A DNA stretch of 64,000 bases, taken from Sandaracinaceae bacterium (GTDB lineage Bacteria > Myxococcota_A > Polyangia > Polyangiales > Sandaracinaceae). The notes beneath the pieces are model-generated. The model made no database searches. It saw nothing but the letters and a program-made list of their open reading frames with translations, and was not told the origin of the DNA. Within the stretch, counting starts at the first letter, position 1, and each line of letters opens with the position of its first letter. Where the stretch lies: positions 1 to 64,000 of the forward strand of contig JAHBWG010000019.1 of NCBI GenBank assembly GCA_019637095.1, read 5' to 3'. Below are positions 1-64,000 of the stretch, piece by piece. Both the position numbers and the translations under genes were made by a program.

Positions 1-985
1 GCGCGTCCGCCGCCTCGCGAGCGAAGAACCGCGCGTGCCGGCGGAGCGCGTCCGCGCGTGTCGCCGCGTCGAGCCGCTCGCCCGCGAACGCGCGGACCGG
101 CGCGTAGAGCCGCGCGCGCGCCCCGCTGCGCGCGAGCAGGGACTTGTCGCGCAGGGCCTGGAGCCGCGCGAGCGCGCCCTCGCCGATCACCGCCTCGGCC
201 GCCTCGATCCGGAAGCTCCCTTCGAACACCGCGAGCCGCGCGAGCGCCTCGGCCTCCTCCGCGGCGAGGCGCGCCCACGATCCGGCGAGCGCGTCGCGGA
301 GCGTGGCGCGGCCCTCGTCGATCACGTCGAGGCCGGCGGCGAGCCGATCGAGCACGGCCTCGGGCGCGAGGAGCGAGAGGCGCGCCGCGACGAGCTCGAG
401 CGCGAGCGGGATCCCGTCGAGGCGCGCGGCGAGCTCCGCGAGCGCCGCGCTCGGCGCGAGGCCCGCGCGGGCGGCGAGCAGCGCGGTCGCCGCCTCGCGG
501 TCGAGCGGCTCGACCTCGACGACGGCCTCGACGGCGACGCCGAGCCGCTCGCGGCTGGTCACGAGCACGCGGAGCGAGGGCGAGAGGGCGAGCCAGCGCG
601 CGAGCACGCGCCCGAGGAAGGGCGCGGTGTGCTCCGACTCGTCGAAGAACAACGCGAGCGCGCCGCGCCCCTCGAGCGCCCAGCCGAGCTCGTCGACGAG
701 GTCCGGCGTGTCGAGCCAGCTCGGTCGCAGCCCGAGCTCGTGGGCGACGCGCGCGGAGAGCTCCTCGGGGCGCGTGGTGCCGGAGAGGTCGATCCACGCC
801 GTCTCGACGCCGCGGAGCGTGTCGAGGTGCGCGGCGGCCAGCCGGCTCTTGCCGACGCCGGGCGGCCCGACGAGCGTGACCAGGCGCGCGCCGCCCGCGA
901 AGCGCTCGCCGAGCCGCGCGAGCGCCGCCTCGCGCCCGAACAGGTCGGCGAACGGGGGCCTCGAGGGGACGCTCCGGCGGCGCAT
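1..985 (-). CDS. NB-ARC/AAA-type regulatory ATPase, N-terminal part (runs off window)
   Basis: The reverse strand is open from ATG 985 to the window edge (328 codons), so the C-terminus is missing. Near the N-terminus is GREAALARL, followed by a P-loop GPPGVGKS at residues 40-47, a Walker B-like LALFFDE at about 110-116 and a sensor-like VLVTSRERL at about 140-148. This order is typical of the STAND ATPases of AfsR/LuxR-type and COG3903 regulators, which use nucleotide-dependent switching in signal transduction. No DNA-binding domain is seen in the visible part; it may lie beyond the edge. ATG 985 was preferred over ATG 997 because a TATGAT hexamer ends 7 nt before it, fitting a leaderless start. 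The gene is divergent from the lipoprotein operon at 1051. Confidence 0.75.
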   Translation of the reverse strand, partial: MRRRSVPSRPPFADLFGREAALARLGERFAGGARLVTLVGPPGVGKSRLAAAHLDTLRGVETAWIDLSGTTRPEELSARVAHELGLRPSWLDTPDLVDELGWALEGRGALALFFDESEHTAPFLGRVLARWLALSPSLRVLVTSRERLGVAVEAVVEVEPLDREAATALLAARAGLAPSAALAELAARLDGIPLALELVAARLSLLAPEAVLDRLAAGLDVIDEGRATLRDALAGSWARLAAEEAEALARLAVFEGSFRIEAAEAVIGEGALARLQALRDKSLLARSGARARLYAPVRAFAGERLDAATRADALRRHARFFAREAADA

Positions 986-992
986 CGGGCAC

Positions 993-998
993 ATCATA
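993..998 (-). promoter_or_regulatory. -10 box (TATGAT) for the regulatory ATPase
   Basis: TATGAT on the reverse strand ends 7 nt upstream of ATG 985, so the transcript would start at or next to the start codon. Confidence 0.5.
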
Positions 999-1050
999 TG
1001 CGCCGCGCCAATCGCGGTCGCGTCTGCTACCATCCGGCCCTCCTCGGGAG

Positions 1051-1251
1051 GTGAGCGTGCGACGATGGATCTTGGCTTGCGTTCTCTCTTCGCTGGCGAT
1101 CGCGACGGCGTGTGGCCCGCAGCACCCGAATTGCGAGCGGCAGGAGAACTGTCGCTCCGGCGAGCACTGCGTCCTGGGCCATTGCCAAGAGTGCGCACAC
1201 GCCAACCACTGCTCCTCGTCCCAGCGGTGCGTGCGCGGGCGCTGCGAGTAG
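1051..1251 (+). CDS. Small cysteine-rich lipoprotein
   Basis: This 66-residue protein starts at GTG 1051 behind a GGGAGG Shine-Dalgarno. A hydrophobic signal (residues 5-20) ends in the lipobox-like ATAC with Cys21. The mature part of about 45 residues contains many Cys in CxxxxxC and CxxGxCxxC spacing (NCRSGEHCVLGHCQEC, CSSSQRCVRGRC), a fold common in secreted myxobacterial proteins and related to Stig1/Dickkopf-like cysteine repeats. It is too short to assign a function. Its 3' end overlaps the next gene (start 1227) in another frame, so the two are probably translated from one mRNA. A TACCAT hexamer at 1028-1033 is a possible -10. Confidence 0.7.
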   Translation: MSVRRWILACVLSSLAIATACGPQHPNCERQENCRSGEHCVLGHCQECAHANHCSSSQRCVRGRCE

Positions 1252-2039
1252 CGGCGCTCGGCTTCGCGCTGGCCGTCGGCGCGGCGCTCGCCCTCGGCGC
1301 GGCGCGCGCCGAGGCGCAAGATCCTTTCCGCGATGCAGAGCGCGCGCGCGCCGAGGCGCGCCTCGAGGAGGCGCACGCCGGCTACCGGGCGGCCCTCGAG
1401 TCGGGCGGGCTCGGGCTCGGCGAGGTCGCGCACGCGCACCTGCGCCTCGCGGAGCTCGCGTTCCTCGGCGAGGAGCTCGACGCGGCGGCGCGGCACCTGC
1501 GCTACGCCCTCGCGTTGCGGCCCGACGCGCCCGTCGCCGATGGGCCGCCGGCGATGCAGGACGCCGCCGCGGCGATCCTCACCGAACGATCGCAACGCAC
1601 CTTGCGGGCGGTGATCGAGATCTCCGATCCGTCGGGGCCGATCGTGGTCGACGTGCGCGACGCGCCGGAGGGCCTCGTGCGCACGGTGGAGGTCCGGGGG
1701 CCGGGCGGCTTCGCGCGGACGTTCGCGTGGGAGGGGTCGCCGCGCTCGCTCGCGCCGCCGCTCGAGGCGCGGCCGATCGGCGTGCGGCTCTACGACGCGC
1801 ACGGCAACACGATCGGCGCGGCGGGCGAGTGGCCGGCGGAGCGCGCGCAGGTCCCCGCGCCGGAGCCCGACGTGCGCGAGGTGCCGGTCGCGCCGCACGC
1901 CGACGAGAGCGGGCCGGAATTCTTCGAGAACCCGTGGCTGTGGGTCGCGATCGGCGTGGTCGTCGTCCTCGCCGCGGTCGCGATCGGCTTCACCGCGAGC
2001 GGCGACCGGTACGTCGTCGGGGCGCCGGTGGCGCCGTGA
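1227..2039 (+). CDS. Secreted/membrane protein with TPR-like N-terminus and C-terminal TM helix
   Basis: About 270 residues from GTG 1227. A signal peptide (VAALGFALAVGAALALG, cleaved after ARAEA) is followed by two helical repeats (ARLEEAHAGYRAALE, AHLRLAELAFLGEELDAAARHLRYALALRPDA) that look like tetratricopeptide units. Then comes a beta-rich middle part and, near the end, a hydrophobic helix PWLWVAIGVVVVLAAVAIGF. This layout is common in myxobacterial proteins thought to act as periplasmic scaffolds anchored in the inner membrane. The gene overlaps its neighbours on both sides (25 bp upstream, 4 bp GTGA downstream), so it sits in a tight three-gene operon. No enzyme motif is visible. Confidence 0.75.
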   Translation: MRARALRVAALGFALAVGAALALGAARAEAQDPFRDAERARAEARLEEAHAGYRAALESGGLGLGEVAHAHLRLAELAFLGEELDAAARHLRYALALRPDAPVADGPPAMQDAAAAILTERSQRTLRAVIEISDPSGPIVVDVRDAPEGLVRTVEVRGPGGFARTFAWEGSPRSLAPPLEARPIGVRLYDAHGNTIGAAGEWPAERAQVPAPEPDVREVPVAPHADESGPEFFENPWLWVAIGVVVVLAAVAIGFTASGDRYVVGAPVAP

Positions 2040-2518
2040 GCCGCGCCGCGATCCGCGCGACGCACGCGCTGCTCGCGCTCTGTGCGCTCCACGCGCTCTT
2101 CGGGTGCACGAACGAGCGCGCGTTCGCGATCGACATCGTCGCCGCGGCGCCGGTGCCCGAGGAGGTCGTCGCGTGGGAGCTGCGCATCGCGGCGCTCGAG
2201 CCGGCGATGGCCTGCCCGACGGCCGAGGAGGCGGCGAGCGCCGCGCCGGTCGGTCGGCTCGCGCACGCGCAGACCTTCACCGACGTCGGCATGTCGGTCG
2301 GCGAGATCTCCGGCGGGCGCTGGGCGTTCGCGGTGCTCGGCCGCGAGGAGGGCTGCGCGGTGCGCGTCTACGGGTGCAGCGTGGTCGAGATCGGCGGCGA
2401 GACCCTGTCGCCCATCGCGATCCGCGTCGAGCCGGTCGCCGCGTCGAGCGCGCTCTGCGGCGCTTGCCGGTCCTGCGCGGCGGGAGGCTGCGCGCCCGTC
2501 GCGTCGGTCTGCCCCTGA
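2036..2518 (+). CDS. Small lipoprotein, third gene of the operon
   Basis: 160 residues from GTG 2036, which overlaps the TGA of the previous gene (GTGA), a sign of translational coupling. The signal peptide ends in LHALFGC (Cys about 22), a lipobox. The mature protein is mostly beta-strand-like, with paired cysteines near its C-terminus (CGACRSCAAGGCAP). No known domain was recognised. The 3' end overlaps the opposite-strand gene 2368-3351 by 151 bp, so both C-termini are encoded on complementary strands. Confidence 0.7.
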   Translation: MSRAAIRATHALLALCALHALFGCTNERAFAIDIVAAAPVPEEVVAWELRIAALEPAMACPTAEEAASAAPVGRLAHAQTFTDVGMSVGEISGGRWAFAVLGREEGCAVRVYGCSVVEIGGETLSPIAIRVEPVAASSALCGACRSCAAGGCAPVASVCP

Positions 2519-3351
2519 GGGAGCGGCGTCGGCAGGCGGACGCGGAACATCGAACTCCACGCGAGGCCGCCGTCGTCGAGCTCGACGGACAGCGCGTGGC
2601 CGAGCCGCTCGCGGACGCGGCCGCGCACCCAGTCCGCTGGGTCCCAGCGCCGCCGCACGTGCACGACCGCGCCGGGCCCGAGCGCGTCGGGCGCTACGAG
2701 CCGCGGGTCGGTCCACTCGGCGGTGCTGTCGAGGTAGACGACGTGCAGGCGCCCGTCGTCGCCGCGCGCGGTCACCGTCCCCGCGAACCAGAGCCCTGCG
2801 TCCTGGTAGTTCACGAGCACGCCCGCGCCCGGCCCGAGCGGCTCGGCGGCGCTGCGCTCGAAGGGCGCGTCGCCCCGCTGCGGCGTGCCCGGATCGCCCG
2901 GCTCGAATCGGAGCTGCGCGAGCCCCGCCCACTCCTCGTCGCCGCTGCCGAAGCGCACGTAGACGACGTCGGCCACGCGGCGCGCGACGACGGCCTGCGA
3001 GAAGCGGGCGCCGTAGTCGGGGCGCACGCCGACGCGCGCGTCCTCGCGCAGCGAGTCGGGCCGCAGCCCGTCGGCGGGGACCCACTCCGCGCCCCCGTCG
3101 GCGAACACGACGCGGTGCTCGTCCTCGCGCCGCTCGACGACGACGGCGTGAAAGAAGAAGCCGGTGCTGCGGTGCTCCGCCCAGACCGTCGTGCCCACGG
3201 CGACGGGCTCGGCCGCGGTGTCCGGGGCGGCGGCGCGCGCCGCGCGCTCGGCGCGATGGGTCTGCCCGACGTTCGGCGGCAAGGCCGGCCCCGTCGCGCT
3301 CGGGCACGCGGGCAGGAGCGACAACGCGAGCGCGACGAGCGACCTCCGCAT
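2368..3351 (-). CDS. Lipoprotein with Tudor/agenet-like beta repeats
   Basis: 327 residues. The signal peptide MRRSLVALALSLLPAC ends in a lipobox (Cys16). The mature part contains several repeats of about 55-60 residues with the pattern V..G..V.A......F..A.V......V.V.F.DG..EW (GTTVWAEHRSTGFFFHAVVV, then similar units ending GDEEW, TAEW and DGGLAW). These resemble small SH3/Tudor-like barrels and suggest a binding rather than enzymatic role. The last 60 residues are Gln/Ala/Pro-rich and lie in the antisense overlap with gene 2036-2518. The ATG at 3351 gives a clean signal peptide. Confidence 0.7.
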   Translation of the reverse strand: MRRSLVALALSLLPACPSATGPALPPNVGQTHRAERAARAAAPDTAAEPVAVGTTVWAEHRSTGFFFHAVVVERREDEHRVVFADGGAEWVPADGLRPDSLREDARVGVRPDYGARFSQAVVARRVADVVYVRFGSGDEEWAGLAQLRFEPGDPGTPQRGDAPFERSAAEPLGPGAGVLVNYQDAGLWFAGTVTARGDDGRLHVVYLDSTAEWTDPRLVAPDALGPGAVVHVRRRWDPADWVRGRVRERLGHALSVELDDGGLAWSSMFRVRLPTPLPQGQTDATGAQPPAAQDRQAPQSALDAATGSTRIAMGDRVSPPISTTLHP

Positions 3352-3416
3352 GGAGCCGATTCGAGCACGACGCGGCCCCGACCGCCAGCGTCGCGGGCGG
3401 GCGCGAGCGGGGGTGC

Positions 3417-3422
3417 TAGCCT
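3417..3422 (+). promoter_or_regulatory. -10 box (TAGCCT) for the SNF2 helicase
   Basis: The hexamer ends 9 nt before GTG 3432. Confidence 0.4.
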
Positions 3423-3431
3423 CCGCGTCTC

Positions 3432-7139
<3,708 letters not shown>

Positions 7140-7206
7140 CCGAGGCGCCCCGCGTCGCCGCCGGCGCGCTTCCCACGCGCGCGCGGGCGCGGCATCCTCT
7201 CGCCCC

Positions 7207-7767
7207 ATGGCGGACCACAACCCCACGGCGGCCCCCGCGAAGCGCTCGGGCGGAGTCATCGCCGTCGTCGTCATCGTGTCGATCTGCGTCCTGTCGGTGC
7301 CGTGCGTCGGCGTGCTGTCCGCCATCGCGATCCCGCAGTTCATCGGCTACCTCACGCGCGCGAAGACCGAGGAGGCGCGCGCGAACCTGCGCACGCTGAC
7401 GATCCTCGCCGACGGCTACTACGATCAGGAGCACTGGTCGGGCGCCGCGAGCGGCATGAGCGGCTGTGCGGTCGGCTCGGGCCGCACCTCGAACGAGATC
7501 GGCCCGCACAAGACGGTGCTGCCGAGCCCCCTCGGCGATCCGTTCGACGCGCTCGGCTTCGCGTTGCCCGATCCCATCTACTACCGCTACGAGATCGACG
7601 GCATCGGCGGCTGCGGCCACGCGCCGGGCACGCCGGTCTACACGTTCCGCGCGGTCGGCGACCTCGACGGCGACGGGATCACCTCGCGGTTCGAGATCAC
7701 CGCGACGGCGGCGCCGGGGGGCAGGCTCGAGCACAGCCCGCTGCGCGTGCTCGACGAAGCCGAGTGA
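7207..7767 (+). CDS. Type IV pilin-like protein
   Basis: 186 residues from ATG 7207. A short charged leader is followed by a long hydrophobic helix (residues 17-47) that runs into AIPQFIGYLTRAKTEEARANLRTL, the hallmark of the N-terminal helix of type IV pilins and pseudopilins. The usual G/FTLIE processing site is not well conserved, so prepilin peptidase cleavage is uncertain. The globular part has two Cys pairs and ends with an Asp-rich loop (GDLDGDGITSRFEITATA), as in pilin-like proteins that bind calcium. There are no assembly genes nearby, so it is probably an orphan minor pilin-like surface protein. Confidence 0.75.
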   Translation: MADHNPTAAPAKRSGGVIAVVVIVSICVLSVPCVGVLSAIAIPQFIGYLTRAKTEEARANLRTLTILADGYYDQEHWSGAASGMSGCAVGSGRTSNEIGPHKTVLPSPLGDPFDALGFALPDPIYYRYEIDGIGGCGHAPGTPVYTFRAVGDLDGDGITSRFEITATAAPGGRLEHSPLRVLDEAE

Positions 7768-7789
7768 CGCGGACACGCGCCGGCGCCGC

Positions 7790-8995
7790 TCAACGTCGGG
7801 GGACGGCGAGCGCCGTCACGAGCTGCGGCGGGTCGCCGTGCTCGACGCCCAAGACGAAGTAGCCGCACGGGCCCGGCGCGATCGCGACGGTCTGGGGGCT
7901 CGCGCCGGTGACCGACCGCAGATCCCCGACGAACGCGCGCGTGGCGCCGTGGAAGTCTGCGCGTCCCGTGGCGCTCGCGTAGAGGCCGTAGCCGCCGAGC
8001 GCCGGGTGCGACGCGAGGTCGACGTCGGACGGCATGCCCCCGACGGGCCCGGAGAACCCGCTCGTGGGCGTGCCGTCGTCGCGCACGCGCTGGAGCACGA
8101 CGCGCAGGCCGACGTCGTCGAAGAGGAACGAGCCGAGCACGAGCGCGCCGAGCACGCCGGACGCGCGCTCGACGGCGATCGCGGGGGCGTCGGGTAGCTC
8201 GATCGGCGGCAGCGCGACGCCGTCGGCCGGGCCGATCACGGTGCCGAGCTCGTCGAAGCGGAACAGGCGCGCCGCGTCGGGCGCGGTGCGCACCACGAGG
8301 TAGCTCTGGCGGCGATCGGGGTCGGCGGCGAGCGCCGCCGCGTACCCTCCGAGGCGGCGCCACGCCGCGAAGCCCGCCGGGCCCGCGGTGCCCACGGTGA
8401 CGCCGTCGGCCTCGGCGTAGGCGACGACCCAGCCCGCGCCGTCGAACGCGGGCCGCGCCAGGCGCGTGAAGCGCGCGTCGCCGGCCGCCGTGATCCGCGC
8501 GCTCCACCGATCGGCGCCGTCGTAGCCCACGCCGCGCACCTCGATCACCGCGCTCGTGACGTCCAGCGTCGCGAGCGCGAGCTCCGCCTCGCCGGCGCCG
8601 AGCTCCGGCGCGCGCGCGTTCCCGAGCTCGCGCAGCTCGCGCGGCGTCCCGCGTAGGTCGAGCGCGAAGAGCGCGACCCGCGGCAGGTCACCCCGCTCGA
8701 CCTCGAGCGCGAGCAGCGCGCGCTCCCCGTCGCCCGCGGCCGACGGCGCCTGCGCCGACCAGCCCTCGATGGGGTGGCGCGCGTGCGCGGCGATCGTGAA
8801 GCCGATGCCCGTGGGCTCGGGGCAGGCGAGCGGGGTCGCGGCGTCGCGCCCTGCGTCGCGCGCGCCCGCGTCGCGCGTGCCTGCGTCGCGCGCGCCCGCG
8901 TCGGGCCGGTCGTGCGCGAGCCCGGTGCGCGACCCGCAGCCCGCGGCGAAGAGGGCCAGCGCCAGCGATCCGAGGGCGCGCTTCGATCGGCTCAT
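7790..8995 (-). CDS. Lipoprotein with Asp-Ala-Gly repeat linker
   Basis: 401 residues. The signal peptide ends in LFAAGC (lipobox). It is followed by a linker of repeated DAGARDAGTRDAG-type units, written in DNA as near-tandem repeats at about 8850-8910, and then a roughly 350-residue beta-rich domain with repeated short strands and W/Y-G patterns that suggests a beta-propeller. No catalytic residues were recognised. It lies 16 bp downstream of the lipoprotein gene ending at 9012, so the two are probably co-transcribed. The Asp-Ala-Gly linker after the lipid anchor is a recurrent surface-lipoprotein feature in this window. Confidence 0.72.
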   Translation of the reverse strand: MSRSKRALGSLALALFAAGCGSRTGLAHDRPDAGARDAGTRDAGARDAGRDAATPLACPEPTGIGFTIAAHARHPIEGWSAQAPSAAGDGERALLALEVERGDLPRVALFALDLRGTPRELRELGNARAPELGAGEAELALATLDVTSAVIEVRGVGYDGADRWSARITAAGDARFTRLARPAFDGAGWVVAYAEADGVTVGTAGPAGFAAWRRLGGYAAALAADPDRRQSYLVVRTAPDAARLFRFDELGTVIGPADGVALPPIELPDAPAIAVERASGVLGALVLGSFLFDDVGLRVVLQRVRDDGTPTSGFSGPVGGMPSDVDLASHPALGGYGLYASATGRADFHGATRAFVGDLRSVTGASPQTVAIAPGPCGYFVLGVEHGDPPQLVTALAVPRR

Positions 8996-9011
8996 CGCGC
9001 GTCGCGCCAGC

Positions 9012-9629
9012 TCATCGGCCGAGCGTCTCGAGCCGCCCGTCGATCCGGCAGATCACGCCGGTGCTCGGGTTCTGGAGCGTCACGCCGACGAAGTCGACGT
9101 CGAGGCGCGCGGCCGCGCGGTCGTGCGTGCGCACGACGAGCTGGCCGCCGATCGGATCGGGGACGCTGCCGCCGAGGACGCCACCGGAGTCGCGCGCGAT
9201 GTTCGTCCACGTCGAGTCGATCACGAGGTTGATCACCGTCCCCGAGTCGACGCGGTGCCGCGTCGAGAGCGCGATCGTGCCGGGCGGCTCCGCGAGCGCG
9301 AGCTGCAGGCTCGCCGCGAGCCCGCCGCCGCGCAGCGAGCCGACCGCGATCGACTCGGCGTTCGTGGTCACCACGAGATCGCCGCCGAAGTCGGGCGCGC
9401 AGCCCTCGAACGTGAGCCCGACCACGGCCGGCGGCGCGCCGGCGTCCGCGCCCGGGCCCGGTCCGGCGTCGCCCGCGCCCGCGTCGGAGCCCGGGACCGC
9501 CCCGCCGTCCGCGCGCCCGCCGCCCGCGTCGCCGCGCCCGCCGCCGTCGTCGAGCGTCGCGGGCCGTCCGTCGTCGCACCCGAGCGAGAGGAGGATGGAA
9601 AAGGAAATTGCGCTCGCCGTCCGCGTCAC
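9012..9629 (-). CDS. Small lipoprotein with Gly/Asp-rich linker
   Basis: 205 residues from GTG 9629. The signal peptide SFSILLSLGC carries a lipobox and is followed by a long Gly/Asp/Ala linker (about residues 20-70). A compact domain of about 130 residues follows with alternating beta strands and two cysteines (FEGCAPDF, VICRIDG). The start is supported by a TACGCT hexamer 6 nt upstream. It is the first gene of a two-gene lipoprotein operon. Function unknown. Confidence 0.7.
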   Translation of the reverse strand: MTRTASAISFSILLSLGCDDGRPATLDDGGGRGDAGGGRADGGAVPGSDAGAGDAGPGPGADAGAPPAVVGLTFEGCAPDFGGDLVVTTNAESIAVGSLRGGGLAASLQLALAEPPGTIALSTRHRVDSGTVINLVIDSTWTNIARDSGGVLGGSVPDPIGGQLVVRTHDRAAARLDVDFVGVTLQNPSTGVICRIDGRLETLGR

Positions 9630-9635
9630 GCGCAG

Positions 9636-9641
9636 AGCGTA
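9636..9641 (-). promoter_or_regulatory. -10 box (TACGCT) for the lipoprotein pair
   Basis: The hexamer ends 6 nt before GTG 9629. Confidence 0.45.
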
Positions 9642-9663
9642 GCGCGTGCGCCCGACGTGCGCT

Positions 9664-10131
9664 TCACTCCGCGCGGCTCGCGACGTCCGGCGCGCGAGGC
9701 GCGCGCGCGTGCTCGGGGGGCGTCAAGAGCGAGCGGGCGGTGCCAGTGGTGAGGAGGAACGCGGCGATGAGCGCGACGAACACGAGATCGCCGGCCGCCG
9801 CGACGAGCGCCATCGGCGTAGGGAGGTCGCCGAGCGTGCTGAGCACGCGGATGGCGTAGAGCAGCTTCCCGATCCCGCCGAGGAGGAGGAGCAGGCCGTG
9901 GCGGCGAGGGTCGATCGCCGCGACCGCGTAGCCGACCGCGAAGAGCAGCGTCTGGCCCCACGCGCCGCGGTAGAGCTCGAGGACGAGCGGGGAGTCCGCG
10001 GGCGCGCCGTGGAAGCGCAGGAAGCTCGCGGCGGGGTCCAGGTAGCCGGGGATCGCGCCGAGCAAGGTCCAGAGAGCCGCGGTCGCGAAGACCGCGCGCC
10101 AGCCCCAGTGCGTCGAGTGGAGGTTCGTCAT
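9664..10131 (-). CDS. Four-helix integral membrane protein, unknown function
   Basis: 155 residues with four hydrophobic stretches: WRAVFATAALWTLLGAIPGY, the segment around LLFAVGYAVAAI, GLLLLLGGIGKLLYAIRVL and the stretch around LVFVALIAAFLL. Short loops lie between them. It resembles small myxobacterial membrane proteins encoded beside transcriptional regulators. It lies 66 bp downstream of the Crp-type regulator on the same strand, so it may be its co-transcribed target. No motif gives a substrate. Confidence 0.65.
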   Translation of the reverse strand: MTNLHSTHWGWRAVFATAALWTLLGAIPGYLDPAASFLRFHGAPADSPLVLELYRGAWGQTLLFAVGYAVAAIDPRRHGLLLLLGGIGKLLYAIRVLSTLGDLPTPMALVAAAGDLVFVALIAAFLLTTGTARSLLTPPEHARAPRAPDVASRAE

Positions 10132-10164
10132 TTCGCAACGGTGCGCGACGCGCGAGGGCTCCGC

Positions 10165-10180
10165 CTCGACATAGGTCGAG
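10165..10180. promoter_or_regulatory. Short palindrome between Crp-type gene and membrane-protein gene
   Basis: CTCGAC-ATAG-GTCGAG is a perfect 6-bp inverted repeat with a 4-nt spacer in the 66-bp gap between the two genes. It could be an operator or a small hairpin. It does not match the E. coli CRP or FNR consensus. Confidence 0.25.
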
Positions 10181-10197
10181 ACGCGTGGCGTTTCTCA

Positions 10198-10800
10198 TCA
10201 CGCGCCCTGCTCGCGGCGCGCGCGCGAGCGGATGCGGCTGAGCTGGGTGGGGGTGACGCCGAGGTAGGCCGCGATCTCGTAGAGCGGGATCTCCGCCTCG
10301 ATGCCGGGGTGCCGCGCGGTGAGCGCCGCGTAGCGCTCGCCGGCGGTGCGGGTCGCGAGGTCGAGCTCGCGCTGCTCCTTCGCGAGGTAGAGCGCCTCCG
10401 CGAACCGGCGCTGTAGCTGCACGAGCGAGGGGAACCGATCTTCGAGTGAGACGAGCCACGCATGGTCGAGCGACCACACGACGCACGGGGTGAGCGCCTG
10501 CTGCGGGACCTCGACGGGGCGCCCGGTCAAGAGCGACGCGTAGTCGCCGATGACGTCGGGTCCGGTGAAGAAGTGCTTGTTGTAGGGCTTGCCGCCGGGT
10601 GTCACGTAGTACGCGCGCACCCGTCCCGACTCGAGCAGGCCGACCGAGGTCTGCACCGCCCCGGGGACGGCGTAGTGCTCACGCGCCGCGAGGCGACGGC
10701 GGACGAGCGCCGGCGTGAGCGCGCGCCAGACCTCCTCGCCCTGCGGATGGATCGCGTTCACGAGCCGGACGAGCGGAGCTGGCAGGGTCGTCGTGGGCAT
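10198..10800 (-). CDS. Crp/Fnr-family transcriptional regulator
   Basis: 200 residues from ATG 10800. The N-terminal two thirds fit a cyclic-nucleotide-binding-like beta roll (VGLLESGRVRAYYVTPGGKPYNKHFF, DVIGDYASLLTG). The end has a winged-helix HTH whose recognition part is PLYEIAAYLGVTPTQLSRIRSR, the form seen in Crp/Fnr-type activators. No N-terminal Fe-S cysteines are present, so it is not a classical Fnr; the ligand is unknown. The start is supported by TACGAT ending 6 nt before ATG. Probable partner: the membrane protein just downstream. Confidence 0.85.
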   Translation of the reverse strand: MPTTTLPAPLVRLVNAIHPQGEEVWRALTPALVRRRLAAREHYAVPGAVQTSVGLLESGRVRAYYVTPGGKPYNKHFFTGPDVIGDYASLLTGRPVEVPQQALTPCVVWSLDHAWLVSLEDRFPSLVQLQRRFAEALYLAKEQRELDLATRTAGERYAALTARHPGIEAEIPLYEIAAYLGVTPTQLSRIRSRARREQGA

Positions 10801-10806
10801 CGGCCC

Positions 10807-10812
10807 ATCGTA
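10807..10812 (-). promoter_or_regulatory. -10 box (TACGAT) for the Crp-type regulator
   Basis: The hexamer ends 6 nt before ATG 10800. Confidence 0.45.
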
Positions 10813-10845
10813 CCGAACGCGAGCGCACGGCCCACGGTCAGCTCG

Positions 10846-11559
10846 TCAGCGCGCGGCGGCGAGCATCGCGAGGTCCGACGGGCGCACCGCGCCGCCGTCG
10901 AGCAGGCGCCACAGCACGAAGTGCGTGATCGCGCGCCAGCCCGCGTCGAGCGGCACGATCGGCTCCCCGGTCCACTCGCCGCCGAGCCAGTACGCCGCGT
11001 CGCTCGCGGGATCGGCGCAGAGGACGTCGCCGTCGGCCTCGTAGAGCAGCACCCAGCCCGCCGCCTCCGGCGGCAGCGCGCCGCCGTCCTCTTCGTCGCC
11101 CGCGAAGCCGAGCACGCGACCTCGGACCAGCCAGCGCGAGAGCGGCGCTCCGAAGGGCGCCGAGCCGCTCTGCTCGGCGACGACGTTCACCGTCCCGAAG
11201 GTGCGCGCGAGCCAGTCGAGCGGCGGCGGCAGCGTCGCGGCGCAGAGGGCGACGCCGTCGGCGCCGAAGCGCGGCTGCCGCGCGAGCTTCGCGTCCGCGA
11301 AGGGGAGGAGCCGCACGCTCCAGTAGACGCGATCGTCGAACGAGGCGCGCTCGAGCACCGGCTGGAGCTCGCGGAGCGGCCTGCGCGCCCAGGCGAGCTC
11401 GTCGGGCACCGACAGCGCGCGCCAGCCCTCGAACAGCGCGCGCGTCGCGTCCGGCAGGTCGGCGAGGTCGCGCGGCCGCAGCGCGGCGAGCGAGTCGGCG
11501 ACGAGCTGCTTGCCGCATCCGACGTAGTGCGTCCGCTCGCTCCGCCCGATCCCGAACAT
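10846..11559 (-). CDS. Conserved hypothetical protein, possibly SMI1/KNR4-like
   Basis: 237 residues with no signal peptide or membrane segment. Pieces such as EAAGWVLLYEADGDVLCADPASDAAYWLGGEW (interrupted by several acidic loops) resemble the ligand-binding core of SUKH/SMI1-KNR4 proteins, often toxin-immunity or regulatory proteins, but the match is by eye and weak. The start at ATG 11559 is supported by TAGCAT 6 nt upstream. It is divergent from the ABC exporter; the two promoters are packed into 66 bp. Confidence 0.55.
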   Translation of the reverse strand: MFGIGRSERTHYVGCGKQLVADSLAALRPRDLADLPDATRALFEGWRALSVPDELAWARRPLRELQPVLERASFDDRVYWSVRLLPFADAKLARQPRFGADGVALCAATLPPPLDWLARTFGTVNVVAEQSGSAPFGAPLSRWLVRGRVLGFAGDEEDGGALPPEAAGWVLLYEADGDVLCADPASDAAYWLGGEWTGEPIVPLDAGWRAITHFVLWRLLDGGAVRPSDLAMLAAAR

Positions 11560-11565
11560 GCCCGC

Positions 11566-11571
11566 ATGCTA
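11566..11571 (-). promoter_or_regulatory. -10 box (TAGCAT) for gene 10846-11559
   Basis: The hexamer ends 6 nt before ATG 11559. Confidence 0.45.
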
Positions 11572-11613
11572 CGCGATCGTCCGGGTGGCCGTGGCCGTCG
11601 CGCGGCGCGCGGA

Positions 11614-11619
11614 TATCCT
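11614..11619 (+). promoter_or_regulatory. -10 box (TATCCT) for the ABC exporter
   Basis: The hexamer ends 6 nt before GTG 11626, fitting a leaderless start. Confidence 0.5.
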
Positions 11620-11625
11620 CGTCGC

Positions 11626-13449
<1,824 letters not shown>

Positions 13450-13611
13450 GCTGCGGCGGTGGCGCAGAGGACCGCGCTCGTCGTGCGGCGCGCCACGACT
13501 CCGTCGTCGTGATCGCTCCCAGCGGGCTCGCCGTCTCGGGCGCGGCGTCGGGCCCTGGCCACCCGCGAAGATCGGCGCGATGATGGCGCAGGGCCTTCCC
13601 GAGGGGAGCGG

Positions 13612-14754
13612 ATGCGAGCAGTCGTCGTCATGCGAGTCGTGGGGTTTGCGTGGGCGCTGGGCGGCGCGGCGTGCGCGCCGGCGGGAGGAGAGTCGTGCGA
13701 CGGCGGGCGCTGTGCCCCGGACGCCGGAGCGCCGGACGAGCGGCTGGCTCGCCCACCTGCGACGTGCGGCGCGCCGGTCGGTGGCGAGTGCAGCGCGAAC
13801 GCCGACTGCGACCTGGGCCTCGAGTGCGGCGAGGGCGCCTGCCGGTGCACGGGCCCCGTGTGCACGCTCGCCTGCTACGAGGGTGCGAAGCCCGATCGGC
13901 TGCGCGTGGCCGGCGGTCGCCTCTTCTATCTGCTCGAGCGCGAGGCGGGGGATTGGGAGCTCGTCTCCCTCGCGGCGTTGGACGGCGCGTCGGCGACCCT
14001 CGCGGCAGGAGTCGGCCACGCCGCGCTCGCGCTCCACGACGACGAGATCGTCGTCGCCTTCGAGCCGAGCCCCGGTCGCACCCAGGTCGACCGGATGGCG
14101 CTCGACGGCAGCGGGCGAACGGAGCTGCTGCCCGGATGGGGCCTCCCGCTCCCCTTCCGCTGGCTCACCGTCTCCGACGACGAGCTCTTGTTGGGCCGCG
14201 ATCGTGAGGTGTACGCCGTCCCTCGCGCGGGCGGCGCGCCGCTGCTCGTCGCCGGTGGGCTGTCCGTGAACGTGCCGCGGTGGTTCGTGGTCGAGGGTCG
14301 ACAGCTCTACTGGGTGAACGACGACATCGACTCCGTGACCCAGCCCGACCACGTCATGACGGTGTCGCTCGACGACGTCGAGGGTACGCTCCGCATCCAC
14401 GGGCAGGCCAATGGCATCCGCGAGATGATCTCGTGCGGCGGCGAGATCGTCTTCACGGATGGGGACGCCGTGTACCGGCTCGTTCGCGAGGCCGTGAGCA
14501 CCACGTGGTTCAGCCCGGGGAGCTTGGCCCTCGGGTGTCAGAGCGACGCCGTGCTCGCGACCGAGCTCGGCGAGGGAAACACGCGAGCCCTCGCGAGAAG
14601 ATCCATCCTGGGCCTCGCGGAGACCCTGCTCACGGTTCCCCTCGGCGGCGCGTTGGAGACGGACTCGCTCGCCGCCGCCGCCGATCACGTCGTGTGGACG
14701 ACGGCGAGCGGTGGGCCGTGGCGCGTGCTCCGCATGGAGGCGCCCTCGCGCTAG
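13612..14754 (+). CDS. Cys-rich lipoprotein with beta-propeller-like domain
   Basis: 380 residues; a GGGGAG Shine-Dalgarno precedes ATG 13612, with ATG 13630 as an alternative that gives a shorter signal. The signal ends in LGGAAC (lipobox). After an Asp-rich linker comes a Cys-rich module (NADCDLGLECGEGACRCTG, then CTLACYEG) and a roughly 270-residue domain of repeated four-strand units (RLRVAGGRLFYL, ADHVVWTTA), like the beta-propellers of myxobacterial surface proteins. It ends within a perfect hairpin and lies between two copies of the 27-bp direct repeat, so the gene may have arrived with that segment. Confidence 0.7.
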   Translation: MRAVVVMRVVGFAWALGGAACAPAGGESCDGGRCAPDAGAPDERLARPPATCGAPVGGECSANADCDLGLECGEGACRCTGPVCTLACYEGAKPDRLRVAGGRLFYLLEREAGDWELVSLAALDGASATLAAGVGHAALALHDDEIVVAFEPSPGRTQVDRMALDGSGRTELLPGWGLPLPFRWLTVSDDELLLGRDREVYAVPRAGGAPLLVAGGLSVNVPRWFVVEGRQLYWVNDDIDSVTQPDHVMTVSLDDVEGTLRIHGQANGIREMISCGGEIVFTDGDAVYRLVREAVSTTWFSPGSLALGCQSDAVLATELGEGNTRALARRSILGLAETLLTVPLGGALETDSLAAAADHVVWTTASGGPWRVLRMEAPSR

Positions 14755-14779
14755 GACACTGCGTGCCGCAGTGTCCTAG
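14751..14779. terminator. Perfect 13-bp stem-loop, probable bidirectional terminator
   Basis: CTAGGACACTGCG and its exact complement CGCAGTGTCCTAG are separated by TGC. The stem holds the TAG stop of the lipoprotein gene on the + strand and the TAG stop of the LysR remnant on the - strand, so it may end both converging messages. No U-tract follows, so function as an intrinsic terminator is uncertain; a REP-like element is the alternative. Confidence 0.55.
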
Positions 14780-14940
14780 AGGCGAAGCGCAGCCGGCGCC
14801 ACGCGGACGTCGAGCTCGATGCCCGGAGGGCGCGGGCGCCGCGTCGCGACGAGCGGCGGGAGGATGTAGGTGGCGACGATCTCGCTGGCGCGGATGGCGA
14901 CCGGCGCGTCGAGCGAGACCGGCTGGCCCGCGCATGCCAT
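14776..14940 (-). pseudogene. Remnant of a LysR-type substrate-binding domain
   Basis: A 54-codon frame on the - strand (start-like ATG 14940, stop inside the hairpin) reads PVAIRASEIVATYILPPL and then RPRPPGIELDVRVAP. This matches the start of the LysR effector-binding domain (V.I.A.E..A...LPP.L......PGIE....). The DNA-binding domain and the rest of the effector domain are missing. It lies next to the right 27-bp repeat. The call rests on a short pattern, so it could be coincidental. Confidence 0.45.
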
Positions 14941-14974
14941 CGGTCCCTCGCTGTCGAGGGCCGATCGATCACAC

Positions 14975-15001
14975 GCGCGCGGCTACCGCTGAGCTGCGGC
15001 G
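14975..15001 (+). repeat. 27-bp direct repeat, right copy
   Basis: Perfect copy of 13432-13458, just before the - strand lipoprotein gene 15009-15983. The 34 bp before it include a small hairpin CCCTCG-CTGT-CGAGGG at 14945-14960. Confidence 0.9.
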
Positions 15002-15008
15002 TACGCGC

Positions 15009-15983
15009 TCAGCGCGCGCGCGGCGTCGTCGCGAGGAGCGTGTAGCGCGTGCCCGCGCTCGAGCACGCGTCGGCGGAGTCGCAGTTGGGCAGGACGGCCA
15101 CGCCGTAGGTGCCGGCGGGGAGGCGATATGCGTCGTAGTCGAGCGCGCGGCCGCTGCCCTCGAGGCGGCCGGCGAGCTCGTCGAGGCCGTCGTTCTGGAA
15201 GCCGTCGACCGGCTCGATCAGATCGGCCTCGGCGCAAAGGGTCGGTCGCGTCGGCGCGCGGCAGATCGAGACGAAGGGCGCGTCGCGCACGTCGGCCGCG
15301 ACGAGCTGCGTCACCACGAGCGTCTCCTCGGTCAGCGTGAGCTGGTGGCTGGGGAAGGGGCCGCGCGCGGCGGGGACGGTGCCCTCGATCTGCTCGCCGA
15401 GCGCGAGCGCCGGGCTCGGCGGTTCCTCGCCCGGCGTCGCGGTGAGGATCGGGTCGATCACCGCGAGGTTCACCACCGAGCCGGTGTGGTACTGCATCGG
15501 CTGGCCGGGCTCGCGCACGCCGACCGCGCCGTAGAAGACGGCCCCTCGGATCGCGACCGCGAGGCGCTCGCCGAGTGCGCCGTAGCTCTGGTCGATCGCC
15601 TCGACGATGCGGTCGATCTCCTGGTTGCGCTCGGAGACGCTGATCTCGCGCAGGTCCTCGTAGCCGCCGGTCGAGCGGTAGCGCACGAGCACGACGACGC
15701 TGCGCGGGGTGCCGGGGACGATGCGCACGGCGACGCCGTCCTCCGGCGCGAGCGCCTCGCGGACCTCGCGCGCGAGCGCCTCGGCGTCGGGGCCTTCCCC
15801 GTAGGTGACGCGCTCGCCGAGGTGCGTCTCGAGCGCGCGCAGCGCGTCGCTGCGCGCCTGCTCCGCTTCGCTCGGCCCGGCCCCGGGCTCGGCGCTGCCG
15901 CACGCGAGGATGGCGAGGAGGGTGGCCGCGCTCGCGGCGAGGCGCAGCGCGCGGCGCGCGGGCGTGGGGCTCGTGGCGGTCAT
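15009..15983 (-). CDS. Lipoprotein, unknown function
   Basis: 324 residues. The signal peptide RLAASAATLLAILAC ends in a lipobox. The first half of the mature protein has a helical part (EQARSDALRALETHLGERV) and a beta-alpha sandwich with VVVLVRYRSTGGYEDL. The second half, with LEGSGRALDYDAYRLPAGTY and a Cys pair (NCDSADAC), resembles a PPC-like beta domain. There is no catalytic signature. It converges with the ABC exporter, from which it is now separated by the repeat-flanked segment. Confidence 0.7.
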   Translation of the reverse strand: MTATSPTPARRALRLAASAATLLAILACGSAEPGAGPSEAEQARSDALRALETHLGERVTYGEGPDAEALAREVREALAPEDGVAVRIVPGTPRSVVVLVRYRSTGGYEDLREISVSERNQEIDRIVEAIDQSYGALGERLAVAIRGAVFYGAVGVREPGQPMQYHTGSVVNLAVIDPILTATPGEEPPSPALALGEQIEGTVPAARGPFPSHQLTLTEETLVVTQLVAADVRDAPFVSICRAPTRPTLCAEADLIEPVDGFQNDGLDELAGRLEGSGRALDYDAYRLPAGTYGVAVLPNCDSADACSSAGTRYTLLATTPRAR

Positions 15984-16031
15984 CGCGGTCCTTTACGGCG
16001 CGACGCCCTGCGCGCTTCCCTCGTCTGCCGC

Positions 16032-17942
16032 TCAGAACAAGATCGTGATCGGCTCGAGGTCGAGCCCGGCCGGCGTCGCGTAGCTCGTGAAGGAGCCCAG
16101 GCCGTACGCGATCAAGCCGAACGGCATCTCCGCGCGCATGCGGTGCGTGCCGCCCTCGAGCGGCAGCACGGCGATCTCGCTGCCTCCGATCGCCGCGAAG
16201 CTCGCCGTCACCGGCGCGCCGTCGACCGTGATCGCGAGCCCGGGCGGCCGGATGACGAGCACGTGGTTCTGCCCGTTCGTGCCCGCGTTGTACGAGCTCG
16301 GCAGCACGAACGTGTAGTCGCTGCGGAACTGCTCGGACGGCACGAGCACGGTGAGCGCCGGATCGCCGCGCGCAGCCGGCGGATCCGTCGCGTACTGCCC
16401 GCGGAGGTACTGGGCGACGAGGATCGCCGAGGTGCCCGAGACGGTGAACGGCGTCGTCGCGTCGAGCTCGAGGAACTGCCCGGGCGAGAGCATGCCCCCG
16501 CTCACGCCGCCTTGCGGGGGCGAGATGGTCACGGTGGTCGCCTCGAACGCGGGCAGGACCCGGACGATGTTGGTGCCGTTCAGCGACCCGTCGGCCATCG
16601 GCGCGCTGACGTACGCGCGGCCCCAGCTCTGGATCGGCGGCATCATCACCTCGAGGTGATCGCACGCCGTCGCGCTCGTCGGGACGTACGCGCAGGTGTG
16701 ACCGCCGAACACCGCGACGGGCTGATCGGCGACGACGCGCGAGCCGGTGAGGTCGTACTCCTGCTCGGTGCACGTCTGGAACAAGTCGCATTGCTCCCCG
16801 AAGATCGGCACCGTCATGCAGCGCCGCGCCTCGACGAAGCCCGGCCGGCCCGGCGCGCAGTCGGGCGGGACCGCCGCGACGACGTGCGCGACCTCGCCGC
16901 GGGCGAGATCGAACGCGAACGAGCCGCCGGTGCGCGTCGCCGGCCAGCGGCCCCCCGGGTCCGCGGCGACCTCGCCGCGCGCGGTGAACTGCACGCGCGT
17001 CGTGCCCGGCGCGGTGGCCGCGATCGCGAGGTAGCCGGGGTAGCGCGCGGTGCTCGAGCTGCCGCCGATGCCCGAGCTCACGCGCCGCCGGCTGAGCGGC
17101 GGGTAGCTTACGCCGACGTAGTCGCCGGTCAGGACGTGCGTCGGGTAGAGCAGGGTCGCGTCGTTCGTGAACGAGTTCACGCTCCCGACGCGGTACTCGA
17201 ACGGGTTGAACTGCGACGCGATCACGGGCAGGTCGCTCGTCAGCCGGTACGCGCCGTCCGCCGTCACGAAGCTCGTCCAGCGGCCCTCCGGGATGTTGAA
17301 GGACTGGCCGGGCACCCACGGGAGCGGGATCTCGACGAGGCCGCCCGGCGGGACGGTGCCCGTCCACGCGTCGGTGGCGCCGCGGCGCACGCGCACGTTC
17401 GCGGTCGCGTCGTTCGGGTTGGCGACGACGACGCGATAGTCGAACGTGGTCGCGTCGAGCTCGTTCGTGTTGGCGAGCGCGACCGGCCAGTACTCGCAGC
17501 CCACGTTGGACGCGGTGCGCTCCGCGTCCGCGCACGCGTCGGTGCAGAAGCCGTCGGCGCCGCACGCGCTGCCCCACTCGGCGCAGTCGCGCCCGGCGAC
17601 CCACGCGCGCCCGTTCGCCGTGCACGCCTGAGAGATCGTGCCGTCGCAGCGGCGCGCGCCCGGGCGGCACTCGACGCAGCGCAGGGTGGGGTCGCACGCG
17701 CGCTCGCACGTCGTCTCGAACGAGCGGCTGTCGCCGTCGGCGCCGCACTCCCAGTAGACGTTGCCGTCGCAGCCGCTCGTGCCGGGGCTGCAGCGGAACG
17801 GCGCGGTCCCCGCGTCGGTGCCCGGAGGGGGCGATCCGTCGAGGCCGCCGCCGCCGTCGCGGGTGCCGGGGCGTCCGCCGGCCTCGCAGCCGGGGATGGC
17901 GAGGAGCGCGGTGAGGAGGAGGAGCGTGGCGCGCGAAGACAT
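16032..17942 (-). CDS. IgGFc-binding-type surface lipoprotein
   Basis: 636 residues. The lipoprotein signal ends in LLAIPGC and is followed by a Gly/Asp linker and a Cys-rich stretch (CDPTLRCVECRPGARRCDG and similar, to about residue 150). From about residue 165, NTNELDATTFDYRVVVANP starts a large beta domain with FNPFEYR, AIAATAPGTTRVQFTARG, DLARGEVAHVV and VFGGHTCAYVP, the signature of the IgGFc-binding N-terminal domain family. That family is common on myxobacterial surfaces; its ligand in bacteria is unknown. TAGCCT ends 7 nt before ATG 17942. Divergent from 18017. Confidence 0.82.
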   Translation of the reverse strand: MSSRATLLLLTALLAIPGCEAGGRPGTRDGGGGLDGSPPPGTDAGTAPFRCSPGTSGCDGNVYWECGADGDSRSFETTCERACDPTLRCVECRPGARRCDGTISQACTANGRAWVAGRDCAEWGSACGADGFCTDACADAERTASNVGCEYWPVALANTNELDATTFDYRVVVANPNDATANVRVRRGATDAWTGTVPPGGLVEIPLPWVPGQSFNIPEGRWTSFVTADGAYRLTSDLPVIASQFNPFEYRVGSVNSFTNDATLLYPTHVLTGDYVGVSYPPLSRRRVSSGIGGSSSTARYPGYLAIAATAPGTTRVQFTARGEVAADPGGRWPATRTGGSFAFDLARGEVAHVVAAVPPDCAPGRPGFVEARRCMTVPIFGEQCDLFQTCTEQEYDLTGSRVVADQPVAVFGGHTCAYVPTSATACDHLEVMMPPIQSWGRAYVSAPMADGSLNGTNIVRVLPAFEATTVTISPPQGGVSGGMLSPGQFLELDATTPFTVSGTSAILVAQYLRGQYATDPPAARGDPALTVLVPSEQFRSDYTFVLPSSYNAGTNGQNHVLVIRPPGLAITVDGAPVTASFAAIGGSEIAVLPLEGGTHRMRAEMPFGLIAYGLGSFTSYATPAGLDLEPITILF

Positions 17943-17949
17943 GTCGAAG

Positions 17950-17955
17950 AGGCTA
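17950..17955 (-). promoter_or_regulatory. -10 box (TAGCCT) for the IgGFc-binding-type gene
   Basis: The hexamer ends 7 nt before ATG 17942. Confidence 0.5.
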
Positions 17956-18003
17956 CACCGCGTGTCAACCCGCGATGCCTGCCCCAGGCGCGCCGCGGCG
18001 CGC

Positions 18004-18009
18004 TACCCT
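18004..18009 (+). promoter_or_regulatory. -10 box (TACCCT) for lipoprotein 18017
   Basis: The hexamer ends 7 nt before GTG 18017, which fixes this start over the upstream ATG 17975. Confidence 0.5.
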
Positions 18010-18016
18010 GCGTGCC

Positions 18017-18973
18017 GTGAGATCTCTCGGCGGGTGCGCGGCGTACGCCGCGGGGTGGGTCTTCTGGATCGCGGGGTGCACTTGCGAGCACGCGCCGGCG
18101 GACGTGCCCGCAGCTCCGCCGGCCTCTCCCGAGTGCGCGGCCGACGCGGAGCGGCTGCGCGACGCGTTCACGCGGCCAGACGGAGTGAACCTCTTCCGCA
18201 ACTTGGGGCCCGCCCCGTTCGCCTCGCGCGGGCAGCCGGTCGACGCGCGCATCCCTCGCATCGCCGTGACCGACGAGGGCCTGCGGCTCGACGACATCGA
18301 GCTGCGCGGCGAGGCGCCGGCCGAGGTGCTCGCCGACGAGCTCGCGGTGCGCGCCTCGCTCGCGACCTCCCGCGCCCACGGCGGGACCGACGGGCACGGC
18401 GGCGGCTGGGCCAACGCGGTGAGCCTCTACGCGCCCTCGATCACTCGCGTGGCGCGGATCCGCGACGCGATCGCCGGGCTCGATCCCGCGCTGCGCCTGG
18501 ACCTCGTGGTGCAGCGCGCGCCCGAGGGACGCGTGCCCGAGGAGCCCAACCCGCCGCCGTGGCTCGCGACCGAGCTCGAGCGGCTCGCGCGCGAGGAGTC
18601 GCTCGACGCGCGCCGCGCGCGCTTCCGCGAGCTGTTCACCCGCGCGTCGGGCGCGTGCGCCGGGCTGCGCGCGCACGCGCCCTTCGTGTTCGGGCGCGAT
18701 CCGGCGGTGCCCGCGAGCGCCGCGCCGGCGGGCACCCTCTCCGACGCGTTGCTCGCGTGCCGCTGCGAGGGCGTCGAGGTCGACGCGATCGTCGCGATGG
18801 GCATCCTGACCGGGCCGCCGAACCGCGCGCCCCTGGCGCGGATCTCGTTCACCCGCGTGACCGAGCCGGGCGAGCGCGTGATCACCGCCGTCGCGTCGGA
18901 CACCGCGGCGGCGCTCGCCGATCAGCTCGCGAACGCGCCGGATCCGCTCCGCGTGTACTTCCCGCCGGAGTGA
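18017..18973 (+). CDS. Lipoprotein, unknown function
   Basis: 318 residues from GTG 18017. The signal sequence has a lipobox WIAGC and is followed by a Pro/Ala linker. The remainder is one domain of about 290 residues with alternating helices and strands and two conserved-looking Cys regions (SGACAGLRAHAP, LLACRCEGVEVDA). A biopolymer transport/TolR-like beta-alpha arrangement (GLRLDDIELRG) is possible but not convincing. The upstream in-frame ATG 17975 lacks promoter support and would spoil the signal peptide. Confidence 0.65.
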   Translation: MRSLGGCAAYAAGWVFWIAGCTCEHAPADVPAAPPASPECAADAERLRDAFTRPDGVNLFRNLGPAPFASRGQPVDARIPRIAVTDEGLRLDDIELRGEAPAEVLADELAVRASLATSRAHGGTDGHGGGWANAVSLYAPSITRVARIRDAIAGLDPALRLDLVVQRAPEGRVPEEPNPPPWLATELERLAREESLDARRARFRELFTRASGACAGLRAHAPFVFGRDPAVPASAAPAGTLSDALLACRCEGVEVDAIVAMGILTGPPNRAPLARISFTRVTEPGERVITAVASDTAAALADQLANAPDPLRVYFPPE

Positions 18974-19125
18974 AGGTCTGTCGATGAATCTCCCGCCGGC
19001 CCGCGGCCGATGCGGGCCCATCCGCGGCGTCGTCGCGGCTCGCCGTGCTTTCGCACGACTCCTCGCGTCGCCTCGCGCTGGACCCACCTCGACCCCGGTG
19101 CTCGGTCCGATTGATCGACAGACCT
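18974..19125. repeat. Structured intergenic element bounded by a 17-bp inverted repeat
   Basis: AGGTCTGTCGATGAATC at 18974-18990 is the inverted complement, with one mismatch, of 19109-19125. Between the arms lie further short inverted repeats, for example GGCCCGC/GCGGGCC and CGTGC/GCACG. The element starts right after the stop of the lipoprotein gene. It could be a small structured RNA, a terminator complex or a miniature inverted-repeat element. The DNA from 19126 to 19245 has polypurine and polypyrimidine runs but no gene I can support. Confidence 0.5.
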
Positions 19126-19245
19126 CGAGCAAACGCGCCCTCTCCTCGCCACCGGGTCTCGTCGCCCCCCGTGTCTCACGGCAGAGGAGGAGAGTGGAGG
19201 AGACGAGGAGGGTGGAAGGTCGGACGACCCCTCCGCAAGCGTTGC

Positions 19246-19527
19246 TCAGGCGGCGTCGGCGTCGCTCTCGCCGCGCACGAGGCGGCGCAGGAGCGCGGCG
19301 CCCCACTCGAGGCGCTCTCCGACCAGGCGCTGCGAGGCGCGCTGCACGCAGAGGCGGTAGCCGTCGCCGATGTTGACCACGCTGAGCCCCTCGGGGCGTT
19401 TCAGCGCTTGGCCGGCGCGGGCCACGATGTTCCCCTTGGCGTCGTAGAGGGCCGCCATTCCGGGGAGCTGGAGTCGATCGAGGATTCGCTTGGCTTGGGC
19501 ACGGGCGCTCGGCGTCTCGAAGCTCAC
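19246..19527 (-). CDS. Small conserved-looking cytosolic protein
   Basis: 93 residues from GTG 19527. The protein has a helix (RAQAKRILDRLQLPG), then a beta hairpin of the form AALYDAKGNIVARAG, VVNIGDGYRLCVQR and a C-terminal helix RLEWGAALLRRLVRGE. This is reminiscent of the small PAS/roadblock-like sensors encoded singly in myxobacteria, but I cannot name a family. The GTG start is chosen because TATCCT ends 8 nt upstream; an ATG at 19593 would add 22 residues without promoter support. Confidence 0.55.
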   Translation of the reverse strand: MSFETPSARAQAKRILDRLQLPGMAALYDAKGNIVARAGQALKRPEGLSVVNIGDGYRLCVQRASQRLVGERLEWGAALLRRLVRGESDADAA

Positions 19528-19535
19528 GGGGGGCG

Positions 19536-19541
19536 AGGATA
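19536..19541 (-). promoter_or_regulatory. -10 box (TATCCT) for gene 19246-19527
   Basis: The hexamer ends 8 nt before GTG 19527. Confidence 0.45.
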
Positions 19542-19629
19542 GCGCGCAATTCGCGTACGCCAAGTTCCTGCGTGCGATTCGTCTCGTTTTCATGGCGATT
19601 GTCCGCGAATGGAGGCGCCCCGTCGCGGC

Positions 19630-20325
19630 TCACTCCTCTTCGTCGAGGCGCTCGAGCGCGTCGCGCGCGGCGAGCTGCTCGGCGCGTAGCTTCGAGCCGC
19701 CCGAGCCCCGCCCGAGCACGCGCCCCTCGTGGATCGCCTCGACGTAGAAGACGCGGTCGTGGTCGGGGCCCTCGGTGCCGACCAGCTCGTACACCGGCGG
19801 TGGCACGCCGCCGACCTGCAACGTCTCTTGCAGTCGACTCTTGTAGTCGAGCTCACCCGGCGCGCTCGCCTCGAGGCGCGGCGAGAGGAGCGCGCACGCG
19901 ACGCGCATCGCCGCGTCCTGGCCGCCGTCGAGGCAGACCGCGGCGACGAGCGCCTCGACCGCCGAGGCGAGCAGCCGCGGCTTGTCGCGCCCGCCCGTCT
20001 TCTCCTCGCCGCGGCCGAGCCGCAGCGCCTCGCCGAGCGCGAGCTCTCGGCCGATCACGGCCAGCCCCGTCTCGCAGACGAGGTCCGCGCGCCGCCGCGA
20101 CAGCTCGCCCTCGCGCGCGTCGGGGTAGCGCTCGTAGAGGAGCATCGACGCCGCGAGATCCACGATCGCGTCGCCGAGGTACTCCATGCGCTCGTTGTCG
20201 CGTCGGGCGAGGTCCGGCCGCTCGTTGACGAACGAGCGGTGCGTGAGCGCGTCGAGCAGCCGGCTCGGGTCGCGGAACCGGTACCCGAGCCGCGCCTCGA
20301 CCGTCTGGGCCCAGTCGGCGGACAT
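19630..20325 (-). CDS. rnc: Ribonuclease III
   Basis: 231 residues, the normal length. The RNase III domain contains the signature NERMEYLGDAIVDL (residues 44-57) with the expected Glu48 and Asp52. The C-terminal dsRNA-binding domain begins near DYKSRLQETLQ (about 160) and ends with GSGGSKLRAEQLAARDALERL. The enzyme cuts double-stranded RNA in rRNA maturation and mRNA decay. The second metal-site segment reads LLASAVEALVAAV, where E. coli has LADTVEAL: the Glu is kept but the Asp is Ser here. TATGGT ends 8 nt before ATG 20325. The usual neighbour era is absent. Confidence 0.93.
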   Translation of the reverse strand: MSADWAQTVEARLGYRFRDPSRLLDALTHRSFVNERPDLARRDNERMEYLGDAIVDLAASMLLYERYPDAREGELSRRRADLVCETGLAVIGRELALGEALRLGRGEEKTGGRDKPRLLASAVEALVAAVCLDGGQDAAMRVACALLSPRLEASAPGELDYKSRLQETLQVGGVPPPVYELVGTEGPDHDRVFYVEAIHEGRVLGRGSGGSKLRAEQLAARDALERLDEEE

Positions 20326-20333
20326 CGCGCGCG

Positions 20334-20339
20334 ACCATA
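20334..20339 (-). promoter_or_regulatory. -10 box (TATGGT) for rnc
   Basis: The hexamer ends 8 nt before ATG 20325. Confidence 0.4.
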
Positions 20340-20359
20340 GCGCGCGGGACGCGGCGGCA

Positions 20360-20365
20360 CATACT
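20360..20365 (+). promoter_or_regulatory. -10 box (CATACT) for gene 20373
   Basis: CATACT ends 7 nt before GTG 20373; the first base deviates from the TANNNT pattern. Confidence 0.35.
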
Positions 20366-20372
20366 GGACGTC

Positions 20373-21194
20373 GTGAGGTCGCGCCGCCAAGGCTCGCCGG
20401 CTCCGCCGGGTCGCTCCGCCGTGCGCCGCTCGCTCTTGCTCTCGTCCCTCGCGCTCGTGCTCGCGAGCGGCGCCCCGACCGCGGCCGCCGACGGCGCGCG
20501 CGAGCGCCCGTGGCCCGATCACTGGCCGATCGTGCTGCCCCCGATCGCCGGTCCGCTCCCGCCGCCGCCGCCGCCCGCCGCGCCGACGCCGCCCGCGACG
20601 CCGGCGGGGCAGCGCGTGCTCGACGTGCTCGAGCGCGTGCGCGCCAACCTGCGCAGCACGCGCTACCAGCACCGCCGCGTCGTGCGCGAGGCCGACGGCG
20701 TCTACCACTGGGACTGCTCGCTCATGACGCACTGGGTGCTCGAGCGCGCGCACCCCCGCGCGGTCGCGCCGATGCGAGGGACGCGCCCGCTCGCGGAGCA
20801 CTTCGTGCGGGTCATCGAGCGGGCGCCGGTGGGCCGCTTCGCGGGCGGCTGGCAGCGCGTACCGCGCGTGGCCGACGCGCGCCCCGGCGACGTGTTCGCG
20901 TGGCGTCGCCCGCGCGGCTTCCCGAGCCGGAACACCGGGCACGTCGGCGTCGTCGCGGGCGCGCCGCGCCCCGTCCCGCGCATGCCCGGCGCGTACGCCG
21001 TCCGCGTCGTCGACGCGACGAGCTGGGGCCACCAGGACGACACGCGCCCGCCCGACGGCGTCGGCGGCTTCGGCGCGGGCACCCTCGTGTTCCTGACCGA
21101 CGCGGAGGGCCGCGGCACGCACTACGGCTGGTACGGCACCGCGAGCGGCGGCTACGTCGTGACGCCGATCGTGCTCGGGCGAGTGGGCCCGTGA
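20373..21194 (+). CDS. Secreted NlpC/P60- or CHAP-like cysteine hydrolase
   Basis: 273 residues from GTG 20373. A signal peptide (RRSLLLSSLALVLASG, cleaved near AAA) is followed by a Pro-rich linker (PLPPPPPPAAPTPPATP) and a domain with YHWDCSLMTHWVL (Cys115) and, 75 residues later, NTGHVGVVAG (His190). This Cys-then-His layout, with GDVFAWRRP between them, is that of NlpC/P60 and CHAP peptidoglycan hydrolases (normally DCSG and GHVGI). The Ser in place of Gly after DCS is unusual. It overlaps the following lipoprotein gene by GTGA, so they form an operon. Probable periplasmic location. Confidence 0.68.
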   Translation: MRSRRQGSPAPPGRSAVRRSLLLSSLALVLASGAPTAAADGARERPWPDHWPIVLPPIAGPLPPPPPPAAPTPPATPAGQRVLDVLERVRANLRSTRYQHRRVVREADGVYHWDCSLMTHWVLERAHPRAVAPMRGTRPLAEHFVRVIERAPVGRFAGGWQRVPRVADARPGDVFAWRRPRGFPSRNTGHVGVVAGAPRPVPRMPGAYAVRVVDATSWGHQDDTRPPDGVGGFGAGTLVFLTDAEGRGTHYGWYGTASGGYVVTPIVLGRVGP

Positions 21195-21790
21195 TCGCCC
21201 GGCGCGCCGTCCACTCGACTTGCGCAGCGCGGCGCCGCGCCGCGCTGGGGGTGCTCGGGCTGCTCGTCGCGGCCTGCGGTGGCGCGCCCGAGGCCCTCGA
21301 CCCGGCGGCGCCCGCGCCGGCGCTCCCCGAGGCGCGGCCGGGCTCGCGCTTCGAGGTCACGGCGTCGCGCCCCGGCGCGGGCTGCCCGGCCCTCGTGCGC
21401 GCCGACGACCCGAGCGCGGAGCCACACTGCGACGAGGAGGTCGAGCTCGACGCGCTCGGCCTCGCGCTCTTGCGCGACGCGAGCGACGCCGAACGCGCGG
21501 GGCTGCGCGAGCCCGTCGACTTCGACCGGTGGGTCGTCCTCGCGCCCGCGCGCGCGCTCGCGCCGCTGCGCCTGGTGAGCATCGACGCGCGCGACGACGA
21601 CGGCCGCGTGACGGTCGCGCTCGAGCCGCCGTGCCAAGGCATCTGCGGCGGCGCCTCGATCGTCGAGCTGCGTCGCCGTGAGTGCGCGGAGCGCCACGCC
21701 GGCGACGCCTACCTCGTCCCGCGCCCGCGCGCGCGCCTCGACGTGCGCGCCTCGCCCGGGCGCGCGTGCCTCGAGCCCGCGGCGCCATAG
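21191..21790 (+). CDS. Lipoprotein translated in overlap with the upstream gene
   Basis: 199 residues from GTG 21191, overlapping the upstream TGA. The signal LGVLGLLVAAC contains a lipobox. The mature part is one small beta-rich domain with cysteines at DPSAEPHCDEE, CQGICGG and RRRECAERH and no recognised family. It is probably exported together with the putative cysteine hydrolase encoded just before it; a role as its inhibitor or partner is only a guess. Confidence 0.65.
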   Translation: MIARRAVHSTCAARRRAALGVLGLLVAACGGAPEALDPAAPAPALPEARPGSRFEVTASRPGAGCPALVRADDPSAEPHCDEEVELDALGLALLRDASDAERAGLREPVDFDRWVVLAPARALAPLRLVSIDARDDDGRVTVALEPPCQGICGGASIVELRRRECAERHAGDAYLVPRPRARLDVRASPGRACLEPAAP

Positions 21791-21820
21791 CGCGCCGCTC
21801 GGGTCAGCACGACAGGTACG

Positions 21821-22702
21821 TCAGGAGGCCTGGGCTCCGTTGGATCGCGCGGCCGGCCGCGGCGCGTAGGCGTCGACGAAGCGCAGCGCGCGATCCGCGA
21901 CCACGTCGGGCCGCTCGAGCGGGAGGAAGTGCCCCGCGCCGGGGAGGATCTCCATGCGGTACGGCGCCTCCACGAGGCGCTCCTGTCCGCGCGCACAGCC
22001 CGGCGCGATGCAGCCGTCGTCGAGCCCGTGCAGGTAGAGCAGCGGCGCGCGCACGGTGGCGCGATCGCGATCGATCATGCGCATCCACTCGAGCCGCGTC
22101 GGGCGCAAGAGCGCGCGGTAGTAGTGGACGGCCGCGTCGCCCCCGTCCGCGATCGACGCCGCCACCGCGTCGAGGTGCGCCGCGTCGGGCGTGAGGCCCG
22201 GCGACCACCGCCGCCAGAGCCGCTCGATCCCCGCGCGATCGATCGAGCGGGCCTGGAGCGCGAACATGTAGCGGCTGCGCGCGAGCTGCCGCGGGTCGCG
22301 CACGAGCGAGCGCGCGAACGCGATCGGGTGCGGCACGCTCAGCGCGATCGCCGCGGCGATGCGCGCGGGCGCGCGCGCGGCCGCGAACCACGTCGCCGCG
22401 GCGCCCCAGTCGTGCCCGAAGAGCACGACCGGCGCCTTCGGGCTCAGCTCCGCCGCGAACGCCAGCGCGTCGCGCGAGAGCCGGTCGAGCCCGAACGGCC
22501 CCGCGCTCGCCGACGGCGCGTAGCCGCGCATCCACGGCGCCACGCAGCGCCAGCCGCGCGCCGCGAGCCGCGCCATCACCGGCGCCCACGTCGCGGGCCC
22601 GTCCGGGAACCCGTGCAGCAAGACCGCGACGCGCCCGTCCTTCGGGCCGGTCGCGAGGGCGAAGAAGGTCGCGTCCTCGACGCGCAGCTCGATGCGTTCC
22701 AC
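21821..22702 (-). CDS. Alpha/beta hydrolase, epoxide-hydrolase-like
   Basis: About 293 residues from GTG 22702. Motifs in order: oxyanion loop LHGFPDGPATW, the nucleophile elbow VVLFGHDWGAAATWF, the acid on LHGLDDGCIAP and catalytic His in LPGAGHFLPLERP. An Asp nucleophile after HGFP and in GHDWG is typical of soluble epoxide hydrolases and haloalkane dehalogenase relatives. The two ring-opening tyrosines of epoxide hydrolases cannot be confirmed by eye. GTG is chosen because TATGTT ends 7 nt upstream; the ATG at 22714 lies inside that hexamer. Confidence 0.82.
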   Translation of the reverse strand: MERIELRVEDATFFALATGPKDGRVAVLLHGFPDGPATWAPVMARLAARGWRCVAPWMRGYAPSASAGPFGLDRLSRDALAFAAELSPKAPVVLFGHDWGAAATWFAAARAPARIAAAIALSVPHPIAFARSLVRDPRQLARSRYMFALQARSIDRAGIERLWRRWSPGLTPDAAHLDAVAASIADGGDAAVHYYRALLRPTRLEWMRMIDRDRATVRAPLLYLHGLDDGCIAPGCARGQERLVEAPYRMEILPGAGHFLPLERPDVVADRALRFVDAYAPRPAARSNGAQAS

Positions 22703-22709
22703 GCGCGGG

Positions 22710-22715
22710 AACATA
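22710..22715 (-). promoter_or_regulatory. -10 box (TATGTT) deciding the hydrolase start
   Basis: The hexamer ends 7 nt before GTG 22702 and contains the competing upstream ATG. Confidence 0.45.
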
Positions 22716-22777
22716 GCCGCGTTCCGCCCGACGACGAGCCGAGCCCGCGCCGCGCGATCCGAGCGGCTCGGGTGAGC

Positions 22778-22783
22778 TACGCT
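22778..22783 (+). promoter_or_regulatory. -10 box (TACGCT) for the kinase gene
   Basis: The hexamer ends 11 nt before ATG 22795. Confidence 0.35.
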
Positions 22784-22794
22784 GCGGCTCTCGC

Positions 22795-24903
22795 ATGCCG
22801 GAGCTGAACACGCGCGTGGAGCGGCTGGTGGCGGAGGGACGGCACGCCGAGGCGGCGGACCTCTTGCTCGACAAGGGGCACGTAGAGCGCGCGGCGGAGC
22901 TCTACGCGGCGGTGTGGCAGTGGGGCCGCGCGATCGAGATCGCCGAGGAGGCGGGGCTGTTCGACATCGCCTACCGCCACGCGATCGCCGGCCAGGACCG
23001 CGACGCGTGCGGGCGCGTGCTCGCCAAGCTCGAGGCGCGGCCCGAGCAGGCGGTGCGCGCGGCGACCCACGCGGAGCAACGCGGCTTGCTCCTCGACGCG
23101 GCGCGCCTGCGCGAGGCGGCGGGCGAGACGGAGGCGGCCGCCGAGCTGTACGAGCGCGCGGGTGACCTGCGCGACGCGGCGCGCTGCCGGATCGTCCTGG
23201 GCGAGCTGCGCAAGGCGGGGATGCTCTTCGAGCGGCGCCTGCGCGAGGACGCGGAGGACGGCGCGAGCGCGCTCGAGCTCGGGCGGATCCTCGCGCAGTT
23301 CGGCCGATGGGATCACGCCGTGCGCGCGCTGCAGAAGGCGGCCGAGCACGAGGCGCACGAGGCGGCCGCGCTGCGCTTGCTCGTCGCGTGCTTCGCCGCG
23401 ATGGGCATGGACGAGGCGGCGGGCAGCCGGCTCGACGCGCTCCGTCGCCTCCAGCCGGAGCTGCCGGTGACCGTCCCGGAGATGCTCACCGAGGTGTACG
23501 GCGATCCGCGCGGCGTCGCGGCGCTCGTCGGGCAGGCCGACTCGGAGCGCCTCCTCGCCGGGCGCTACCGCGTGATGGCGCAGCTCGGCGCGGGTGCGAC
23601 CGGGCGCGTGCTCCTCGCGCACGACCCGTTCCACGACCGGCAGGTCGCCGTGAAGGTGCTCAACGTCGGCGGCGGCGCGTCGGGCCGCGACGCGTTCGTG
23701 CGCTTCGGCCGCGAGGCGCGCGTCGCCGCCGGGATCGAGCACGCGAACGTCGTGTCGGTCTTCGAGTTCAACCCCGACGGCCCGTTCCTCGTGATGGAGT
23801 ACATGGCGGGCGGCACGCTCGCGGATCGCCTCGGCGACGGGCCCGACGAGCGCCCGCGCCGGCTCGGCCCGCTGCGCACGTGGGCGATGGCGAAGGGCGT
23901 CCTGTCGGCGCTCGAGGCGGTGCACCGCCGCGGCGTCGTGCACCGCGACCTCAAGCCGGCCAACGTCTTCTACGCCGAGAACGGCGACGTGAAGCTCGGC
24001 GACTTCGGCGTCGCGCACCTCACCGACCTCGGCAACACGCTCACCGGCGCGCTCGTCGGTACGCTCGCGTACATGACGCCCGAGCAGATCACCGGCTCGT
24101 CGCGGCCCGACGCGTCCACCGATCTCTACGCGCTCGGGGTGATCCTCTTCCGCTGCCTCACCGGGCGGCTCCCGTTCGAGGGGCCCGACTTCGTGGCGCA
24201 GCACCTCGAGGACACGCCGCCCGCGCCGAGCGAGGTCGCCCCGTGGCTCGGGATCGCGTTCGACGACGTGTTCGCGAAGCTCCTCGCGAAGCGCCCCGCG
24301 GATCGCTTCGCGTCCGCGAACGACCTCGTCGACGCGCTGCGGACGCTGCCGTGGGCCGCGGCCGAGGAGGCGATGCCGCCCGACGAGGGCGAGGCCGCGC
24401 CCGCGCGTCCGGCGTCGATCGCGCCCGCCGCCGCGCCGTCGCAGAGCGGCGCGCGCTTCGAGGTCCTCGAGACGCGCGAGGACGGGATCGCGATCGCGCG
24501 CGACGAGCTGCTCGAGCGGACGGTCGAGCTCGTGCCGCTCGACGCGGCGCGCGCGGAGCGGCTGCGCGCGTTCGCGCGCGCGGACGGGCCGTACCTGCAG
24601 GCCGTCTACGAGATCGACGAGGCGCTCGGCCGCGCGGTGCTCGAGCACCCGAGCGGGGTGCCGCTCGCGACGCTCGGCGGGCGCGATCCGCGCCGCGCGG
24701 TGATCGTCGCGCAGGTCCGCGAGGCGATCGGTCGGTTGCACGCGGAGCGCGTGGTGCACGGCGCGGTGCGCGCCGGCGTCGTCGTGGTCGGCCCGGCGCG
24801 CGCGGTCCTGCGCGTCGCGCTCGCGCCCAGCCCGGGCGCGGACACCGCGGCGGACTGGGCCGGCCTCGACGCGCTCGGCGGGCGCGCGCGCGGCGCGCCC
24901 TGA
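22795..24903 (+). CDS. TPR-like / Ser-Thr kinase / degenerate second kinase domain
   Basis: 702 residues. Residues 1-240 are helical repeats (YAAVWQWGRAIEIAEEAG, RGLLLDAARLREAAGETEAA) typical of TPR or related solenoids. The Hanks kinase (about 256-530) has the Gly loop LGAGATGRVLL, AVKVLN, VVHRDLKPANV (Asp385), KLGDFGVAHL (Asp403), GTLAYMTPEQI and DLYALGVILF, so it should be active. From about 553 a second kinase-like half appears (RFEVLETREDGIAIARDELL), with VVHGAVRAGVVVVG where the catalytic HRDLKPAN should be. It lacks the catalytic Asp and a DFG and ends early, so it looks like a pseudokinase. No membrane segment, so cytosolic. Confidence 0.88.
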   Translation: MPELNTRVERLVAEGRHAEAADLLLDKGHVERAAELYAAVWQWGRAIEIAEEAGLFDIAYRHAIAGQDRDACGRVLAKLEARPEQAVRAATHAEQRGLLLDAARLREAAGETEAAAELYERAGDLRDAARCRIVLGELRKAGMLFERRLREDAEDGASALELGRILAQFGRWDHAVRALQKAAEHEAHEAAALRLLVACFAAMGMDEAAGSRLDALRRLQPELPVTVPEMLTEVYGDPRGVAALVGQADSERLLAGRYRVMAQLGAGATGRVLLAHDPFHDRQVAVKVLNVGGGASGRDAFVRFGREARVAAGIEHANVVSVFEFNPDGPFLVMEYMAGGTLADRLGDGPDERPRRLGPLRTWAMAKGVLSALEAVHRRGVVHRDLKPANVFYAENGDVKLGDFGVAHLTDLGNTLTGALVGTLAYMTPEQITGSSRPDASTDLYALGVILFRCLTGRLPFEGPDFVAQHLEDTPPAPSEVAPWLGIAFDDVFAKLLAKRPADRFASANDLVDALRTLPWAAAEEAMPPDEGEAAPARPASIAPAAAPSQSGARFEVLETREDGIAIARDELLERTVELVPLDAARAERLRAFARADGPYLQAVYEIDEALGRAVLEHPSGVPLATLGGRDPRRAVIVAQVREAIGRLHAERVVHGAVRAGVVVVGPARAVLRVALAPSPGADTAADWAGLDALGGRARGAP

Positions 24904-25018
24904 GCACGGCGCCGCGGGTGTGGCGCGCCGACCACGGCGGCACACGCTGCCGCATGTCGTCGCCCGCCGTCGGCGCTCGCCGGTCGGCACGCGCCTCGCT
25001 GTCTTCGTGCGCAACGGC

Positions 25019-25269
25019 ATGCGCGTCTTGCTCTCGCGCTCGCTGGTCCTCGCGGCGGCGGTCCGTCAACCGAGGCGGGCACCCTCGCGTCGTGCATCGA
25101 AGGTCGGTGCGTGCTCGAGGGTTGCGCGACGGGCTTCGGCGACTGCGACGGGGAGGACGGGCTCTGCGAGACGCGGCTCTCCACCGCGACGGACTGCGGC
25201 GCGTGCGGCGTCGCCTGCGCGGAGGGCGAGCGCTGCGCCGACGGAGCGTGCGTCGCGTCGGACGGATGA
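25019..25269 (+). pseudogene. Broken gene for a secreted Cys-rich protein
   Basis: ATG 25019 starts a signal-like sequence MRVLLSRSLVLAAA, but that frame soon becomes Arg/Pro noise. In a different frame, a coherent Cys-rich sequence runs from about 25075 to the stop at 25269 (ASCIEGRCVLEGC, then DCGACGVACAEGERCADGAC) and has no start codon of its own. This is the pattern of a frameshifted or internally deleted gene. The surviving Cys motif closely matches the repeats of the neighbouring gene 25280-26560 on the other strand. The rest of the 24904-25279 gap shows nothing else. Confidence 0.5.
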
Positions 25270-25279
25270 CGCGCCCGGC

Positions 25280-26560
25280 TCAAGGGGCGTGGAAGGTGAT
25301 CGTCGAGCCGCGGTCGTTCGGGTAGCCCGCGGAGCCGCAGCCGCTGGCGACCTGGCGGATCGTCTCGTAGCGCACGACGTAGGTCGGACCGGCGATCGGC
25401 GCGAAGGTGAACGAGGTCGTCAGGAGGTTCTGCCCAGGCGCGATGTTGAAGCTGCCCACCATCACCGAGTTGATTCGCACGCCGACGCTCTGCGTGTCGC
25501 ACGTCAGCACGTTCGGGTCGACGACGAGGCTCACGTCGACCCGCCCGACGCTCGGGAGGCTCGTCGCGCGCGTCCCCTGCACGTAGTCGCCGAGCCGCCA
25601 GAAGTACAGGCCGTCGGCGCCGACCCGCGTGTCGCCGGCCTGGGGGAACGGGCTCGTCTCCATCCCGGCGCGACACATCCCGCCGCTGCACACCATGCTC
25701 GCGGTGCACGCCGCGAAGCACGCGCCGCAGTGCGCGCGATCGCTCGAGAGGTCGCGGCAGCTCCCGCCGCATCCCATCTGGCCGGCGGGGCAGTCGAGCA
25801 CGCACATCCCACCGTCGCAGCGCTCGCCGGTCGCGCAGGCGTTGCCGCACGCGCCGCAGTGCATCGCGTCGCGCAAGCGATCGTGACACGTCGCGCCGCA
25901 GAGGATCTGCCCGCCCGGGCACGGCGAGATGCACCGGCCGCCCTCGCAGGTCTCGCCCGGGGCGCACGCGGTGCCGCACGCGCCGCACGCCATCGGGTCG
26001 CGCAGGAGATCGCGGCAGCTCGCGCCGCACACCGTCTGTCCGCTCGGGCACGAGAGCACGCACGCGCTCGACGCGCAGCGCTCGCCCTCCGCGCACGCGC
26101 GCCCGCAGGTCCCGCAGTGACGGGCGTCGATCGAGACGTCGACGCAGGCGCCGGCGCAGAGCATCCGGGGCGCCGCGCACCCCTCGCATACGCCGCCGAC
26201 GCAGCGCTCGTCGCCTGCGCAGGCGCGCCCGCACTCGCCGCAGTGCGCCGGATCGACCTCGAGGTCGCGGCACGCGCCGTCGCACGCGGTCTCCTCGCCA
26301 GGACACTCGCTGCTGCACACGCCGCGCGCGCAGACCTCGCCGCCCGCGCACGCCCGATCGCAGCCGCCGCAGTGGCGCCGGTCCGCCTCGACCTCGACGC
26401 ACTCTCCGCCGCAGAGCAGCGCGCCGCCCCCGCAGCCGCCGTCGGGGAGCGCGCTCGTCGCGTCGCGGCGCGACCCCGCGTCGAGCCGACTCCCTCCGCC
26501 GTCCGCGCAGCTCGTCGCGAGCAGCGTGGCGACGAGCCCGACGATCTGCGGCCCACGCAC
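25280..26560 (-). CDS. Lipoprotein with tandem Stig1-like Cys repeats
   Basis: 426 residues from GTG 26560. The signal ends in LLATSCADGGG (lipobox). After an Asp-rich linker come about seven repeats of roughly 38 residues with the pattern C...C.D...D..HCG.CG.AC..GE.C..G.C, resembling Stig1-type Cys-rich repeats of myxobacterial surface proteins. The last 120 residues are a Cys-poor beta domain (LYFWRLGDYVQGTRATSLP, VGVRINSVMVGSFNI) like an exosortase/cell-surface lectin fold. GTG 26560 is preferred because TAGGAT ends 7 nt upstream and overlaps the nearer ATG 26569. Adhesion or matrix binding is likely but unproven. Confidence 0.72.
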   Translation of the reverse strand: MRGPQIVGLVATLLATSCADGGGSRLDAGSRRDATSALPDGGCGGGALLCGGECVEVEADRRHCGGCDRACAGGEVCARGVCSSECPGEETACDGACRDLEVDPAHCGECGRACAGDERCVGGVCEGCAAPRMLCAGACVDVSIDARHCGTCGRACAEGERCASSACVLSCPSGQTVCGASCRDLLRDPMACGACGTACAPGETCEGGRCISPCPGGQILCGATCHDRLRDAMHCGACGNACATGERCDGGMCVLDCPAGQMGCGGSCRDLSSDRAHCGACFAACTASMVCSGGMCRAGMETSPFPQAGDTRVGADGLYFWRLGDYVQGTRATSLPSVGRVDVSLVVDPNVLTCDTQSVGVRINSVMVGSFNIAPGQNLLTTSFTFAPIAGPTYVVRYETIRQVASGCGSAGYPNDRGSTITFHAP

Positions 26561-26567
26561 GAGCTCC

Positions 26568-26573
26568 ATCCTA
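26568..26573 (-). promoter_or_regulatory. -10 box (TAGGAT) for the Cys-repeat lipoprotein
   Basis: The hexamer ends 7 nt before GTG 26560 and contains the first base pair of the competing ATG 26569. Confidence 0.4.
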
Positions 26574-26622
26574 CGCGCCGCGCGCGCGCGATGCGAGCGC
26601 CCGGCCCGAGCGATGACGGAGC

Positions 26623-27474
26623 TCAATAGCGGTAGAAGCCCTCGCCGCTCTTCTTCCCGAGCTTGCCGGCGCGCACCATCTGCCGCAGCAGCGCGGGCGG
26701 GCGGAACTGCTCGCCGAGCTCGCGGTGCAGGTGCTCGAGGATCGCGAGCCGCACGTCGAGCCCGACCAGATCCGTCAGCTCGAGCGGCCCCATCGGGTGC
26801 CGGTACCCGAGCTTCATCGCCTTGTCGATGTCGGCCGCGCTCGCGACGCCGCTCTCGAGCATGCGGATCGCCTCGCAGCCGAGGATCACGCCCAGGCGGC
26901 TCGTGGCGAAGCCCGGGAAGTCCTTCACGACGATCGGCTCCTTGCCGATGCGCGTCGCGAGGGCGCGCGCGCGCTCGACGCTCGCGTCGCTCGTCGCGAG
27001 CCCGCGCACGATCTCGAGCAGCGTCATCAGCGGCACCGGGTTGAAGAAGTGCAGGCCGACGACGCGCTCGGGCGCGCCGCTCGCCGCGCCGATCTCGGTC
27101 ACGCTGAGCGAGGAGGTGTTCGACGCGAGCAGCGCGTGCGCGGGCGCGTGCGCGGCGACGGCGCGGAACGTCTCGATCTTCAGCGCCATGATCTCGGGGA
27201 TCGCCTCGACGACGAGGTCCGCGCCGCGCACCGCGTCCGCGAGCTCCGTCGTCACGCGGATCCGCGCGAGCGCGGCGTCGCGCGCCGGGGCGTCGAGCTT
27301 GCCCTTCTCGGTGAGCTTGCCGAGCGAGCCCTCGATCCCGCGCTGGCCGCGCGCGAGCGCCGCGTCGTCGACGTCGCGCATGACGACGTCCATCCCGGCG
27401 ACCGCGCAGACCTGCGCGATCCCGTGCCCCATGGTGCCCGCGCCGAGCACCGCCACGTTGCGAATCTCGCTCAT
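26623..27474 (-). CDS. 3-hydroxybutyryl-CoA dehydrogenase
   Basis: 283 residues, the usual length. The N-terminal Rossmann domain starts NVAVLGAGTMGHGIAQVC and shows the NAD-binding GxGxxG. The active-site segments are ASNTSSLSVTEI and GLHFFNPVPLMTLLEIVRG (catalytic His in HFFNP), followed by KDFPGFATSRL and the C-terminal 3HCDH domain (AMKLGYRHPMGPLELTDLVGLD). The enzyme oxidises (S)-3-hydroxyacyl-CoA with NAD(P)+ in beta-oxidation or butanoate/PHB metabolism. It stands alone, next to the transglutaminase-type cluster. Confidence 0.93.
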   Translation of the reverse strand: MSEIRNVAVLGAGTMGHGIAQVCAVAGMDVVMRDVDDAALARGQRGIEGSLGKLTEKGKLDAPARDAALARIRVTTELADAVRGADLVVEAIPEIMALKIETFRAVAAHAPAHALLASNTSSLSVTEIGAASGAPERVVGLHFFNPVPLMTLLEIVRGLATSDASVERARALATRIGKEPIVVKDFPGFATSRLGVILGCEAIRMLESGVASAADIDKAMKLGYRHPMGPLELTDLVGLDVRLAILEHLHRELGEQFRPPALLRQMVRAGKLGKKSGEGFYRY

Positions 27475-27520
27475 GGCGCGAGCCGTAGCACGGCGCGCGC
27501 GCGGCGGGGGCGCCGCGTCC

Positions 27521-29623
27521 TCACACCACGCGGCGGGTGTCGAGGGCGTAGCGGGAGAGCGCCGCGCGGGGTGGGGCGACCATCGGGGCGAGCGCCCCGT
27601 GCGCCGGCTCGACGACGAAGCGCTCCGCCCGGCGGCGCGCGGCCTCCGCGTCGTCGGCGGGCAGGCCCGGGTAGACGCCGCCGCCCGGGATCCACGCGTG
27701 CACCGAGACGTGCACCGCGTCCTCGGGCCCGCGCAGGTCGAGCGCGAGCGGGTCGAGCGGCGCGAGATCGGGGTGCAGGCCCGGGCTCGGTGCGAAGCTG
27801 CGGTAGCGCACGCCGAACACCGCGGCGACGCCGCGGCGGCTCTGGTGCAGGATCATCGGCAGCCGATGGCTCGCGCCGTTCAATCGCACGCCGACTTGCA
27901 CCCGGTGGAGCTCGGGCCCGACGAGCCGCAGCTCGAGCCGCGTCGTGGACGAGTCGACGAGCCGGCTCGTCCCCGCCTCGCGCGAGAGGTCGCCGACGAG
28001 CGGCCAGTGCTCGATCGCGCGGCGCACCTCGAGCCGGACGCCGCCGTCGAGCGCGGCGACGCCGACCACGCGGTGCGCGTCGTCGGCGAGCTCCGCGACG
28101 AGCGGCGCGCCCAGGCCGAAGCCCTCGCGCCCGAGCTCGTCGAGCACGTCGTCGAGGTCGAGCGCCAGGAAGAACGGGAGCGCGAAGCGGTCGTGCAGGT
28201 CGGCGCCGTGATCGATCAAGCCGATCGGGTACGGCCGCGCGGCGAGCCGCGCGAGCACGGCGCGGAAGAGCGCGGCGCGCGCCGCCTCGTGGGCGGGGCT
28301 CGGCGCCTGGCGCAGCGCGCGCAGCTCGACGAGCCCGAGCCGACCGCGCTCGCCGATCCAAGGGCTCCACAGCTTCTCGACGTTGACCTCGGACCGGTGC
28401 GTGTTGCCGAAGCGGTCCGTCAAGAGCGGGGCGAGCGCGCCGGCGAGGCGCTCCGGGGAGGGCGCCTCCGCGCGCGCGAGCCGATCGAGCGCGACGGCGA
28501 GCTCCTCGAAGCTCTCGCGCGCTTGCTCGTCGGGCCGCACCGCCTGGCCGGAGCCGCCGACGGCGCGGCCCGCGAAGAAGTACGACAGGCTCGGGTGCCG
28601 CGAGAGGTACGCGACGAGCCGAGGGAGCAGGTGCGGGTGCGCGAAGAACGGGCTCGCTTCGGGCCGTGGGCCGCCGAACGTGAGGTGCCCGCCGCCGCCC
28701 GAGTCGGTCACCTCGCCGTTGTACTGGCGTCGCGCCGGCGAGAGCTCGGCCGCGGCCGCCGCCGCGTGGATCGCGCGCGAGGCGTGGTGGAGCTCCGTCG
28801 CGCTCCGGCACGGGGCCATGTTCACCTCGACGACGCCGGGGTCGGGCGTGACCGTGGTGAACGCGACGCGATCGTCGACCGGCGGCGGGTAGCCGCGGAG
28901 GATCAGCGCGTCGAGCGGGAGCGCGCGCGCCGCCGCGGCGACGACGCCGAGGAAGCCGACGAACAGATCCACGCTCTCGAAGGCGGGCAGCTCGAGCGCG
29001 ACGTGTCCGTCCTCGCTGCCGAGCGCGACGAGGCGAGCGCCTCGCGCGGCCACCGGATCGACGAGCCCTCCCGGCGGGATCGGGCGACCCTCGAGCGGCG
29101 GGCGCGAGAGGAGCGCCGCGTCGGCCTCGCCGAGCACGAGCCGGTGGGGCAGCGGCCCCGGGACGTCGAGTGCCTTGGCACCGAGCGCCTCGACCAGCGC
29201 GTCGCGGAGCGCGCGCGGGTCTCCGCCGCCTGACGGCGCGTCGAGGCACGCGGGATCGAGCGGCCCGTCCCAGAGGGGGACCCCGCTGCGCAGCGCGTAG
29301 ATCCCGAAGCTCCAGCGCGGCGCCGGCTCGCCCGGGTACTGCCGGCCGAGCGTTCGCACGAAGGCTTGCCCCTCTCTGCGCAGCGCCCGCGCCAGCGCCG
29401 CGCCCCGCGCGCGCTTGCCGTCGCCGTCCGCCGCGCCGAGCCACCCCGGCGCGCTGGACGCCGCGTCGGTGAACGTCGGCTCCGCACCGAGCCAGATCAC
29501 CAGCCGCGCCGCGGCGAGCGCGCGGTCGTGCGCGAGGAGCGCGTCGTCGAAGGCGTCCACCGTGCGCGCCCGGATCGCACGATCGCCCGCGCGACGCAAC
29601 GTCGAGGGGACGATCCTCGTCAT
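27521..29623 (-). CDS. Stand-alone DUF2126 protein (amidoligase-like)
   Basis: 700 residues. It aligns by eye with the C-terminal part of the next gene (27% or so in places): AEPTFTD / GEPTWTS, LGRQYPGEPAPRWSF / [25 protein letters not shown] / [10 protein letters not shown] and DSGGGGHLTFGGP / [13 protein letters not shown]. That part is DUF2126, which comparative studies have grouped with glutamine-synthetase-fold COOH-NH2 ligases; I take that placement from memory. This paralog lacks the transglutaminase domain and has Gly in place of Asn in GGGNHL. It is probably cytosolic. The start codon lies inside a repeated motif at 29602-29728. Confidence 0.78.
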   Translation of the reverse strand: MTRIVPSTLRRAGDRAIRARTVDAFDDALLAHDRALAAARLVIWLGAEPTFTDAASSAPGWLGAADGDGKRARGAALARALRREGQAFVRTLGRQYPGEPAPRWSFGIYALRSGVPLWDGPLDPACLDAPSGGGDPRALRDALVEALGAKALDVPGPLPHRLVLGEADAALLSRPPLEGRPIPPGGLVDPVAARGARLVALGSEDGHVALELPAFESVDLFVGFLGVVAAAARALPLDALILRGYPPPVDDRVAFTTVTPDPGVVEVNMAPCRSATELHHASRAIHAAAAAAELSPARRQYNGEVTDSGGGGHLTFGGPRPEASPFFAHPHLLPRLVAYLSRHPSLSYFFAGRAVGGSGQAVRPDEQARESFEELAVALDRLARAEAPSPERLAGALAPLLTDRFGNTHRSEVNVEKLWSPWIGERGRLGLVELRALRQAPSPAHEAARAALFRAVLARLAARPYPIGLIDHGADLHDRFALPFFLALDLDDVLDELGREGFGLGAPLVAELADDAHRVVGVAALDGGVRLEVRRAIEHWPLVGDLSREAGTSRLVDSSTTRLELRLVGPELHRVQVGVRLNGASHRLPMILHQSRRGVAAVFGVRYRSFAPSPGLHPDLAPLDPLALDLRGPEDAVHVSVHAWIPGGGVYPGLPADDAEAARRRAERFVVEPAHGALAPMVAPPRAALSRYALDTRRVV

Positions 29624-29726
29624 CTCGTCATTCTCGGCGGCATCGAGGGACGACCCTCGTCATCTCGTCATTCTCGGGGGGCGCGCGACGAGCATCACGA
29701 AATGACGAAATGACGGGATCGTCCCC

Positions 29727-29728
<2 letters not shown>
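29602..29728. repeat. Tandem and inverted repeat between the two DUF2126 genes
   Basis: A 35-36 bp unit occurs at 29602-29637 and again at 29643-29677 in the same orientation, with two differences (one indel, one substitution). A third, inverted and diverged copy lies at about 29697-29728. Arms GAGGGGACGATCC (29604-29616) and GGATCGTCCCCTC (29716-29728) are exact complements, so the whole 127 bp can fold back. The core contains repeated ATGACGA. It covers the start codon of gene 27521-29623 and the stop of gene 29727-32996, so it could be a translational hairpin, an operator array or a miniature insertion. Confidence 0.7.
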
Positions 29729-32996
<3,268 letters not shown>

Positions 32997-33006
32997 GGGG
33001 GCCGCG

Positions 33007-33012
33007 AGTATC
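33007..33012 (-). promoter_or_regulatory. Possible -10 (GATACT) for the transglutaminase-DUF2126 gene
   Basis: The hexamer ends 10 nt before ATG 32996, within the 166-bp divergent region shared with gene 33163. Confidence 0.3.
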
Positions 33013-33148
33013 GCGCGGTCGCGGTCGCGTGGGCCACCCTCGCGGCCGGCGGGCGCGCACTTCGACGGCCGCGTTTCTCCCGTGTTTCGGGGCGGTAACC
33101 TCGGCGCCGGGGCGCGAATCGTGCGCGATCCGGCGAAGGCCCGCGTGC

Positions 33149-33154
33149 TAGCTT
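33149..33154 (+). promoter_or_regulatory. -10 box (TAGCTT) for the ATP-grasp gene
   Basis: The hexamer ends 8 nt before GTG 33163. Confidence 0.45.
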
Positions 33155-33162
33155 CACCGCTC

Positions 33163-34662
33163 GTGGTGACCTCGATCCGCGCCCACGGTCGAGCCGAGCG
33201 AGAGCCGCTCTTCGCGCGCTACCGGCCGCTCGACGGAGTCTTCGACGAGATCTTCACGCCGAGCGGCAAGGCGCGCCGCGGGCTCGCCGACGTCGTGCGC
33301 CGGCTCGACGCGCTCGGCGAGAGGGAGCTCAAGCTCCGGCAGCGCCTCGCCGACGGCGCGTTCCTGCGCGCCGGCATCACCTTCCGCGTGTACGGCGACA
33401 CCCGGGGCGTCGACAAGATCTTCCCCTTCGACCTCATCCCCCGCGCGGTGAGCGCGCAGCGCTGGGAGGCGCTCGAGCGCGGGCTCGAGCAGCGCGTCTA
33501 CGCGCTCAACCGCTTCCTCGAGGACATCTACGGGCCGCAGCGCATCCTCGCGGACGGCGTCGTGCCGCGCGAGATCGTGCTCGGCTCGAAGGGCTACCTC
33601 CCCGCGCTGCGCGGCGTGCGCCCGCCGGGCGGCGTCTACGTCCACGTCGCGGGGATCGACCTCGTGCGCGCGCCGAACGGCGAGCTCCTCGTGCTCGAGG
33701 ACAACGTGCGCACGCCCTCGGGCGTCTCGTACGTGCTCGAGAACCGGCTCGTGATGAAGCGGGTGTTCCCGCAGCTCTTCGCCCAGGCGCGCGTGCGCCC
33801 GGTCGACAACTACCCGGTGCGCCTGCGCGAGAGCCTGCGCAGCCTCTCGAGGCCCGACGCGCGCCTCGTGGTGCTCACGCCCGGCCAGTACAACAGCGCC
33901 TACTTCGAGCACAGCTTCCTCGCGCGGCGCATGGGCACGGACCTCGTGCAGGGCTCGGACCTGTTCGTGCACGACGACCGCGTCTACGTGAAGACCACGC
34001 GCGGGCCCGAGCGCGTCGACGTGATCTATCGCCGCATCGACGACGAGTACGTCGACCCGACGGTGTTCCGGCCCGAGAGTCTGCTCGGCGTGCCGGGGCT
34101 CGTCGGCGCGTACGCGAAGGGCAACGTCGTGCTCGCCAACGCGCTCGGCAACGGCTGCGCCGACGACAAGGCGGTCTACCCGTTCGTGCCCGCGATCGTC
34201 CGCTACTACACCGGCGAGGACGCGATCCTCGGCCAGGTGCCGACGTTCGTCTGCGCCGATCCGACGAGCCGCGAGCACGTGCTCGCGCACCTCGGGTCGA
34301 TGGTGGTCAAGGCCGTCGACGCCTCGGGCGGTTACGGGATGCTCTTCGGGCCGAGCGCGAGCAAGAAGCAGTGCCGCGAGTTCGCGGCGCGCCTGCGCGC
34401 GAACGGGCGCGGCTACGTCGCGCAGCCGGTCGTCGAGCTGAGCACGTGCCCGACGTGGACGCCGCGCGGCCCGGCGCCGCGGCGCGTCGATCTGCGGCCG
34501 TACGTCGTGACGGGCTCGAGCACGTGGGTCCTGCCCGGCGGGCTCACGCGCGTCGCGCTCGAGGAGGGCTCGTACGTCGTCAACTCGAGCCAAGGCGGCG
34601 GCAGCAAGGACACCTGGGTGATGGCCGAGGACGGCGCGGAGGATCCGGAGGCCGCCGAGTGA
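33163..34662 (+). CDS. Circularly permuted ATP-grasp ligase
   Basis: 499 residues from GTG 33163 (or GTG 33166). The beginning [17 protein letters not shown], then [56 protein letters not shown] and, later, [20 protein letters not shown] are hallmarks of the circularly permuted ATP-grasp family (formerly DUF404/DUF407). These enzymes join a carboxylate to an amine using ATP, through an acyl-phosphate. It is coupled by a GTGA overlap to the alpha-E gene and divergent from the transglutaminase gene. The promoter motif supports GTG 33163; longer in-frame starts from 32983 would run into the other promoter. Confidence 0.9.
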
Positions 34663-35630
34663 TCTCGCGCGTCGCCGGCTCGTGCTTCTGGCTGCACCGC
34701 TACCTCGAGCGCGCGCAGAGCGTGGCGCAGCTCCTGAGGGTCAACCGCTCGTTCGTCCTCGACGTGCCGGTCGACGAGATCGAGAAGCACTACCCGCTGA
34801 TCATCGTGTGCGGGGAGCAGGCGCGCTTCGACGCGCGCGTCGAGCCGTCGCTGCGCCACGACCGCGACGTGGTGGAAGACTACTTGACGTGGGACGGAGA
34901 GAGCCCGGTCTCGCTGCGCAGCTCGCTCTACTGGGCGCGCGAGAACGCGCGCACGACGCGCGAGGTGATCTCGCTCGAGATGTGGGAGTCGCTCAACGAC
35001 GTGTGGACGTTCGTCCGGTTCGGGGCGGGGCGCCGCAAGTACAACACCGACCGCGACGCGTTCTTCAAGCGCATCAAGGACGGCTGCGACCTCGTGCTCG
35101 GGCAGACCGAGTCGACGCTGCTCGAGGGCGAGCCGCTCGACTTCATGCGCCTCGGGCGCTTCCTCGAGCGGGCCAACCAGACCGCGCGGATGCTCGACGT
35201 CAAGCACCACACGCTCGGGCCGCCGCGCGGCGCGGAGACCCCCGTAGAGACCGCGCAGTGGAACGCGTTGCTCTACAGCTGCGGCGCCGCCGAGGCCTAC
35301 CACAAGCGCTGGCCGGCGCGGCCGGACGGGCGCTCGATCGCGGACTTCCTCGTCAAGGAGCCGGACCTGCCGCGCAGCGTGCTCGGGAGCCTCCTGCGCG
35401 CGCGCGACACGCTCGCGCGCATCCGCGCGGCCGGTCACCCGGCCCTCGGCGTCGCGGCGGAGCGCGCGCTCGACGCGCTCGTCGCCCACGCCCGCGAGGC
35501 GCCGCTCGGCGCGGCGCTGCACGAGGAGCTGACGCACGTGATCGACGAGACCACCACGATCTGCGTCGCGCTCGAGCGCGACTACTTCGACCCCGGCGAC
35601 CAGCGCGCGCTCCTCGAGCCCGCGCCCTGA
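34659..35630 (+). CDS. Alpha-E domain protein (DUF403)
   Basis: 323 residues from GTG 34659, overlapping the stop of the ATP-grasp gene. It is all-helical and opens with [26 protein letters not shown], the alpha-E signature; later come [18 protein letters not shown] and [20 protein letters not shown]. The family is always associated with circularly permuted ATP-grasp ligases and transglutaminases and is thought to be a partner or carrier-like helper; its chemistry is unknown. No export signal. It is the last gene of the cluster before the duplicated segment begins 126 bp further on. Confidence 0.9.
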
Positions 35631-35636
35631 CGCCGA

Positions 35637-36656
35637 TCAGGGCGTGACGAGCGTCGCGGCGACCGCGTCGATCTCGAGCGCGATCGAGATCCCCTCGCAG
35701 AAGCCGTCCGAGTCGAGATCGAGGTCGGCGAGCTGCTCGGCGATCGCCTCGACGGTCGCGGTGTCGACGGGCGGCTCGACGTTCAGCGACTCGATCGTCG
35801 CGGGCACGTCCTCGCGCCGCACGTGCCCGGTCATCAGGCCCGCCTCGAGCCGCGTCTCGCTCGCGCGCCCGGCGATGCGCAGGCCGGACAGCTCGATGTG
35901 CAGCGTCCCGCCGTCGCTCGCCGGGATGCGGAGCGAGAAGCTCCCGCCGGGCGTGTGGAGGTAGCCGCCGCGCAGGCTCGCGCCGCGCAGCTCGGTCCGC
36001 GGCCGCCCCTCGATCAGCGACTCGGGGTGGATCCGAAACGTCTGCCCCGCCGCGAGCAGCATCAGGCTCCGGCCGTCGATCACCGCCGGCTCGAGCGCGA
36101 GCGCCGCCGTCGGCTCGACGCGGAAGACCGCGACGTCGACGCCGCCGTCGTCGATCGGGTGCCCGATGCGCGAGATCCGGATCGCGTGGAGCGCCCGCCC
36201 GCGCGCGAACGACGCGAGGAGATCCGCGTTGAAGTCGACCGCGTCGTTGAGCGCGCGGATCGCGGTGAGGATCAGCGGCGACTGGTTGTCGACGCCCGCG
36301 GTCGCGAGGTAGCGGGCGGGCGCGACCCAGTCGACGACGTGGCAGCCCAGCGCGTCGCTCGTCGAGGTGGTGACGCGCTGGTCGAGGTCCATCCCGGCGA
36401 CCTCGCGCGAGCCCGTCGGTGGCATCTCGGGGAAGCGCGCGTAGCGGACCAGGAGCGTCCAGACCTCGTGCCCCTCGACGTCCGCCTGCGCGTCCGGGCG
36501 CGCCGCGTCGGGCGGCGGGGCCGCGTCCATCGTGACGCCCGCGTCGCGCGTCGGGGTCGGGGCGCACGACGCGACGGAGAGCGCGACGGAGAGGGCGAGC
36601 GCCGCGAGCAGCCGGCGAGCCCAGAGGACACGAGCGCTCGCGCGGCGTCCCGACAC
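35637..36656 (-). CDS. Lipoprotein with C-terminal EF-hand-like loop (intact copy A)
   Basis: 339 residues from GTG 36656. The signal peptide LLAALALSVALSVASC has a lipobox and is followed by a short Asp-rich linker. The body is one long beta-rich domain ending in DLDLDSDGFCEGISI, an EF-hand-like calcium loop. All but its last ~40 codons lie within the 3,379-bp repeat, so copy B (49580-50641) has the same body but a foreign C-terminus. TACGAT ends 8 nt before GTG 36656. The family was not recognised. It is divergent from the next lipoprotein gene. Confidence 0.72.
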   Translation of the reverse strand: MSGRRASARVLWARRLLAALALSVALSVASCAPTPTRDAGVTMDAAPPPDAARPDAQADVEGHEVWTLLVRYARFPEMPPTGSREVAGMDLDQRVTTSTSDALGCHVVDWVAPARYLATAGVDNQSPLILTAIRALNDAVDFNADLLASFARGRALHAIRISRIGHPIDDGGVDVAVFRVEPTAALALEPAVIDGRSLMLLAAGQTFRIHPESLIEGRPRTELRGASLRGGYLHTPGGSFSLRIPASDGGTLHIELSGLRIAGRASETRLEAGLMTGHVRREDVPATIESLNVEPPVDTATVEAIAEQLADLDLDSDGFCEGISIALEIDAVAATLVTP

Positions 36657-36664
36657 GACGACGG

Positions 36665-36670
36665 ATCGTA
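36665..36670 (-). promoter_or_regulatory. -10 box (TACGAT) for lipoprotein copy A
   Basis: The hexamer ends 8 nt before GTG 36656; the duplicate lies at 50650-50655. Confidence 0.4.
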
Positions 36671-36822
36671 GCAGCCGGCGCGCGCCGCGCGCGGGGTGCG
36701 CGCTCTTTTCTCGTGGCCGGCGCGCCGGACGCTCGGAGCGGGCACCGCGCCGAGCCGCCCGCCCGGCATTCGAGGGCACGCCACGGCCGGCTCGTGGAAC
36801 GCCGCTTGCGGAACGCGACTCC

Positions 36823-38319
36823 GTGCGGATCCCCGTCTCGCTGTTCCTGATTGCGTGCTCCCCCGTCGACCCAGGTCTCGTCGACGCGGGCGCGTCTGCC
36901 ACGCTCGATGGAGGCGCCGTCGAGCGCGACGCGGCCGCGACCGACGCCGCGTCCCCAGCCGCCGACGCCGGGCCGCCCCGCGATGTGCCGCCGGGCTGCC
37001 CGTTCGGTGGGCGCCCGCCGGTCGACGACGCGCCGCTCGCGCACGCGTCCGGTCGCACCGAGACCGTTCGCGCCGGCGGCTTCGTCGACGAGTACCTCTA
37101 CGACGCGACGGACCGCTTCAAGATCGGCATCCGCCGCGAGTGGGGCGGCAGCGTCGTCTTCTTCGGCGAGGGCGGCGGCCGCCCCGGCGCCAACCCGACG
37201 AACACGATCGACGCCGCCGACACCGGCCGCGAGGTCCAGATCGCCCTCTACGATCCGGACCGCCACCTCCAGGGCTGCGCGTGGGACGCGTCGTGCGCGA
37301 GCGGGGGCATGGCGTGCCCCGAGCAGATCCGTTACCTGGGCTGGAACCCGGTGCAGGGCGGCAACCGCTGCAACCAGGGCTCCGCCGTCGATCGCGTCGC
37401 GGTGAGCGGCGGCGGGCTCGTCGCGACGGTCGTCCCGCTCCAGTGGAACCCGGACTGGGCGGCGCGCGACTGCACGACCGACACCTGCCGCGGCGCGGGC
37501 GCGCGCGCGACGAGCGACGTGCGCGTGACGCAGACCGCCCGCTTCGTGCGCCCGCGCGTCGTCGAGCTGCGCTACCGCATCGAGAACCTCGCCGACGTCG
37601 ATCACCGCCCGACCGCGCAGGAGCTGCCGACGATGTACTCCTCCTACGGCCGCGACGGATCCCAGGATCTGTGGCGCCTGATGGACCCGAGCGGCGCGCA
37701 GATCCCGATCGACACGCCGACCGGGGGCGACGGGTTCTTCTACGAGAACTTCACCGCGAGCGGCCCCTGGGTCTCGCTCCAGAACGACGACCTGAGCCAC
37801 GGCGTCGGGATCCTGTACGAGAACGGGCTGCGCGACTTCCAGGGATGGCAGCAACGATCCTTGCCATTCAACAACGTCCGCTCGCGCGTCGTCTTCGGCC
37901 TGCCCGCGCGCGGCGTCGTGCACGCGCGCGCCTACCTGCTGCTCGGCTCGTTCGCGACCATCGCGGCCGAGGCGGCGAGCGTCTTGGCGGCGATGCCGCC
38001 GTTCGGGTGGCTCGACGGACCCGCCGCCGAGGTCGGCGCCGGCCCGACCCCGATCCACGGCTGGGCGCTCGACAACCGCGGCGTCACCGCCGTCGAAGCG
38101 CGCATCGACGAGCGCGTGACCGTCCCGCTCTCGTACGGCGCCTCGCGGCCGGACGTGTGCCTCGCGTGGCCGGGCTATCCGCGCTGCGACGCGGTGGGCT
38201 TCGCGGGCAGCCACGACTTCGGGCCGCCGACCGCCTGCCCGCACCTCGTCGAGATCATCGCGACCGACGCCGACGGGAACCGGCGCACGATCGCGGAGCG
38301 CCTCGTGACCGTCCGCTGA
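36823..38319 (+). CDS. Large lipoprotein (copy A), possible carbohydrate-related
   Basis: 498 residues from GTG 36823. A short signal (VRIPVSLFLIAC) with a lipobox is followed by an Asp/Ala linker. The body resembles a galactose-mutarotase-like/beta-sandwich surface protein (YLYDATDRFKIGIRREWGG, QIRYLGWNPVQGGNRCNQGS, RFVRPRVVELRYRIENL, MYSSYGRDGSQDLWRLMDPSG) and ends in a smaller beta domain. A role in binding or recognising sugars is plausible but not shown. It precedes the LysR gene by 18 bp, so they may be co-transcribed. The same gene occurs at 50808-52304. Confidence 0.7.
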   Translation: MRIPVSLFLIACSPVDPGLVDAGASATLDGGAVERDAAATDAASPAADAGPPRDVPPGCPFGGRPPVDDAPLAHASGRTETVRAGGFVDEYLYDATDRFKIGIRREWGGSVVFFGEGGGRPGANPTNTIDAADTGREVQIALYDPDRHLQGCAWDASCASGGMACPEQIRYLGWNPVQGGNRCNQGSAVDRVAVSGGGLVATVVPLQWNPDWAARDCTTDTCRGAGARATSDVRVTQTARFVRPRVVELRYRIENLADVDHRPTAQELPTMYSSYGRDGSQDLWRLMDPSGAQIPIDTPTGGDGFFYENFTASGPWVSLQNDDLSHGVGILYENGLRDFQGWQQRSLPFNNVRSRVVFGLPARGVVHARAYLLLGSFATIAAEAASVLAAMPPFGWLDGPAAEVGAGPTPIHGWALDNRGVTAVEARIDERVTVPLSYGASRPDVCLAWPGYPRCDAVGFAGSHDFGPPTACPHLVEIIATDADGNRRTIAERLVTVR

Positions 38320-38337
38320 GCCGCGAGGAGGACGTCC

Positions 38338-39495
38338 TTGGAGCACGCGCGCCTGAACCGAGTCTGGAACTGGCTCCCCGCGTTCCGCGCGGTGGCCGAG
38401 ACCGAGCACCTGCCCACGGCGAGCCGCTTGCTCTGCGTGACGCCCTCGGCGCTCTCGCGGACGGTCAAGCAGCTCGAGGCCGAGCTCGGCCAGCCGCTGT
38501 TCGTGCGGGTCGGCCGGCGCCTCGAGCTGAGCCCCGCCGGTCACGAGCTGCTCGGCGCGCTGCGCGAGTCGATGAGCCGGATCGATCACGGCCTCGCGAC
38601 GGTGAGCGCCGCCGAAGCGAGCGGGGTCATCCGCGTGAGCGCGCCCGAGCCGTTCGCGACCGCGTTCGCGCTCGGCGCGCTCGAGCGCCTCGTCGCGTCG
38701 CACCCGCGCGTCGTCCCGCAGCTCGTCTCGCTGTCGCCGTCGGACGCGTGCGCGTGGGTCGCCGGAGGACGGCTCGATCTCGCGGTGATCGACGCGCCGC
38801 GCGACCGGGGCTCGCTGTCGACCGAGCGGCTCGGCGCGCTGCGCTACGGCGTCTACTGCGGAGAGGGTCACCCGCTCTTCGAGGTGCCCCGTCCCTCGCT
38901 CGCCGACCTGTCGAGCCACGCCTTCGTCGCGCTGCCGCGCGAGGCGGCGCACCCGTGGCCCGAGGCGCTCGAGCGGCGCGTCGCGATGATCGTCTCGGGG
39001 ATGCACCTCGCGGTCGAGGCGTGCGCGACCGGGCGCTACCTCGCGCGCCTCGCCGACGTCGTCGCCGAGCGCCACCGCGGCGTCGCGCTTCGTCGCCTCC
39101 CGATCGAGCTGCCCGGCGAGCACGTCGCGTACGCGCCTCCTGTTCGACGGGCGGCCGACGTCGGGGCAGCCGTACCTCGCGCGCGCGTTCTTCCCCTACC
39201 CCCGCGCGGCCGTGTTCGAGGCGTTGCAGCGTCCGTCCTCTGCGCTCACGTGGACGAAGTCGACGTCCGCGATCGCCTCCCAGGCCGCGGCCGCGTCCGC
39301 CATCGCGCGCCGCCCAGTCGCCGGCCGGAGGCGTTCTCGCGTTGCCCTGACCGTAGGCGAAGCCCACGCGCACCCGACCCGAGGCGTCGCGCCCGAGGAA
39401 CCACACCTCGAGCCCGTGGCCGCCGGCGCGCGGCGTCACCACCACCTCCGGGGCCGAGGCGCCCTGGCGAGCGAAGTTCCCCACGTCCGCGGTGA
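38338..39495 (+). pseudogene. LysR-type regulator, copy A, truncated and fused to unrelated tail
   Basis: A GAGGAGG Shine-Dalgarno precedes TTG 38338. Residues 1-265 match copy B exactly: HTH WLPAFRAVAETEHLPTASRL (interrupted wing VTPSALSRTVKQLEAELGQPL) and the effector domain up to PGEHVAYA. At 39134 identity ends, and a roughly 120-residue Arg/Ala-rich tail with no LysR similarity continues to 39495. The last ~23 residues of the effector domain are lost. DNA binding might survive, but the fold is probably unstable. The intact version is 52323-53189. Confidence 0.82.
39139..39310. pseudogene. Two rearranged fragments of the metalloprotease gene
   Basis: 39208-39310 matches 53939-54041 inside the metalloprotease gene with two mismatches, same orientation. 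39139-39200 matches 53875-53936, the adjacent piece, with one mismatch but inverted. So a 62-bp part of the gene has been flipped in place. No open frame joins the two. They sit exactly at the left island junction. Confidence 0.85.
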
Positions 39496-39729
39496 GCGCG
39501 TCGACGCTCGTCACCGTGGCCGCCCGGCGCCGGCTTCGAGCGTGAGGAAGCCGGGCAGGCCCTCGCCGTAGAGATCGACGAGCTGGGTCGCTGCGCCGAG
39601 GAGCGGCGCGGCGATGAGCGCGACCGCGTCCCGCCAGTGCGCGTCGGGCGCGCATCGAGCGCCTCTGCGGGTGACGGCGCGCAACCCCGCGCCACTCAGA
39701 CCGATGAGCGCCAGTGGGCGCGACCGCAC
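39316..39729 (-). pseudogene. Frameshifted gene for a small secreted-type protein
   Basis: From GTG 39729 the - strand reads VRSRPLALIGLSGAGLRAV and DAHWRDAVALIAAPLLGA, then LVDLYGEGLPGFLTLEAGAG. A change of frame at about 39535 is needed to continue into VTSVDALTADVGNFARQGAS and HGLEVWFLGRDASGRVRVGF, which runs to about 39316. The two halves read like one protein, so it is a broken gene. No known family. Confidence 0.5.
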
Positions 39730-39746
39730 GCGAGACCTCCTGTCCT

Positions 39747-40082
39747 GTGCCCGCGCGGGCCGACGGCTACGCGCGCCGCCGTCCCGAGGACACGCTGCTG
39801 TACGCGCTGGTGCGCGAGCACTGGCCGCGGTTCCTCGAGCGCGCCGAGGAGCAAGGCGGCTTGCCGCGCTTCGTCGTGCGCGACTTCGACGAGTACCTGC
39901 GCTGCGGCCGGCTCGAGCACGGCGTCGTGCGGCTCGCGTGCCGCCGCTGCGGTCACGAGCTGCTCGTCGGGTTCGCGTGCAAGCGGCGCGGCTTCTGCCC
40001 CTCGTGCCTGGGCCGTCGCATGTCCGACGTCGCCTCGCACCTCGTGGACGAGGTGCTGCCCGAGGTGCCGATTCGGCAGTGG
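39747..40082 (+). pseudogene. N-terminal fragment of an IS91-like transposase
   Basis: 112 codons from GTG 39747 read LLYALVREHWPRFLERAEEQ, LPRFVVRDFDEYLRCGRLEHG and then a zinc-binding part with CRRCGHELLVGFACKRRGFC and PSCLGRRM. This is the zinc-binding N-terminal domain typical of IS91/IS801-type rolling-circle transposases. It breaks off right after VPIRQW, where the family continues with a conserved catalytic region; the HUH and Tyr motifs are absent, so it is inactive. The frame stays open into the downstream helicase gene by chance. Confidence 0.75.
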
Positions 40083-40307
40083 GCTGAGCCCGGTCCGGCT
40101 GCACCAGCGTTCACGGCGGCGCCCAGAGGCGGTCTGACGTGCGGGCGCGGTACCAGGCGACGAGCTCGTCGCGAACGAGACTCGCACGCGCGCGGCGCCT
40201 TCGAGAGGATGGGTCAATGGGGCGGGCTGCTCCGAGCCCGACGTGCGGTTCCCGGATGCGCCTATCGCGTGGGGCCGATCGATCCTACCCTCGCCGTTGG
40301 AGGTAGC

Positions 40308-41918
40308 GTGGCAAGGTACTACCCGCCGGAGGAGTCGGGCGACGAGTGGAGCTCCGAGCTGAAGGTTCGTCGAGCTTTCGCGACGCTCGACGACGACTGG
40401 CACGTGTTCCACTCGGTGATCTGGCAGTCGCTGCGCGCTGGTCGTCAGGGCGACGGCGAGGCTGACTTCGTCCTGGTCCATCGCCGGCACGGCGCGATCG
40501 TCCTGGAGGTGAAGGGAGGGCGCGTCGAGGTGACCTCCGGGCAGTGGTCCTCGACCGATCGTCACGGAGAAGTCCATTCCATCAAGAACCCCTTCGAGCA
40601 GGCCAAGGATTCGAAGTACGCGCTGCTGCGCTATCTCAAGAGCTTGGACGCTCGGCTCGCGAGGATTCCGATCTGCCACGGAGTCGTGTTCCCGGACGGC
40701 TCGGTTGGGTCGGGCATCGGCACCTACGGGCCACGAGACCTGATCTTCGACCGTGCCGACCTCACGGCCATTGCCGAGTCGCTCGGCCGTCTCGTGTCCC
40801 ACTGGGGTCAGTCGGCGGATCTAGACAAATCGACCATCTCGGAGGTGGTCACGGCGCTGGCGCCGACCACGACGATCCGCCGGGCTTTGCGTGATCAGGT
40901 GGCGGCGACGACGGCCGCAATCATCGAGCTGACCGAGCAACAGAAGCGAGTCCTCGCGACCACGCGCCGCATGCGGCGCTGCGTGATTCTGGGAGGGGCC
41001 GGTACCGGGAAGACCGTCCTCGCAACCGAGCGGGCCCGAATGCTCGAGCGCGATGGGTTTAGGACCCTTCTCCTCTGCTTCAACGCGCCCCTGGCCGAAG
41101 CGCTGGCTCGAGAGGTCGATGACGAAGTTGCCGAGGTGGCGACCTTTCATTCCTTCGCGATGCGCGCTCTTCGCGCCGCGGGCGCGCCGCCGCCCGAGAT
41201 CGAGCGGCCCGAGTGGTGGGACGGGGAAGCGGCCACTGCCCTGGCCAACGTGGCGGGCACCGAGTGCTGTCCGACGTTCGACGCGCTCGTCATCGACGAG
41301 GGTCAGGACTTTTCGGAGGACTGGGTCACGGCGTTGATGCTCCTGCTCTCGGATCCGGATTCGAGCCCGGTCTACCTGTTCGCCGATGCGCACCAGCAGC
41401 TGTATGGTCGGTCAACTCGGATGCCCGAGAGCTGGCCTACGCTCATCCTCGACGTGAACTGCCGGAACACGGCGCCCATCGCGATGAAGGTGGCGGCCGT
41501 GTTCGAGGACCACGCAACCTGCCTGGGCGCCGACGGCCAAGCACCGGTGTTCGTCGAGGCATCGAGTGAGGCCTCCCAGCTCTCGGTCGTCACGCAGATG
41601 ACGTACCGGATGCTGGGTGAAGGGCACCTCCGCCCCGATCAGATCGTGGTGCTGTCCGACAGCCGGACGTTCATCGACCGGCTGCGCGAGCGTCTCGCTG
41701 GCGACGAACCGTTCGTGGGCCTCAACGGGCACGGCGTCGTCGCCGAGACCATTCACCGCTTCAAGGGGCTCGAAGCGGACGCCATCATCGTCGTTCTCAC
41801 GGAGAGCAGCCCGGACCACCTCCTCCCCCTCGCGTACGTTGGGCTCAGTCGGGCGCGAGCGATGCTCGTTGTGGTCGGGCGAAGCCGGCTGAAGAAGAAG
41901 CTCCGATGGGGCGGCTAG
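40308..41918 (+). CDS. NERD nuclease-like domain fused to UvrD-type helicase
   Basis: 536 residues from GTG 40308, with GGAGGT 3 nt upstream. Residues 10-115 are a NERD (nuclease-related) domain with GEADFVLVHRRHGAIVLEVKG, so Glu51/Asp53, Glu67 and Lys69 could form the PD-(D/E)xK-like site. A superfamily-1 helicase follows: Walker A ILGGAGTGKTVLA (about 227-239), Walker B LVIDEGQDFSEDW (about 327-339), FADAHQQLYGR, TIHRFKGLEADAIIV and YVGLSRARAMLVVVG. It probably cuts or unwinds DNA as an effector. It converges with drmB, ending 1 bp away, so it belongs to the locus. Confidence 0.88.
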   Translation: MARYYPPEESGDEWSSELKVRRAFATLDDDWHVFHSVIWQSLRAGRQGDGEADFVLVHRRHGAIVLEVKGGRVEVTSGQWSSTDRHGEVHSIKNPFEQAKDSKYALLRYLKSLDARLARIPICHGVVFPDGSVGSGIGTYGPRDLIFDRADLTAIAESLGRLVSHWGQSADLDKSTISEVVTALAPTTTIRRALRDQVAATTAAIIELTEQQKRVLATTRRMRRCVILGGAGTGKTVLATERARMLERDGFRTLLLCFNAPLAEALAREVDDEVAEVATFHSFAMRALRAAGAPPPEIERPEWWDGEAATALANVAGTECCPTFDALVIDEGQDFSEDWVTALMLLLSDPDSSPVYLFADAHQQLYGRSTRMPESWPTLILDVNCRNTAPIAMKVAAVFEDHATCLGADGQAPVFVEASSEASQLSVVTQMTYRMLGEGHLRPDQIVVLSDSRTFIDRLRERLAGDEPFVGLNGHGVVAETIHRFKGLEADAIIVVLTESSPDHLLPLAYVGLSRARAMLVVVGRSRLKKKLRWGG

Positions 41919-41919
41919 G

Positions 41920-43647
41920 CTAGGTCGCAGCGCGCAAGAAGCCGCTCACTCCGCTGAGCGTCCCGCGATCGAGGAAGGCGTTGAAGTAGCGACACGAGGG
42001 TTCGCCGAGGTGCAGGCACGCCATACACGCGCCTCCCGCTCGCTTGCATCCCGGGTCGAGGGCGCAGCGGTGGTCAGCGGTCACCAGATCGGTGAGGAGC
42101 TTGTCGAGCTCCGTCTCGAAGACAGCCTGCAGACCACCGAGCACGAAGTCCCCGCGCGCGGCCGCGTAGACGAAGAACCCGAGGTGGAGCGGCACCAGCA
42201 GCTCAGACAGAGCGTTACGGTCGATCCCGGCAATCACGGCTGCACGACGGATCAAGCGATGAGAGTACGAGTGGACGAGCGTCAGGATCGCGCTCCCGAC
42301 CGTTCGCGGGCCAGGATCGGCTCCCGGCGGGGGCACTTCGCTCGCGTCGAGGATCGCGAGCCGCGCTGACCGGGAGTCCGACCACGCACGCAATTCGAAC
42401 CCTTGCGCCTCGAGCCAGCGAGCAACCTTGAGCGGGTCGAGACGGACGAAAAGCGCCTCCGTCTTCGCCACGTCTCCGTAGACCACGTAGGTCCCTCGCC
42501 TGTCGCGGAAGGGCACGAGCCCACTCGCGCCCGGAGCCGCGGGTCCTCGTGTGTAGCCGTAGTTGGCCGTCAGGACGGGGAAGCTGTCGATCAGCTCGAC
42601 GGCCTCGAGGTTCGCCTGCCCGATCACCGGGGGGTACTTGTCCCGGTAGAGCACGCCGAGGTCCGACCACTCCTCCGTGCCCTCAACGAGATCCTGATGT
42701 CGGAGCCGGCTCTCGGAGAGAGCCAACGCGATGGTTACCGCGCCCGTGCGCGCGGGTTCGAGCCGGTCCGGTGGGAGGTCGGTCGCGTCGCCGTCCTCAC
42801 CGAACGCACCCGAGGTCTCGGCCTGCTCGACCATTTTCTCGGCAACCGCTTGGGGGAGGCCGTTGTCCAGCAGCTGACGAAGCAGCCCGTCGCGAGACAA
42901 GGCTACGTCCTCGACGCGGTCGGTCATCATGCCGTCGAGAATCCACGACAGGGCCCTGTCTGGACCACCGGCTGCGGTGAGACGGCGGACCTTCTCCGGA
43001 GACGGCGCGTTGACGATGACCACGGTCCGCGGCGTGTAGACCGATGACGCGCGGTGCACGTTGGTCGTCATCCGCGCCGGCCGCCCCTGGTCGTCGGTCG
43101 CCCCACACTGGCACTTCGGAAAGCCCAAGCCGCGCTGGAGGACCGTCGCGCACTGCGGGCACTCGAATCGGATCTCGGCAGCCGAGGCCGTGCCTGGGAG
43201 CCGGATGACGACATCGTTGTGCTGCGGACATCGGGGGACGAAGGGGGGCTTCAGCGCCCCGCAATCGTGGTAGTGGACGAACGGAAGCTGCCCGAAGCGA
43301 CGTTGCCCGCAACGGCACGGGGAGAGCGTGGAGTCGGTCACGCGGTAGCAGCTCTTGCACATCCAGACTTCGGGGAACGGCTCCACCGTGACGCCGTTCT
43401 CTCGACTCAGAGAGTAGACGACGAGATCACGCCGCTGCCGCAGGTCTCGAGCGTACCCACCGTCTCTACCGGCGGCGGCCCACGGACCGGTGACGCGAAT
43501 CAGCTCGGCCCGCAGCGACTCGTGCTCTACGGGCTGGACGAGGGGCTGCCTCCACTCGGCGACCTTCCAGATCCGTCCCTTAAGGTCGACCGTCTGTTGA
43601 GGCAGGAACCCGAAGAGCACCTGCGAGGCGCTGCGCTGCTCCTTCAT
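41920..43647 (-). CDS. drmB: DrmB-like protein with C-terminal DUF1998
   Basis: 575 residues from ATG 43647, which overlaps the drmA stop (ATGA). Several zinc-ribbon motifs line the N-terminal half (CKSCY, CRCG, CGALKPPFVPRC and CPQC...CQCG, residues 97-182). The C-terminal part is DUF1998: LTLVHSYSHRLIRRAAVIAGI, ELLVPLHLGFFVYAAARGDFVLGGLQ (two pieces), then CALDPGCKRAGGACMACLHL and CRYFNAFLDRG. DUF1998 proteins next to a large helicase are the DrmB component of DISARM anti-phage systems, where DrmA and DrmB form the core DNA-binding complex. The gene symbol is by family and order. Confidence 0.88.
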   Translation of the reverse strand: MKEQRSASQVLFGFLPQQTVDLKGRIWKVAEWRQPLVQPVEHESLRAELIRVTGPWAAAGRDGGYARDLRQRRDLVVYSLSRENGVTVEPFPEVWMCKSCYRVTDSTLSPCRCGQRRFGQLPFVHYHDCGALKPPFVPRCPQHNDVVIRLPGTASAAEIRFECPQCATVLQRGLGFPKCQCGATDDQGRPARMTTNVHRASSVYTPRTVVIVNAPSPEKVRRLTAAGGPDRALSWILDGMMTDRVEDVALSRDGLLRQLLDNGLPQAVAEKMVEQAETSGAFGEDGDATDLPPDRLEPARTGAVTIALALSESRLRHQDLVEGTEEWSDLGVLYRDKYPPVIGQANLEAVELIDSFPVLTANYGYTRGPAAPGASGLVPFRDRRGTYVVYGDVAKTEALFVRLDPLKVARWLEAQGFELRAWSDSRSARLAILDASEVPPPGADPGPRTVGSAILTLVHSYSHRLIRRAAVIAGIDRNALSELLVPLHLGFFVYAAARGDFVLGGLQAVFETELDKLLTDLVTADHRCALDPGCKRAGGACMACLHLGEPSCRYFNAFLDRGTLSGVSGFLRAAT

Positions 43648-46600
43648 CGCAGCCTCCCGAGGATCGGCACCTGCTCCTCGACGTCCCGGAGGGAGATCAT
43701 GGGAGGGCCCCAAGGGCAGAGGTCCGACGGGAAGGTGACGGTGCCTGCGGGGTCCATGAGGTTCCTGAAGAACTGCTCGACCCAGCGCTCGACGTCCTCT
43801 CGCATCTTCTCGTCGAGCGGGTCGCCAAGGCCGAGGGCCTCCACGAGGGCCTGGGTCTCGACGGCGGCCGTGATCCCCTCGTCTTGGAAGTACGACCGTA
43901 GCGCTCGAACGATGGCCAGCGATCTTCCGCTGCCCGCCTCGTGGAGCGCGAGGTTCCGAGCAAGCTGCATGCCTGCGATGGTCCGTTCCAGAACCTTCCG
44001 GGAATGGCGCGTCACGGGCACGGCCTCCACGAACCGGTCGCCCTGGGAAACGAACGACTCGAAGGCGCGATGGACGCTGGCGTCCCGCTCGCGGGCGATC
44101 TTGTGCATCACGTAAACGATCCCCGGATACCGCCGGCCGACCCGGGCGGTGGCCTGGATGAATTCGGCCGTGGTCAGGGGAAGCCCGAGTACCACCATTG
44201 CGTTGAGGCGGTCGACGTCCACGCCGTGGGACATCATCGACGACGCCGCGATGACGTGGATTCGGTCGTCGAACTCCGCCTCGGGGTGATCGAGTCGGTC
44301 CAGCACCTGCCGCACCTCGTCGAACTCCGTGCGGCCGGTGAGCGTGGCGGCGTTCAGCCGACCCTTGACGGGCACCTGCGTCTCGAGCGAACGGGTCGTG
44401 GCATCCAGGTCACGCAGCGTGTTCCCGTAGACGACGTTCGTTCCGTACAGCGACAGCAACTCAGCAGCGAAGCTGTCGGGGACCGCTGCGGCCTTGCACA
44501 CGCCCGCCGGATCGTCGCGGAGCGAGCGAACCGCTCGCTGGAGCTCCGTGATCGTGCGGTCGACCGCGTACTCGAGGGTGACTCCGCGGGGGGCCACCGC
44601 GACGAACCGTCTAGCCAGCGCCTCGGTCTCAGTCGTCCAGAAGCCCTCCTTGGAGCTGGGTCCCGGAACCGGGAAGACCCGACCGTCGCGCTGGTAGAGA
44701 ACGTCGACCTGTTTCTGGTAGCCCGTGAGGGTCGCGGACGAGGCGAGGATCTTCGGCTTCGCACCCGTGAGCTCGTGCTGCAGGTGGTCGAGCAGCGCCT
44801 CGTAGTGCGCGTCGACCGCACCGAGGCTGTCCTTCAGGAGATGGAGTTCGTCCTGAAGACGGAACGAAGGTCCGAACCGCTCGGGTGGCTGTTCGAGGGG
44901 GCCCGGCTTGGCCCGACAACCCGGGACGAGGCAGCCGTGAGGGCGGCTCTTCCTCGGGGCGTAGAGGTAGCCGTGTTCCGGTCCGGTGCACTTCCCGAGT
45001 GGTGGACCTACGAGCCCGCGCATCGACGCCTGCAGCGAGATGGATGCTGCCTTGTCGAGGGTCCCCACGATCACTGTCGGAAGGAAGCGGTAGATCTCCT
45101 CGTCGACGATGAGGAAGGGCAGGGCGGTCTCCGGCCATTCGCACGCATCGTTGTTGCACCTGTGCTCGAGTCGCCACTGCCGCCGGTTGAAGCCCATCTC
45201 GATCGAGGGCTCGTGACAGAACGGGCAGGATGTGAGGACCTGGAACTTGGCCGGCATCTCGGCGTCGGTCGGGTCGGGCTCCCACTGGTTCGGGTTCTCC
45301 TTCAGACGGTTCGGCGTCGCGCCCTGACCGACCAGGAACCCTACCGAGAAAGAGGCGCCGGGGATGTTCTCCCGCCTCCGCACGACCTCAGCCCCGGCCA
45401 TCGCGTTCGCGAAGCGCTGGGTCTGCTGCAGGGACAGCATGCGCAGGGGAAACCTGCTCCAGGCGGTCAACCCGCCGAGCTTTCCGGTCATTCGATCGTA
45501 GAGCGAGGCCGTCACGAGGAGTCCGAGGTAGGTCTCCGTCTTTCCTCCGCCGGTCGCGAACCAGACGATGTCGGCGACTTCGTTCTCCGACGACGGGCTC
45601 GCGATGCACTTCAGGTTCGCGAGGAGGAAGCCGATCTGGAACGGCCGCCACGACTCGTACTTCCCGTGCGACGAATGAGCGATCGCCTCGTTCATGAGCT
45701 TGAACGCGCGAAGCAGCGTCGGCTCGGCACGTAGGAGCTCGACGCCCTCGGCGAGCCTCGCTTGCTCCTGCGCGAAGTCTGCAGCGGCGGCCTTCGCTTC
45801 GTCCGCCATGGCGGTCGACCAGAGATCCCTCTTTGCGCGTCCTGTGAGACTGTCCGTCCCCCAGGTCGCGTCGCCCCACTTCGCATGGCTCTGGACCAGA
45901 GCTTCCAACGAGCCGAGGGGGGCCTTCGCGAGGTGCTTGAAGCTGAGGTCGGGAGCCTCGTCGTCGGTGTTCCAGTACGACGGCCGCCCGCGATTGACCA
46001 CGATGGTATCCGCGGTGGCGAAGACGTCGTCGCGGAGCACGACCCCGCAGTTCACACCATAGGCGTCGATGCGGCGGTCGTACCGAAACGAGTCCGGCAG
46101 CGCCTCCAGCAAGAATGGACGTGTCTCCAAGCCCGAGAGCTCGAGGGAGCACTCGTAGAGGTTCGTGTCACACAGCTGGGGATGGTCGTGGGGGGACGTG
46201 TTCACCAACGTGACGGTCAGGTCGATCGTTCCATCGGGGTTGGTGAGCGCCTCGGTCCTCAGTTCGGCGCTCAGCACTGGCTGACCCACCACGTCCGCGA
46301 GCGCATCGGCGAGCTTGGCTGCGCCGTGGGTCTGCTCCCCTGGACCTGCGAGCGCGATGTCGATCGAGACGGAGATCGCTGGTGACTTCTTCCACTCTCC
46401 CGGGCGCTCGCGCAGCCAGGCACAGCACCGGAGCCGGACGCTCATCGTCCAGGGCGCCGATCCCTTCGGGCGCACGACGAGCCCGACGGCGCAGGGATCG
46501 AGACGCTCGCCACGGTCACCCAGCCCCAGGGCGATGACCGCGGCCTCGGGAGCCAGCCGACCCAGCCAGAACCGGCCGGACGGCTCGACATCGAGCTTGG

Positions 46601-46682
46601 TCAGATCGTCTCCGCGACCCGCTACCAGGATCTGGCGGTCGAGCCAGTCGAGGAATCGCGCACCTGCGATGTGGATGTCCAC
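43644..46682 (-). CDS. drmA: DrmA-like large SF2 helicase
   Basis: 1,012 residues from GTG 46682, with GAGGAG 6 nt upstream. Residues 370-390 hold IVWFATGGGKTETYLGLL (Walker A), then LTAWSRFPLRMLSLQQTQRF, a zinc knuckle CPFC...CNNDAC (487-514), FRLQDELHLLKDSLGAVDAH (motif II as DELH, about 611), LASSATLTG and, in the second RecA lobe, ASSMMSHGVDVDRLNAMVV and IQATARVGR. This layout is that of DrmA, the DISARM helicase. The first ~350 residues are probably the N-terminal DNA-sensing region. It is 13 bp downstream of the sigma gene and overlaps drmB, so sigma-drmA-drmB is one operon. Confidence 0.9.
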   Translation of the reverse strand: MDIHIAGARFLDWLDRQILVAGRGDDLTKLDVEPSGRFWLGRLAPEAAVIALGLGDRGERLDPCAVGLVVRPKGSAPWTMSVRLRCCAWLRERPGEWKKSPAISVSIDIALAGPGEQTHGAAKLADALADVVGQPVLSAELRTEALTNPDGTIDLTVTLVNTSPHDHPQLCDTNLYECSLELSGLETRPFLLEALPDSFRYDRRIDAYGVNCGVVLRDDVFATADTIVVNRGRPSYWNTDDEAPDLSFKHLAKAPLGSLEALVQSHAKWGDATWGTDSLTGRAKRDLWSTAMADEAKAAAADFAQEQARLAEGVELLRAEPTLLRAFKLMNEAIAHSSHGKYESWRPFQIGFLLANLKCIASPSSENEVADIVWFATGGGKTETYLGLLVTASLYDRMTGKLGGLTAWSRFPLRMLSLQQTQRFANAMAGAEVVRRRENIPGASFSVGFLVGQGATPNRLKENPNQWEPDPTDAEMPAKFQVLTSCPFCHEPSIEMGFNRRQWRLEHRCNNDACEWPETALPFLIVDEEIYRFLPTVIVGTLDKAASISLQASMRGLVGPPLGKCTGPEHGYLYAPRKSRPHGCLVPGCRAKPGPLEQPPERFGPSFRLQDELHLLKDSLGAVDAHYEALLDHLQHELTGAKPKILASSATLTGYQKQVDVLYQRDGRVFPVPGPSSKEGFWTTETEALARRFVAVAPRGVTLEYAVDRTITELQRAVRSLRDDPAGVCKAAAVPDSFAAELLSLYGTNVVYGNTLRDLDATTRSLETQVPVKGRLNAATLTGRTEFDEVRQVLDRLDHPEAEFDDRIHVIAASSMMSHGVDVDRLNAMVVLGLPLTTAEFIQATARVGRRYPGIVYVMHKIARERDASVHRAFESFVSQGDRFVEAVPVTRHSRKVLERTIAGMQLARNLALHEAGSGRSLAIVRALRSYFQDEGITAAVETQALVEALGLGDPLDEKMREDVERWVEQFFRNLMDPAGTVTFPSDLCPWGPPMISLRDVEEQVPILGRLR

Positions 46683-46695
46683 CGGTTCTCCTCGT

Positions 46696-47883
46696 TCATG
46701 TTTGGGGGTGCTCGGACTCCGACCGCGCGAGGAGCAGCTCCCGCAACGGGTTGTTAGACGTCGGGCGTCGCAGCTGCTCGAGCGCCTTACCCTCGATCTG
46801 TCGGATCCGCTCGCGCGTGACGCCGAACTCCTGACCGATGGCCTCGAGCGTGTGCATCTCTCCGTCTTCGAGACCATAGCGAAGCCGGATGATGTGCCGC
46901 TCGCGATCCGGAAGCGCGTCGATCGCGTCGAGGATCGCCGAGGCGGTCTCGCGTCCGAGCGCCTCGTCCTCCGGGCTGGCGAACGTGGATCGGATCTGGT
47001 CGCCCAGCGTCTGGTCGCCTTCCCCCCCGACTGGCTCGTCGAGAGAGGCCGGGGTGCGCGCTACGTCCAGCAGGAACTGGATCTGCGTAGGGTCCCGCCC
47101 GACCTGCTCGGCGAGCTCCTCGATCGAAGGCTCACGGCCACCGTACTCGTAGCGGAGCGCGCGCCTCGTCCTGCGGACCCTCCGCAGCAGCTCCACCGCA
47201 TGGACCGGGATGCGGATCATCCGGTCCTTGTCCGCGATGGCGCGGGTGACCGACTGACGAATCCACCACGTCGCATAGGTGGAGAAGCGGAACCCGAGGT
47301 TCGGGTCGAACCGCTCGACCGCGCGGATCAAGCCCAGCGTCCCCTCCTGCACTAGGTCGTCGATCACGAGGCTCTGGCCCGCGTACCGCTTCGCGATCGT
47401 CACCACCAGGCGGACGTTCGCGGCCACCATGTCCTGCTTCGCCCGAAGGCCGTCCTCGACCAGGGCCTTCAGCTCGCGTTGCCGGTCGGGCGCTGCCTGC
47501 TCGAGCGCCTCGCTCGCGCCAGCCCCCACCCGAAGACGGCGTGCGAGGCGCACTTCGTCTTCCGCGGTGAGCAGCTCGATTCGCGAGACCTCCCGCAGGT
47601 AGAGCTGGAGCAGGGTCTCGTCAGCCCTGCTCCAGCGGGGGGGCGGTCGCGACTCCGCTGACGGCAGTTCCTTCGCGCCGTCGCGAGCGCGGGGCGGCTC
47701 CTCCTCGTCCGCATCGAGTAGCTCGAGCGTGACGAGCTCCGTCTTCACCGCGACGAGCTCCTCGGGGGTGAGGTCGTGCCGCTCCGCCATCTGGAGCACC
47801 TGATCCGGGTCGAGGTAGCCACCCTGGCGGAAGTGGTCGTCCTCAAGGAGGCCGACGACCTTGTCAATCTTGGACGGATCCAT
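46696..47883 (-). CDS. Primary-type sigma-70 factor inside the defence locus
   Basis: 395 residues from ATG 47883. Residues 1-55 look like a small region 1.1 (KVVGLLEDDHFRQGGYLDPD). Region 1.2 is at about 89-119 (DETLLQLYLREVSRIELLTA); region 2 has ANVRLVVTIAKRYAGQSLVI, DDLVQEGTLGLIRAVERFDP and FRFSTYATWWIRQSVTRAIA (154-216); region 3 follows; region 4 is LPDRERHIIRLRYGLEDGEM and GVTRERIRQIEGKALEQLRR (324-373). All regions of a housekeeping-like sigma are there, but it is shorter than typical RpoD. It is the first gene of the drmA-drmB operon and divergent from the methylase, so it may direct RNA polymerase to these genes or be a sensor of phage takeover. Confidence 0.92.
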   Translation of the reverse strand: MDPSKIDKVVGLLEDDHFRQGGYLDPDQVLQMAERHDLTPEELVAVKTELVTLELLDADEEEPPRARDGAKELPSAESRPPPRWSRADETLLQLYLREVSRIELLTAEDEVRLARRLRVGAGASEALEQAAPDRQRELKALVEDGLRAKQDMVAANVRLVVTIAKRYAGQSLVIDDLVQEGTLGLIRAVERFDPNLGFRFSTYATWWIRQSVTRAIADKDRMIRIPVHAVELLRRVRRTRRALRYEYGGREPSIEELAEQVGRDPTQIQFLLDVARTPASLDEPVGGEGDQTLGDQIRSTFASPEDEALGRETASAILDAIDALPDRERHIIRLRYGLEDGEMHTLEAIGQEFGVTRERIRQIEGKALEQLRRPTSNNPLRELLLARSESEHPQT

Positions 47884-47938
47884 GTAATCACCGACGCGGC
47901 GCGAGCGGACCGTCTGACGGAAAACGGCCGCCCAGGTG

Positions 47939-47944
47939 TATCCT
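47939..47944 (+). promoter_or_regulatory. Promoter (-10 TATCCT) for the Vsr-methylase gene
   Basis: TATCCT lies 19 nt before GTG 47964, with a poor -35 (CTGACG at 47914-47919). The 80-bp region also must carry the promoter for the sigma operon, but no clear box is seen on that strand. Confidence 0.35.
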
Positions 47945-47963
47945 CTCACTTTTCCTGGCGCTT

Positions 47964-49541
47964 GTGGAATCGGTGACCCCCAGCGAGACGTCGGCGCGGA
48001 TGAAGCGGGTCCGCCAGACCGACACCAAGCCCGAACAGGAGGTTCGGAAGCTCGTCCGCGACCTCGGGTACCACTACCGGGTCGGCCGGAAGAGCCTGCC
48101 GGGAAAGCCCGACATCTCGAACCAGGCGCAGGGCTGGGCCATCTTCGTGCACGGGTGCTTCTGGCACGGGCACGAGCATTGCCGGCTTTCCACCCGGCCC
48201 AAGACCAACACGGCGTTCTGGCTGCGGAAGCTCGCGGCCAACCGCGAGAGGGACGGGCGGAAGGAGCGCCAGCTCCGGCGGCTCGGTTTCCGTGTGCTCA
48301 CCGTGTGGCAGTGCGAGCTCGACTCGCCCACCACCCTCACCGAACGCCTGCGGTTGTTCCTCGACGGGTCGCTTGCCGAGCTGCTGGGCAGGGACGAGGC
48401 GTTCCTCGGAGCCGTGGAGCGACCCGATTACGAGGCGGGCGAGAACGGGGTCAGCCTCGTGGACCTGTTCGCCGGATGCGGTGGTCTGACCCTGGGCGTG
48501 GCCGAGGCGTGCCGCGCGCTCGGGCGCGGCCTGCGGGTGAAGCTGGCCGTGGAGACGGATCGCGCAGCCTTCGACGTGTACCGGGCCAACTTTCGGCCCG
48601 AGCTCACGAGCCAGCCCTCACTCGTCGAGGAGTGGTTCGGCGGCGAGGTCGGATCACCACCTTCGGCCGACGAGACGGCCGTCGCGGCGAAGGTCGGCCG
48701 CCTGGACATCCTCGTCGCTGGGCCGCCATGTCAGGGTCATTCGAACTTGAACAACCACACGCGCGGCAACGACCCTCGGAACAGCCTCTACCAGCGGGTT
48801 GTGCGCGCGGTAGAGGTGCTCCGGCCGCGCTGGGTGCTCATCGAACAAGTGCCCTCGGCGAAGCGCGACACGGGGAGGGTGGTGCAAAGATCGACCGAGG
48901 CGCTCCGCAAACTCGGATACGATGTATCTGAGGGGAAGATTTCGTTGGTCCACCTCGGGGTCCCGCAAGAGCGAGAGCGCCACGTACTCATCGCCTCCTC
49001 GAAGGGTCGACCCCTGCTGAGCCACGCCTACGATCTGGGCGCGGTGGCTCCGATGCGCGACGTCAAATGGGCGATCGGCGACCTGGAAGACCTCACCGGG
49101 ACGACGCTCTACGAGACGGCCAGCAGGCTTTCGCCCGAGAACGTGAAGAGGGTCCGCTGGCTCCTCGAGAAGGATTGCTACGATCTCCCCAACCGGCTTC
49201 GTCCGGCTTGCCACCGCGACAAGCCAGACCACAAGTACAAGTCGATGTACGGACGCCTCCGGTGGAATCAGCCAGCGCAGACGATCACTACCGGCTTCGG
49301 TTCGCCGGGGCAGGGGCGCTACCTTCATCCCACCCGCAGCCGGACGCTCACGCCCCACGAGGCGGCGCGGATCCAGTTCTTCCCGGACTGGTTCGACTTC
49401 TCGGCTGCGACGACCCGAGCCGCACTTGCCCGCGTGATCGGCAACGCCGTCCCGCCGAAGCTAGGATACGCGCTCGCCCGCTACCTACTCAGCTCGGACG
49501 ATGAGCAGAGCGAGGTCGGCGATACGCGGCGTGCATCGTAG
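47964..49541 (+). CDS. drmMII: Vsr endonuclease fused to C5-cytosine DNA methyltransferase
   Basis: 525 residues from GTG 47964 (in-frame alternatives GTG 47973, ATG 48000). Residues 13-120 are a Vsr-like patch-repair nuclease: DTKPEQEVRKLVRDLGYHYR, LPGKPDI (Asp50) and VHGCFWHGHEHC (His68, His70), ending VLTVWQCEL. Residues 163-515 are the methylase: motif I SLVDLFAGCGGLTLG, IV AGPPCQGHS with Cys256, a variant motif VI IEQVP (usually ENV), VIII QERERHVLIAS, and IX-X LTPHEAARIQFFP and VIGNAVPP. It should methylate host DNA and may cut mismatched or unmodified sites. DISARM class 2 uses a C5 methylase (DrmMII); the Vsr fusion is the odd part. The symbol is by role. Confidence 0.9.
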   Translation: MESVTPSETSARMKRVRQTDTKPEQEVRKLVRDLGYHYRVGRKSLPGKPDISNQAQGWAIFVHGCFWHGHEHCRLSTRPKTNTAFWLRKLAANRERDGRKERQLRRLGFRVLTVWQCELDSPTTLTERLRLFLDGSLAELLGRDEAFLGAVERPDYEAGENGVSLVDLFAGCGGLTLGVAEACRALGRGLRVKLAVETDRAAFDVYRANFRPELTSQPSLVEEWFGGEVGSPPSADETAVAAKVGRLDILVAGPPCQGHSNLNNHTRGNDPRNSLYQRVVRAVEVLRPRWVLIEQVPSAKRDTGRVVQRSTEALRKLGYDVSEGKISLVHLGVPQERERHVLIASSKGRPLLSHAYDLGAVAPMRDVKWAIGDLEDLTGTTLYETASRLSPENVKRVRWLLEKDCYDLPNRLRPACHRDKPDHKYKSMYGRLRWNQPAQTITTGFGSPGQGRYLHPTRSRTLTPHEAARIQFFPDWFDFSAATTRAALARVIGNAVPPKLGYALARYLLSSDDEQSEVGDTRRAS

Positions 49542-49740
49542 GCAGGGTCAGCGAACCGCGGCACTCACACCGATCCGAACTACTCCGCGAGCTGCTGGAC
49601 CCCGCGTACGCCCCCGCGCAGCCGTGAGCGCGCCCAAGAGCTCCTGCGCGCGGACATCAGTGCGAACTCGCCGGAGACCGACAGCCCGCGCGTTCTGGAC
49701 CTCCGCGGCTTAGCACCCGCGCGCCCGCTCGACGCGGTGC
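49542..49740. other. Unassigned end of the island before repeat copy B
   Basis: One + strand frame reads SRERAQELLRADISANSPET and DSPRVLDLRGLAPARPL, which looks like a protein C-terminal piece, but there is no start codon or known family. The stretch joins directly to the truncated lipoprotein gene at 49741. I see no attachment site or terminal repeat here. Confidence 0.4.
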
Positions 49741-50641
49741 TCGCGGTGTCGACGGGCGGCTCGACGTTCAGCGACTCGATCGTCGCGGGCACGTCCTCGC
49801 GCCGCACGTGCCCGGTCATCAGGCCCGCCTCGAGCCGCGTCTCGCTCGCGCGCCCGGCGATGCGCAGGCCGGACAGCTCGATGTGCAGCGTCCCGCCGTC
49901 GCTCGCCGGGATGCGGAGCGAGAAGCTCCCGCCGGGCGTGTGGAGGTAGCCGCCGCGCAGGCTCGCGCCGCGCAGCTCGGTCCGCGGCCGCCCCTCGATC
50001 AGCGACTCGGGGTGGATCCGAAACGTCTGCCCCGCCGCGAGCAGCATCAGGCTCCGGCCGTCGATCACCGCCGGCTCGAGCGCGAGCGCCGCCGTCGGCT
50101 CGACGCGGAAGACCGCGACGTCGACGCCGCCGTCGTCGATCGGGTGCCCGATGCGCGAGATCCGGATCGCGTGGAGCGCCCGCCCGCGCGCGAACGACGC
50201 GAGGAGATCCGCGTTGAAGTCGACCGCGTCGTTGAGCGCGCGGATCGCGGTGAGGATCAGCGGCGACTGGTTGTCGACGCCCGCGGTCGCGAGGTAGCGG
50301 GCGGGCGCGACCCAGTCGACGACGTGGCAGCCCAGCGCGTCGCTCGTCGAGGTGGTGACGCGCTGGTCGAGGTCCATCCCGGCGACCTCGCGCGAGCCCG
50401 TCGGTGGCATCTCGGGGAAGCGCGCGTAGCGGACCAGGAGCGTCCAGACCTCGTGCCCCTCGACGTCCGCCTGCGCGTCCGGGCGCGCCGCGTCGGGCGG
50501 CGGGGCCGCGTCCATCGTGACGCCCGCGTCGCGCGTCGGGGTCGGGGCGCACGACGCGACGGAGAGCGCGACGGAGAGGGCGAGCGCCGCGAGCAGCCGG
50601 CGAGCCCAGAGGACACGAGCGCTCGCGCGGCGTCCCGACAC
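49580..50641 (-). pseudogene. Lipoprotein copy B, C-terminus replaced at island junction
   Basis: From GTG 50641 to 49741 it encodes the same lipoprotein as 35637-36656. At 49741 identity stops and the frame runs 54 more codons into island DNA, ending at 49580 with Arg/Ser-rich sequence. The roughly 40 C-terminal residues of the intact protein, including the EF-hand-like loop, are missing. It may still be made and lipidated, but it is probably not functional. Confidence 0.8.
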
Positions 50642-50649
50642 GACGACGG

Positions 50650-50655
50650 ATCGTA
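50650..50655 (-). promoter_or_regulatory. -10 box (TACGAT), duplicate of 36665-36670
   Basis: The hexamer ends 8 nt before GTG 50641 of the truncated lipoprotein gene. Confidence 0.35.
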
Positions 50656-50807
50656 GCAGCCGGCGCGCGCCGCGCGCGGGGTGCGCGCTCTTTTCTCGTG
50701 GCCGGCGCGCCGGACGCTCGGAGCGGGCACCGCGCCGAGCCGCCCGCCCGGCATTCGAGGGCACGCCACGGCCGGCTCGTGGAACGCCGCTTGCGGAACG
50801 CGACTCC

Positions 50808-52304
50808 GTGCGGATCCCCGTCTCGCTGTTCCTGATTGCGTGCTCCCCCGTCGACCCAGGTCTCGTCGACGCGGGCGCGTCTGCCACGCTCGATGGAGGC
50901 GCCGTCGAGCGCGACGCGGCCGCGACCGACGCCGCGTCCCCAGCCGCCGACGCCGGGCCGCCCCGCGATGTGCCGCCGGGCTGCCCGTTCGGTGGGCGCC
51001 CGCCGGTCGACGACGCGCCGCTCGCGCACGCGTCCGGTCGCACCGAGACCGTTCGCGCCGGCGGCTTCGTCGACGAGTACCTCTACGACGCGACGGACCG
51101 CTTCAAGATCGGCATCCGCCGCGAGTGGGGCGGCAGCGTCGTCTTCTTCGGCGAGGGCGGCGGCCGCCCCGGCGCCAACCCGACGAACACGATCGACGCC
51201 GCCGACACCGGCCGCGAGGTCCAGATCGCCCTCTACGATCCGGACCGCCACCTCCAGGGCTGCGCGTGGGACGCGTCGTGCGCGAGCGGGGGCATGGCGT
51301 GCCCCGAGCAGATCCGTTACCTGGGCTGGAACCCGGTGCAGGGCGGCAACCGCTGCAACCAGGGCTCCGCCGTCGATCGCGTCGCGGTGAGCGGCGGCGG
51401 GCTCGTCGCGACGGTCGTCCCGCTCCAGTGGAACCCGGACTGGGCGGCGCGCGACTGCACGACCGACACCTGCCGCGGCGCGGGCGCGCGCGCGACGAGC
51501 GACGTGCGCGTGACGCAGACCGCCCGCTTCGTGCGCCCGCGCGTCGTCGAGCTGCGCTACCGCATCGAGAACCTCGCCGACGTCGATCACCGCCCGACCG
51601 CGCAGGAGCTGCCGACGATGTACTCCTCCTACGGCCGCGACGGATCCCAGGATCTGTGGCGCCTGATGGACCCGAGCGGCGCGCAGATCCCGATCGACAC
51701 GCCGACCGGGGGCGACGGGTTCTTCTACGAGAACTTCACCGCGAGCGGCCCCTGGGTCTCGCTCCAGAACGACGACCTGAGCCACGGCGTCGGGATCCTG
51801 TACGAGAACGGGCTGCGCGACTTCCAGGGATGGCAGCAACGATCCTTGCCATTCAACAACGTCCGCTCGCGCGTCGTCTTCGGCCTGCCCGCGCGCGGCG
51901 TCGTGCACGCGCGCGCCTACCTGCTGCTCGGCTCGTTCGCGACCATCGCGGCCGAGGCGGCGAGCGTCTTGGCGGCGATGCCGCCGTTCGGGTGGCTCGA
52001 CGGACCCGCCGCCGAGGTCGGCGCCGGCCCGACCCCGATCCACGGCTGGGCGCTCGACAACCGCGGCGTCACCGCCGTCGAAGCGCGCATCGACGAGCGC
52101 GTGACCGTCCCGCTCTCGTACGGCGCCTCGCGGCCGGACGTGTGCCTCGCGTGGCCGGGCTATCCGCGCTGCGACGCGGTGGGCTTCGCGGGCAGCCACG
52201 ACTTCGGGCCGCCGACCGCCTGCCCGCACCTCGTCGAGATCATCGCGACCGACGCCGACGGGAACCGGCGCACGATCGCGGAGCGCCTCGTGACCGTCCG
52301 CTGA
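50808..52304 (+). CDS. Large lipoprotein (copy B)
   Basis: The same 498-residue protein as at 36823-38319, from GTG 50808; the entire gene and its upstream region lie inside the repeat. It is followed after 18 bp by an intact LysR gene, so this copy keeps the original downstream context. The two copies make the cell carry two doses of the product. Confidence 0.7.
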   Translation: MRIPVSLFLIACSPVDPGLVDAGASATLDGGAVERDAAATDAASPAADAGPPRDVPPGCPFGGRPPVDDAPLAHASGRTETVRAGGFVDEYLYDATDRFKIGIRREWGGSVVFFGEGGGRPGANPTNTIDAADTGREVQIALYDPDRHLQGCAWDASCASGGMACPEQIRYLGWNPVQGGNRCNQGSAVDRVAVSGGGLVATVVPLQWNPDWAARDCTTDTCRGAGARATSDVRVTQTARFVRPRVVELRYRIENLADVDHRPTAQELPTMYSSYGRDGSQDLWRLMDPSGAQIPIDTPTGGDGFFYENFTASGPWVSLQNDDLSHGVGILYENGLRDFQGWQQRSLPFNNVRSRVVFGLPARGVVHARAYLLLGSFATIAAEAASVLAAMPPFGWLDGPAAEVGAGPTPIHGWALDNRGVTAVEARIDERVTVPLSYGASRPDVCLAWPGYPRCDAVGFAGSHDFGPPTACPHLVEIIATDADGNRRTIAERLVTVR

Positions 52305-52322
52305 GCCGCGAGGAGGACGTCC

Positions 52323-53189
52323 TTGGAGCACGCGCGCCTGAACCGAGTCTGGAACTGGCTCCCCGCGTTCCGCGCGGTGGCCGAGACCGAGCACCTGCCC
52401 ACGGCGAGCCGCTTGCTCTGCGTGACGCCCTCGGCGCTCTCGCGGACGGTCAAGCAGCTCGAGGCCGAGCTCGGCCAGCCGCTGTTCGTGCGGGTCGGCC
52501 GGCGCCTCGAGCTGAGCCCCGCCGGTCACGAGCTGCTCGGCGCGCTGCGCGAGTCGATGAGCCGGATCGATCACGGCCTCGCGACGGTGAGCGCCGCCGA
52601 AGCGAGCGGGGTCATCCGCGTGAGCGCGCCCGAGCCGTTCGCGACCGCGTTCGCGCTCGGCGCGCTCGAGCGCCTCGTCGCGTCGCACCCGCGCGTCGTC
52701 CCGCAGCTCGTCTCGCTGTCGCCGTCGGACGCGTGCGCGTGGGTCGCCGGAGGACGGCTCGATCTCGCGGTGATCGACGCGCCGCGCGACCGGGGCTCGC
52801 TGTCGACCGAGCGGCTCGGCGCGCTGCGCTACGGCGTCTACTGCGGAGAGGGTCACCCGCTCTTCGAGGTGCCCCGTCCCTCGCTCGCCGACCTGTCGAG
52901 CCACGCCTTCGTCGCGCTGCCGCGCGAGGCGGCGCACCCGTGGCCCGAGGCGCTCGAGCGGCGCGTCGCGATGATCGTCTCGGGGATGCACCTCGCGGTC
53001 GAGGCGTGCGCGACCGGGCGCTACCTCGCGCGCCTCGCCGACGTCGTCGCCGAGCGCCACCGCGGCGTCGCGCTTCGTCGCCTCCCGATCGAGCTGCCCG
53101 GCGAGCACGTCGCGTACGCCGCGCATCGCGCGGGGGCGTGCGGCGCCGTCGCCGCCCTCCTGCGCGAGCTGCGCGCCGCGTTCGCGTGA
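52323..53189 (+). CDS. LysR-family transcriptional regulator (intact copy B)
   Basis: 288 residues from TTG 52323 with GAGGAGG upstream. The winged HTH (WLPAFRAVAETEHLPTASRL, VTPSALSRTVKQLEAELGQP) is followed by a type-2 periplasmic-binding-like effector domain (IRVSAPEPFATAFALGALER, WVAGGRLDLAVIDAP) that ends properly at AALLRELRAAFA. This is the complete version of the truncated copy A. The target is unknown; the lipoprotein gene 18 bp upstream is the closest candidate. Its 3' end overlaps the antisense tail of the metalloprotease reading frame. Confidence 0.88.
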   Translation: MEHARLNRVWNWLPAFRAVAETEHLPTASRLLCVTPSALSRTVKQLEAELGQPLFVRVGRRLELSPAGHELLGALRESMSRIDHGLATVSAAEASGVIRVSAPEPFATAFALGALERLVASHPRVVPQLVSLSPSDACAWVAGGRLDLAVIDAPRDRGSLSTERLGALRYGVYCGEGHPLFEVPRPSLADLSSHAFVALPREAAHPWPEALERRVAMIVSGMHLAVEACATGRYLARLADVVAERHRGVALRRLPIELPGEHVAYAAHRAGACGAVAALLRELRAAFA

Positions 53190-54394
53190 GACGCGCGCGA
53201 GGGACGGACCGCCATCCCTCCCTCGCGCAGCTCGGCCGCTCGAGGCTCGACCCAGCGCACCTCCAGCGTGTAGCTCGCGTCGGTGAAGCCGTGGACCATC
53301 ACGTTCGCGGTGCGCGCCCCCGACGGGACCCGCAGCTCGCACGTCTCGGCGCTGTCCGCCGAGTAGGGCCGGCATGCGTAGGCGGTGCTCGTGGGCGCCT
53401 GGTCCCACGCGACGTAGAGGTCCGCGTCGCCCGTCCCGCGCAGGCGCGCGAGGAACGTCGAGCCCGGCGCGACCGAGAAGGCGCGGTAGCGGACCGACTG
53501 CCCCGCGGTGACGGTGCCGCTCGCGGTCCCGCTCTTCTGCGTCCCGCTCGGCGTCGGCGTCGGCGTCGGCGCCGGCCCGCCCCCGCGCGGCGGCCCGTAG
53601 AGCGCGGCCGCGCCCTGCGCGTCGAGCGCCGAGATCGTCAGGTCTCCGCGCACCCCGTTGCACTGCGGGTAGTGCATCACCGACTCGCGGTCGTACGGCG
53701 TGACGGCGCGCCACGCGGAGTCCTCGTAGCAGGCGCGCGCCTCGGGCCGCGTGTGCTCGTGGCGGAAACCGAGCGCGTGCCCGAGCTCGTGGCGCAGGAT
53801 GCCGGTGAGCGTGAGGCTCCCGCCCGGCGCGTACGCGCTCGAGTCGACGAGCACGTTGCGCGTCGAGCGCCCCTGGTAGGGGAAGAACGCGCGCGCGAGG
53901 TACGGCTGCCCCGACGTCGGCCGCACGTCGAACAGGACGGCCGTGTTCGAGGCGTTGCAGCGTCCGTCCTCTGCGCTCACGTGCACGAAGGCGACGTCCG
54001 CGATCGCCTCCCAGGCCGCGGCCGCGTCCGCCATCGCGCGCACGACCGTGGCGTGGCGCGAGCCGAACCCGGTCGAGACGCAGTAGGTGAGGCTCCGCTT
54101 CTGCGTCGAGCTCCAGATCGAGTCGCGCCCGTCGACCCGCACGACGGTGAGCGCGTCGGGCGCGACGAGCTGCTCGTAGAAGTCGACGAGGCGCTTCTCG
54201 GTGTCGATCGGCGTGTCGCCGTCGACGATCCAGACGCCGTCCGCGTCCCGATGGACGCCCTCGAAGAACTCCTCCCAGCTCGGCAGCGACTCGCCCGAGC
54301 GGGCGAGGTCGGGGTCCTCGAAGACACCCCCTCCCTCGGCCGCACAGCCCGCCGCCACGAGCAGCCACGACACGCAAATACGATTGCTTCGCAC
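53021..54394 (-). CDS. Secreted zinc metalloprotease (matrixin/astacin type) with PPC domain
   Basis: About 457 residues from GTG 54394 behind GGAGGTGG. The signal has a lipobox (LLVAAGC, Cys17). The protease domain contains HELGHALGFRHEH (about 202-214), the long metzincin zinc motif, and a Met-turn SVMHYP (about 238-243). After a Thr/Pro linker (GGGPAPTPTPTPSGTQ) comes a PPC-like beta domain ending near YTLEVRWVE. The frame then runs 75 residues further, antisense to the LysR gene; that tail may not be natural. Likely predatory or matrix protease at the surface. Parts of a close relative lie at 39139-39310. Confidence 0.86.
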   Translation of the reverse strand: MRSNRICVSWLLVAAGCAAEGGGVFEDPDLARSGESLPSWEEFFEGVHRDADGVWIVDGDTPIDTEKRLVDFYEQLVAPDALTVVRVDGRDSIWSSTQKRSLTYCVSTGFGSRHATVVRAMADAAAAWEAIADVAFVHVSAEDGRCNASNTAVLFDVRPTSGQPYLARAFFPYQGRSTRNVLVDSSAYAPGGSLTLTGILRHELGHALGFRHEHTRPEARACYEDSAWRAVTPYDRESVMHYPQCNGVRGDLTISALDAQGAAALYGPPRGGGPAPTPTPTPSGTQKSGTASGTVTAGQSVRYRAFSVAPGSTFLARLRGTGDADLYVAWDQAPTSTAYACRPYSADSAETCELRVPSGARTANVMVHGFTDASYTLEVRWVEPRAAELREGGMAVRPSRASHANAARSSRRRAATAPHAPARCAAYATCSPGSSIGRRRSATPRWRSATTSARRAR

Positions 54395-54632
54395 GTTCCA
54401 CCTCCGACGTCGGCGCCCGCGAGTCGGCGGACGCGGTGACGAGGCGAACCTGGCCGGGTGCGCAACGATCGTCCATCGACGGATCCTCGAGTCCTCTTGC
54501 GCTGTGTGCAATGAACGTACAGGCCTCGGCGCGGCCGCTCGGGCCGGCTCGCCGGCCGCGCGGGAGCGGCCCGCGCGCCCCCGCCCGCGCGCGGCCCTTG
54601 ACCCGCGACGGCGCGCCTCCGAGGATCCGTCG

Positions 54633-56465
54633 ATGTCGTCGCAGCTCCTGGCGATCTCTTTCGACAGCGCCGCCTCCCCCTCCTTCACCCTGAAGGCGGG
54701 CCGGCCCGGCGCGAAGCCCGCGGCTGGGTGGGGCTTCGCCTGGTACCCGATGGACGACGGCGCCGCGGTCGTGATCAAGGATCCGAACGCGACGCACGAG
54801 ACGCCGCTCACGCGGACCCTGCGCGACTGGGATCGCTTCCGCTCGTGCGTGTTCCTCTGCCACACGCACGGCGCGGCCAAGCGGGTCACGCAGCAGGACA
54901 CGCACCCCTTCCAGCGCAGCTACGCGGGGCGCGACTGGGTCTTCGCGCACAGCGGCGATCTCGACCGGCGCCTCGCCTCCGCGCTGCCGATCACCGACCC
55001 GAGCTTCGAGCCGCTCGGCACGACGGACTCCGAGCACGCCTTCTGTTGGCTGCTCTCGAAGGTGCGCGAGGTGGGCGCGCGGAGCCTCGCGGACCTCGGC
55101 TGGGAGACCCTCCACGGCTGGATGCGCGAGCTCAACGCGTTCGGCACGGCGTCCTTCCTCCTGAGCGACGGGCGCGACGTGGTCGCCTACGCGGACCAGG
55201 CGGGCAAGCGCCACTTCCATCGGATCCGGCGCACGCCGCCGCACGCGACGACGCTGCTCGACGGCGAGCGCATCCGCCTCGACCTGGGCGATCCGTACGA
55301 CATCAACCGCACGATGGCGATCATCGCGCAGCACCCGCTCTCGAAGGAGGAGGGCTGGGAGCCGCTCGCGCATGGCGAGATGATCGTGGCGCGCCGCGGC
55401 GTGTTCACGTGGGCGAGCCACCACGCGCCGGGCGCGGCGGACGGCGCGGTGAGCGTGAAGGCGGCCGAGGGCCCGCTCTTCACCGCGACGGTCACCGGCG
55501 GCGCGCCGGCCGCGCGGCTCGAGGCGGGCCCGCCCGCCGCCGCCGAGGTGCAAGCGCGCGAAGCGCGCCCCGCGCGCGTGCTCGACGACGAGGAGGTCTT
55601 GCGCGAGGGCCGCGTGCTCAGCGTGGAGCACGAGACGATCTACCGGTACGAGGAGCCGGTCGAGCGCAGCCACCACGTCTTCCGGCTCCACCCGGTGCAC
55701 GACTCGCGGCAGGACGTGCTCGACTACCAGCTCGAGATCAGCCCACCCGGCGCGGGCCGCCGCGCCGAGGACGTGTTCGGCAACCAGATCCTCGCGTTCC
55801 GGCTCGACCGCCCGTACCAGGAGCTCTGGATCCGCGCGACGAGCCGCGTGCGCATCCGGCCGGAGCGCGTCCCCGAGCCGTTCGTGCGCTCGCGCATCCC
55901 GCTCGTGTGGATGCCCTGGCAGCGGCAGATGATGATGCCGTACCTCCTGCCGCACGAGCTGCCCGAGACGCAGCTCCGCGCGCTCAGCGAGTACGCCCAG
56001 AGCTTCGTCGAGCGCAACGACGGCGACCTGATCGAGACGATGGACGACCTGAACCAGTCCATCCACCGCGACTACGCCTACGTCCCCGGCGCGACGATGC
56101 TCGAGACGTCCCCGTTCACGGTGTTCGTGCGGCGCGAGGGCGTCTGCCAGGACTTCGCCAACCTCTTCATCTGCCTCGCGCAGCTGCTCAACGTCCCCGC
56201 GCGCTACCGCGTCGGCTACATCTACACGGGCGCCGACTACGCGAACCAGATCCAGTCCGAGGCGAGCCACGCGTGGGCGGAGGTGTACCTCCCCAACGTG
56301 GGCTGGCGCGGCTACGACCCGACCAACGGCGTGCACGCGAACCTCGATCACGTGCGCGTCGCGCACGGCCGCAACTACCGCGAGGCGACGCCCACGAGCG
56401 GCACCCTCTTCAAGGGCGGCGCGGGCGAGAAGCTCGAGACGAGCGTGAAGGTCGAGCTCGCGTAG
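54633..56465 (+). CDS. Class II glutamine-amidotransferase-like domain fused to transglutaminase
   Basis: 610 residues from ATG 54633. Residues 1-270 follow the YafJ/GATase-6 fold (AGWGFAWYPMDDGAAVVIKD, FLCHTHGAAK, DTHPFQRSYAGRDWVFAHSG, TTDSEHAFCWLL), but the protein begins MSSQLLAIS, so the N-terminal nucleophilic Cys of glutaminases is absent. Residues 330-610 are a transglutaminase with N-terminal region (HETIYRYEEPVERSHHVFRL) and core VCQDFANLFICLA (Cys505), EASHAWAEVYLP (His546) and YDPTNG (Asp562). The fusion is a frequent partner of the ATP-grasp/alpha-E cluster. Removing the island and one repeat would put it about 5 kb from that cluster. Confidence 0.87.
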   Translation: MSSQLLAISFDSAASPSFTLKAGRPGAKPAAGWGFAWYPMDDGAAVVIKDPNATHETPLTRTLRDWDRFRSCVFLCHTHGAAKRVTQQDTHPFQRSYAGRDWVFAHSGDLDRRLASALPITDPSFEPLGTTDSEHAFCWLLSKVREVGARSLADLGWETLHGWMRELNAFGTASFLLSDGRDVVAYADQAGKRHFHRIRRTPPHATTLLDGERIRLDLGDPYDINRTMAIIAQHPLSKEEGWEPLAHGEMIVARRGVFTWASHHAPGAADGAVSVKAAEGPLFTATVTGGAPAARLEAGPPAAAEVQAREARPARVLDDEEVLREGRVLSVEHETIYRYEEPVERSHHVFRLHPVHDSRQDVLDYQLEISPPGAGRRAEDVFGNQILAFRLDRPYQELWIRATSRVRIRPERVPEPFVRSRIPLVWMPWQRQMMMPYLLPHELPETQLRALSEYAQSFVERNDGDLIETMDDLNQSIHRDYAYVPGATMLETSPFTVFVRREGVCQDFANLFICLAQLLNVPARYRVGYIYTGADYANQIQSEASHAWAEVYLPNVGWRGYDPTNGVHANLDHVRVAHGRNYREATPTSGTLFKGGAGEKLETSVKVELA

Positions 56466-56479
56466 CCCGCAAGACGTCT

Positions 56480-58600
56480 TCAGCCCGGCGGCGAGACGCA
56501 GACGTTGGCGAAGCAGGACAGCCCGTCGCAGCAGTCCTCGTCGGTCGAGCACGTCTCGTTGACCATCCGGCAGCGGTCCGGCGGGGGCGGCGAGCACACG
56601 AGCGCGCCGCCGGGACCGGGGCGGCAGTCGCCGCCGCAGCACTCGCTTCCGACCGAACACGACTCGCCGTCCGGGCGGCACGGGCGCGGCGCCCAGTACG
56701 CGCTGATGTTGCGCGACGCCGGGTTCTGTCCGGGCAGCCAGTACGGCACGGAGCTCGGGTCCTCGCCCGGCGCCGCGCCCACGCGGATCGCGCTCACCCA
56801 GATCTGTTGCCGCTGGCCGTCGCGCGTACCGACCTCCGCGTTGCCGTAGTCGCGCCGCGACAGGTAGCTCAGCCAGAAGTAGCCGCCCTGCGTGAAGGGG
56901 CTGAAGCGCGGCTGGAAGTCCTCCGTCTGGACGCCCGGCGCCGAGACGCGGCCGAGGCGCACCGCCCCCGAGCCGTCGCGCTGCATCAGGTAGAGCGCGG
57001 AGTAGTGGATCGGCGGCGTGTCGGTGTCGCTGCGGCTCCCGGTGCCGTGCGCGAACGCGATGCGCGACGAGTCCGGCGACCACGTGGGGTAGCTGTCGGC
57101 GTTGCCGCCCGGGGTCTCGCCCGCGAGCGTCGTGCCGAGGTGCAGGTCGCGGGTCGCGCCGAACGCGTCGGGGCCCGTCACCTCGAGGACGGAGATGTTG
57201 CCGGTGGTGTTCGCGCCGCCCCACGAGTTGATCCCCGAGACGTACGCGATCTGCGAGCCGTCGGGCGCCCACGCGGGGTGCGTGACGTTGCTCGGCAGCG
57301 TGCCCGTGTAGGGGACCGACGCGCCCGCGTAGGGATCGTAGAGGACGAGGCGCCGCGTCGAGCCCTCGTCGAACGTCGCGATCATCCGCCGATCGTCGGG
57401 GCTCCACGTCGAGAACCACCAGCGGATCGACGAGGGCTCGCCGGTCACGAGGGGGAACACGGTCGGCGGCGGGTCGCCGGTGAGATCGGTGGTGAGGTCG
57501 AACACCGCGCCGATGTTCTCGCCGCCGCCGAGGCGGCCCGCCATGTAGCGGCCGCTGTTCGAGACGGTGTGGCAGCCGACGCAGCGCGCGCCGTCGCGCG
57601 CGACGGGCGGCGCGGGCATCAGCTCGACGCGGGTCGCCGTGCCGTCGTCGATGCGCACGATGCGGCCGCGGACGATGTCCCAGTAGTAGACGCTGCCCGT
57701 GAGCGCAGCGCGCGCGAAGCGCACGCGCACGGGGGTGCCCGCGAAGACGTCGGTGCCGCCGGCCGCGATCCGGTCGACGACGATCGCCGCGTCGTCGTCG
57801 GGGTCGGTCTGCGCGAGGCTCCGCCACGCCGCCTCGTCGACGAGCCAGTGGTTGCGCAGCGTCCCGTCGTGCGCGAGGTACGCGCTGACCGTGACGTGCG
57901 GCTTCTCGAGGCGCACGCGGAAGAGATCGCCGGCGCCGCCGATCAACCACTGGATGTCGGCCGGGTAGACGTTCTGCGGCATCACCGCGCCGTCGAGCGG
58001 GTAGACGGTGTGCGCGCGCCGCGCGTCGCCGCTGAGCGCGGGCCCCGCGAAGCGGCTCGCCGCGTCGGCGGGCGCGCCCGTCACGAGGATCGTGCGCTCC
58101 AGCCGCACGTTCACCGTCGCCGTCGCGCGCAGCTCGCCCGCGGGGCCGGCCGCCGTCGCGCTCACCGTCGCCGTCCCGCCGATGATCCCGTTGGCCACGA
58201 ACATCCCCGACGCGGGATCGATCTCCCCGAGGCTGCGCGGCTCGATCGAGAACGTCGGCCCGGGGACGGGCCGCGTCATCCCGTCGCTGTAGCGCCCGAC
58301 CACCGCGAACGTGCGGGCCGGCGTCGAGCCGTCGACGGACACGAGGTCCGCGCTCGCCGGCTCGATCGAGATCTCCTCGAGCGTCACGCCGGGCCCCGCG
58401 TCGGGGCGCGGGCCGCCTCCGTCGGGCTCGCCGACCTCGCCCGCGTCGGTCGCGGGGCGCGCCTGGCAGCGGCCGTCGACGCAGACCTGGCCCGGGTCGC
58501 ACTCCGCGTCGCCGCCACATGGCGGGCGCATCGGCGAGGGGTCGCAGGCCGCGAGCAGCAGCGAAGAGAAGGCGAAGAGCGGGGCGGTACGGCGGATCAT
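56480..58600 (-). CDS. Lipoprotein with PD40/TolB-like repeats and a CxxCH motif
   Basis: 706 residues from ATG 58600. The signal peptide LFAFSSLLLAAC has a lipobox. A Dickkopf-like Cys segment (CGGDAECDPGQVCVDGRCQ) is followed by an Asp/Gly linker, an Ig-like part and a propeller of PD40/WD40-like units (FSTWSPDDRRMIATFDEGS, HPAWAPDGSQIAYVSGI, YPTWSPDSSRIAFAHGT). One loop contains CVGCHTVSNSGRYMAG, matching a c-type heme site CxxCH. The end has more Cys-rich units (CSVGSECCGGDC, CSTDEDCCDGLSCF). It is probably an outer-surface protein that may carry heme; function unknown. Confidence 0.75.
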   Translation of the reverse strand: MIRRTAPLFAFSSLLLAACDPSPMRPPCGGDAECDPGQVCVDGRCQARPATDAGEVGEPDGGGPRPDAGPGVTLEEISIEPASADLVSVDGSTPARTFAVVGRYSDGMTRPVPGPTFSIEPRSLGEIDPASGMFVANGIIGGTATVSATAAGPAGELRATATVNVRLERTILVTGAPADAASRFAGPALSGDARRAHTVYPLDGAVMPQNVYPADIQWLIGGAGDLFRVRLEKPHVTVSAYLAHDGTLRNHWLVDEAAWRSLAQTDPDDDAAIVVDRIAAGGTDVFAGTPVRVRFARAALTGSVYYWDIVRGRIVRIDDGTATRVELMPAPPVARDGARCVGCHTVSNSGRYMAGRLGGGENIGAVFDLTTDLTGDPPPTVFPLVTGEPSSIRWWFSTWSPDDRRMIATFDEGSTRRLVLYDPYAGASVPYTGTLPSNVTHPAWAPDGSQIAYVSGINSWGGANTTGNISVLEVTGPDAFGATRDLHLGTTLAGETPGGNADSYPTWSPDSSRIAFAHGTGSRSDTDTPPIHYSALYLMQRDGSGAVRLGRVSAPGVQTEDFQPRFSPFTQGGYFWLSYLSRRDYGNAEVGTRDGQRQQIWVSAIRVGAAPGEDPSSVPYWLPGQNPASRNISAYWAPRPCRPDGESCSVGSECCGGDCRPGPGGALVCSPPPPDRCRMVNETCSTDEDCCDGLSCFANVCVSPPG

Positions 58601-58661
58601 GGCTCCCAGCATCGCCGGAGCGAGGCGCGTTGTCACCGCTTACACACGACCTTCAGCCGCG

Positions 58662-58667
58662 TATCCT
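58662..58667 (+). promoter_or_regulatory. Promoter -10 (TATCCT) with -35-like TTACAC at 58640
   Basis: The hexamer ends 7 nt before ATG 58675; the TTACAC lies 16 bp further upstream. Confidence 0.45.
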
Positions 58668-58674
58668 CACGCCG

Positions 58675-59127
58675 ATGCCGCGCTACCTCTACGCAGCCGA
58701 GGCGGTGATCGACGCGCCGGTCGAGGCGGTGTGGGCGGTGCTGACCGACCTCGCCCGCTACGACGCGTGGAACCCGTTCACGCCGGTCGCGAAGAGCACG
58801 CTGCGCCCCGGCGAGCCCATCGACATGCGCGTCCACATGGACGCGTACCGCGTCACGATCTCGCAGCGCGAGACCGTCCGCGCGGTCGAGCCGAACGCGA
58901 AGATCGTGTGGGGGGCGGAGATGATGCTCGGCCTCGTGCGCGCCGAGCGCACGCAGACGCTCGAGGCGCTCGGCCCGACGCGGACGCGCTACCGCACCGA
59001 GGACGTGATCGAGGGCGCGCTCAGCCCGCTCGTCCACGCGCTCATGGGCGGGTCGGTGCAGCGCGGCTTCGAGGGCGTCGCGCGCGGGCTTCGCGAGGCA
59101 TGCGAGCGCGCTCGGCGCGCGCCCTGA
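58675..59127 (+). CDS. SRPBCC-family (START-like) protein
   Basis: 150 residues from ATG 58675. The sequence AEAVIDAPVEAVWAVLTDLA, then WNPFTP, is the classical SRPBCC/polyketide-cyclase-like start, and the C-terminal helix (HALMGGSVQRGFEGVARGL) closes the hydrophobic pocket. Such proteins bind or transport hydrophobic ligands. It is a single gene with its own promoter. No export signal, so cytosolic. The ligand is unknown. Confidence 0.87.
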   Translation: MPRYLYAAEAVIDAPVEAVWAVLTDLARYDAWNPFTPVAKSTLRPGEPIDMRVHMDAYRVTISQRETVRAVEPNAKIVWGAEMMLGLVRAERTQTLEALGPTRTRYRTEDVIEGALSPLVHALMGGSVQRGFEGVARGLREACERARRAP

Positions 59128-59134
59128 GGCGGCG

Positions 59135-59839
59135 TCAGTAGGCGCGGGTGCGGGTGCCGACGTGGTGGGTGAGCTGCACCCGGCGCTCGGGGCGACCGCG
59201 GGTCGCGAGCGACGAGACGGTGCGCGAGAGGCAGCCCAGCGCGTGCGGGCCCGCGCCGGGCGGCAGGGTCGCGTTCGTCAGCGTCATGCGGCCGGTGCGC
59301 TCGACGGTGATGTGCAACACGACTTGCTCGGGCACGCCCGCCGTCTCGAGGCAGGCGGCGAGGCGGCGGCTCGCGCTCTCGAGCAGGCTCCGCGCCTCTC
59401 CCTCGGAGAACGCGACCGCTGGCGGCGGCTCGGGCGGCTCGGGGCGCTCGCGGATGCGGAAGGTCTGGCGGGTGCGCACCGCGCGCCCGACCGCGTACGT
59501 CTCGTGGCGCAGCGCGTCGACGATCGCGCGGCGCACGCACGCCTCGAGCTCGCCGTCGCGGTGGCGGCTCCGCACGCTGACCTCGATGCGCGCGTTGTAG
59601 AGCGTCGAGGGGCGCGGGCCGGGCGCGACGCGCGCCTCCACGTCGGCGACGTAGGCGCCGGTGTCCGTGCGCGCGGCGCAGCTCGTGACCTCGTGGCGCC
59701 GCTGGCTCACGAGGTGGTAGAGGGTCCCCTCGGACAGCTCGGCCACCGGCGTCGCCGGCCGGTGCGTGGCCGGATGGTATTGGGCGCTCGCCGCGGCGGG
59801 CGCGGCCAGCACGAGGACGGACAGCGAGAGAGCGCGCAT
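59135..59839 (-). CDS. Secreted AgmX/PglI-like protein
   Basis: 234 residues. The signal peptide MRALSLSVLVLAAPAAASA is followed by two halves. The first has a Cys pair in a pattern like C......YV.DVEARV. The second, RLAACLETAGVPEQVVLHIT, with CLSRTVSSL near its end, resembles the C-terminal domain of AgmX/PglI proteins of myxobacterial gliding/adventurous motility; paired cysteines fit. The match is to a small, variable family, so only moderate support. Likely periplasmic. Confidence 0.6.
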   Translation of the reverse strand: MRALSLSVLVLAAPAAASAQYHPATHRPATPVAELSEGTLYHLVSQRRHEVTSCAARTDTGAYVADVEARVAPGPRPSTLYNARIEVSVRSRHRDGELEACVRRAIVDALRHETYAVGRAVRTRQTFRIRERPEPPEPPPAVAFSEGEARSLLESASRRLAACLETAGVPEQVVLHITVERTGRMTLTNATLPPGAGPHALGCLSRTVSSLATRGRPERRVQLTHHVGTRTRAY

Positions 59840-59891
59840 GGTCGGCTGGACCAGCGTACCCCGACCGACCTTGGGATCTCCCCCGCCCCGG

Positions 59892-60455
59892 TCAACGCCA
59901 GCGGACGATCAGCTCGAGCGAGTCGTCGCCGTCCTGGCCGCCCGCGACGACGCGCGAGCGGATGTCCTCGACCCCGAGCGTCTCGAGCACGCCCTCGATG
60001 CCGCCGATGAAGTCCCACCACATGCGCCGCGTGTAGCCGTGGTAGTCGCGGAAGCGGTAGTGGATGAAGCGCTCTCCGACGTCCACGACGGAGACGTCGC
60101 CGCCGTCGATGTAGCGGCTCGAGATCCGCATCGACTGCTGCAGCGCCTTCTCCGGGCTCATGAAGAGCCGCACGATGCGGAAGAGCGTCGCGAAGTCCGC
60201 CTTCACCGCCTCGCGCGAGAGCGCGCGCACGGCGTCCTCGTCGCGGAGCTCGGCGACGATGGCGTCGAGCAGCGCGGCGTAGTGCGCGGCCGGGTACCAC
60301 CCGCTCGCCACCACGGCCCTGCCGCGCACGAGCTCGCCGGCGTCGCCGCGCAGGCGCGCCTCGACGCGCGCGCGCGCTTCGGCGCCGTGCGTGCGTGCGA
60401 GCGCCTCGAGCGTCCCGACGAAATTGATCCCCTTCAGCTTTCGCTCGGCGGCCAC
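59892..60455 (-). CDS. TIGR02265/DUF2378-type myxobacterial protein
   Basis: 187 residues from GTG 60455. KLKGINFVGTLEALARTHGA, VASGWYPAAHYAALLDAI, TLFRIVRLFMSPEKALQQSM and HYRFRDYHGYTRRMWWDFIG fit the roughly 180-residue domain found almost only in myxobacteria (TIGR02265/DUF2378). Its role is unknown; such proteins often lie near kinases, as here. TACGCT at 60465-60470 ends 9 nt before the GTG. Divergent from the kinase gene. Confidence 0.68.
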   Translation of the reverse strand: MAAERKLKGINFVGTLEALARTHGAEARARVEARLRGDAGELVRGRAVVASGWYPAAHYAALLDAIVAELRDEDAVRALSREAVKADFATLFRIVRLFMSPEKALQQSMRISSRYIDGGDVSVVDVGERFIHYRFRDYHGYTRRMWWDFIGGIEGVLETLGVEDIRSRVVAGGQDGDDSLELIVRWR

Positions 60456-60464
60456 CCCGGAGGC

Positions 60465-60470
60465 AGCGTA
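60465..60470 (-). promoter_or_regulatory. -10 box (TACGCT) for gene 59892-60455
   Basis: The hexamer ends 9 nt before GTG 60455. Confidence 0.4.
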
Positions 60471-60516
60471 ACAGAGGGGGGCCGACTGCCCGCGGTGGTA
60501 TCGTACCGCTCGGGCG

Positions 60517-61965
60517 ATGGTGGGGATGCTTCGGCTCGGCCGTGGGGATCGCTTCGCAGGCGAGCTCGAGATCCTGCGCGTGATCGGCTCCGGCGGGATG
60601 GGCACCGTCTACGCCGCGCGCGAGCTCGCGACGGGCGAGGTGCGCGCGCTCAAGCTGCTGCTCCCCGATCTGCTCGTCGACGCGGTGAGCCGGCGGCGCT
60701 TCACGCAGGAGGCCGAGATCGCCTCGGCCATCGAGAGCCCGTACGTCCCGCAGGTCCACCGCGGCGGCGTCGATCCGGCGACCTCCACGCCCTACATCGT
60801 GATGGAGCTGCTCGAGGGCGAGGACCTGCGCGCGCGGGTCGAGCGCGAGGGCGCGCTCGCGCTCGACGTCACCCGCGCCGTGCTCGAGCAGCTCACGCAC
60901 GCGCTCGGCGCGGCGCATCGCGCGGGGATCGTCCACCGCGACCTCAAGCCGCCCAACGTGTTCCTGCAGGCGACGCCGGGCGGCGAGGTCCTCGTGAAGC
61001 TCCTCGACTTCGGCGTCGCGAAGCTGCTCGACGCGCACCGTACGTCGGCGACGGGGACCGGCGCGGTCGGCTCGCCGATGTGGATGGCGCCCGAGCAGAC
61101 CTCGACCGGCGGGCGCATCGCGCCCTCGACCGACGTGTGGGCGCTCGGCCTGCTCGTCTTCTACCTCCTGACCGGCAAGGTGTTCTGGACGGCGGCGCAC
61201 GACCATCAGGGGGTGACCGGGCTCCTGCGCGAGATCCACCTCGATCCGATCCCGCTTCCGTCGGTGCGCGCCCGCCAGCTCGGGGGCACGCCTCCGCTGC
61301 CCGAGGGCTTCGACGCGTGGTTCGAGCGCGCCGTCTGCCGCGAGCAGCGCCTGCGCTTTCGCGACGCGTCGATCGCGATGGAGGCGCTGCGCCCGGCGCT
61401 CCAGTCGCCGAGCGAGCGCGCGGCGATCGCGGACGCGCCGCTCGCGCTCGAGGCGCCGCTCGAGTCGTCCGCGACGCTGCCGCGCTCCGGCCTCCGCACG
61501 CCGGCGCGCATCTCGGAGATCCCGGACACGCTCTCGCCCGACGACCGGCGCGGGCCGACGCCCGTGGACGCGCACGTCACGCCGTGGGACGCCACGGCCT
61601 CGCACGCGCCGCCGCACGCCGTCTCGCACGCGCCGCCGCACGCCGCCTCGCACGCGCCGTCGCACGTCGCCTCGCACGCCGCCTCGCACGCGCCGCACGC
61701 CGCCGCGTCGAGCGTTCCCGTCACCGCGCCCGTGCCCGCGCGCGTCGTGCCCGTCACCGCCGAGCGCCCGATCCCGGCGCGCTCGCCCCGCTCTGACCCG
61801 CCGCGCTTCACCCCGCCCGCGCCGAGCTCCACGCCGCCGCCGGCCTCGGGCGAGGGGCGCCTCTCGCCGCTCGTCTGGGCGCTGCTCGTCGTGTTCGGCG
61901 GCCTCGCCGCGGCCTTCGTCTCCGCGCTCGCGGTATGGGTGGTGCTGACCCTGGCCACGCCGTAG
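60517..61965 (+). CDS. Membrane-anchored Ser/Thr protein kinase
   Basis: 482 residues from ATG 60517. The Hanks kinase domain (about 13-280) has IGSGGMGTVYAA, ALKLLLPD, GIVHRDLKPPNV (Asp142), LLDFGVAKLL (Asp164), GSPMWMAPEQ and DVWALGLLVFYLLTG, so it should be active. A linker with His-Ala-Pro repeats (SHAPPHAASHAPSHVASHAA) covers about residues 362-395. A C-terminal membrane helix (WALLVVFGGLAAAFVSALAV) puts the kinase on the cytoplasmic face. The stop overlaps the -10 of the next gene. Confidence 0.9.
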   Translation: MVGMLRLGRGDRFAGELEILRVIGSGGMGTVYAARELATGEVRALKLLLPDLLVDAVSRRRFTQEAEIASAIESPYVPQVHRGGVDPATSTPYIVMELLEGEDLRARVEREGALALDVTRAVLEQLTHALGAAHRAGIVHRDLKPPNVFLQATPGGEVLVKLLDFGVAKLLDAHRTSATGTGAVGSPMWMAPEQTSTGGRIAPSTDVWALGLLVFYLLTGKVFWTAAHDHQGVTGLLREIHLDPIPLPSVRARQLGGTPPLPEGFDAWFERAVCREQRLRFRDASIAMEALRPALQSPSERAAIADAPLALEAPLESSATLPRSGLRTPARISEIPDTLSPDDRRGPTPVDAHVTPWDATASHAPPHAVSHAPPHAASHAPSHVASHAASHAPHAAASSVPVTAPVPARVVPVTAERPIPARSPRSDPPRFTPPAPSSTPPPASGEGRLSPLVWALLVVFGGLAAAFVSALAVWVVLTLATP

Positions 61966-61968
61966 ATT
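61963..61968 (+). promoter_or_regulatory. -10 box (TAGATT) for the UbiB-family gene
   Basis: The hexamer ends 8 nt before GTG 61977 and includes the TAG stop of the kinase gene. Confidence 0.4.
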
Positions 61969-61976
61969 CCGCGCAC

Positions 61977-63698
61977 GTGCCTCCCGAAGAGCCCAAGTCG
62001 ATGTTCGGGGTCGCGATCCGCGACGCCAACCGGCTGCGCAAGGTCGCCGCCGTGGTCGCCGGCCACGGCTTCGGCGAGATCATCCTTCGCACGCCGCTCG
62101 CCGGCCTCGTCAGCGGCACCTCGACGCAGGTCGAGGCGCGCGGCGACGCGCCGGAGCGCTTCACGCACCTGCTCGGCGAGCTCGGGCCGACCTACATCAA
62201 GCTCGGCCAGGTCCTGTCGATGCGCGCGGATCTCTTGCCGGCCGCGTACGTCAAGGCGCTGTCCACCCTGCAGGACCAGGCGCCGGTCATCCCCTTCGCG
62301 GACGTGAAGAAGGTGATCGAGCGAGGCCTCGGCCGCCCGATCGGGGAGCTGTTCGCCGAGCTCGACGAGGCGCCGCTCGCGACCGCGTCGATCGGGCAGA
62401 TCCACCACGCCAAGACGACCGACGGCCGCGACGTGGTCGTGAAGGTGCAGCGCCCCGGCATCGGCGAGGTGATGCGCGGCGACCTCGACCTGCTCTACCT
62501 CGCCGCGCGCGCGCTCGAGGCGAGCGTGGACGAGCTCAAGCTCATCTCGCCCGCCGCGATCATCGCGGAGTTCGAGAAGAACCTCTTGCGCGAGCTGAAC
62601 TTCACCGCCGAGCTCGCGAACCTCGTGCGCGCCAAGCAGCTCCTCGATCCGTCGCGCCCGATCACGGTGCCCGAGCCGCTGCCCGAGCTGAGCTGCCGCA
62701 CCGTGCTCACGATGACGTACTTCGAGGGGCGCGCGGTGCGCGACCTCGAGCCGGGTAGCGCCGAGGCCGAGCACGCGGTCACCGAGATCCTCCACGCGAT
62801 GTGCAAGGGCGTCTTCCTCGACGGCTTCTTCCACGGCGACCCGCACGCGGGGAACATCCTCGTGAACGACGAGGGCACGCTCTGCTTCCTCGACCTGGGC
62901 CTCGTCGGCACGCTCTCGCCCGAGCAGCGCGACGACCTCGTCACGCTCGTGCTCGGCACGATCCTCGACGACGCGTCGACGGTGGCGCGCGTGCTCCTCA
63001 AGATGGGCACGCCCACACAGCGCGTGGACATCGGCGAGCTCAAGCGCGACATCGTGCGCGTGCGCGCGCAGTACGTGATGGTGCGCAGCGTCGGCGAGGC
63101 GGACACGCAGGGCTTCATCGACGAGTTCGCGCAGGCGGTCGGCCGCTACCGCGTGAAGCTCGCGACCGAGTACTCGCTGCTCGTGAAGGCCGCGGGCACC
63201 GTCGAGGGGCTCGTGCGCGCGCTCTACCCGGACGTCGACGCGCTCGCGGTCACCAAGCCTTACGTCGAGCGCATGTTCTCCGAGCGCTACAGCCCCCAAC
63301 AGATGGTCCAGCAAGCGCTCGGCGGCGGCGTCGGCGCGGCCTCGCTGCTTCGCACGCTGCCCACGCACCTCGACCAGATCCTCCACGACTTCGAGACGGG
63401 CAACCTGATCGTCAACCCGAAGACGCCGACGCTCGACAAGCTCCCGGACACGCTGCACCAGTCGGCGACGCGCATCGCGGTCGCGCTGTTCGCGGCGTCG
63501 ATGACCGTCGCCTCCGCCGTCTCGATCCCGGATCGCTACGACGGCTACATGGACTGGGCGCGGATCGGGATGTTCGTGATCTTCACCTCGTTCGCGTTCG
63601 GCGGCTGGACCGTGACGTGGTGGTGGCACTGGCTCGGCAGAGGGCTGACCCTCAAGCTCACGCCGATCCTGAACTTCTTCCGCCGCCGCCGCGGGTGA
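61977..63698 (+). CDS. ABC1/UbiB-family atypical kinase
   Basis: 573 residues from GTG 61977. Family motifs: the KxGQ motif GPTYIKLGQVLSMRADLLP, the A-rich loop ATASIGQIHHAKTTDG, LLRELNFTAELANL, GFFHGDPHAGNILVN and CFLDLGLVGTLS. The end has two membrane helices (IAVALFAASMTVASAV, the stretch around MFVIFTSFAFGGW). Family members act in ubiquinone or lipid homeostasis as ATPases rather than classical protein kinases. No ubi genes are nearby. It has its own promoter and may also read through from the kinase gene. Confidence 0.9.
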   Translation: MPPEEPKSMFGVAIRDANRLRKVAAVVAGHGFGEIILRTPLAGLVSGTSTQVEARGDAPERFTHLLGELGPTYIKLGQVLSMRADLLPAAYVKALSTLQDQAPVIPFADVKKVIERGLGRPIGELFAELDEAPLATASIGQIHHAKTTDGRDVVVKVQRPGIGEVMRGDLDLLYLAARALEASVDELKLISPAAIIAEFEKNLLRELNFTAELANLVRAKQLLDPSRPITVPEPLPELSCRTVLTMTYFEGRAVRDLEPGSAEAEHAVTEILHAMCKGVFLDGFFHGDPHAGNILVNDEGTLCFLDLGLVGTLSPEQRDDLVTLVLGTILDDASTVARVLLKMGTPTQRVDIGELKRDIVRVRAQYVMVRSVGEADTQGFIDEFAQAVGRYRVKLATEYSLLVKAAGTVEGLVRALYPDVDALAVTKPYVERMFSERYSPQQMVQQALGGGVGAASLLRTLPTHLDQILHDFETGNLIVNPKTPTLDKLPDTLHQSATRIAVALFAASMTVASAVSIPDRYDGYMDWARIGMFVIFTSFAFGGWTVTWWWHWLGRGLTLKLTPILNFFRRRRG

Positions 63699-63730
63699 GC
63701 TGCGCCACCCCGTGCTTCGCACGCCACCGA

Positions 63731-64000
63731 TCAGGCACGCCGCGAGGGCACCGCGGCGCACGCGTCGATGCCGTCGGCGAGGCGCCAGCCGCGCGGCGCG
63801 CGCTCGATCACCTCGCGCTCCCCGAACGCCTCGCGCAGGCTCTTGCGCAGCCGGTTGATCGCCACGTAGAGCGTGTTGCGGTGCTGGAGCGGGTGGTACT
63901 CCGTCACCTCCCACACGCGCGGGTAGAGCACCTCGGCCGCGAGCGCCTCGCCGCGCGCCTCGATGAGCGCGCCGAGCAGCGCGGCGCCGACCGCGCTCTT
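63731..64000 (-). CDS. Winged-helix regulator, C-terminal part (runs off window)
   Basis: The frame is open from the window edge to the stop at 63731, 89 codons. LLGALIEARGEALAAEVL, HRNTLYVAINRLRKSLREAF and then VIERAPRGWRLAD form an OmpR/AfsR-type winged helix with recognition helix and wing. The N-terminus, and possibly an ATPase or TPR part, is outside the window. Confidence 0.75.
   Translation of the reverse strand, partial: KSAVGAALLGALIEARGEALAAEVLYPRVWEVTEYHPLQHRNTLYVAINRLRKSLREAFGEREVIERAPRGWRLADGIDACAAVPSRRA

Follow-up and report, generated by a model that had tools for sequence, protein, structure and literature searches.

What is the fold-back repeat array that stands between two DUF2126 genes in a Sandaracinaceae genome, and does it serve the genes that it separates? 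The window analysed here is a stretch of 64,000 nucleotides, in which both genes are read on the minus strand. A preliminary description of it, made from the letters alone, had noted two direct copies and one inverted, diverged copy of a 35-bp unit with exact 13-bp outer arms, and had proposed that this structure could regulate translation of the DUF2126 gene or bind a regulator.

The layout of the repeats was confirmed. The two direct copies, at 29607-29640 and 29647-29680, are 94% alike at a spacing of 40, the third copy is inverted, and the 13-bp inverted outer arms are present and exact at 29604-29616 and 29716-29728. The repeat unit is real, but its length of 35 bp did not hold: compared across the rest of the genome the unit is 28 nt long, and its consensus is GGGGACGATCCTCGTCATYTCGTCATTC (Table 1). 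A search of the window with ATGACGAGATGACGA, allowing up to 2 mismatches, gave 4 matches where 0.16 were expected, all of them inside the array. As had been anticipated, the region from 29590 to 29740 folds strongly as RNA on both strands, with -73.8 kcal/mol on the plus strand (z -5.0) and -80.8 kcal/mol on the minus strand, which is the coding strand here (z -6.3); none of 200 shuffles was as good on either strand. Elsewhere in the window we observed a direct duplication of 3379 bp (35756-39134 and 49741-53119), 100% identical and 13,985 bp apart, whose reading frames include what looks by eye like a LysR-like protein; it is either a recent event or an assembly artefact.

Table 1. Features at the junction of the two DUF2126 genes (positions in the window).
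Feature	Position	Strand	Remarks
Three-unit array (direct, direct, inverted)	29606..29726	.	Repeat comparison and fold z -5.0 / -6.3
28-nt unit, copy 1	29606..29633	+	Head GGGG at 29606; 0 edits against the consensus used
28-nt unit, copy 2	29645..29672	+	Tandem duplicate of copy 1, 40-nt period; 2 edits
28-nt unit, inverted copy	29699..29726	-	Head directly after the stop of the upstream gene (distance 0); 2 edits
Stop codon TGA, upstream DUF2126 gene	29727..29729	-	
Upstream gene, 1089 aa	29727..32996	-	Bact_transglu_N, Transglut_core and DUF2126
Downstream gene	27521..29560	-	C-terminal part of DUF2126 only; probable start GTG 29560-29558

The array had been said to cover the stop codon of one gene and the start codon of the other. 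At the stop, the inverted unit abuts the TGA (29729-29727), and it is the 13-bp arm that shares 2 nt with the codon. At the start, the longest downstream frame does begin inside a unit, at an in-frame ATG (29623-29621), but homology in this reading starts only at residue 24. Because of this, the codon usage and the start in relatives, the real start is probably the in-frame GTG at 29560-29558, which the array does not cover. In G001 and G006, two relatives without the unit, an ATGA overlap joins the two DUF2126 genes, and MIDDALDTLD is the beginning of the downstream protein; the window residues that match this beginning adjoin the GTG at 29560. The upstream protein of the window stops 8 residues sooner, after the LDLR that is common to the relatives, and the array comes next. 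A third genome, G015, was considered for the same comparison and set aside: the downstream gene has a homologue there, but just upstream of it the reading frames encode a different protein that is not DUF2126. Because the genes overlap as ATGA in the two relatives without the unit, we think that the array was probably inserted at the place of this overlap. The simplest history would be a single insertion into or near the overlap that split the two DUF2126 genes, followed by a tandem duplication of 40 nt. The resulting hairpin in the mRNA may uncouple translation or alter the stability of the message, and in this way the array could, as a by-product, influence how the downstream gene is translated or the fate of its mRNA.

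The unit is dispersed in the genome. A 14-nt core matched 99 places in the 9,253,515 bases, and the reversed control matched 0. A 23-nt core with at most one mismatch matched 119 places in the same genome, 0 in the reversed control and 0 in 37 relatives, which included G005, G008, G016 and G025 and did not include G045, G053 and G067. The unit was found neither in exact scans of genome_contigs and viral_contigs, from which its own and very near genomes may be absent, nor in a distant search of plasmids, and a literature search, with most subscription papers outside its reach, gave no report of this repeat. We examined 70 loci (510 kb) and found 136 units in 85 clusters, with 78 units exact. 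These loci cover all 99 places of the 14-nt core and not every place of the 23-nt core (C4:1343 is one such place), and three of them (L102-L104) were chosen for their Y1_Tnp genes and not for units; positions are known for part only of the 119 matches, as also of the 131 matches to the repeat type of G045 described below.

Of the 85 clusters, 44 are units standing alone. The pairs are head-out, with GGGG facing outward, in 23 clusters, direct in 11 and head-in in 2, and 5 clusters are larger. Neighbouring head-out units within 35 nt of each other were seen 27 times, with gaps of 5-31 nt, exactly 15 nt in 6 cases and exactly 30 nt in 8. These 27 are inverted repeats able to fold back, the RNA folding itself having been run on the window array only. 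The spacers of the head-out pairs have no evident common sequence, and those of 26-31 nt, considered as possible selected hairpins, gave a mean z of -0.74 (n = 11 spacers). The unit begins with GGGG and ends with ATTC. Directly before the head stands A in 47% and C in 38% of cases (n = 112 units), and a single unit has a weak internal palindrome with a 5-bp stem. Five contigs of this genome (C11, C28, C30, C126 and C157) end within or just beside units, which is expected if repeats break the assembly. On contig C152, two small genes that resemble by eye a HepT/MntA-type toxin-antitoxin pair lie between two single units (L124:15476-16579).

The placement of the units relative to genes was analysed for 82 clusters, after three lone matches with 6-7 edits (L095, L104 and L111) had been removed; genes were called by a codon-usage script, which places their boundaries approximately. 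No called gene contained any of the 82 clusters (10-nt margins), although some clusters reach into gene ends, by 42 nt at most. Of the clusters, 74 lay between two called genes and 8 at the ends of loci or contigs. Junctions with a cluster were convergent in 32 of 74 cases, and those free of units in 50 of 321 (odds ratio 4.1, p = 8e-7). In 26 of 105 cases an outward outer head started at -3 to +2 relative to a stop codon; over 2000 runs that placed heads at random in intergenic DNA, the mean was 1.04 and the maximum 6. When all units facing a gene end were counted, stop-adjacent heads numbered 26 of 75 and stop-adjacent tails 2 of 80, and six further tails contain the stop codon. The preliminary description had reasoned that many hits at random sites with no folding would indicate a scattered simple repeat. 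The unit is indeed dispersed, yet this picture does not apply, because the sites are non-random and the head-out pairs are inverted repeats.

These results bear on the proposal that the array is a dedicated control element of the DUF2126 gene or the site of a regulator, which found no support, since the unit forms 82 clusters in the loci examined, of which the array in the window is one. If selection had kept a cis-acting hairpin here to control how the second DUF2126 gene is translated, or if the array were a regulator's operator, the strong fold of the coding strand and the possible start codon inside the array would be in keeping with it. But copies of the unit stand at many junctions unrelated to this one, the array is absent from G001 and G006, whose genes overlap directly, a simple scan of 29400-30000 gave no promoter-like or terminator-like site, and the window has no match in Rfam. 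We therefore regard this explanation as unlikely and, because the unit is dispersed, reject a dedicated regulatory hairpin as the main reading.

On contig C150, two head-out units (L122:7542-7569 and 8501-8528) enclose a gene encoding 297 aa (L122:7564-8457, minus strand). This gene is the single match in its own genome, and the downstream unit supplies its stop codon. We predict that this gene encodes an HUH/tyrosine (Y1) transposase with a DnaA-like C-terminus. The protein scored 11.8 bits against Pfam Y1_Tnp, below the curated cut-off of 23, and 28 bits against NCBIfam REP_Tyr_transpos, below the cut-off of 80; 15 of 17 homologues match REP_Tyr_transpos at E <=0.001, and H60, H62 and Y120 are invariant in the 17 aligned homologues. 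A search of solved structures with the single transposase sequence found none. When the alignment profile was used, the N-terminal part matched TnpArep 4er8 (E 6e-4) and the C-terminal part, at profile positions 179-291, matched DnaA 2z4r (E 3e-5). An AlphaFold model of the transposase (pLDDT 87, pTM 0.64) had 4er8 as its best solved match (E 3.9e-7, TM-score 0.71 by target length), followed by IS200/IS605 transposases, and helices are predicted in the DnaA-like C-terminal region of the model.

Flanking by itself is weak evidence, because clusters of the unit also stand on both sides of unrelated genes, for instance in L086 and L124, and it is the pattern across genomes, given below, that carries the argument. 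Two other genes of the same genome were considered and rejected as the driver. An IS200-type TnpA gene on contig C124 has a unit about 150 bp away, which we take as coincidence because the other two strong Y1_Tnp loci (L031 and L032) have no unit within 8 mismatches in their 3.4-kb loci. A protein with a weaker Y1_Tnp match, on contig C62 (L034:232-1317), is encoded on an 8.5-kb contig without a unit. We observed in passing that this 361-aa protein resembles a diverged REP transposase (REP_Tyr_transpos 39 bits, cut-off 80).

The HUH-like gene between two units also speaks against the units being MITEs, that is, short inverted-repeat elements, of a DDE-type insertion sequence unrelated to that gene. 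The 27 head-out neighbours with their preferred gaps of 15 and 30 nt would suit such elements, but 44 of the 85 clusters are single units and the pair spacers share no evident sequence, and we consider this explanation very improbable.

Homologues of the transposase were found in 29 of the 115 genomes searched, its own genome included. The search returned 30 homologue loci, and 17 of these were inspected for flanking repeats, the weaker matches (L141-L153) being left out. Matching GGGACG-headed repeats stood on both sides of the gene in 13 of the 17 loci, the repeats of the relatives having bodies different from the unit of the window's genome; the other four had no downstream repeat, two of them being cut by contig ends. 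In a comparison of 15 loci, which leaves out L140 and L154 (partial; near-identical to L130), the distance from the upstream GGGACG repeat to the start was 52-223 nt, and 13 loci have this repeat again in the vicinity. Of 53 control genes of the window's genome, 17 had the GGGACG hexamer upstream and 0 had a recurring repeat there. The distance between repeat bodies follows the distance between proteins (Mantel r 0.49, p = 0.0001, n = 15), a correlation in which shared ancestry is still included.

Genome specificity was examined in ten genomes, two of which (G001 and G006) have no transposase match, and the counts leave out the repeat types of G016 and G053. The type shared by G005 and G025 gave 68 matches in G005, 46 in G008, 23 in G025, 2 in the window's genome and 0 in the other six; the 2 are one-mismatch matches to variants of the window genome's own unit. 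A second type was found 5 times in G005 and 7 times in G008, and only there, whereas the type of G067 gave 82 matches and that of G045 gave 131, each in its own genome only. Judging from these matches, the repeat types are confined to one or few genomes. G008 carries its 46 copies of the G005/G025 type, yet no gene of the matching type was among the matches in this assembly, which is 84% complete; this counts against the pairing. In G005 (L175 and L181) and G008 (L194) we also observed stretches resembling gene arrays, in which repeat pairs with a fixed 60-nt start spacing recur every ~1-1.6 kb.

This distribution, with 0 copies in 37 relatives and a different body beside the homologous transposase in each genome examined, makes it equally improbable that the units serve a chromosome-organising or mRNA-stabilising factor as binding sites and are maintained at gene ends by selection, with the transposase incidental, even though 78 of the 136 units are exact and the units are placed at the 3' ends of genes.

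A possible sign of movement was seen between G005 and G008, which are ~98% identical in most of their long shared stretches. G008 has a three-unit cluster of the second type, arranged direct-direct-inverted, that G005 lacks at the corresponding place: G005 has 50 bp there and G008 has 223 bp (query L207). This is a difference of presence and absence without clean borders, and it concerns the repeat of another genome. For a second query (L193), no counterpart of the flanks was found in G005. Beside the cluster in L207 (~5890-5930, contig C462 of G008), a stretch of ~30 nt recurs at many places of both genomes, G005 and G008, and apparently belongs to another dispersed family.

Among known systems, GTAG REPs or REPINs with RAYTs were reportedly treated by Nunvar in 2010 and by Bertels and Rainey in 2011. 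The repeats described here resemble them as short dispersed units in the 3' regions of genes, with head-out dimers and one unit-flanked HUH transposase gene, but the unit has no GTAG tag, its internal palindrome is weak (5-bp stem), and the protein is far below the REP_Tyr_transpos cut-off. CGTC REPs, according to Di Nocera et al. (2013; PMC3733652), are mostly head-out dimers with 8-9 bp stems and no dedicated transposase; our repeats share the short dispersed form and the head-out dimers, but have no stem of 8-9 bp and do have a transposase gene between units. The same paper describes TIRtrons, or TIRYTs, as RAYT-like genes flanked by inverted repeats (TIRs) instead of GTAG REPs. Some TIRs share the motif GGGGWSAS and others are unrelated to it, some belong to moderately abundant repeat families with dimers or clusters, and the productivity of TIRYT transposases may be lower than that of RAYTs (PMC3733652). 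Quentin et al. (2018; PMC6006769) assign most TIRYTs to TnpAREP subclass 2.1, whose C-termini are of the helix-turn-helix or DnaA-like kind; section 20 of that paper reports no REP-like sequences near subclass 2.1 genes.

It is the TIRYT/TIRtron that our system resembles in having a Y1/HUH gene flanked by inverted repeats that are not GTAG REPs, a predicted His-x-His motif and catalytic tyrosine (H60, H62 and Y120, with the modelled fold matching 4er8), a putative DnaA-like C-terminus as in subclass 2.1, GGGG-headed repeats, and repeats dispersed as singles, dimers and clusters, as in some published cases. It differs in the tag: GGGGACGA in the window's genome departs from the published GGGGWSAS at positions 7 and 8, and GGGGACGC or GGGGACGG in the relatives departs at position 7. 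Because other published TIRs are unrelated to this motif, the mismatch is compatible with membership. It differs also in copy number, since 23 to 131 core matches per genome is high in an approximate comparison with the published families, and in having a different body in most genomes examined. As far as sequences can tell, the system fits the TIRYT/TIRtron kind with a changed tag, a high copy number and mostly genome-specific bodies.

Taken together, these data make it very probable that the array is a three-copy cluster of a dispersed, REP-like repeat of the TIRYT/TIRtron type, paired with a transposase, that landed in an operon. The transposase would recognise its own unit as single-stranded DNA and move it. 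We propose tentatively, and with more doubt than confidence, that across the order related HUH transposases and their repeats may form mutually exclusive pairs, in which the shared catalytic domain would read an invariant GGGACG head and the variable body, ~20 nt long, would fit the cognate enzyme only, giving each genome a private single-strand system of repeat spreading that would set units at stop codons and re-wire overlapping operons. Unlike in the published picture of TIRYTs and subclass 2.1, the related enzymes here accompany abundant, genome-specific repeats with one common head. If the pairing is functional, natural pairs of enzyme and repeat would provide a direct test of recognition and repeat movement, and the array in the window points to a way in which a repeat can disrupt the translational overlap of genes in an operon.

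What the first reader, a model, noticed from the sequence alone, without database searches (positions are those of the whole stretch)
47964..49541. Vsr nuclease fused to a C5 methyltransferase
A Vsr domain with Asp50, His68 and His70 precedes a complete C5 methylase in one frame. Vsr and Dcm are usually separate genes. In a defence locus the fused nuclease might cut at T:G mismatches made by the methylase, or act as the effector that DrmC provides elsewhere. Motif VI is EQV instead of ENV.
Basis: partly seen in the sequence, partly recalled or inferred. Interest (0 to 1): 0.62.

Follow-up and report, generated by a model that had tools for sequence, protein, structure and literature searches.

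The report
DNA methylase fused to its repair nuclease
A bacterial defence island carries one protein that most likely both marks the cell's own DNA with methyl groups and starts repair of the mutations those marks cause; the two enzymes are well known, but in every relative I could check they are separate genes.

Summary
One uninterrupted ORF (47964-49541 +, 525 aa) joins a complete Vsr mismatch endonuclease (aa 1-~135, catalytic, zinc and intercalating positions kept) to a complete C5-cytosine methyltransferase (aa ~138-525). Motif VI is EQV, unlike all 36 relatives aligned. A sequencing frameshift is unlikely: no stop in the other two frames near the junction, steady codon periodicity, and homology of the two halves abutting within a few codons. 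In the nearest relatives Vsr and methylase are separate genes; no second fusion was found.

The ORF belongs to a DISARM-like cassette (sigma-70, DrmA-like, DrmB-like, NERD-helicase) seen in four places. Next to the sigma gene, the three intact copies carry a T:G-mismatch repair gene: fused Vsr (window), separate vsr (Roseomonas), or a Mig-like G:T glycosylase and no Vsr (Kofleriaceae MAG). This favours Vsr as the methylase's deamination-repair partner and argues against the effector idea: an orthologous cassette lacks both Vsr and DrmC, and the NERD domain is the better nuclease candidate. The methylase itself is of the Druantia-II DruM clade.

New architecture of known enzymes in a rare DISARM variant. 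No activity has been tested; the evidence rests on one fusion and three intact cassettes.

The parts
47964..49541 (+). Vsr-C5 methyltransferase fusion, 525 aa, GTG start
47964..48374 (+). Vsr domain with tail helix (aa 1-~137); active site E24, D50, H68, H70, D97; Zn ligands C65, H70, C73, C117
   Evidence: alignment with 1cw0 and relatives
48375..49541 (+). C5 methyltransferase domain (aa ~138-525): motif I 167-174, IV 253-264, VI EQV 294-296, VIII 332-343, IX 460-477, X 492-501
46696..47883 (-). RpoD-like sigma-70 factor (resembles MzaA); probable ATG at 47883 by alignment with L003
43644..46697 (-). DrmA-like YprA-family helicase; GGGKT, DELH and SHGVD motifs present; 59% identical to L003, 56% to Roseomonas OT10
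41920..43713 (-). DrmB-like protein (C-terminal Cys cluster of DUF1998 type)
40309..41918 (+). NERD nuclease plus SF1 (UvrD-like) helicase; GEADF..LEVKGG nuclease motif kept; the listed ORF starts at 39714 inside an ISCR/IS91 fragment
47884..47963 (.). 80-bp divergent intergenic region between the sigma gene and the fusion gene
   Evidence: ORF coordinates

Best explanation
The protein is the modification arm of a sigma-factor-containing DISARM-like defence system, with its own repair enzyme built in. The C5 methylase marks host DNA so that the DrmA/DrmB machine treats it as self. Methylated cytosines sometimes deaminate to thymine, leaving T:G mismatches at the methylase's own sites. The N-terminal Vsr domain nicks next to the mismatched T, and very short patch repair then restores the C. 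Fusion keeps the repair enzyme at a 1:1 ratio and on the same sites. It most likely arose when an adjacent vsr-methylase gene pair, still separate in relatives, became one frame. Shown here: the fusion, intact Vsr active-site residues, the cassette, gene-pair ancestry on trees, and presence of a Mig-like glycosylase instead of Vsr in a sister cassette. Inferred: enzyme activities, shared target site, self-marking.
For: True Vsr subfamily over its curated cut-off with all key residues. The window's Vsr groups (6-row clade, 99/89) with Vsrs of L028 and L004, which lie beside methylases of the window's own methylase clade (7-row clade, 100/100); in L004 the two genes overlap by ATGA. The Roseomonas OT10 cassette (DrmA 56% identical) has a separate vsr divergent from the sigma gene, the same place as the fusion. 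The Kofleriaceae cassette (DrmA 59%) has a Vsr-less methylase, no Vsr found in its genome, and directly upstream of sigma an HhH-GPD gene. That gene's best PDB match is 1kea, the G:T mismatch enzyme. At the two MutY adenine-specificity positions V45 and Q182 (A50 and L187 in Mig.MthI) it has Ala and Trp by the alignment, and it is additional to that genome's other two HhH-GPD matches. Serratia DrmAB is less active on 5mC DNA (PMC9142583).
Against: No activity is known. EQV instead of ENV could weaken the methylase. Only three intact cassettes and one fusion. The methylase of the Roseomonas cassette is from another C5 clade, so the link is of function, not of one lineage. The L003 glycosylase scores higher against the MutY model than other NCBIfam models, though below cut-off, and has Trp where Mig.MthI has Leu; T:G activity is inferred. 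DNA next to the island is duplicated and scrambled, so assembly trouble nearby is possible.
Confidence: 0.7

Rival explanations
1. The Vsr domain is the effector nuclease of the DISARM-like system, cutting invading DNA in place of DrmC.
For: No DrmC-like gene among the cassette genes of the window; Vsr-type nucleases are predicted active domains fused to YprA helicases in ARMADA (PMC12458937).
Against: The orthologous L003 cassette has no Vsr. DrmC is dispensable and often absent. A NERD nuclease is present here and in L003 and L111. The Vsr is of the mismatch-repair subfamily and is joined to the methylase, not the helicase.
Confidence: 0.13
2. The fusion is an accident of gene overlap and the Vsr half or the methylase half is inactive.
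For: EQV is unique among 37 aligned methylases; the fusion is found once.
Against: All Vsr catalytic and zinc positions and the other methylase motifs are kept; coding periodicity is normal.
Confidence: 0.12
3. Sequencing or assembly error joined two genes.
For: Draft of 197 contigs; relatives have overlapping separate genes; duplicated and scrambled DNA flanks the island.
Against: No stop in either other frame near the junction; a clean in-frame join within a few codons; the neighbouring long ORFs are intact.
Confidence: 0.05

Closest known systems
Vsr/Dcm very short patch repair pair
   Same: Same two enzyme families, Vsr active site intact, adjacent genes in relatives
   Different: One polypeptide, Vsr first, in a defence cassette; target site unknown
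DISARM (DrmA, DrmB, C5 methylase)
   Same: YprA-family helicase and DUF1998-like partner as separate adjacent genes with a C5 methylase
   Different: Divergent DrmA/DrmB (DrmA 390 bits against a 950 cut-off), no DrmC or DrmE found, extra sigma factor and NERD-helicase, methylase of DruM clade
Druantia type II DruM methylase (with neighbouring vsr in some loci)
   Same: Methylase half scores best against DruM2 (382 bits); relatives L002, L004 and L088 sit by DruE2 and DruK
   Different: No DruE here; helicase is DrmA-like; Vsr fused
Mig.MthI G:T mismatch glycosylase
   Same: Same presumed task, repair of deaminated 5mC, for the HhH-GPD protein of the L003 cassette
   Different: Glycosylase rather than endonuclease; not in the window

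Membership tests
Vsr endonuclease (TIGR00632) | Score over curated cut-off | tested here: met
   125.3 vs 97.85 bits
Vsr endonuclease (TIGR00632) | Catalytic, zinc and intercalating residues of E. coli Vsr | tested here: met
   all kept except T63 to V62, as in 49 of 56 rows
Vsr endonuclease (TIGR00632) | T:G mismatch nicking at the methylase site | not testable with these tools
   needs biochemistry
C5-cytosine methyltransferase | Motifs I, IV, VIII, IX, X | tested here: met
C5-cytosine methyltransferase | ENV motif VI | tested here: inconclusive
   EQV: catalytic Glu kept, Asn replaced by Gln. Membership rests on the other motifs and on the TIGR00675 cut-off being passed; the effect on activity is unknown
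DISARM | drmA and drmB as separate adjacent genes plus a methylase | tested here: met
   PADLOC DrmA 352.6 and DrmB 98.8 bits; PDB DrmA 7s9v E 4.6e-62
DISARM | NCBIfam curated cut-offs for DrmA and DrmB | tested here: not met
   390.2 vs 950 and 65.4 vs 240 bits; hence 'DISARM-like', not filed as DISARM
DISARM | DrmC PLD nuclease (typical, not essential) | tested here: not met
   none of the five island genes is a PLD protein
Druantia type II | DruE2 helicase with DruM | tested here: not met
   DruM-clade methylase present, but the helicase is DrmA-like

The most novel reading that the evidence does not exclude
A DISARM subtype defined by its own sigma factor regularly carries a dedicated repair module for the mutations its methylation causes. 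The module is interchangeable (vsr, fused Vsr, or G:T glycosylase), and here it has become one polypeptide with the methylase: self-marking and scar repair in a single enzyme.
Probability: 0.4. Interest if true: 0.6.

Novelty: new variant of a known kind. Interest (0 to 1): 0.42.

Why it matters
If true, it is a natural test of what Vsr is for. It would show that defence systems that mark the genome with 5mC also carry repair for the mutational cost, and that this function can be swapped between unrelated enzymes. It also points to a little-described DISARM variant with its own sigma factor and a methylase shared with Druantia II.

Tried and rejected
Frameshift artefact: tested by frame, stop and codon-phase analysis and by relatives; unlikely. 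Other fusions: single-piece matches H9 and H13 each have a stop between vsr and methylase; long open frames in L092 and L099 are not Vsr-methylase fusions; none in Polyangia (317 genomes), a Myxococcota sample (377) or a sample of 274 genomes from the class of Brachymonas; viral contigs gave no relatives. Further cassettes in a sample of 289 genomes of the class of Erythrobacter NAP1: none. A literature search for a Vsr-methylase fusion found none, but the library holds only open-licence papers. Foldseek hits for the model are dominated by the methylase half, so the Vsr half rests on sequence.

Full report
What is there. The ORF at 47964-49541 (+) is open from a GTG to a stop, 525 aa. Residues 4-118 are a Vsr endonuclease above the curated cut-off and residues 164-507 a C5 methylase. 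Aligned to the solved E. coli Vsr (1cw0, E 8.9e-27) and 54 other relatives, the window keeps E25, D51, C66, F67, W68, H69, H71, C73, W86, N93, D97 and C117 (as E24, D50, C65, F66, W67, H68, H70, C73, W86, N93, D97, C117); T63 is Val, as in most of the family. Which of these residues are catalytic, zinc-binding or intercalating is taken from my knowledge of the E. coli enzyme. In the methylase, motifs I, IV, VIII, IX and X are standard. Motif VI reads EQV, whereas all 36 other methylases aligned have Asn. AlphaFold2 with a 25-row alignment gives confident models for both halves (mean pLDDT 84.4, pTM 0.79), with helices 122-133 and 136-149 between them.

Is the fusion real? The nearest relatives have two genes. 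Corallococcus terminator (L004) has an ATGA overlap; a same-family genome (L028) has overlapping frames; the Rubrobacter marinus plasmid has a 4-bp overlap. In the window the other two frames contain no stop between the Vsr end and motif I (first at 48487), so one indel would not give two ordinary genes. GC by codon position stays in phase through the join, and the homology of each half stops within a few codons of the other. A base substitution that removed a stop cannot be excluded. The own genome has no other Vsr.

How common? A peptide-pattern scan of 84,980 species' genomes returned 24 loci, none fused. Polyangia (317 genomes), a Myxococcota sample (377) and a sample of 274 genomes from the class of Brachymonas gave no second fusion. 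In plasmids (60 records with both parts) and phages (9) only the listed rows were looked at; two plasmid matches that ran in one piece have a stop between the genes. 'Unique' therefore means unique in what was searched, at close-relative sensitivity.

The island. GC falls from about 75% to 67% at 40-49.5 kb. Besides the fusion it holds a NERD nuclease-helicase (+), a DrmB-like gene (-), a DrmA-like gene (-) and an RpoD/MzaA-like sigma-70 factor (-), the last divergent from the fusion by about 80 bp. DrmA and DrmB are divergent: well below NCBIfam cut-offs, though DrmA matches solved DrmA 7s9v at 4.6e-62. None of the five genes is a PLD nuclease.

Relatives of the whole cassette. (i) L003/G067, Kofleriaceae MAG: DrmA 59%, DrmB, NERD-helicase, sigma and a 56% methylase with no Vsr; no Vsr was found in that genome, a MAG of 96% estimated completeness. 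Directly upstream of sigma lies a 248-aa HhH-GPD protein. Its best PDB match is 1kea, the G:T mismatch repair enzyme (117.1 bits, with MutY close behind at 116.1). At the two positions that set adenine specificity in MutY (V45, Q182; A50, L187 in Mig.MthI; PMC2714593) it reads Ala and Trp, by my reading of the alignment. It lacks the length for MutY's C-terminal domain, and the genome has two other HhH-GPD matches. NCBIfam's best but sub-threshold model is mutY, so T:G specificity is inferred. (ii) L110, Roseomonas sp. OT10 plasmid: vsr (separate, divergent), sigma, DrmA (56%), DrmB, C5 methylase of another clade; no NERD-helicase found. (iii) L111, Burkholderia aenigmatica plasmid: methylase, DrmA, DrmB, NERD-helicase and sigma, but broken by frameshifts and an IS3; no repair gene recognised. 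So each of the three intact cassettes has one T:G-repair candidate, next to sigma.

Where the pair came from. The methylase half scores best as Druantia-II DruM2 (382 bits against 132 for DrmMII). Its relatives L002, L004 and L088 stand beside DruE2 and DruK. On trees the window methylase is in a 7-row clade (100/100), and its Vsr groups with those of L028 and L004 (6-row clade 99/89), which neighbour methylases of that clade. The Vsr-less L002 and L003 methylases nest inside, so Vsr was probably lost there. This fits an inherited vsr-methylase pair that fused once.

Mechanism. Serratia DrmAB is less active on 5mC DNA, and DrmC is non-essential and often missing (PMC9142583). The simplest reading is that the methylase half marks self and the Vsr half repairs T:G mismatches left by deamination at the same sites. 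The effector reading is weaker, because an orthologous cassette lacks both Vsr and DrmC while a NERD nuclease is present in the window, L003 and L111. All activities are inferred.

Verdict. A real and, in the searched data, unique fusion of two known enzymes in a rare sigma-containing DISARM-like variant. Interest is moderate; the interchangeable repair slot is the more interesting part and rests on three cassettes.

Noticed in passing
35756-39134 and 49741-53119: Perfect 3379-bp direct repeat flanking the island; at the left junction (39131-39310) pieces of 53875-54041 appear inverted and direct. Recent duplication at insertion or an assembly artefact.
   Followed up: partly
39790-40090: Fragment of an ISCR/IS91-type transposase zinc domain fused in frame upstream of the NERD-helicase; absent from the L003 homologue. 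Possible trace of how the island moved.
   Followed up: partly
40309-49541 versus L003:5250-14769: Gene order differs: the methylase is at the NERD end in L003 and at the sigma end in the window.
   Followed up: partly
46696-47883: RpoD-like sigma factor resembling MzaA, present in all four cassettes; its target promoters are unknown.
   Followed up: no
L002:9974-19094: The sister methylase of the L003 one sits beside Druantia-II DruE2/DruK: the same methylase lineage is shared between Druantia-II and DISARM-like systems.
   Followed up: partly
L055:11522-17827: A vsr-methylase pair in a same-family genome lies beside a Type II helicase / MzaC-MzaD-like gene set.
   Followed up: no
G000:C35:28150-30084 (outside the window): A second DrmA-like gene in the same genome, 36% identical.
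   Followed up: no
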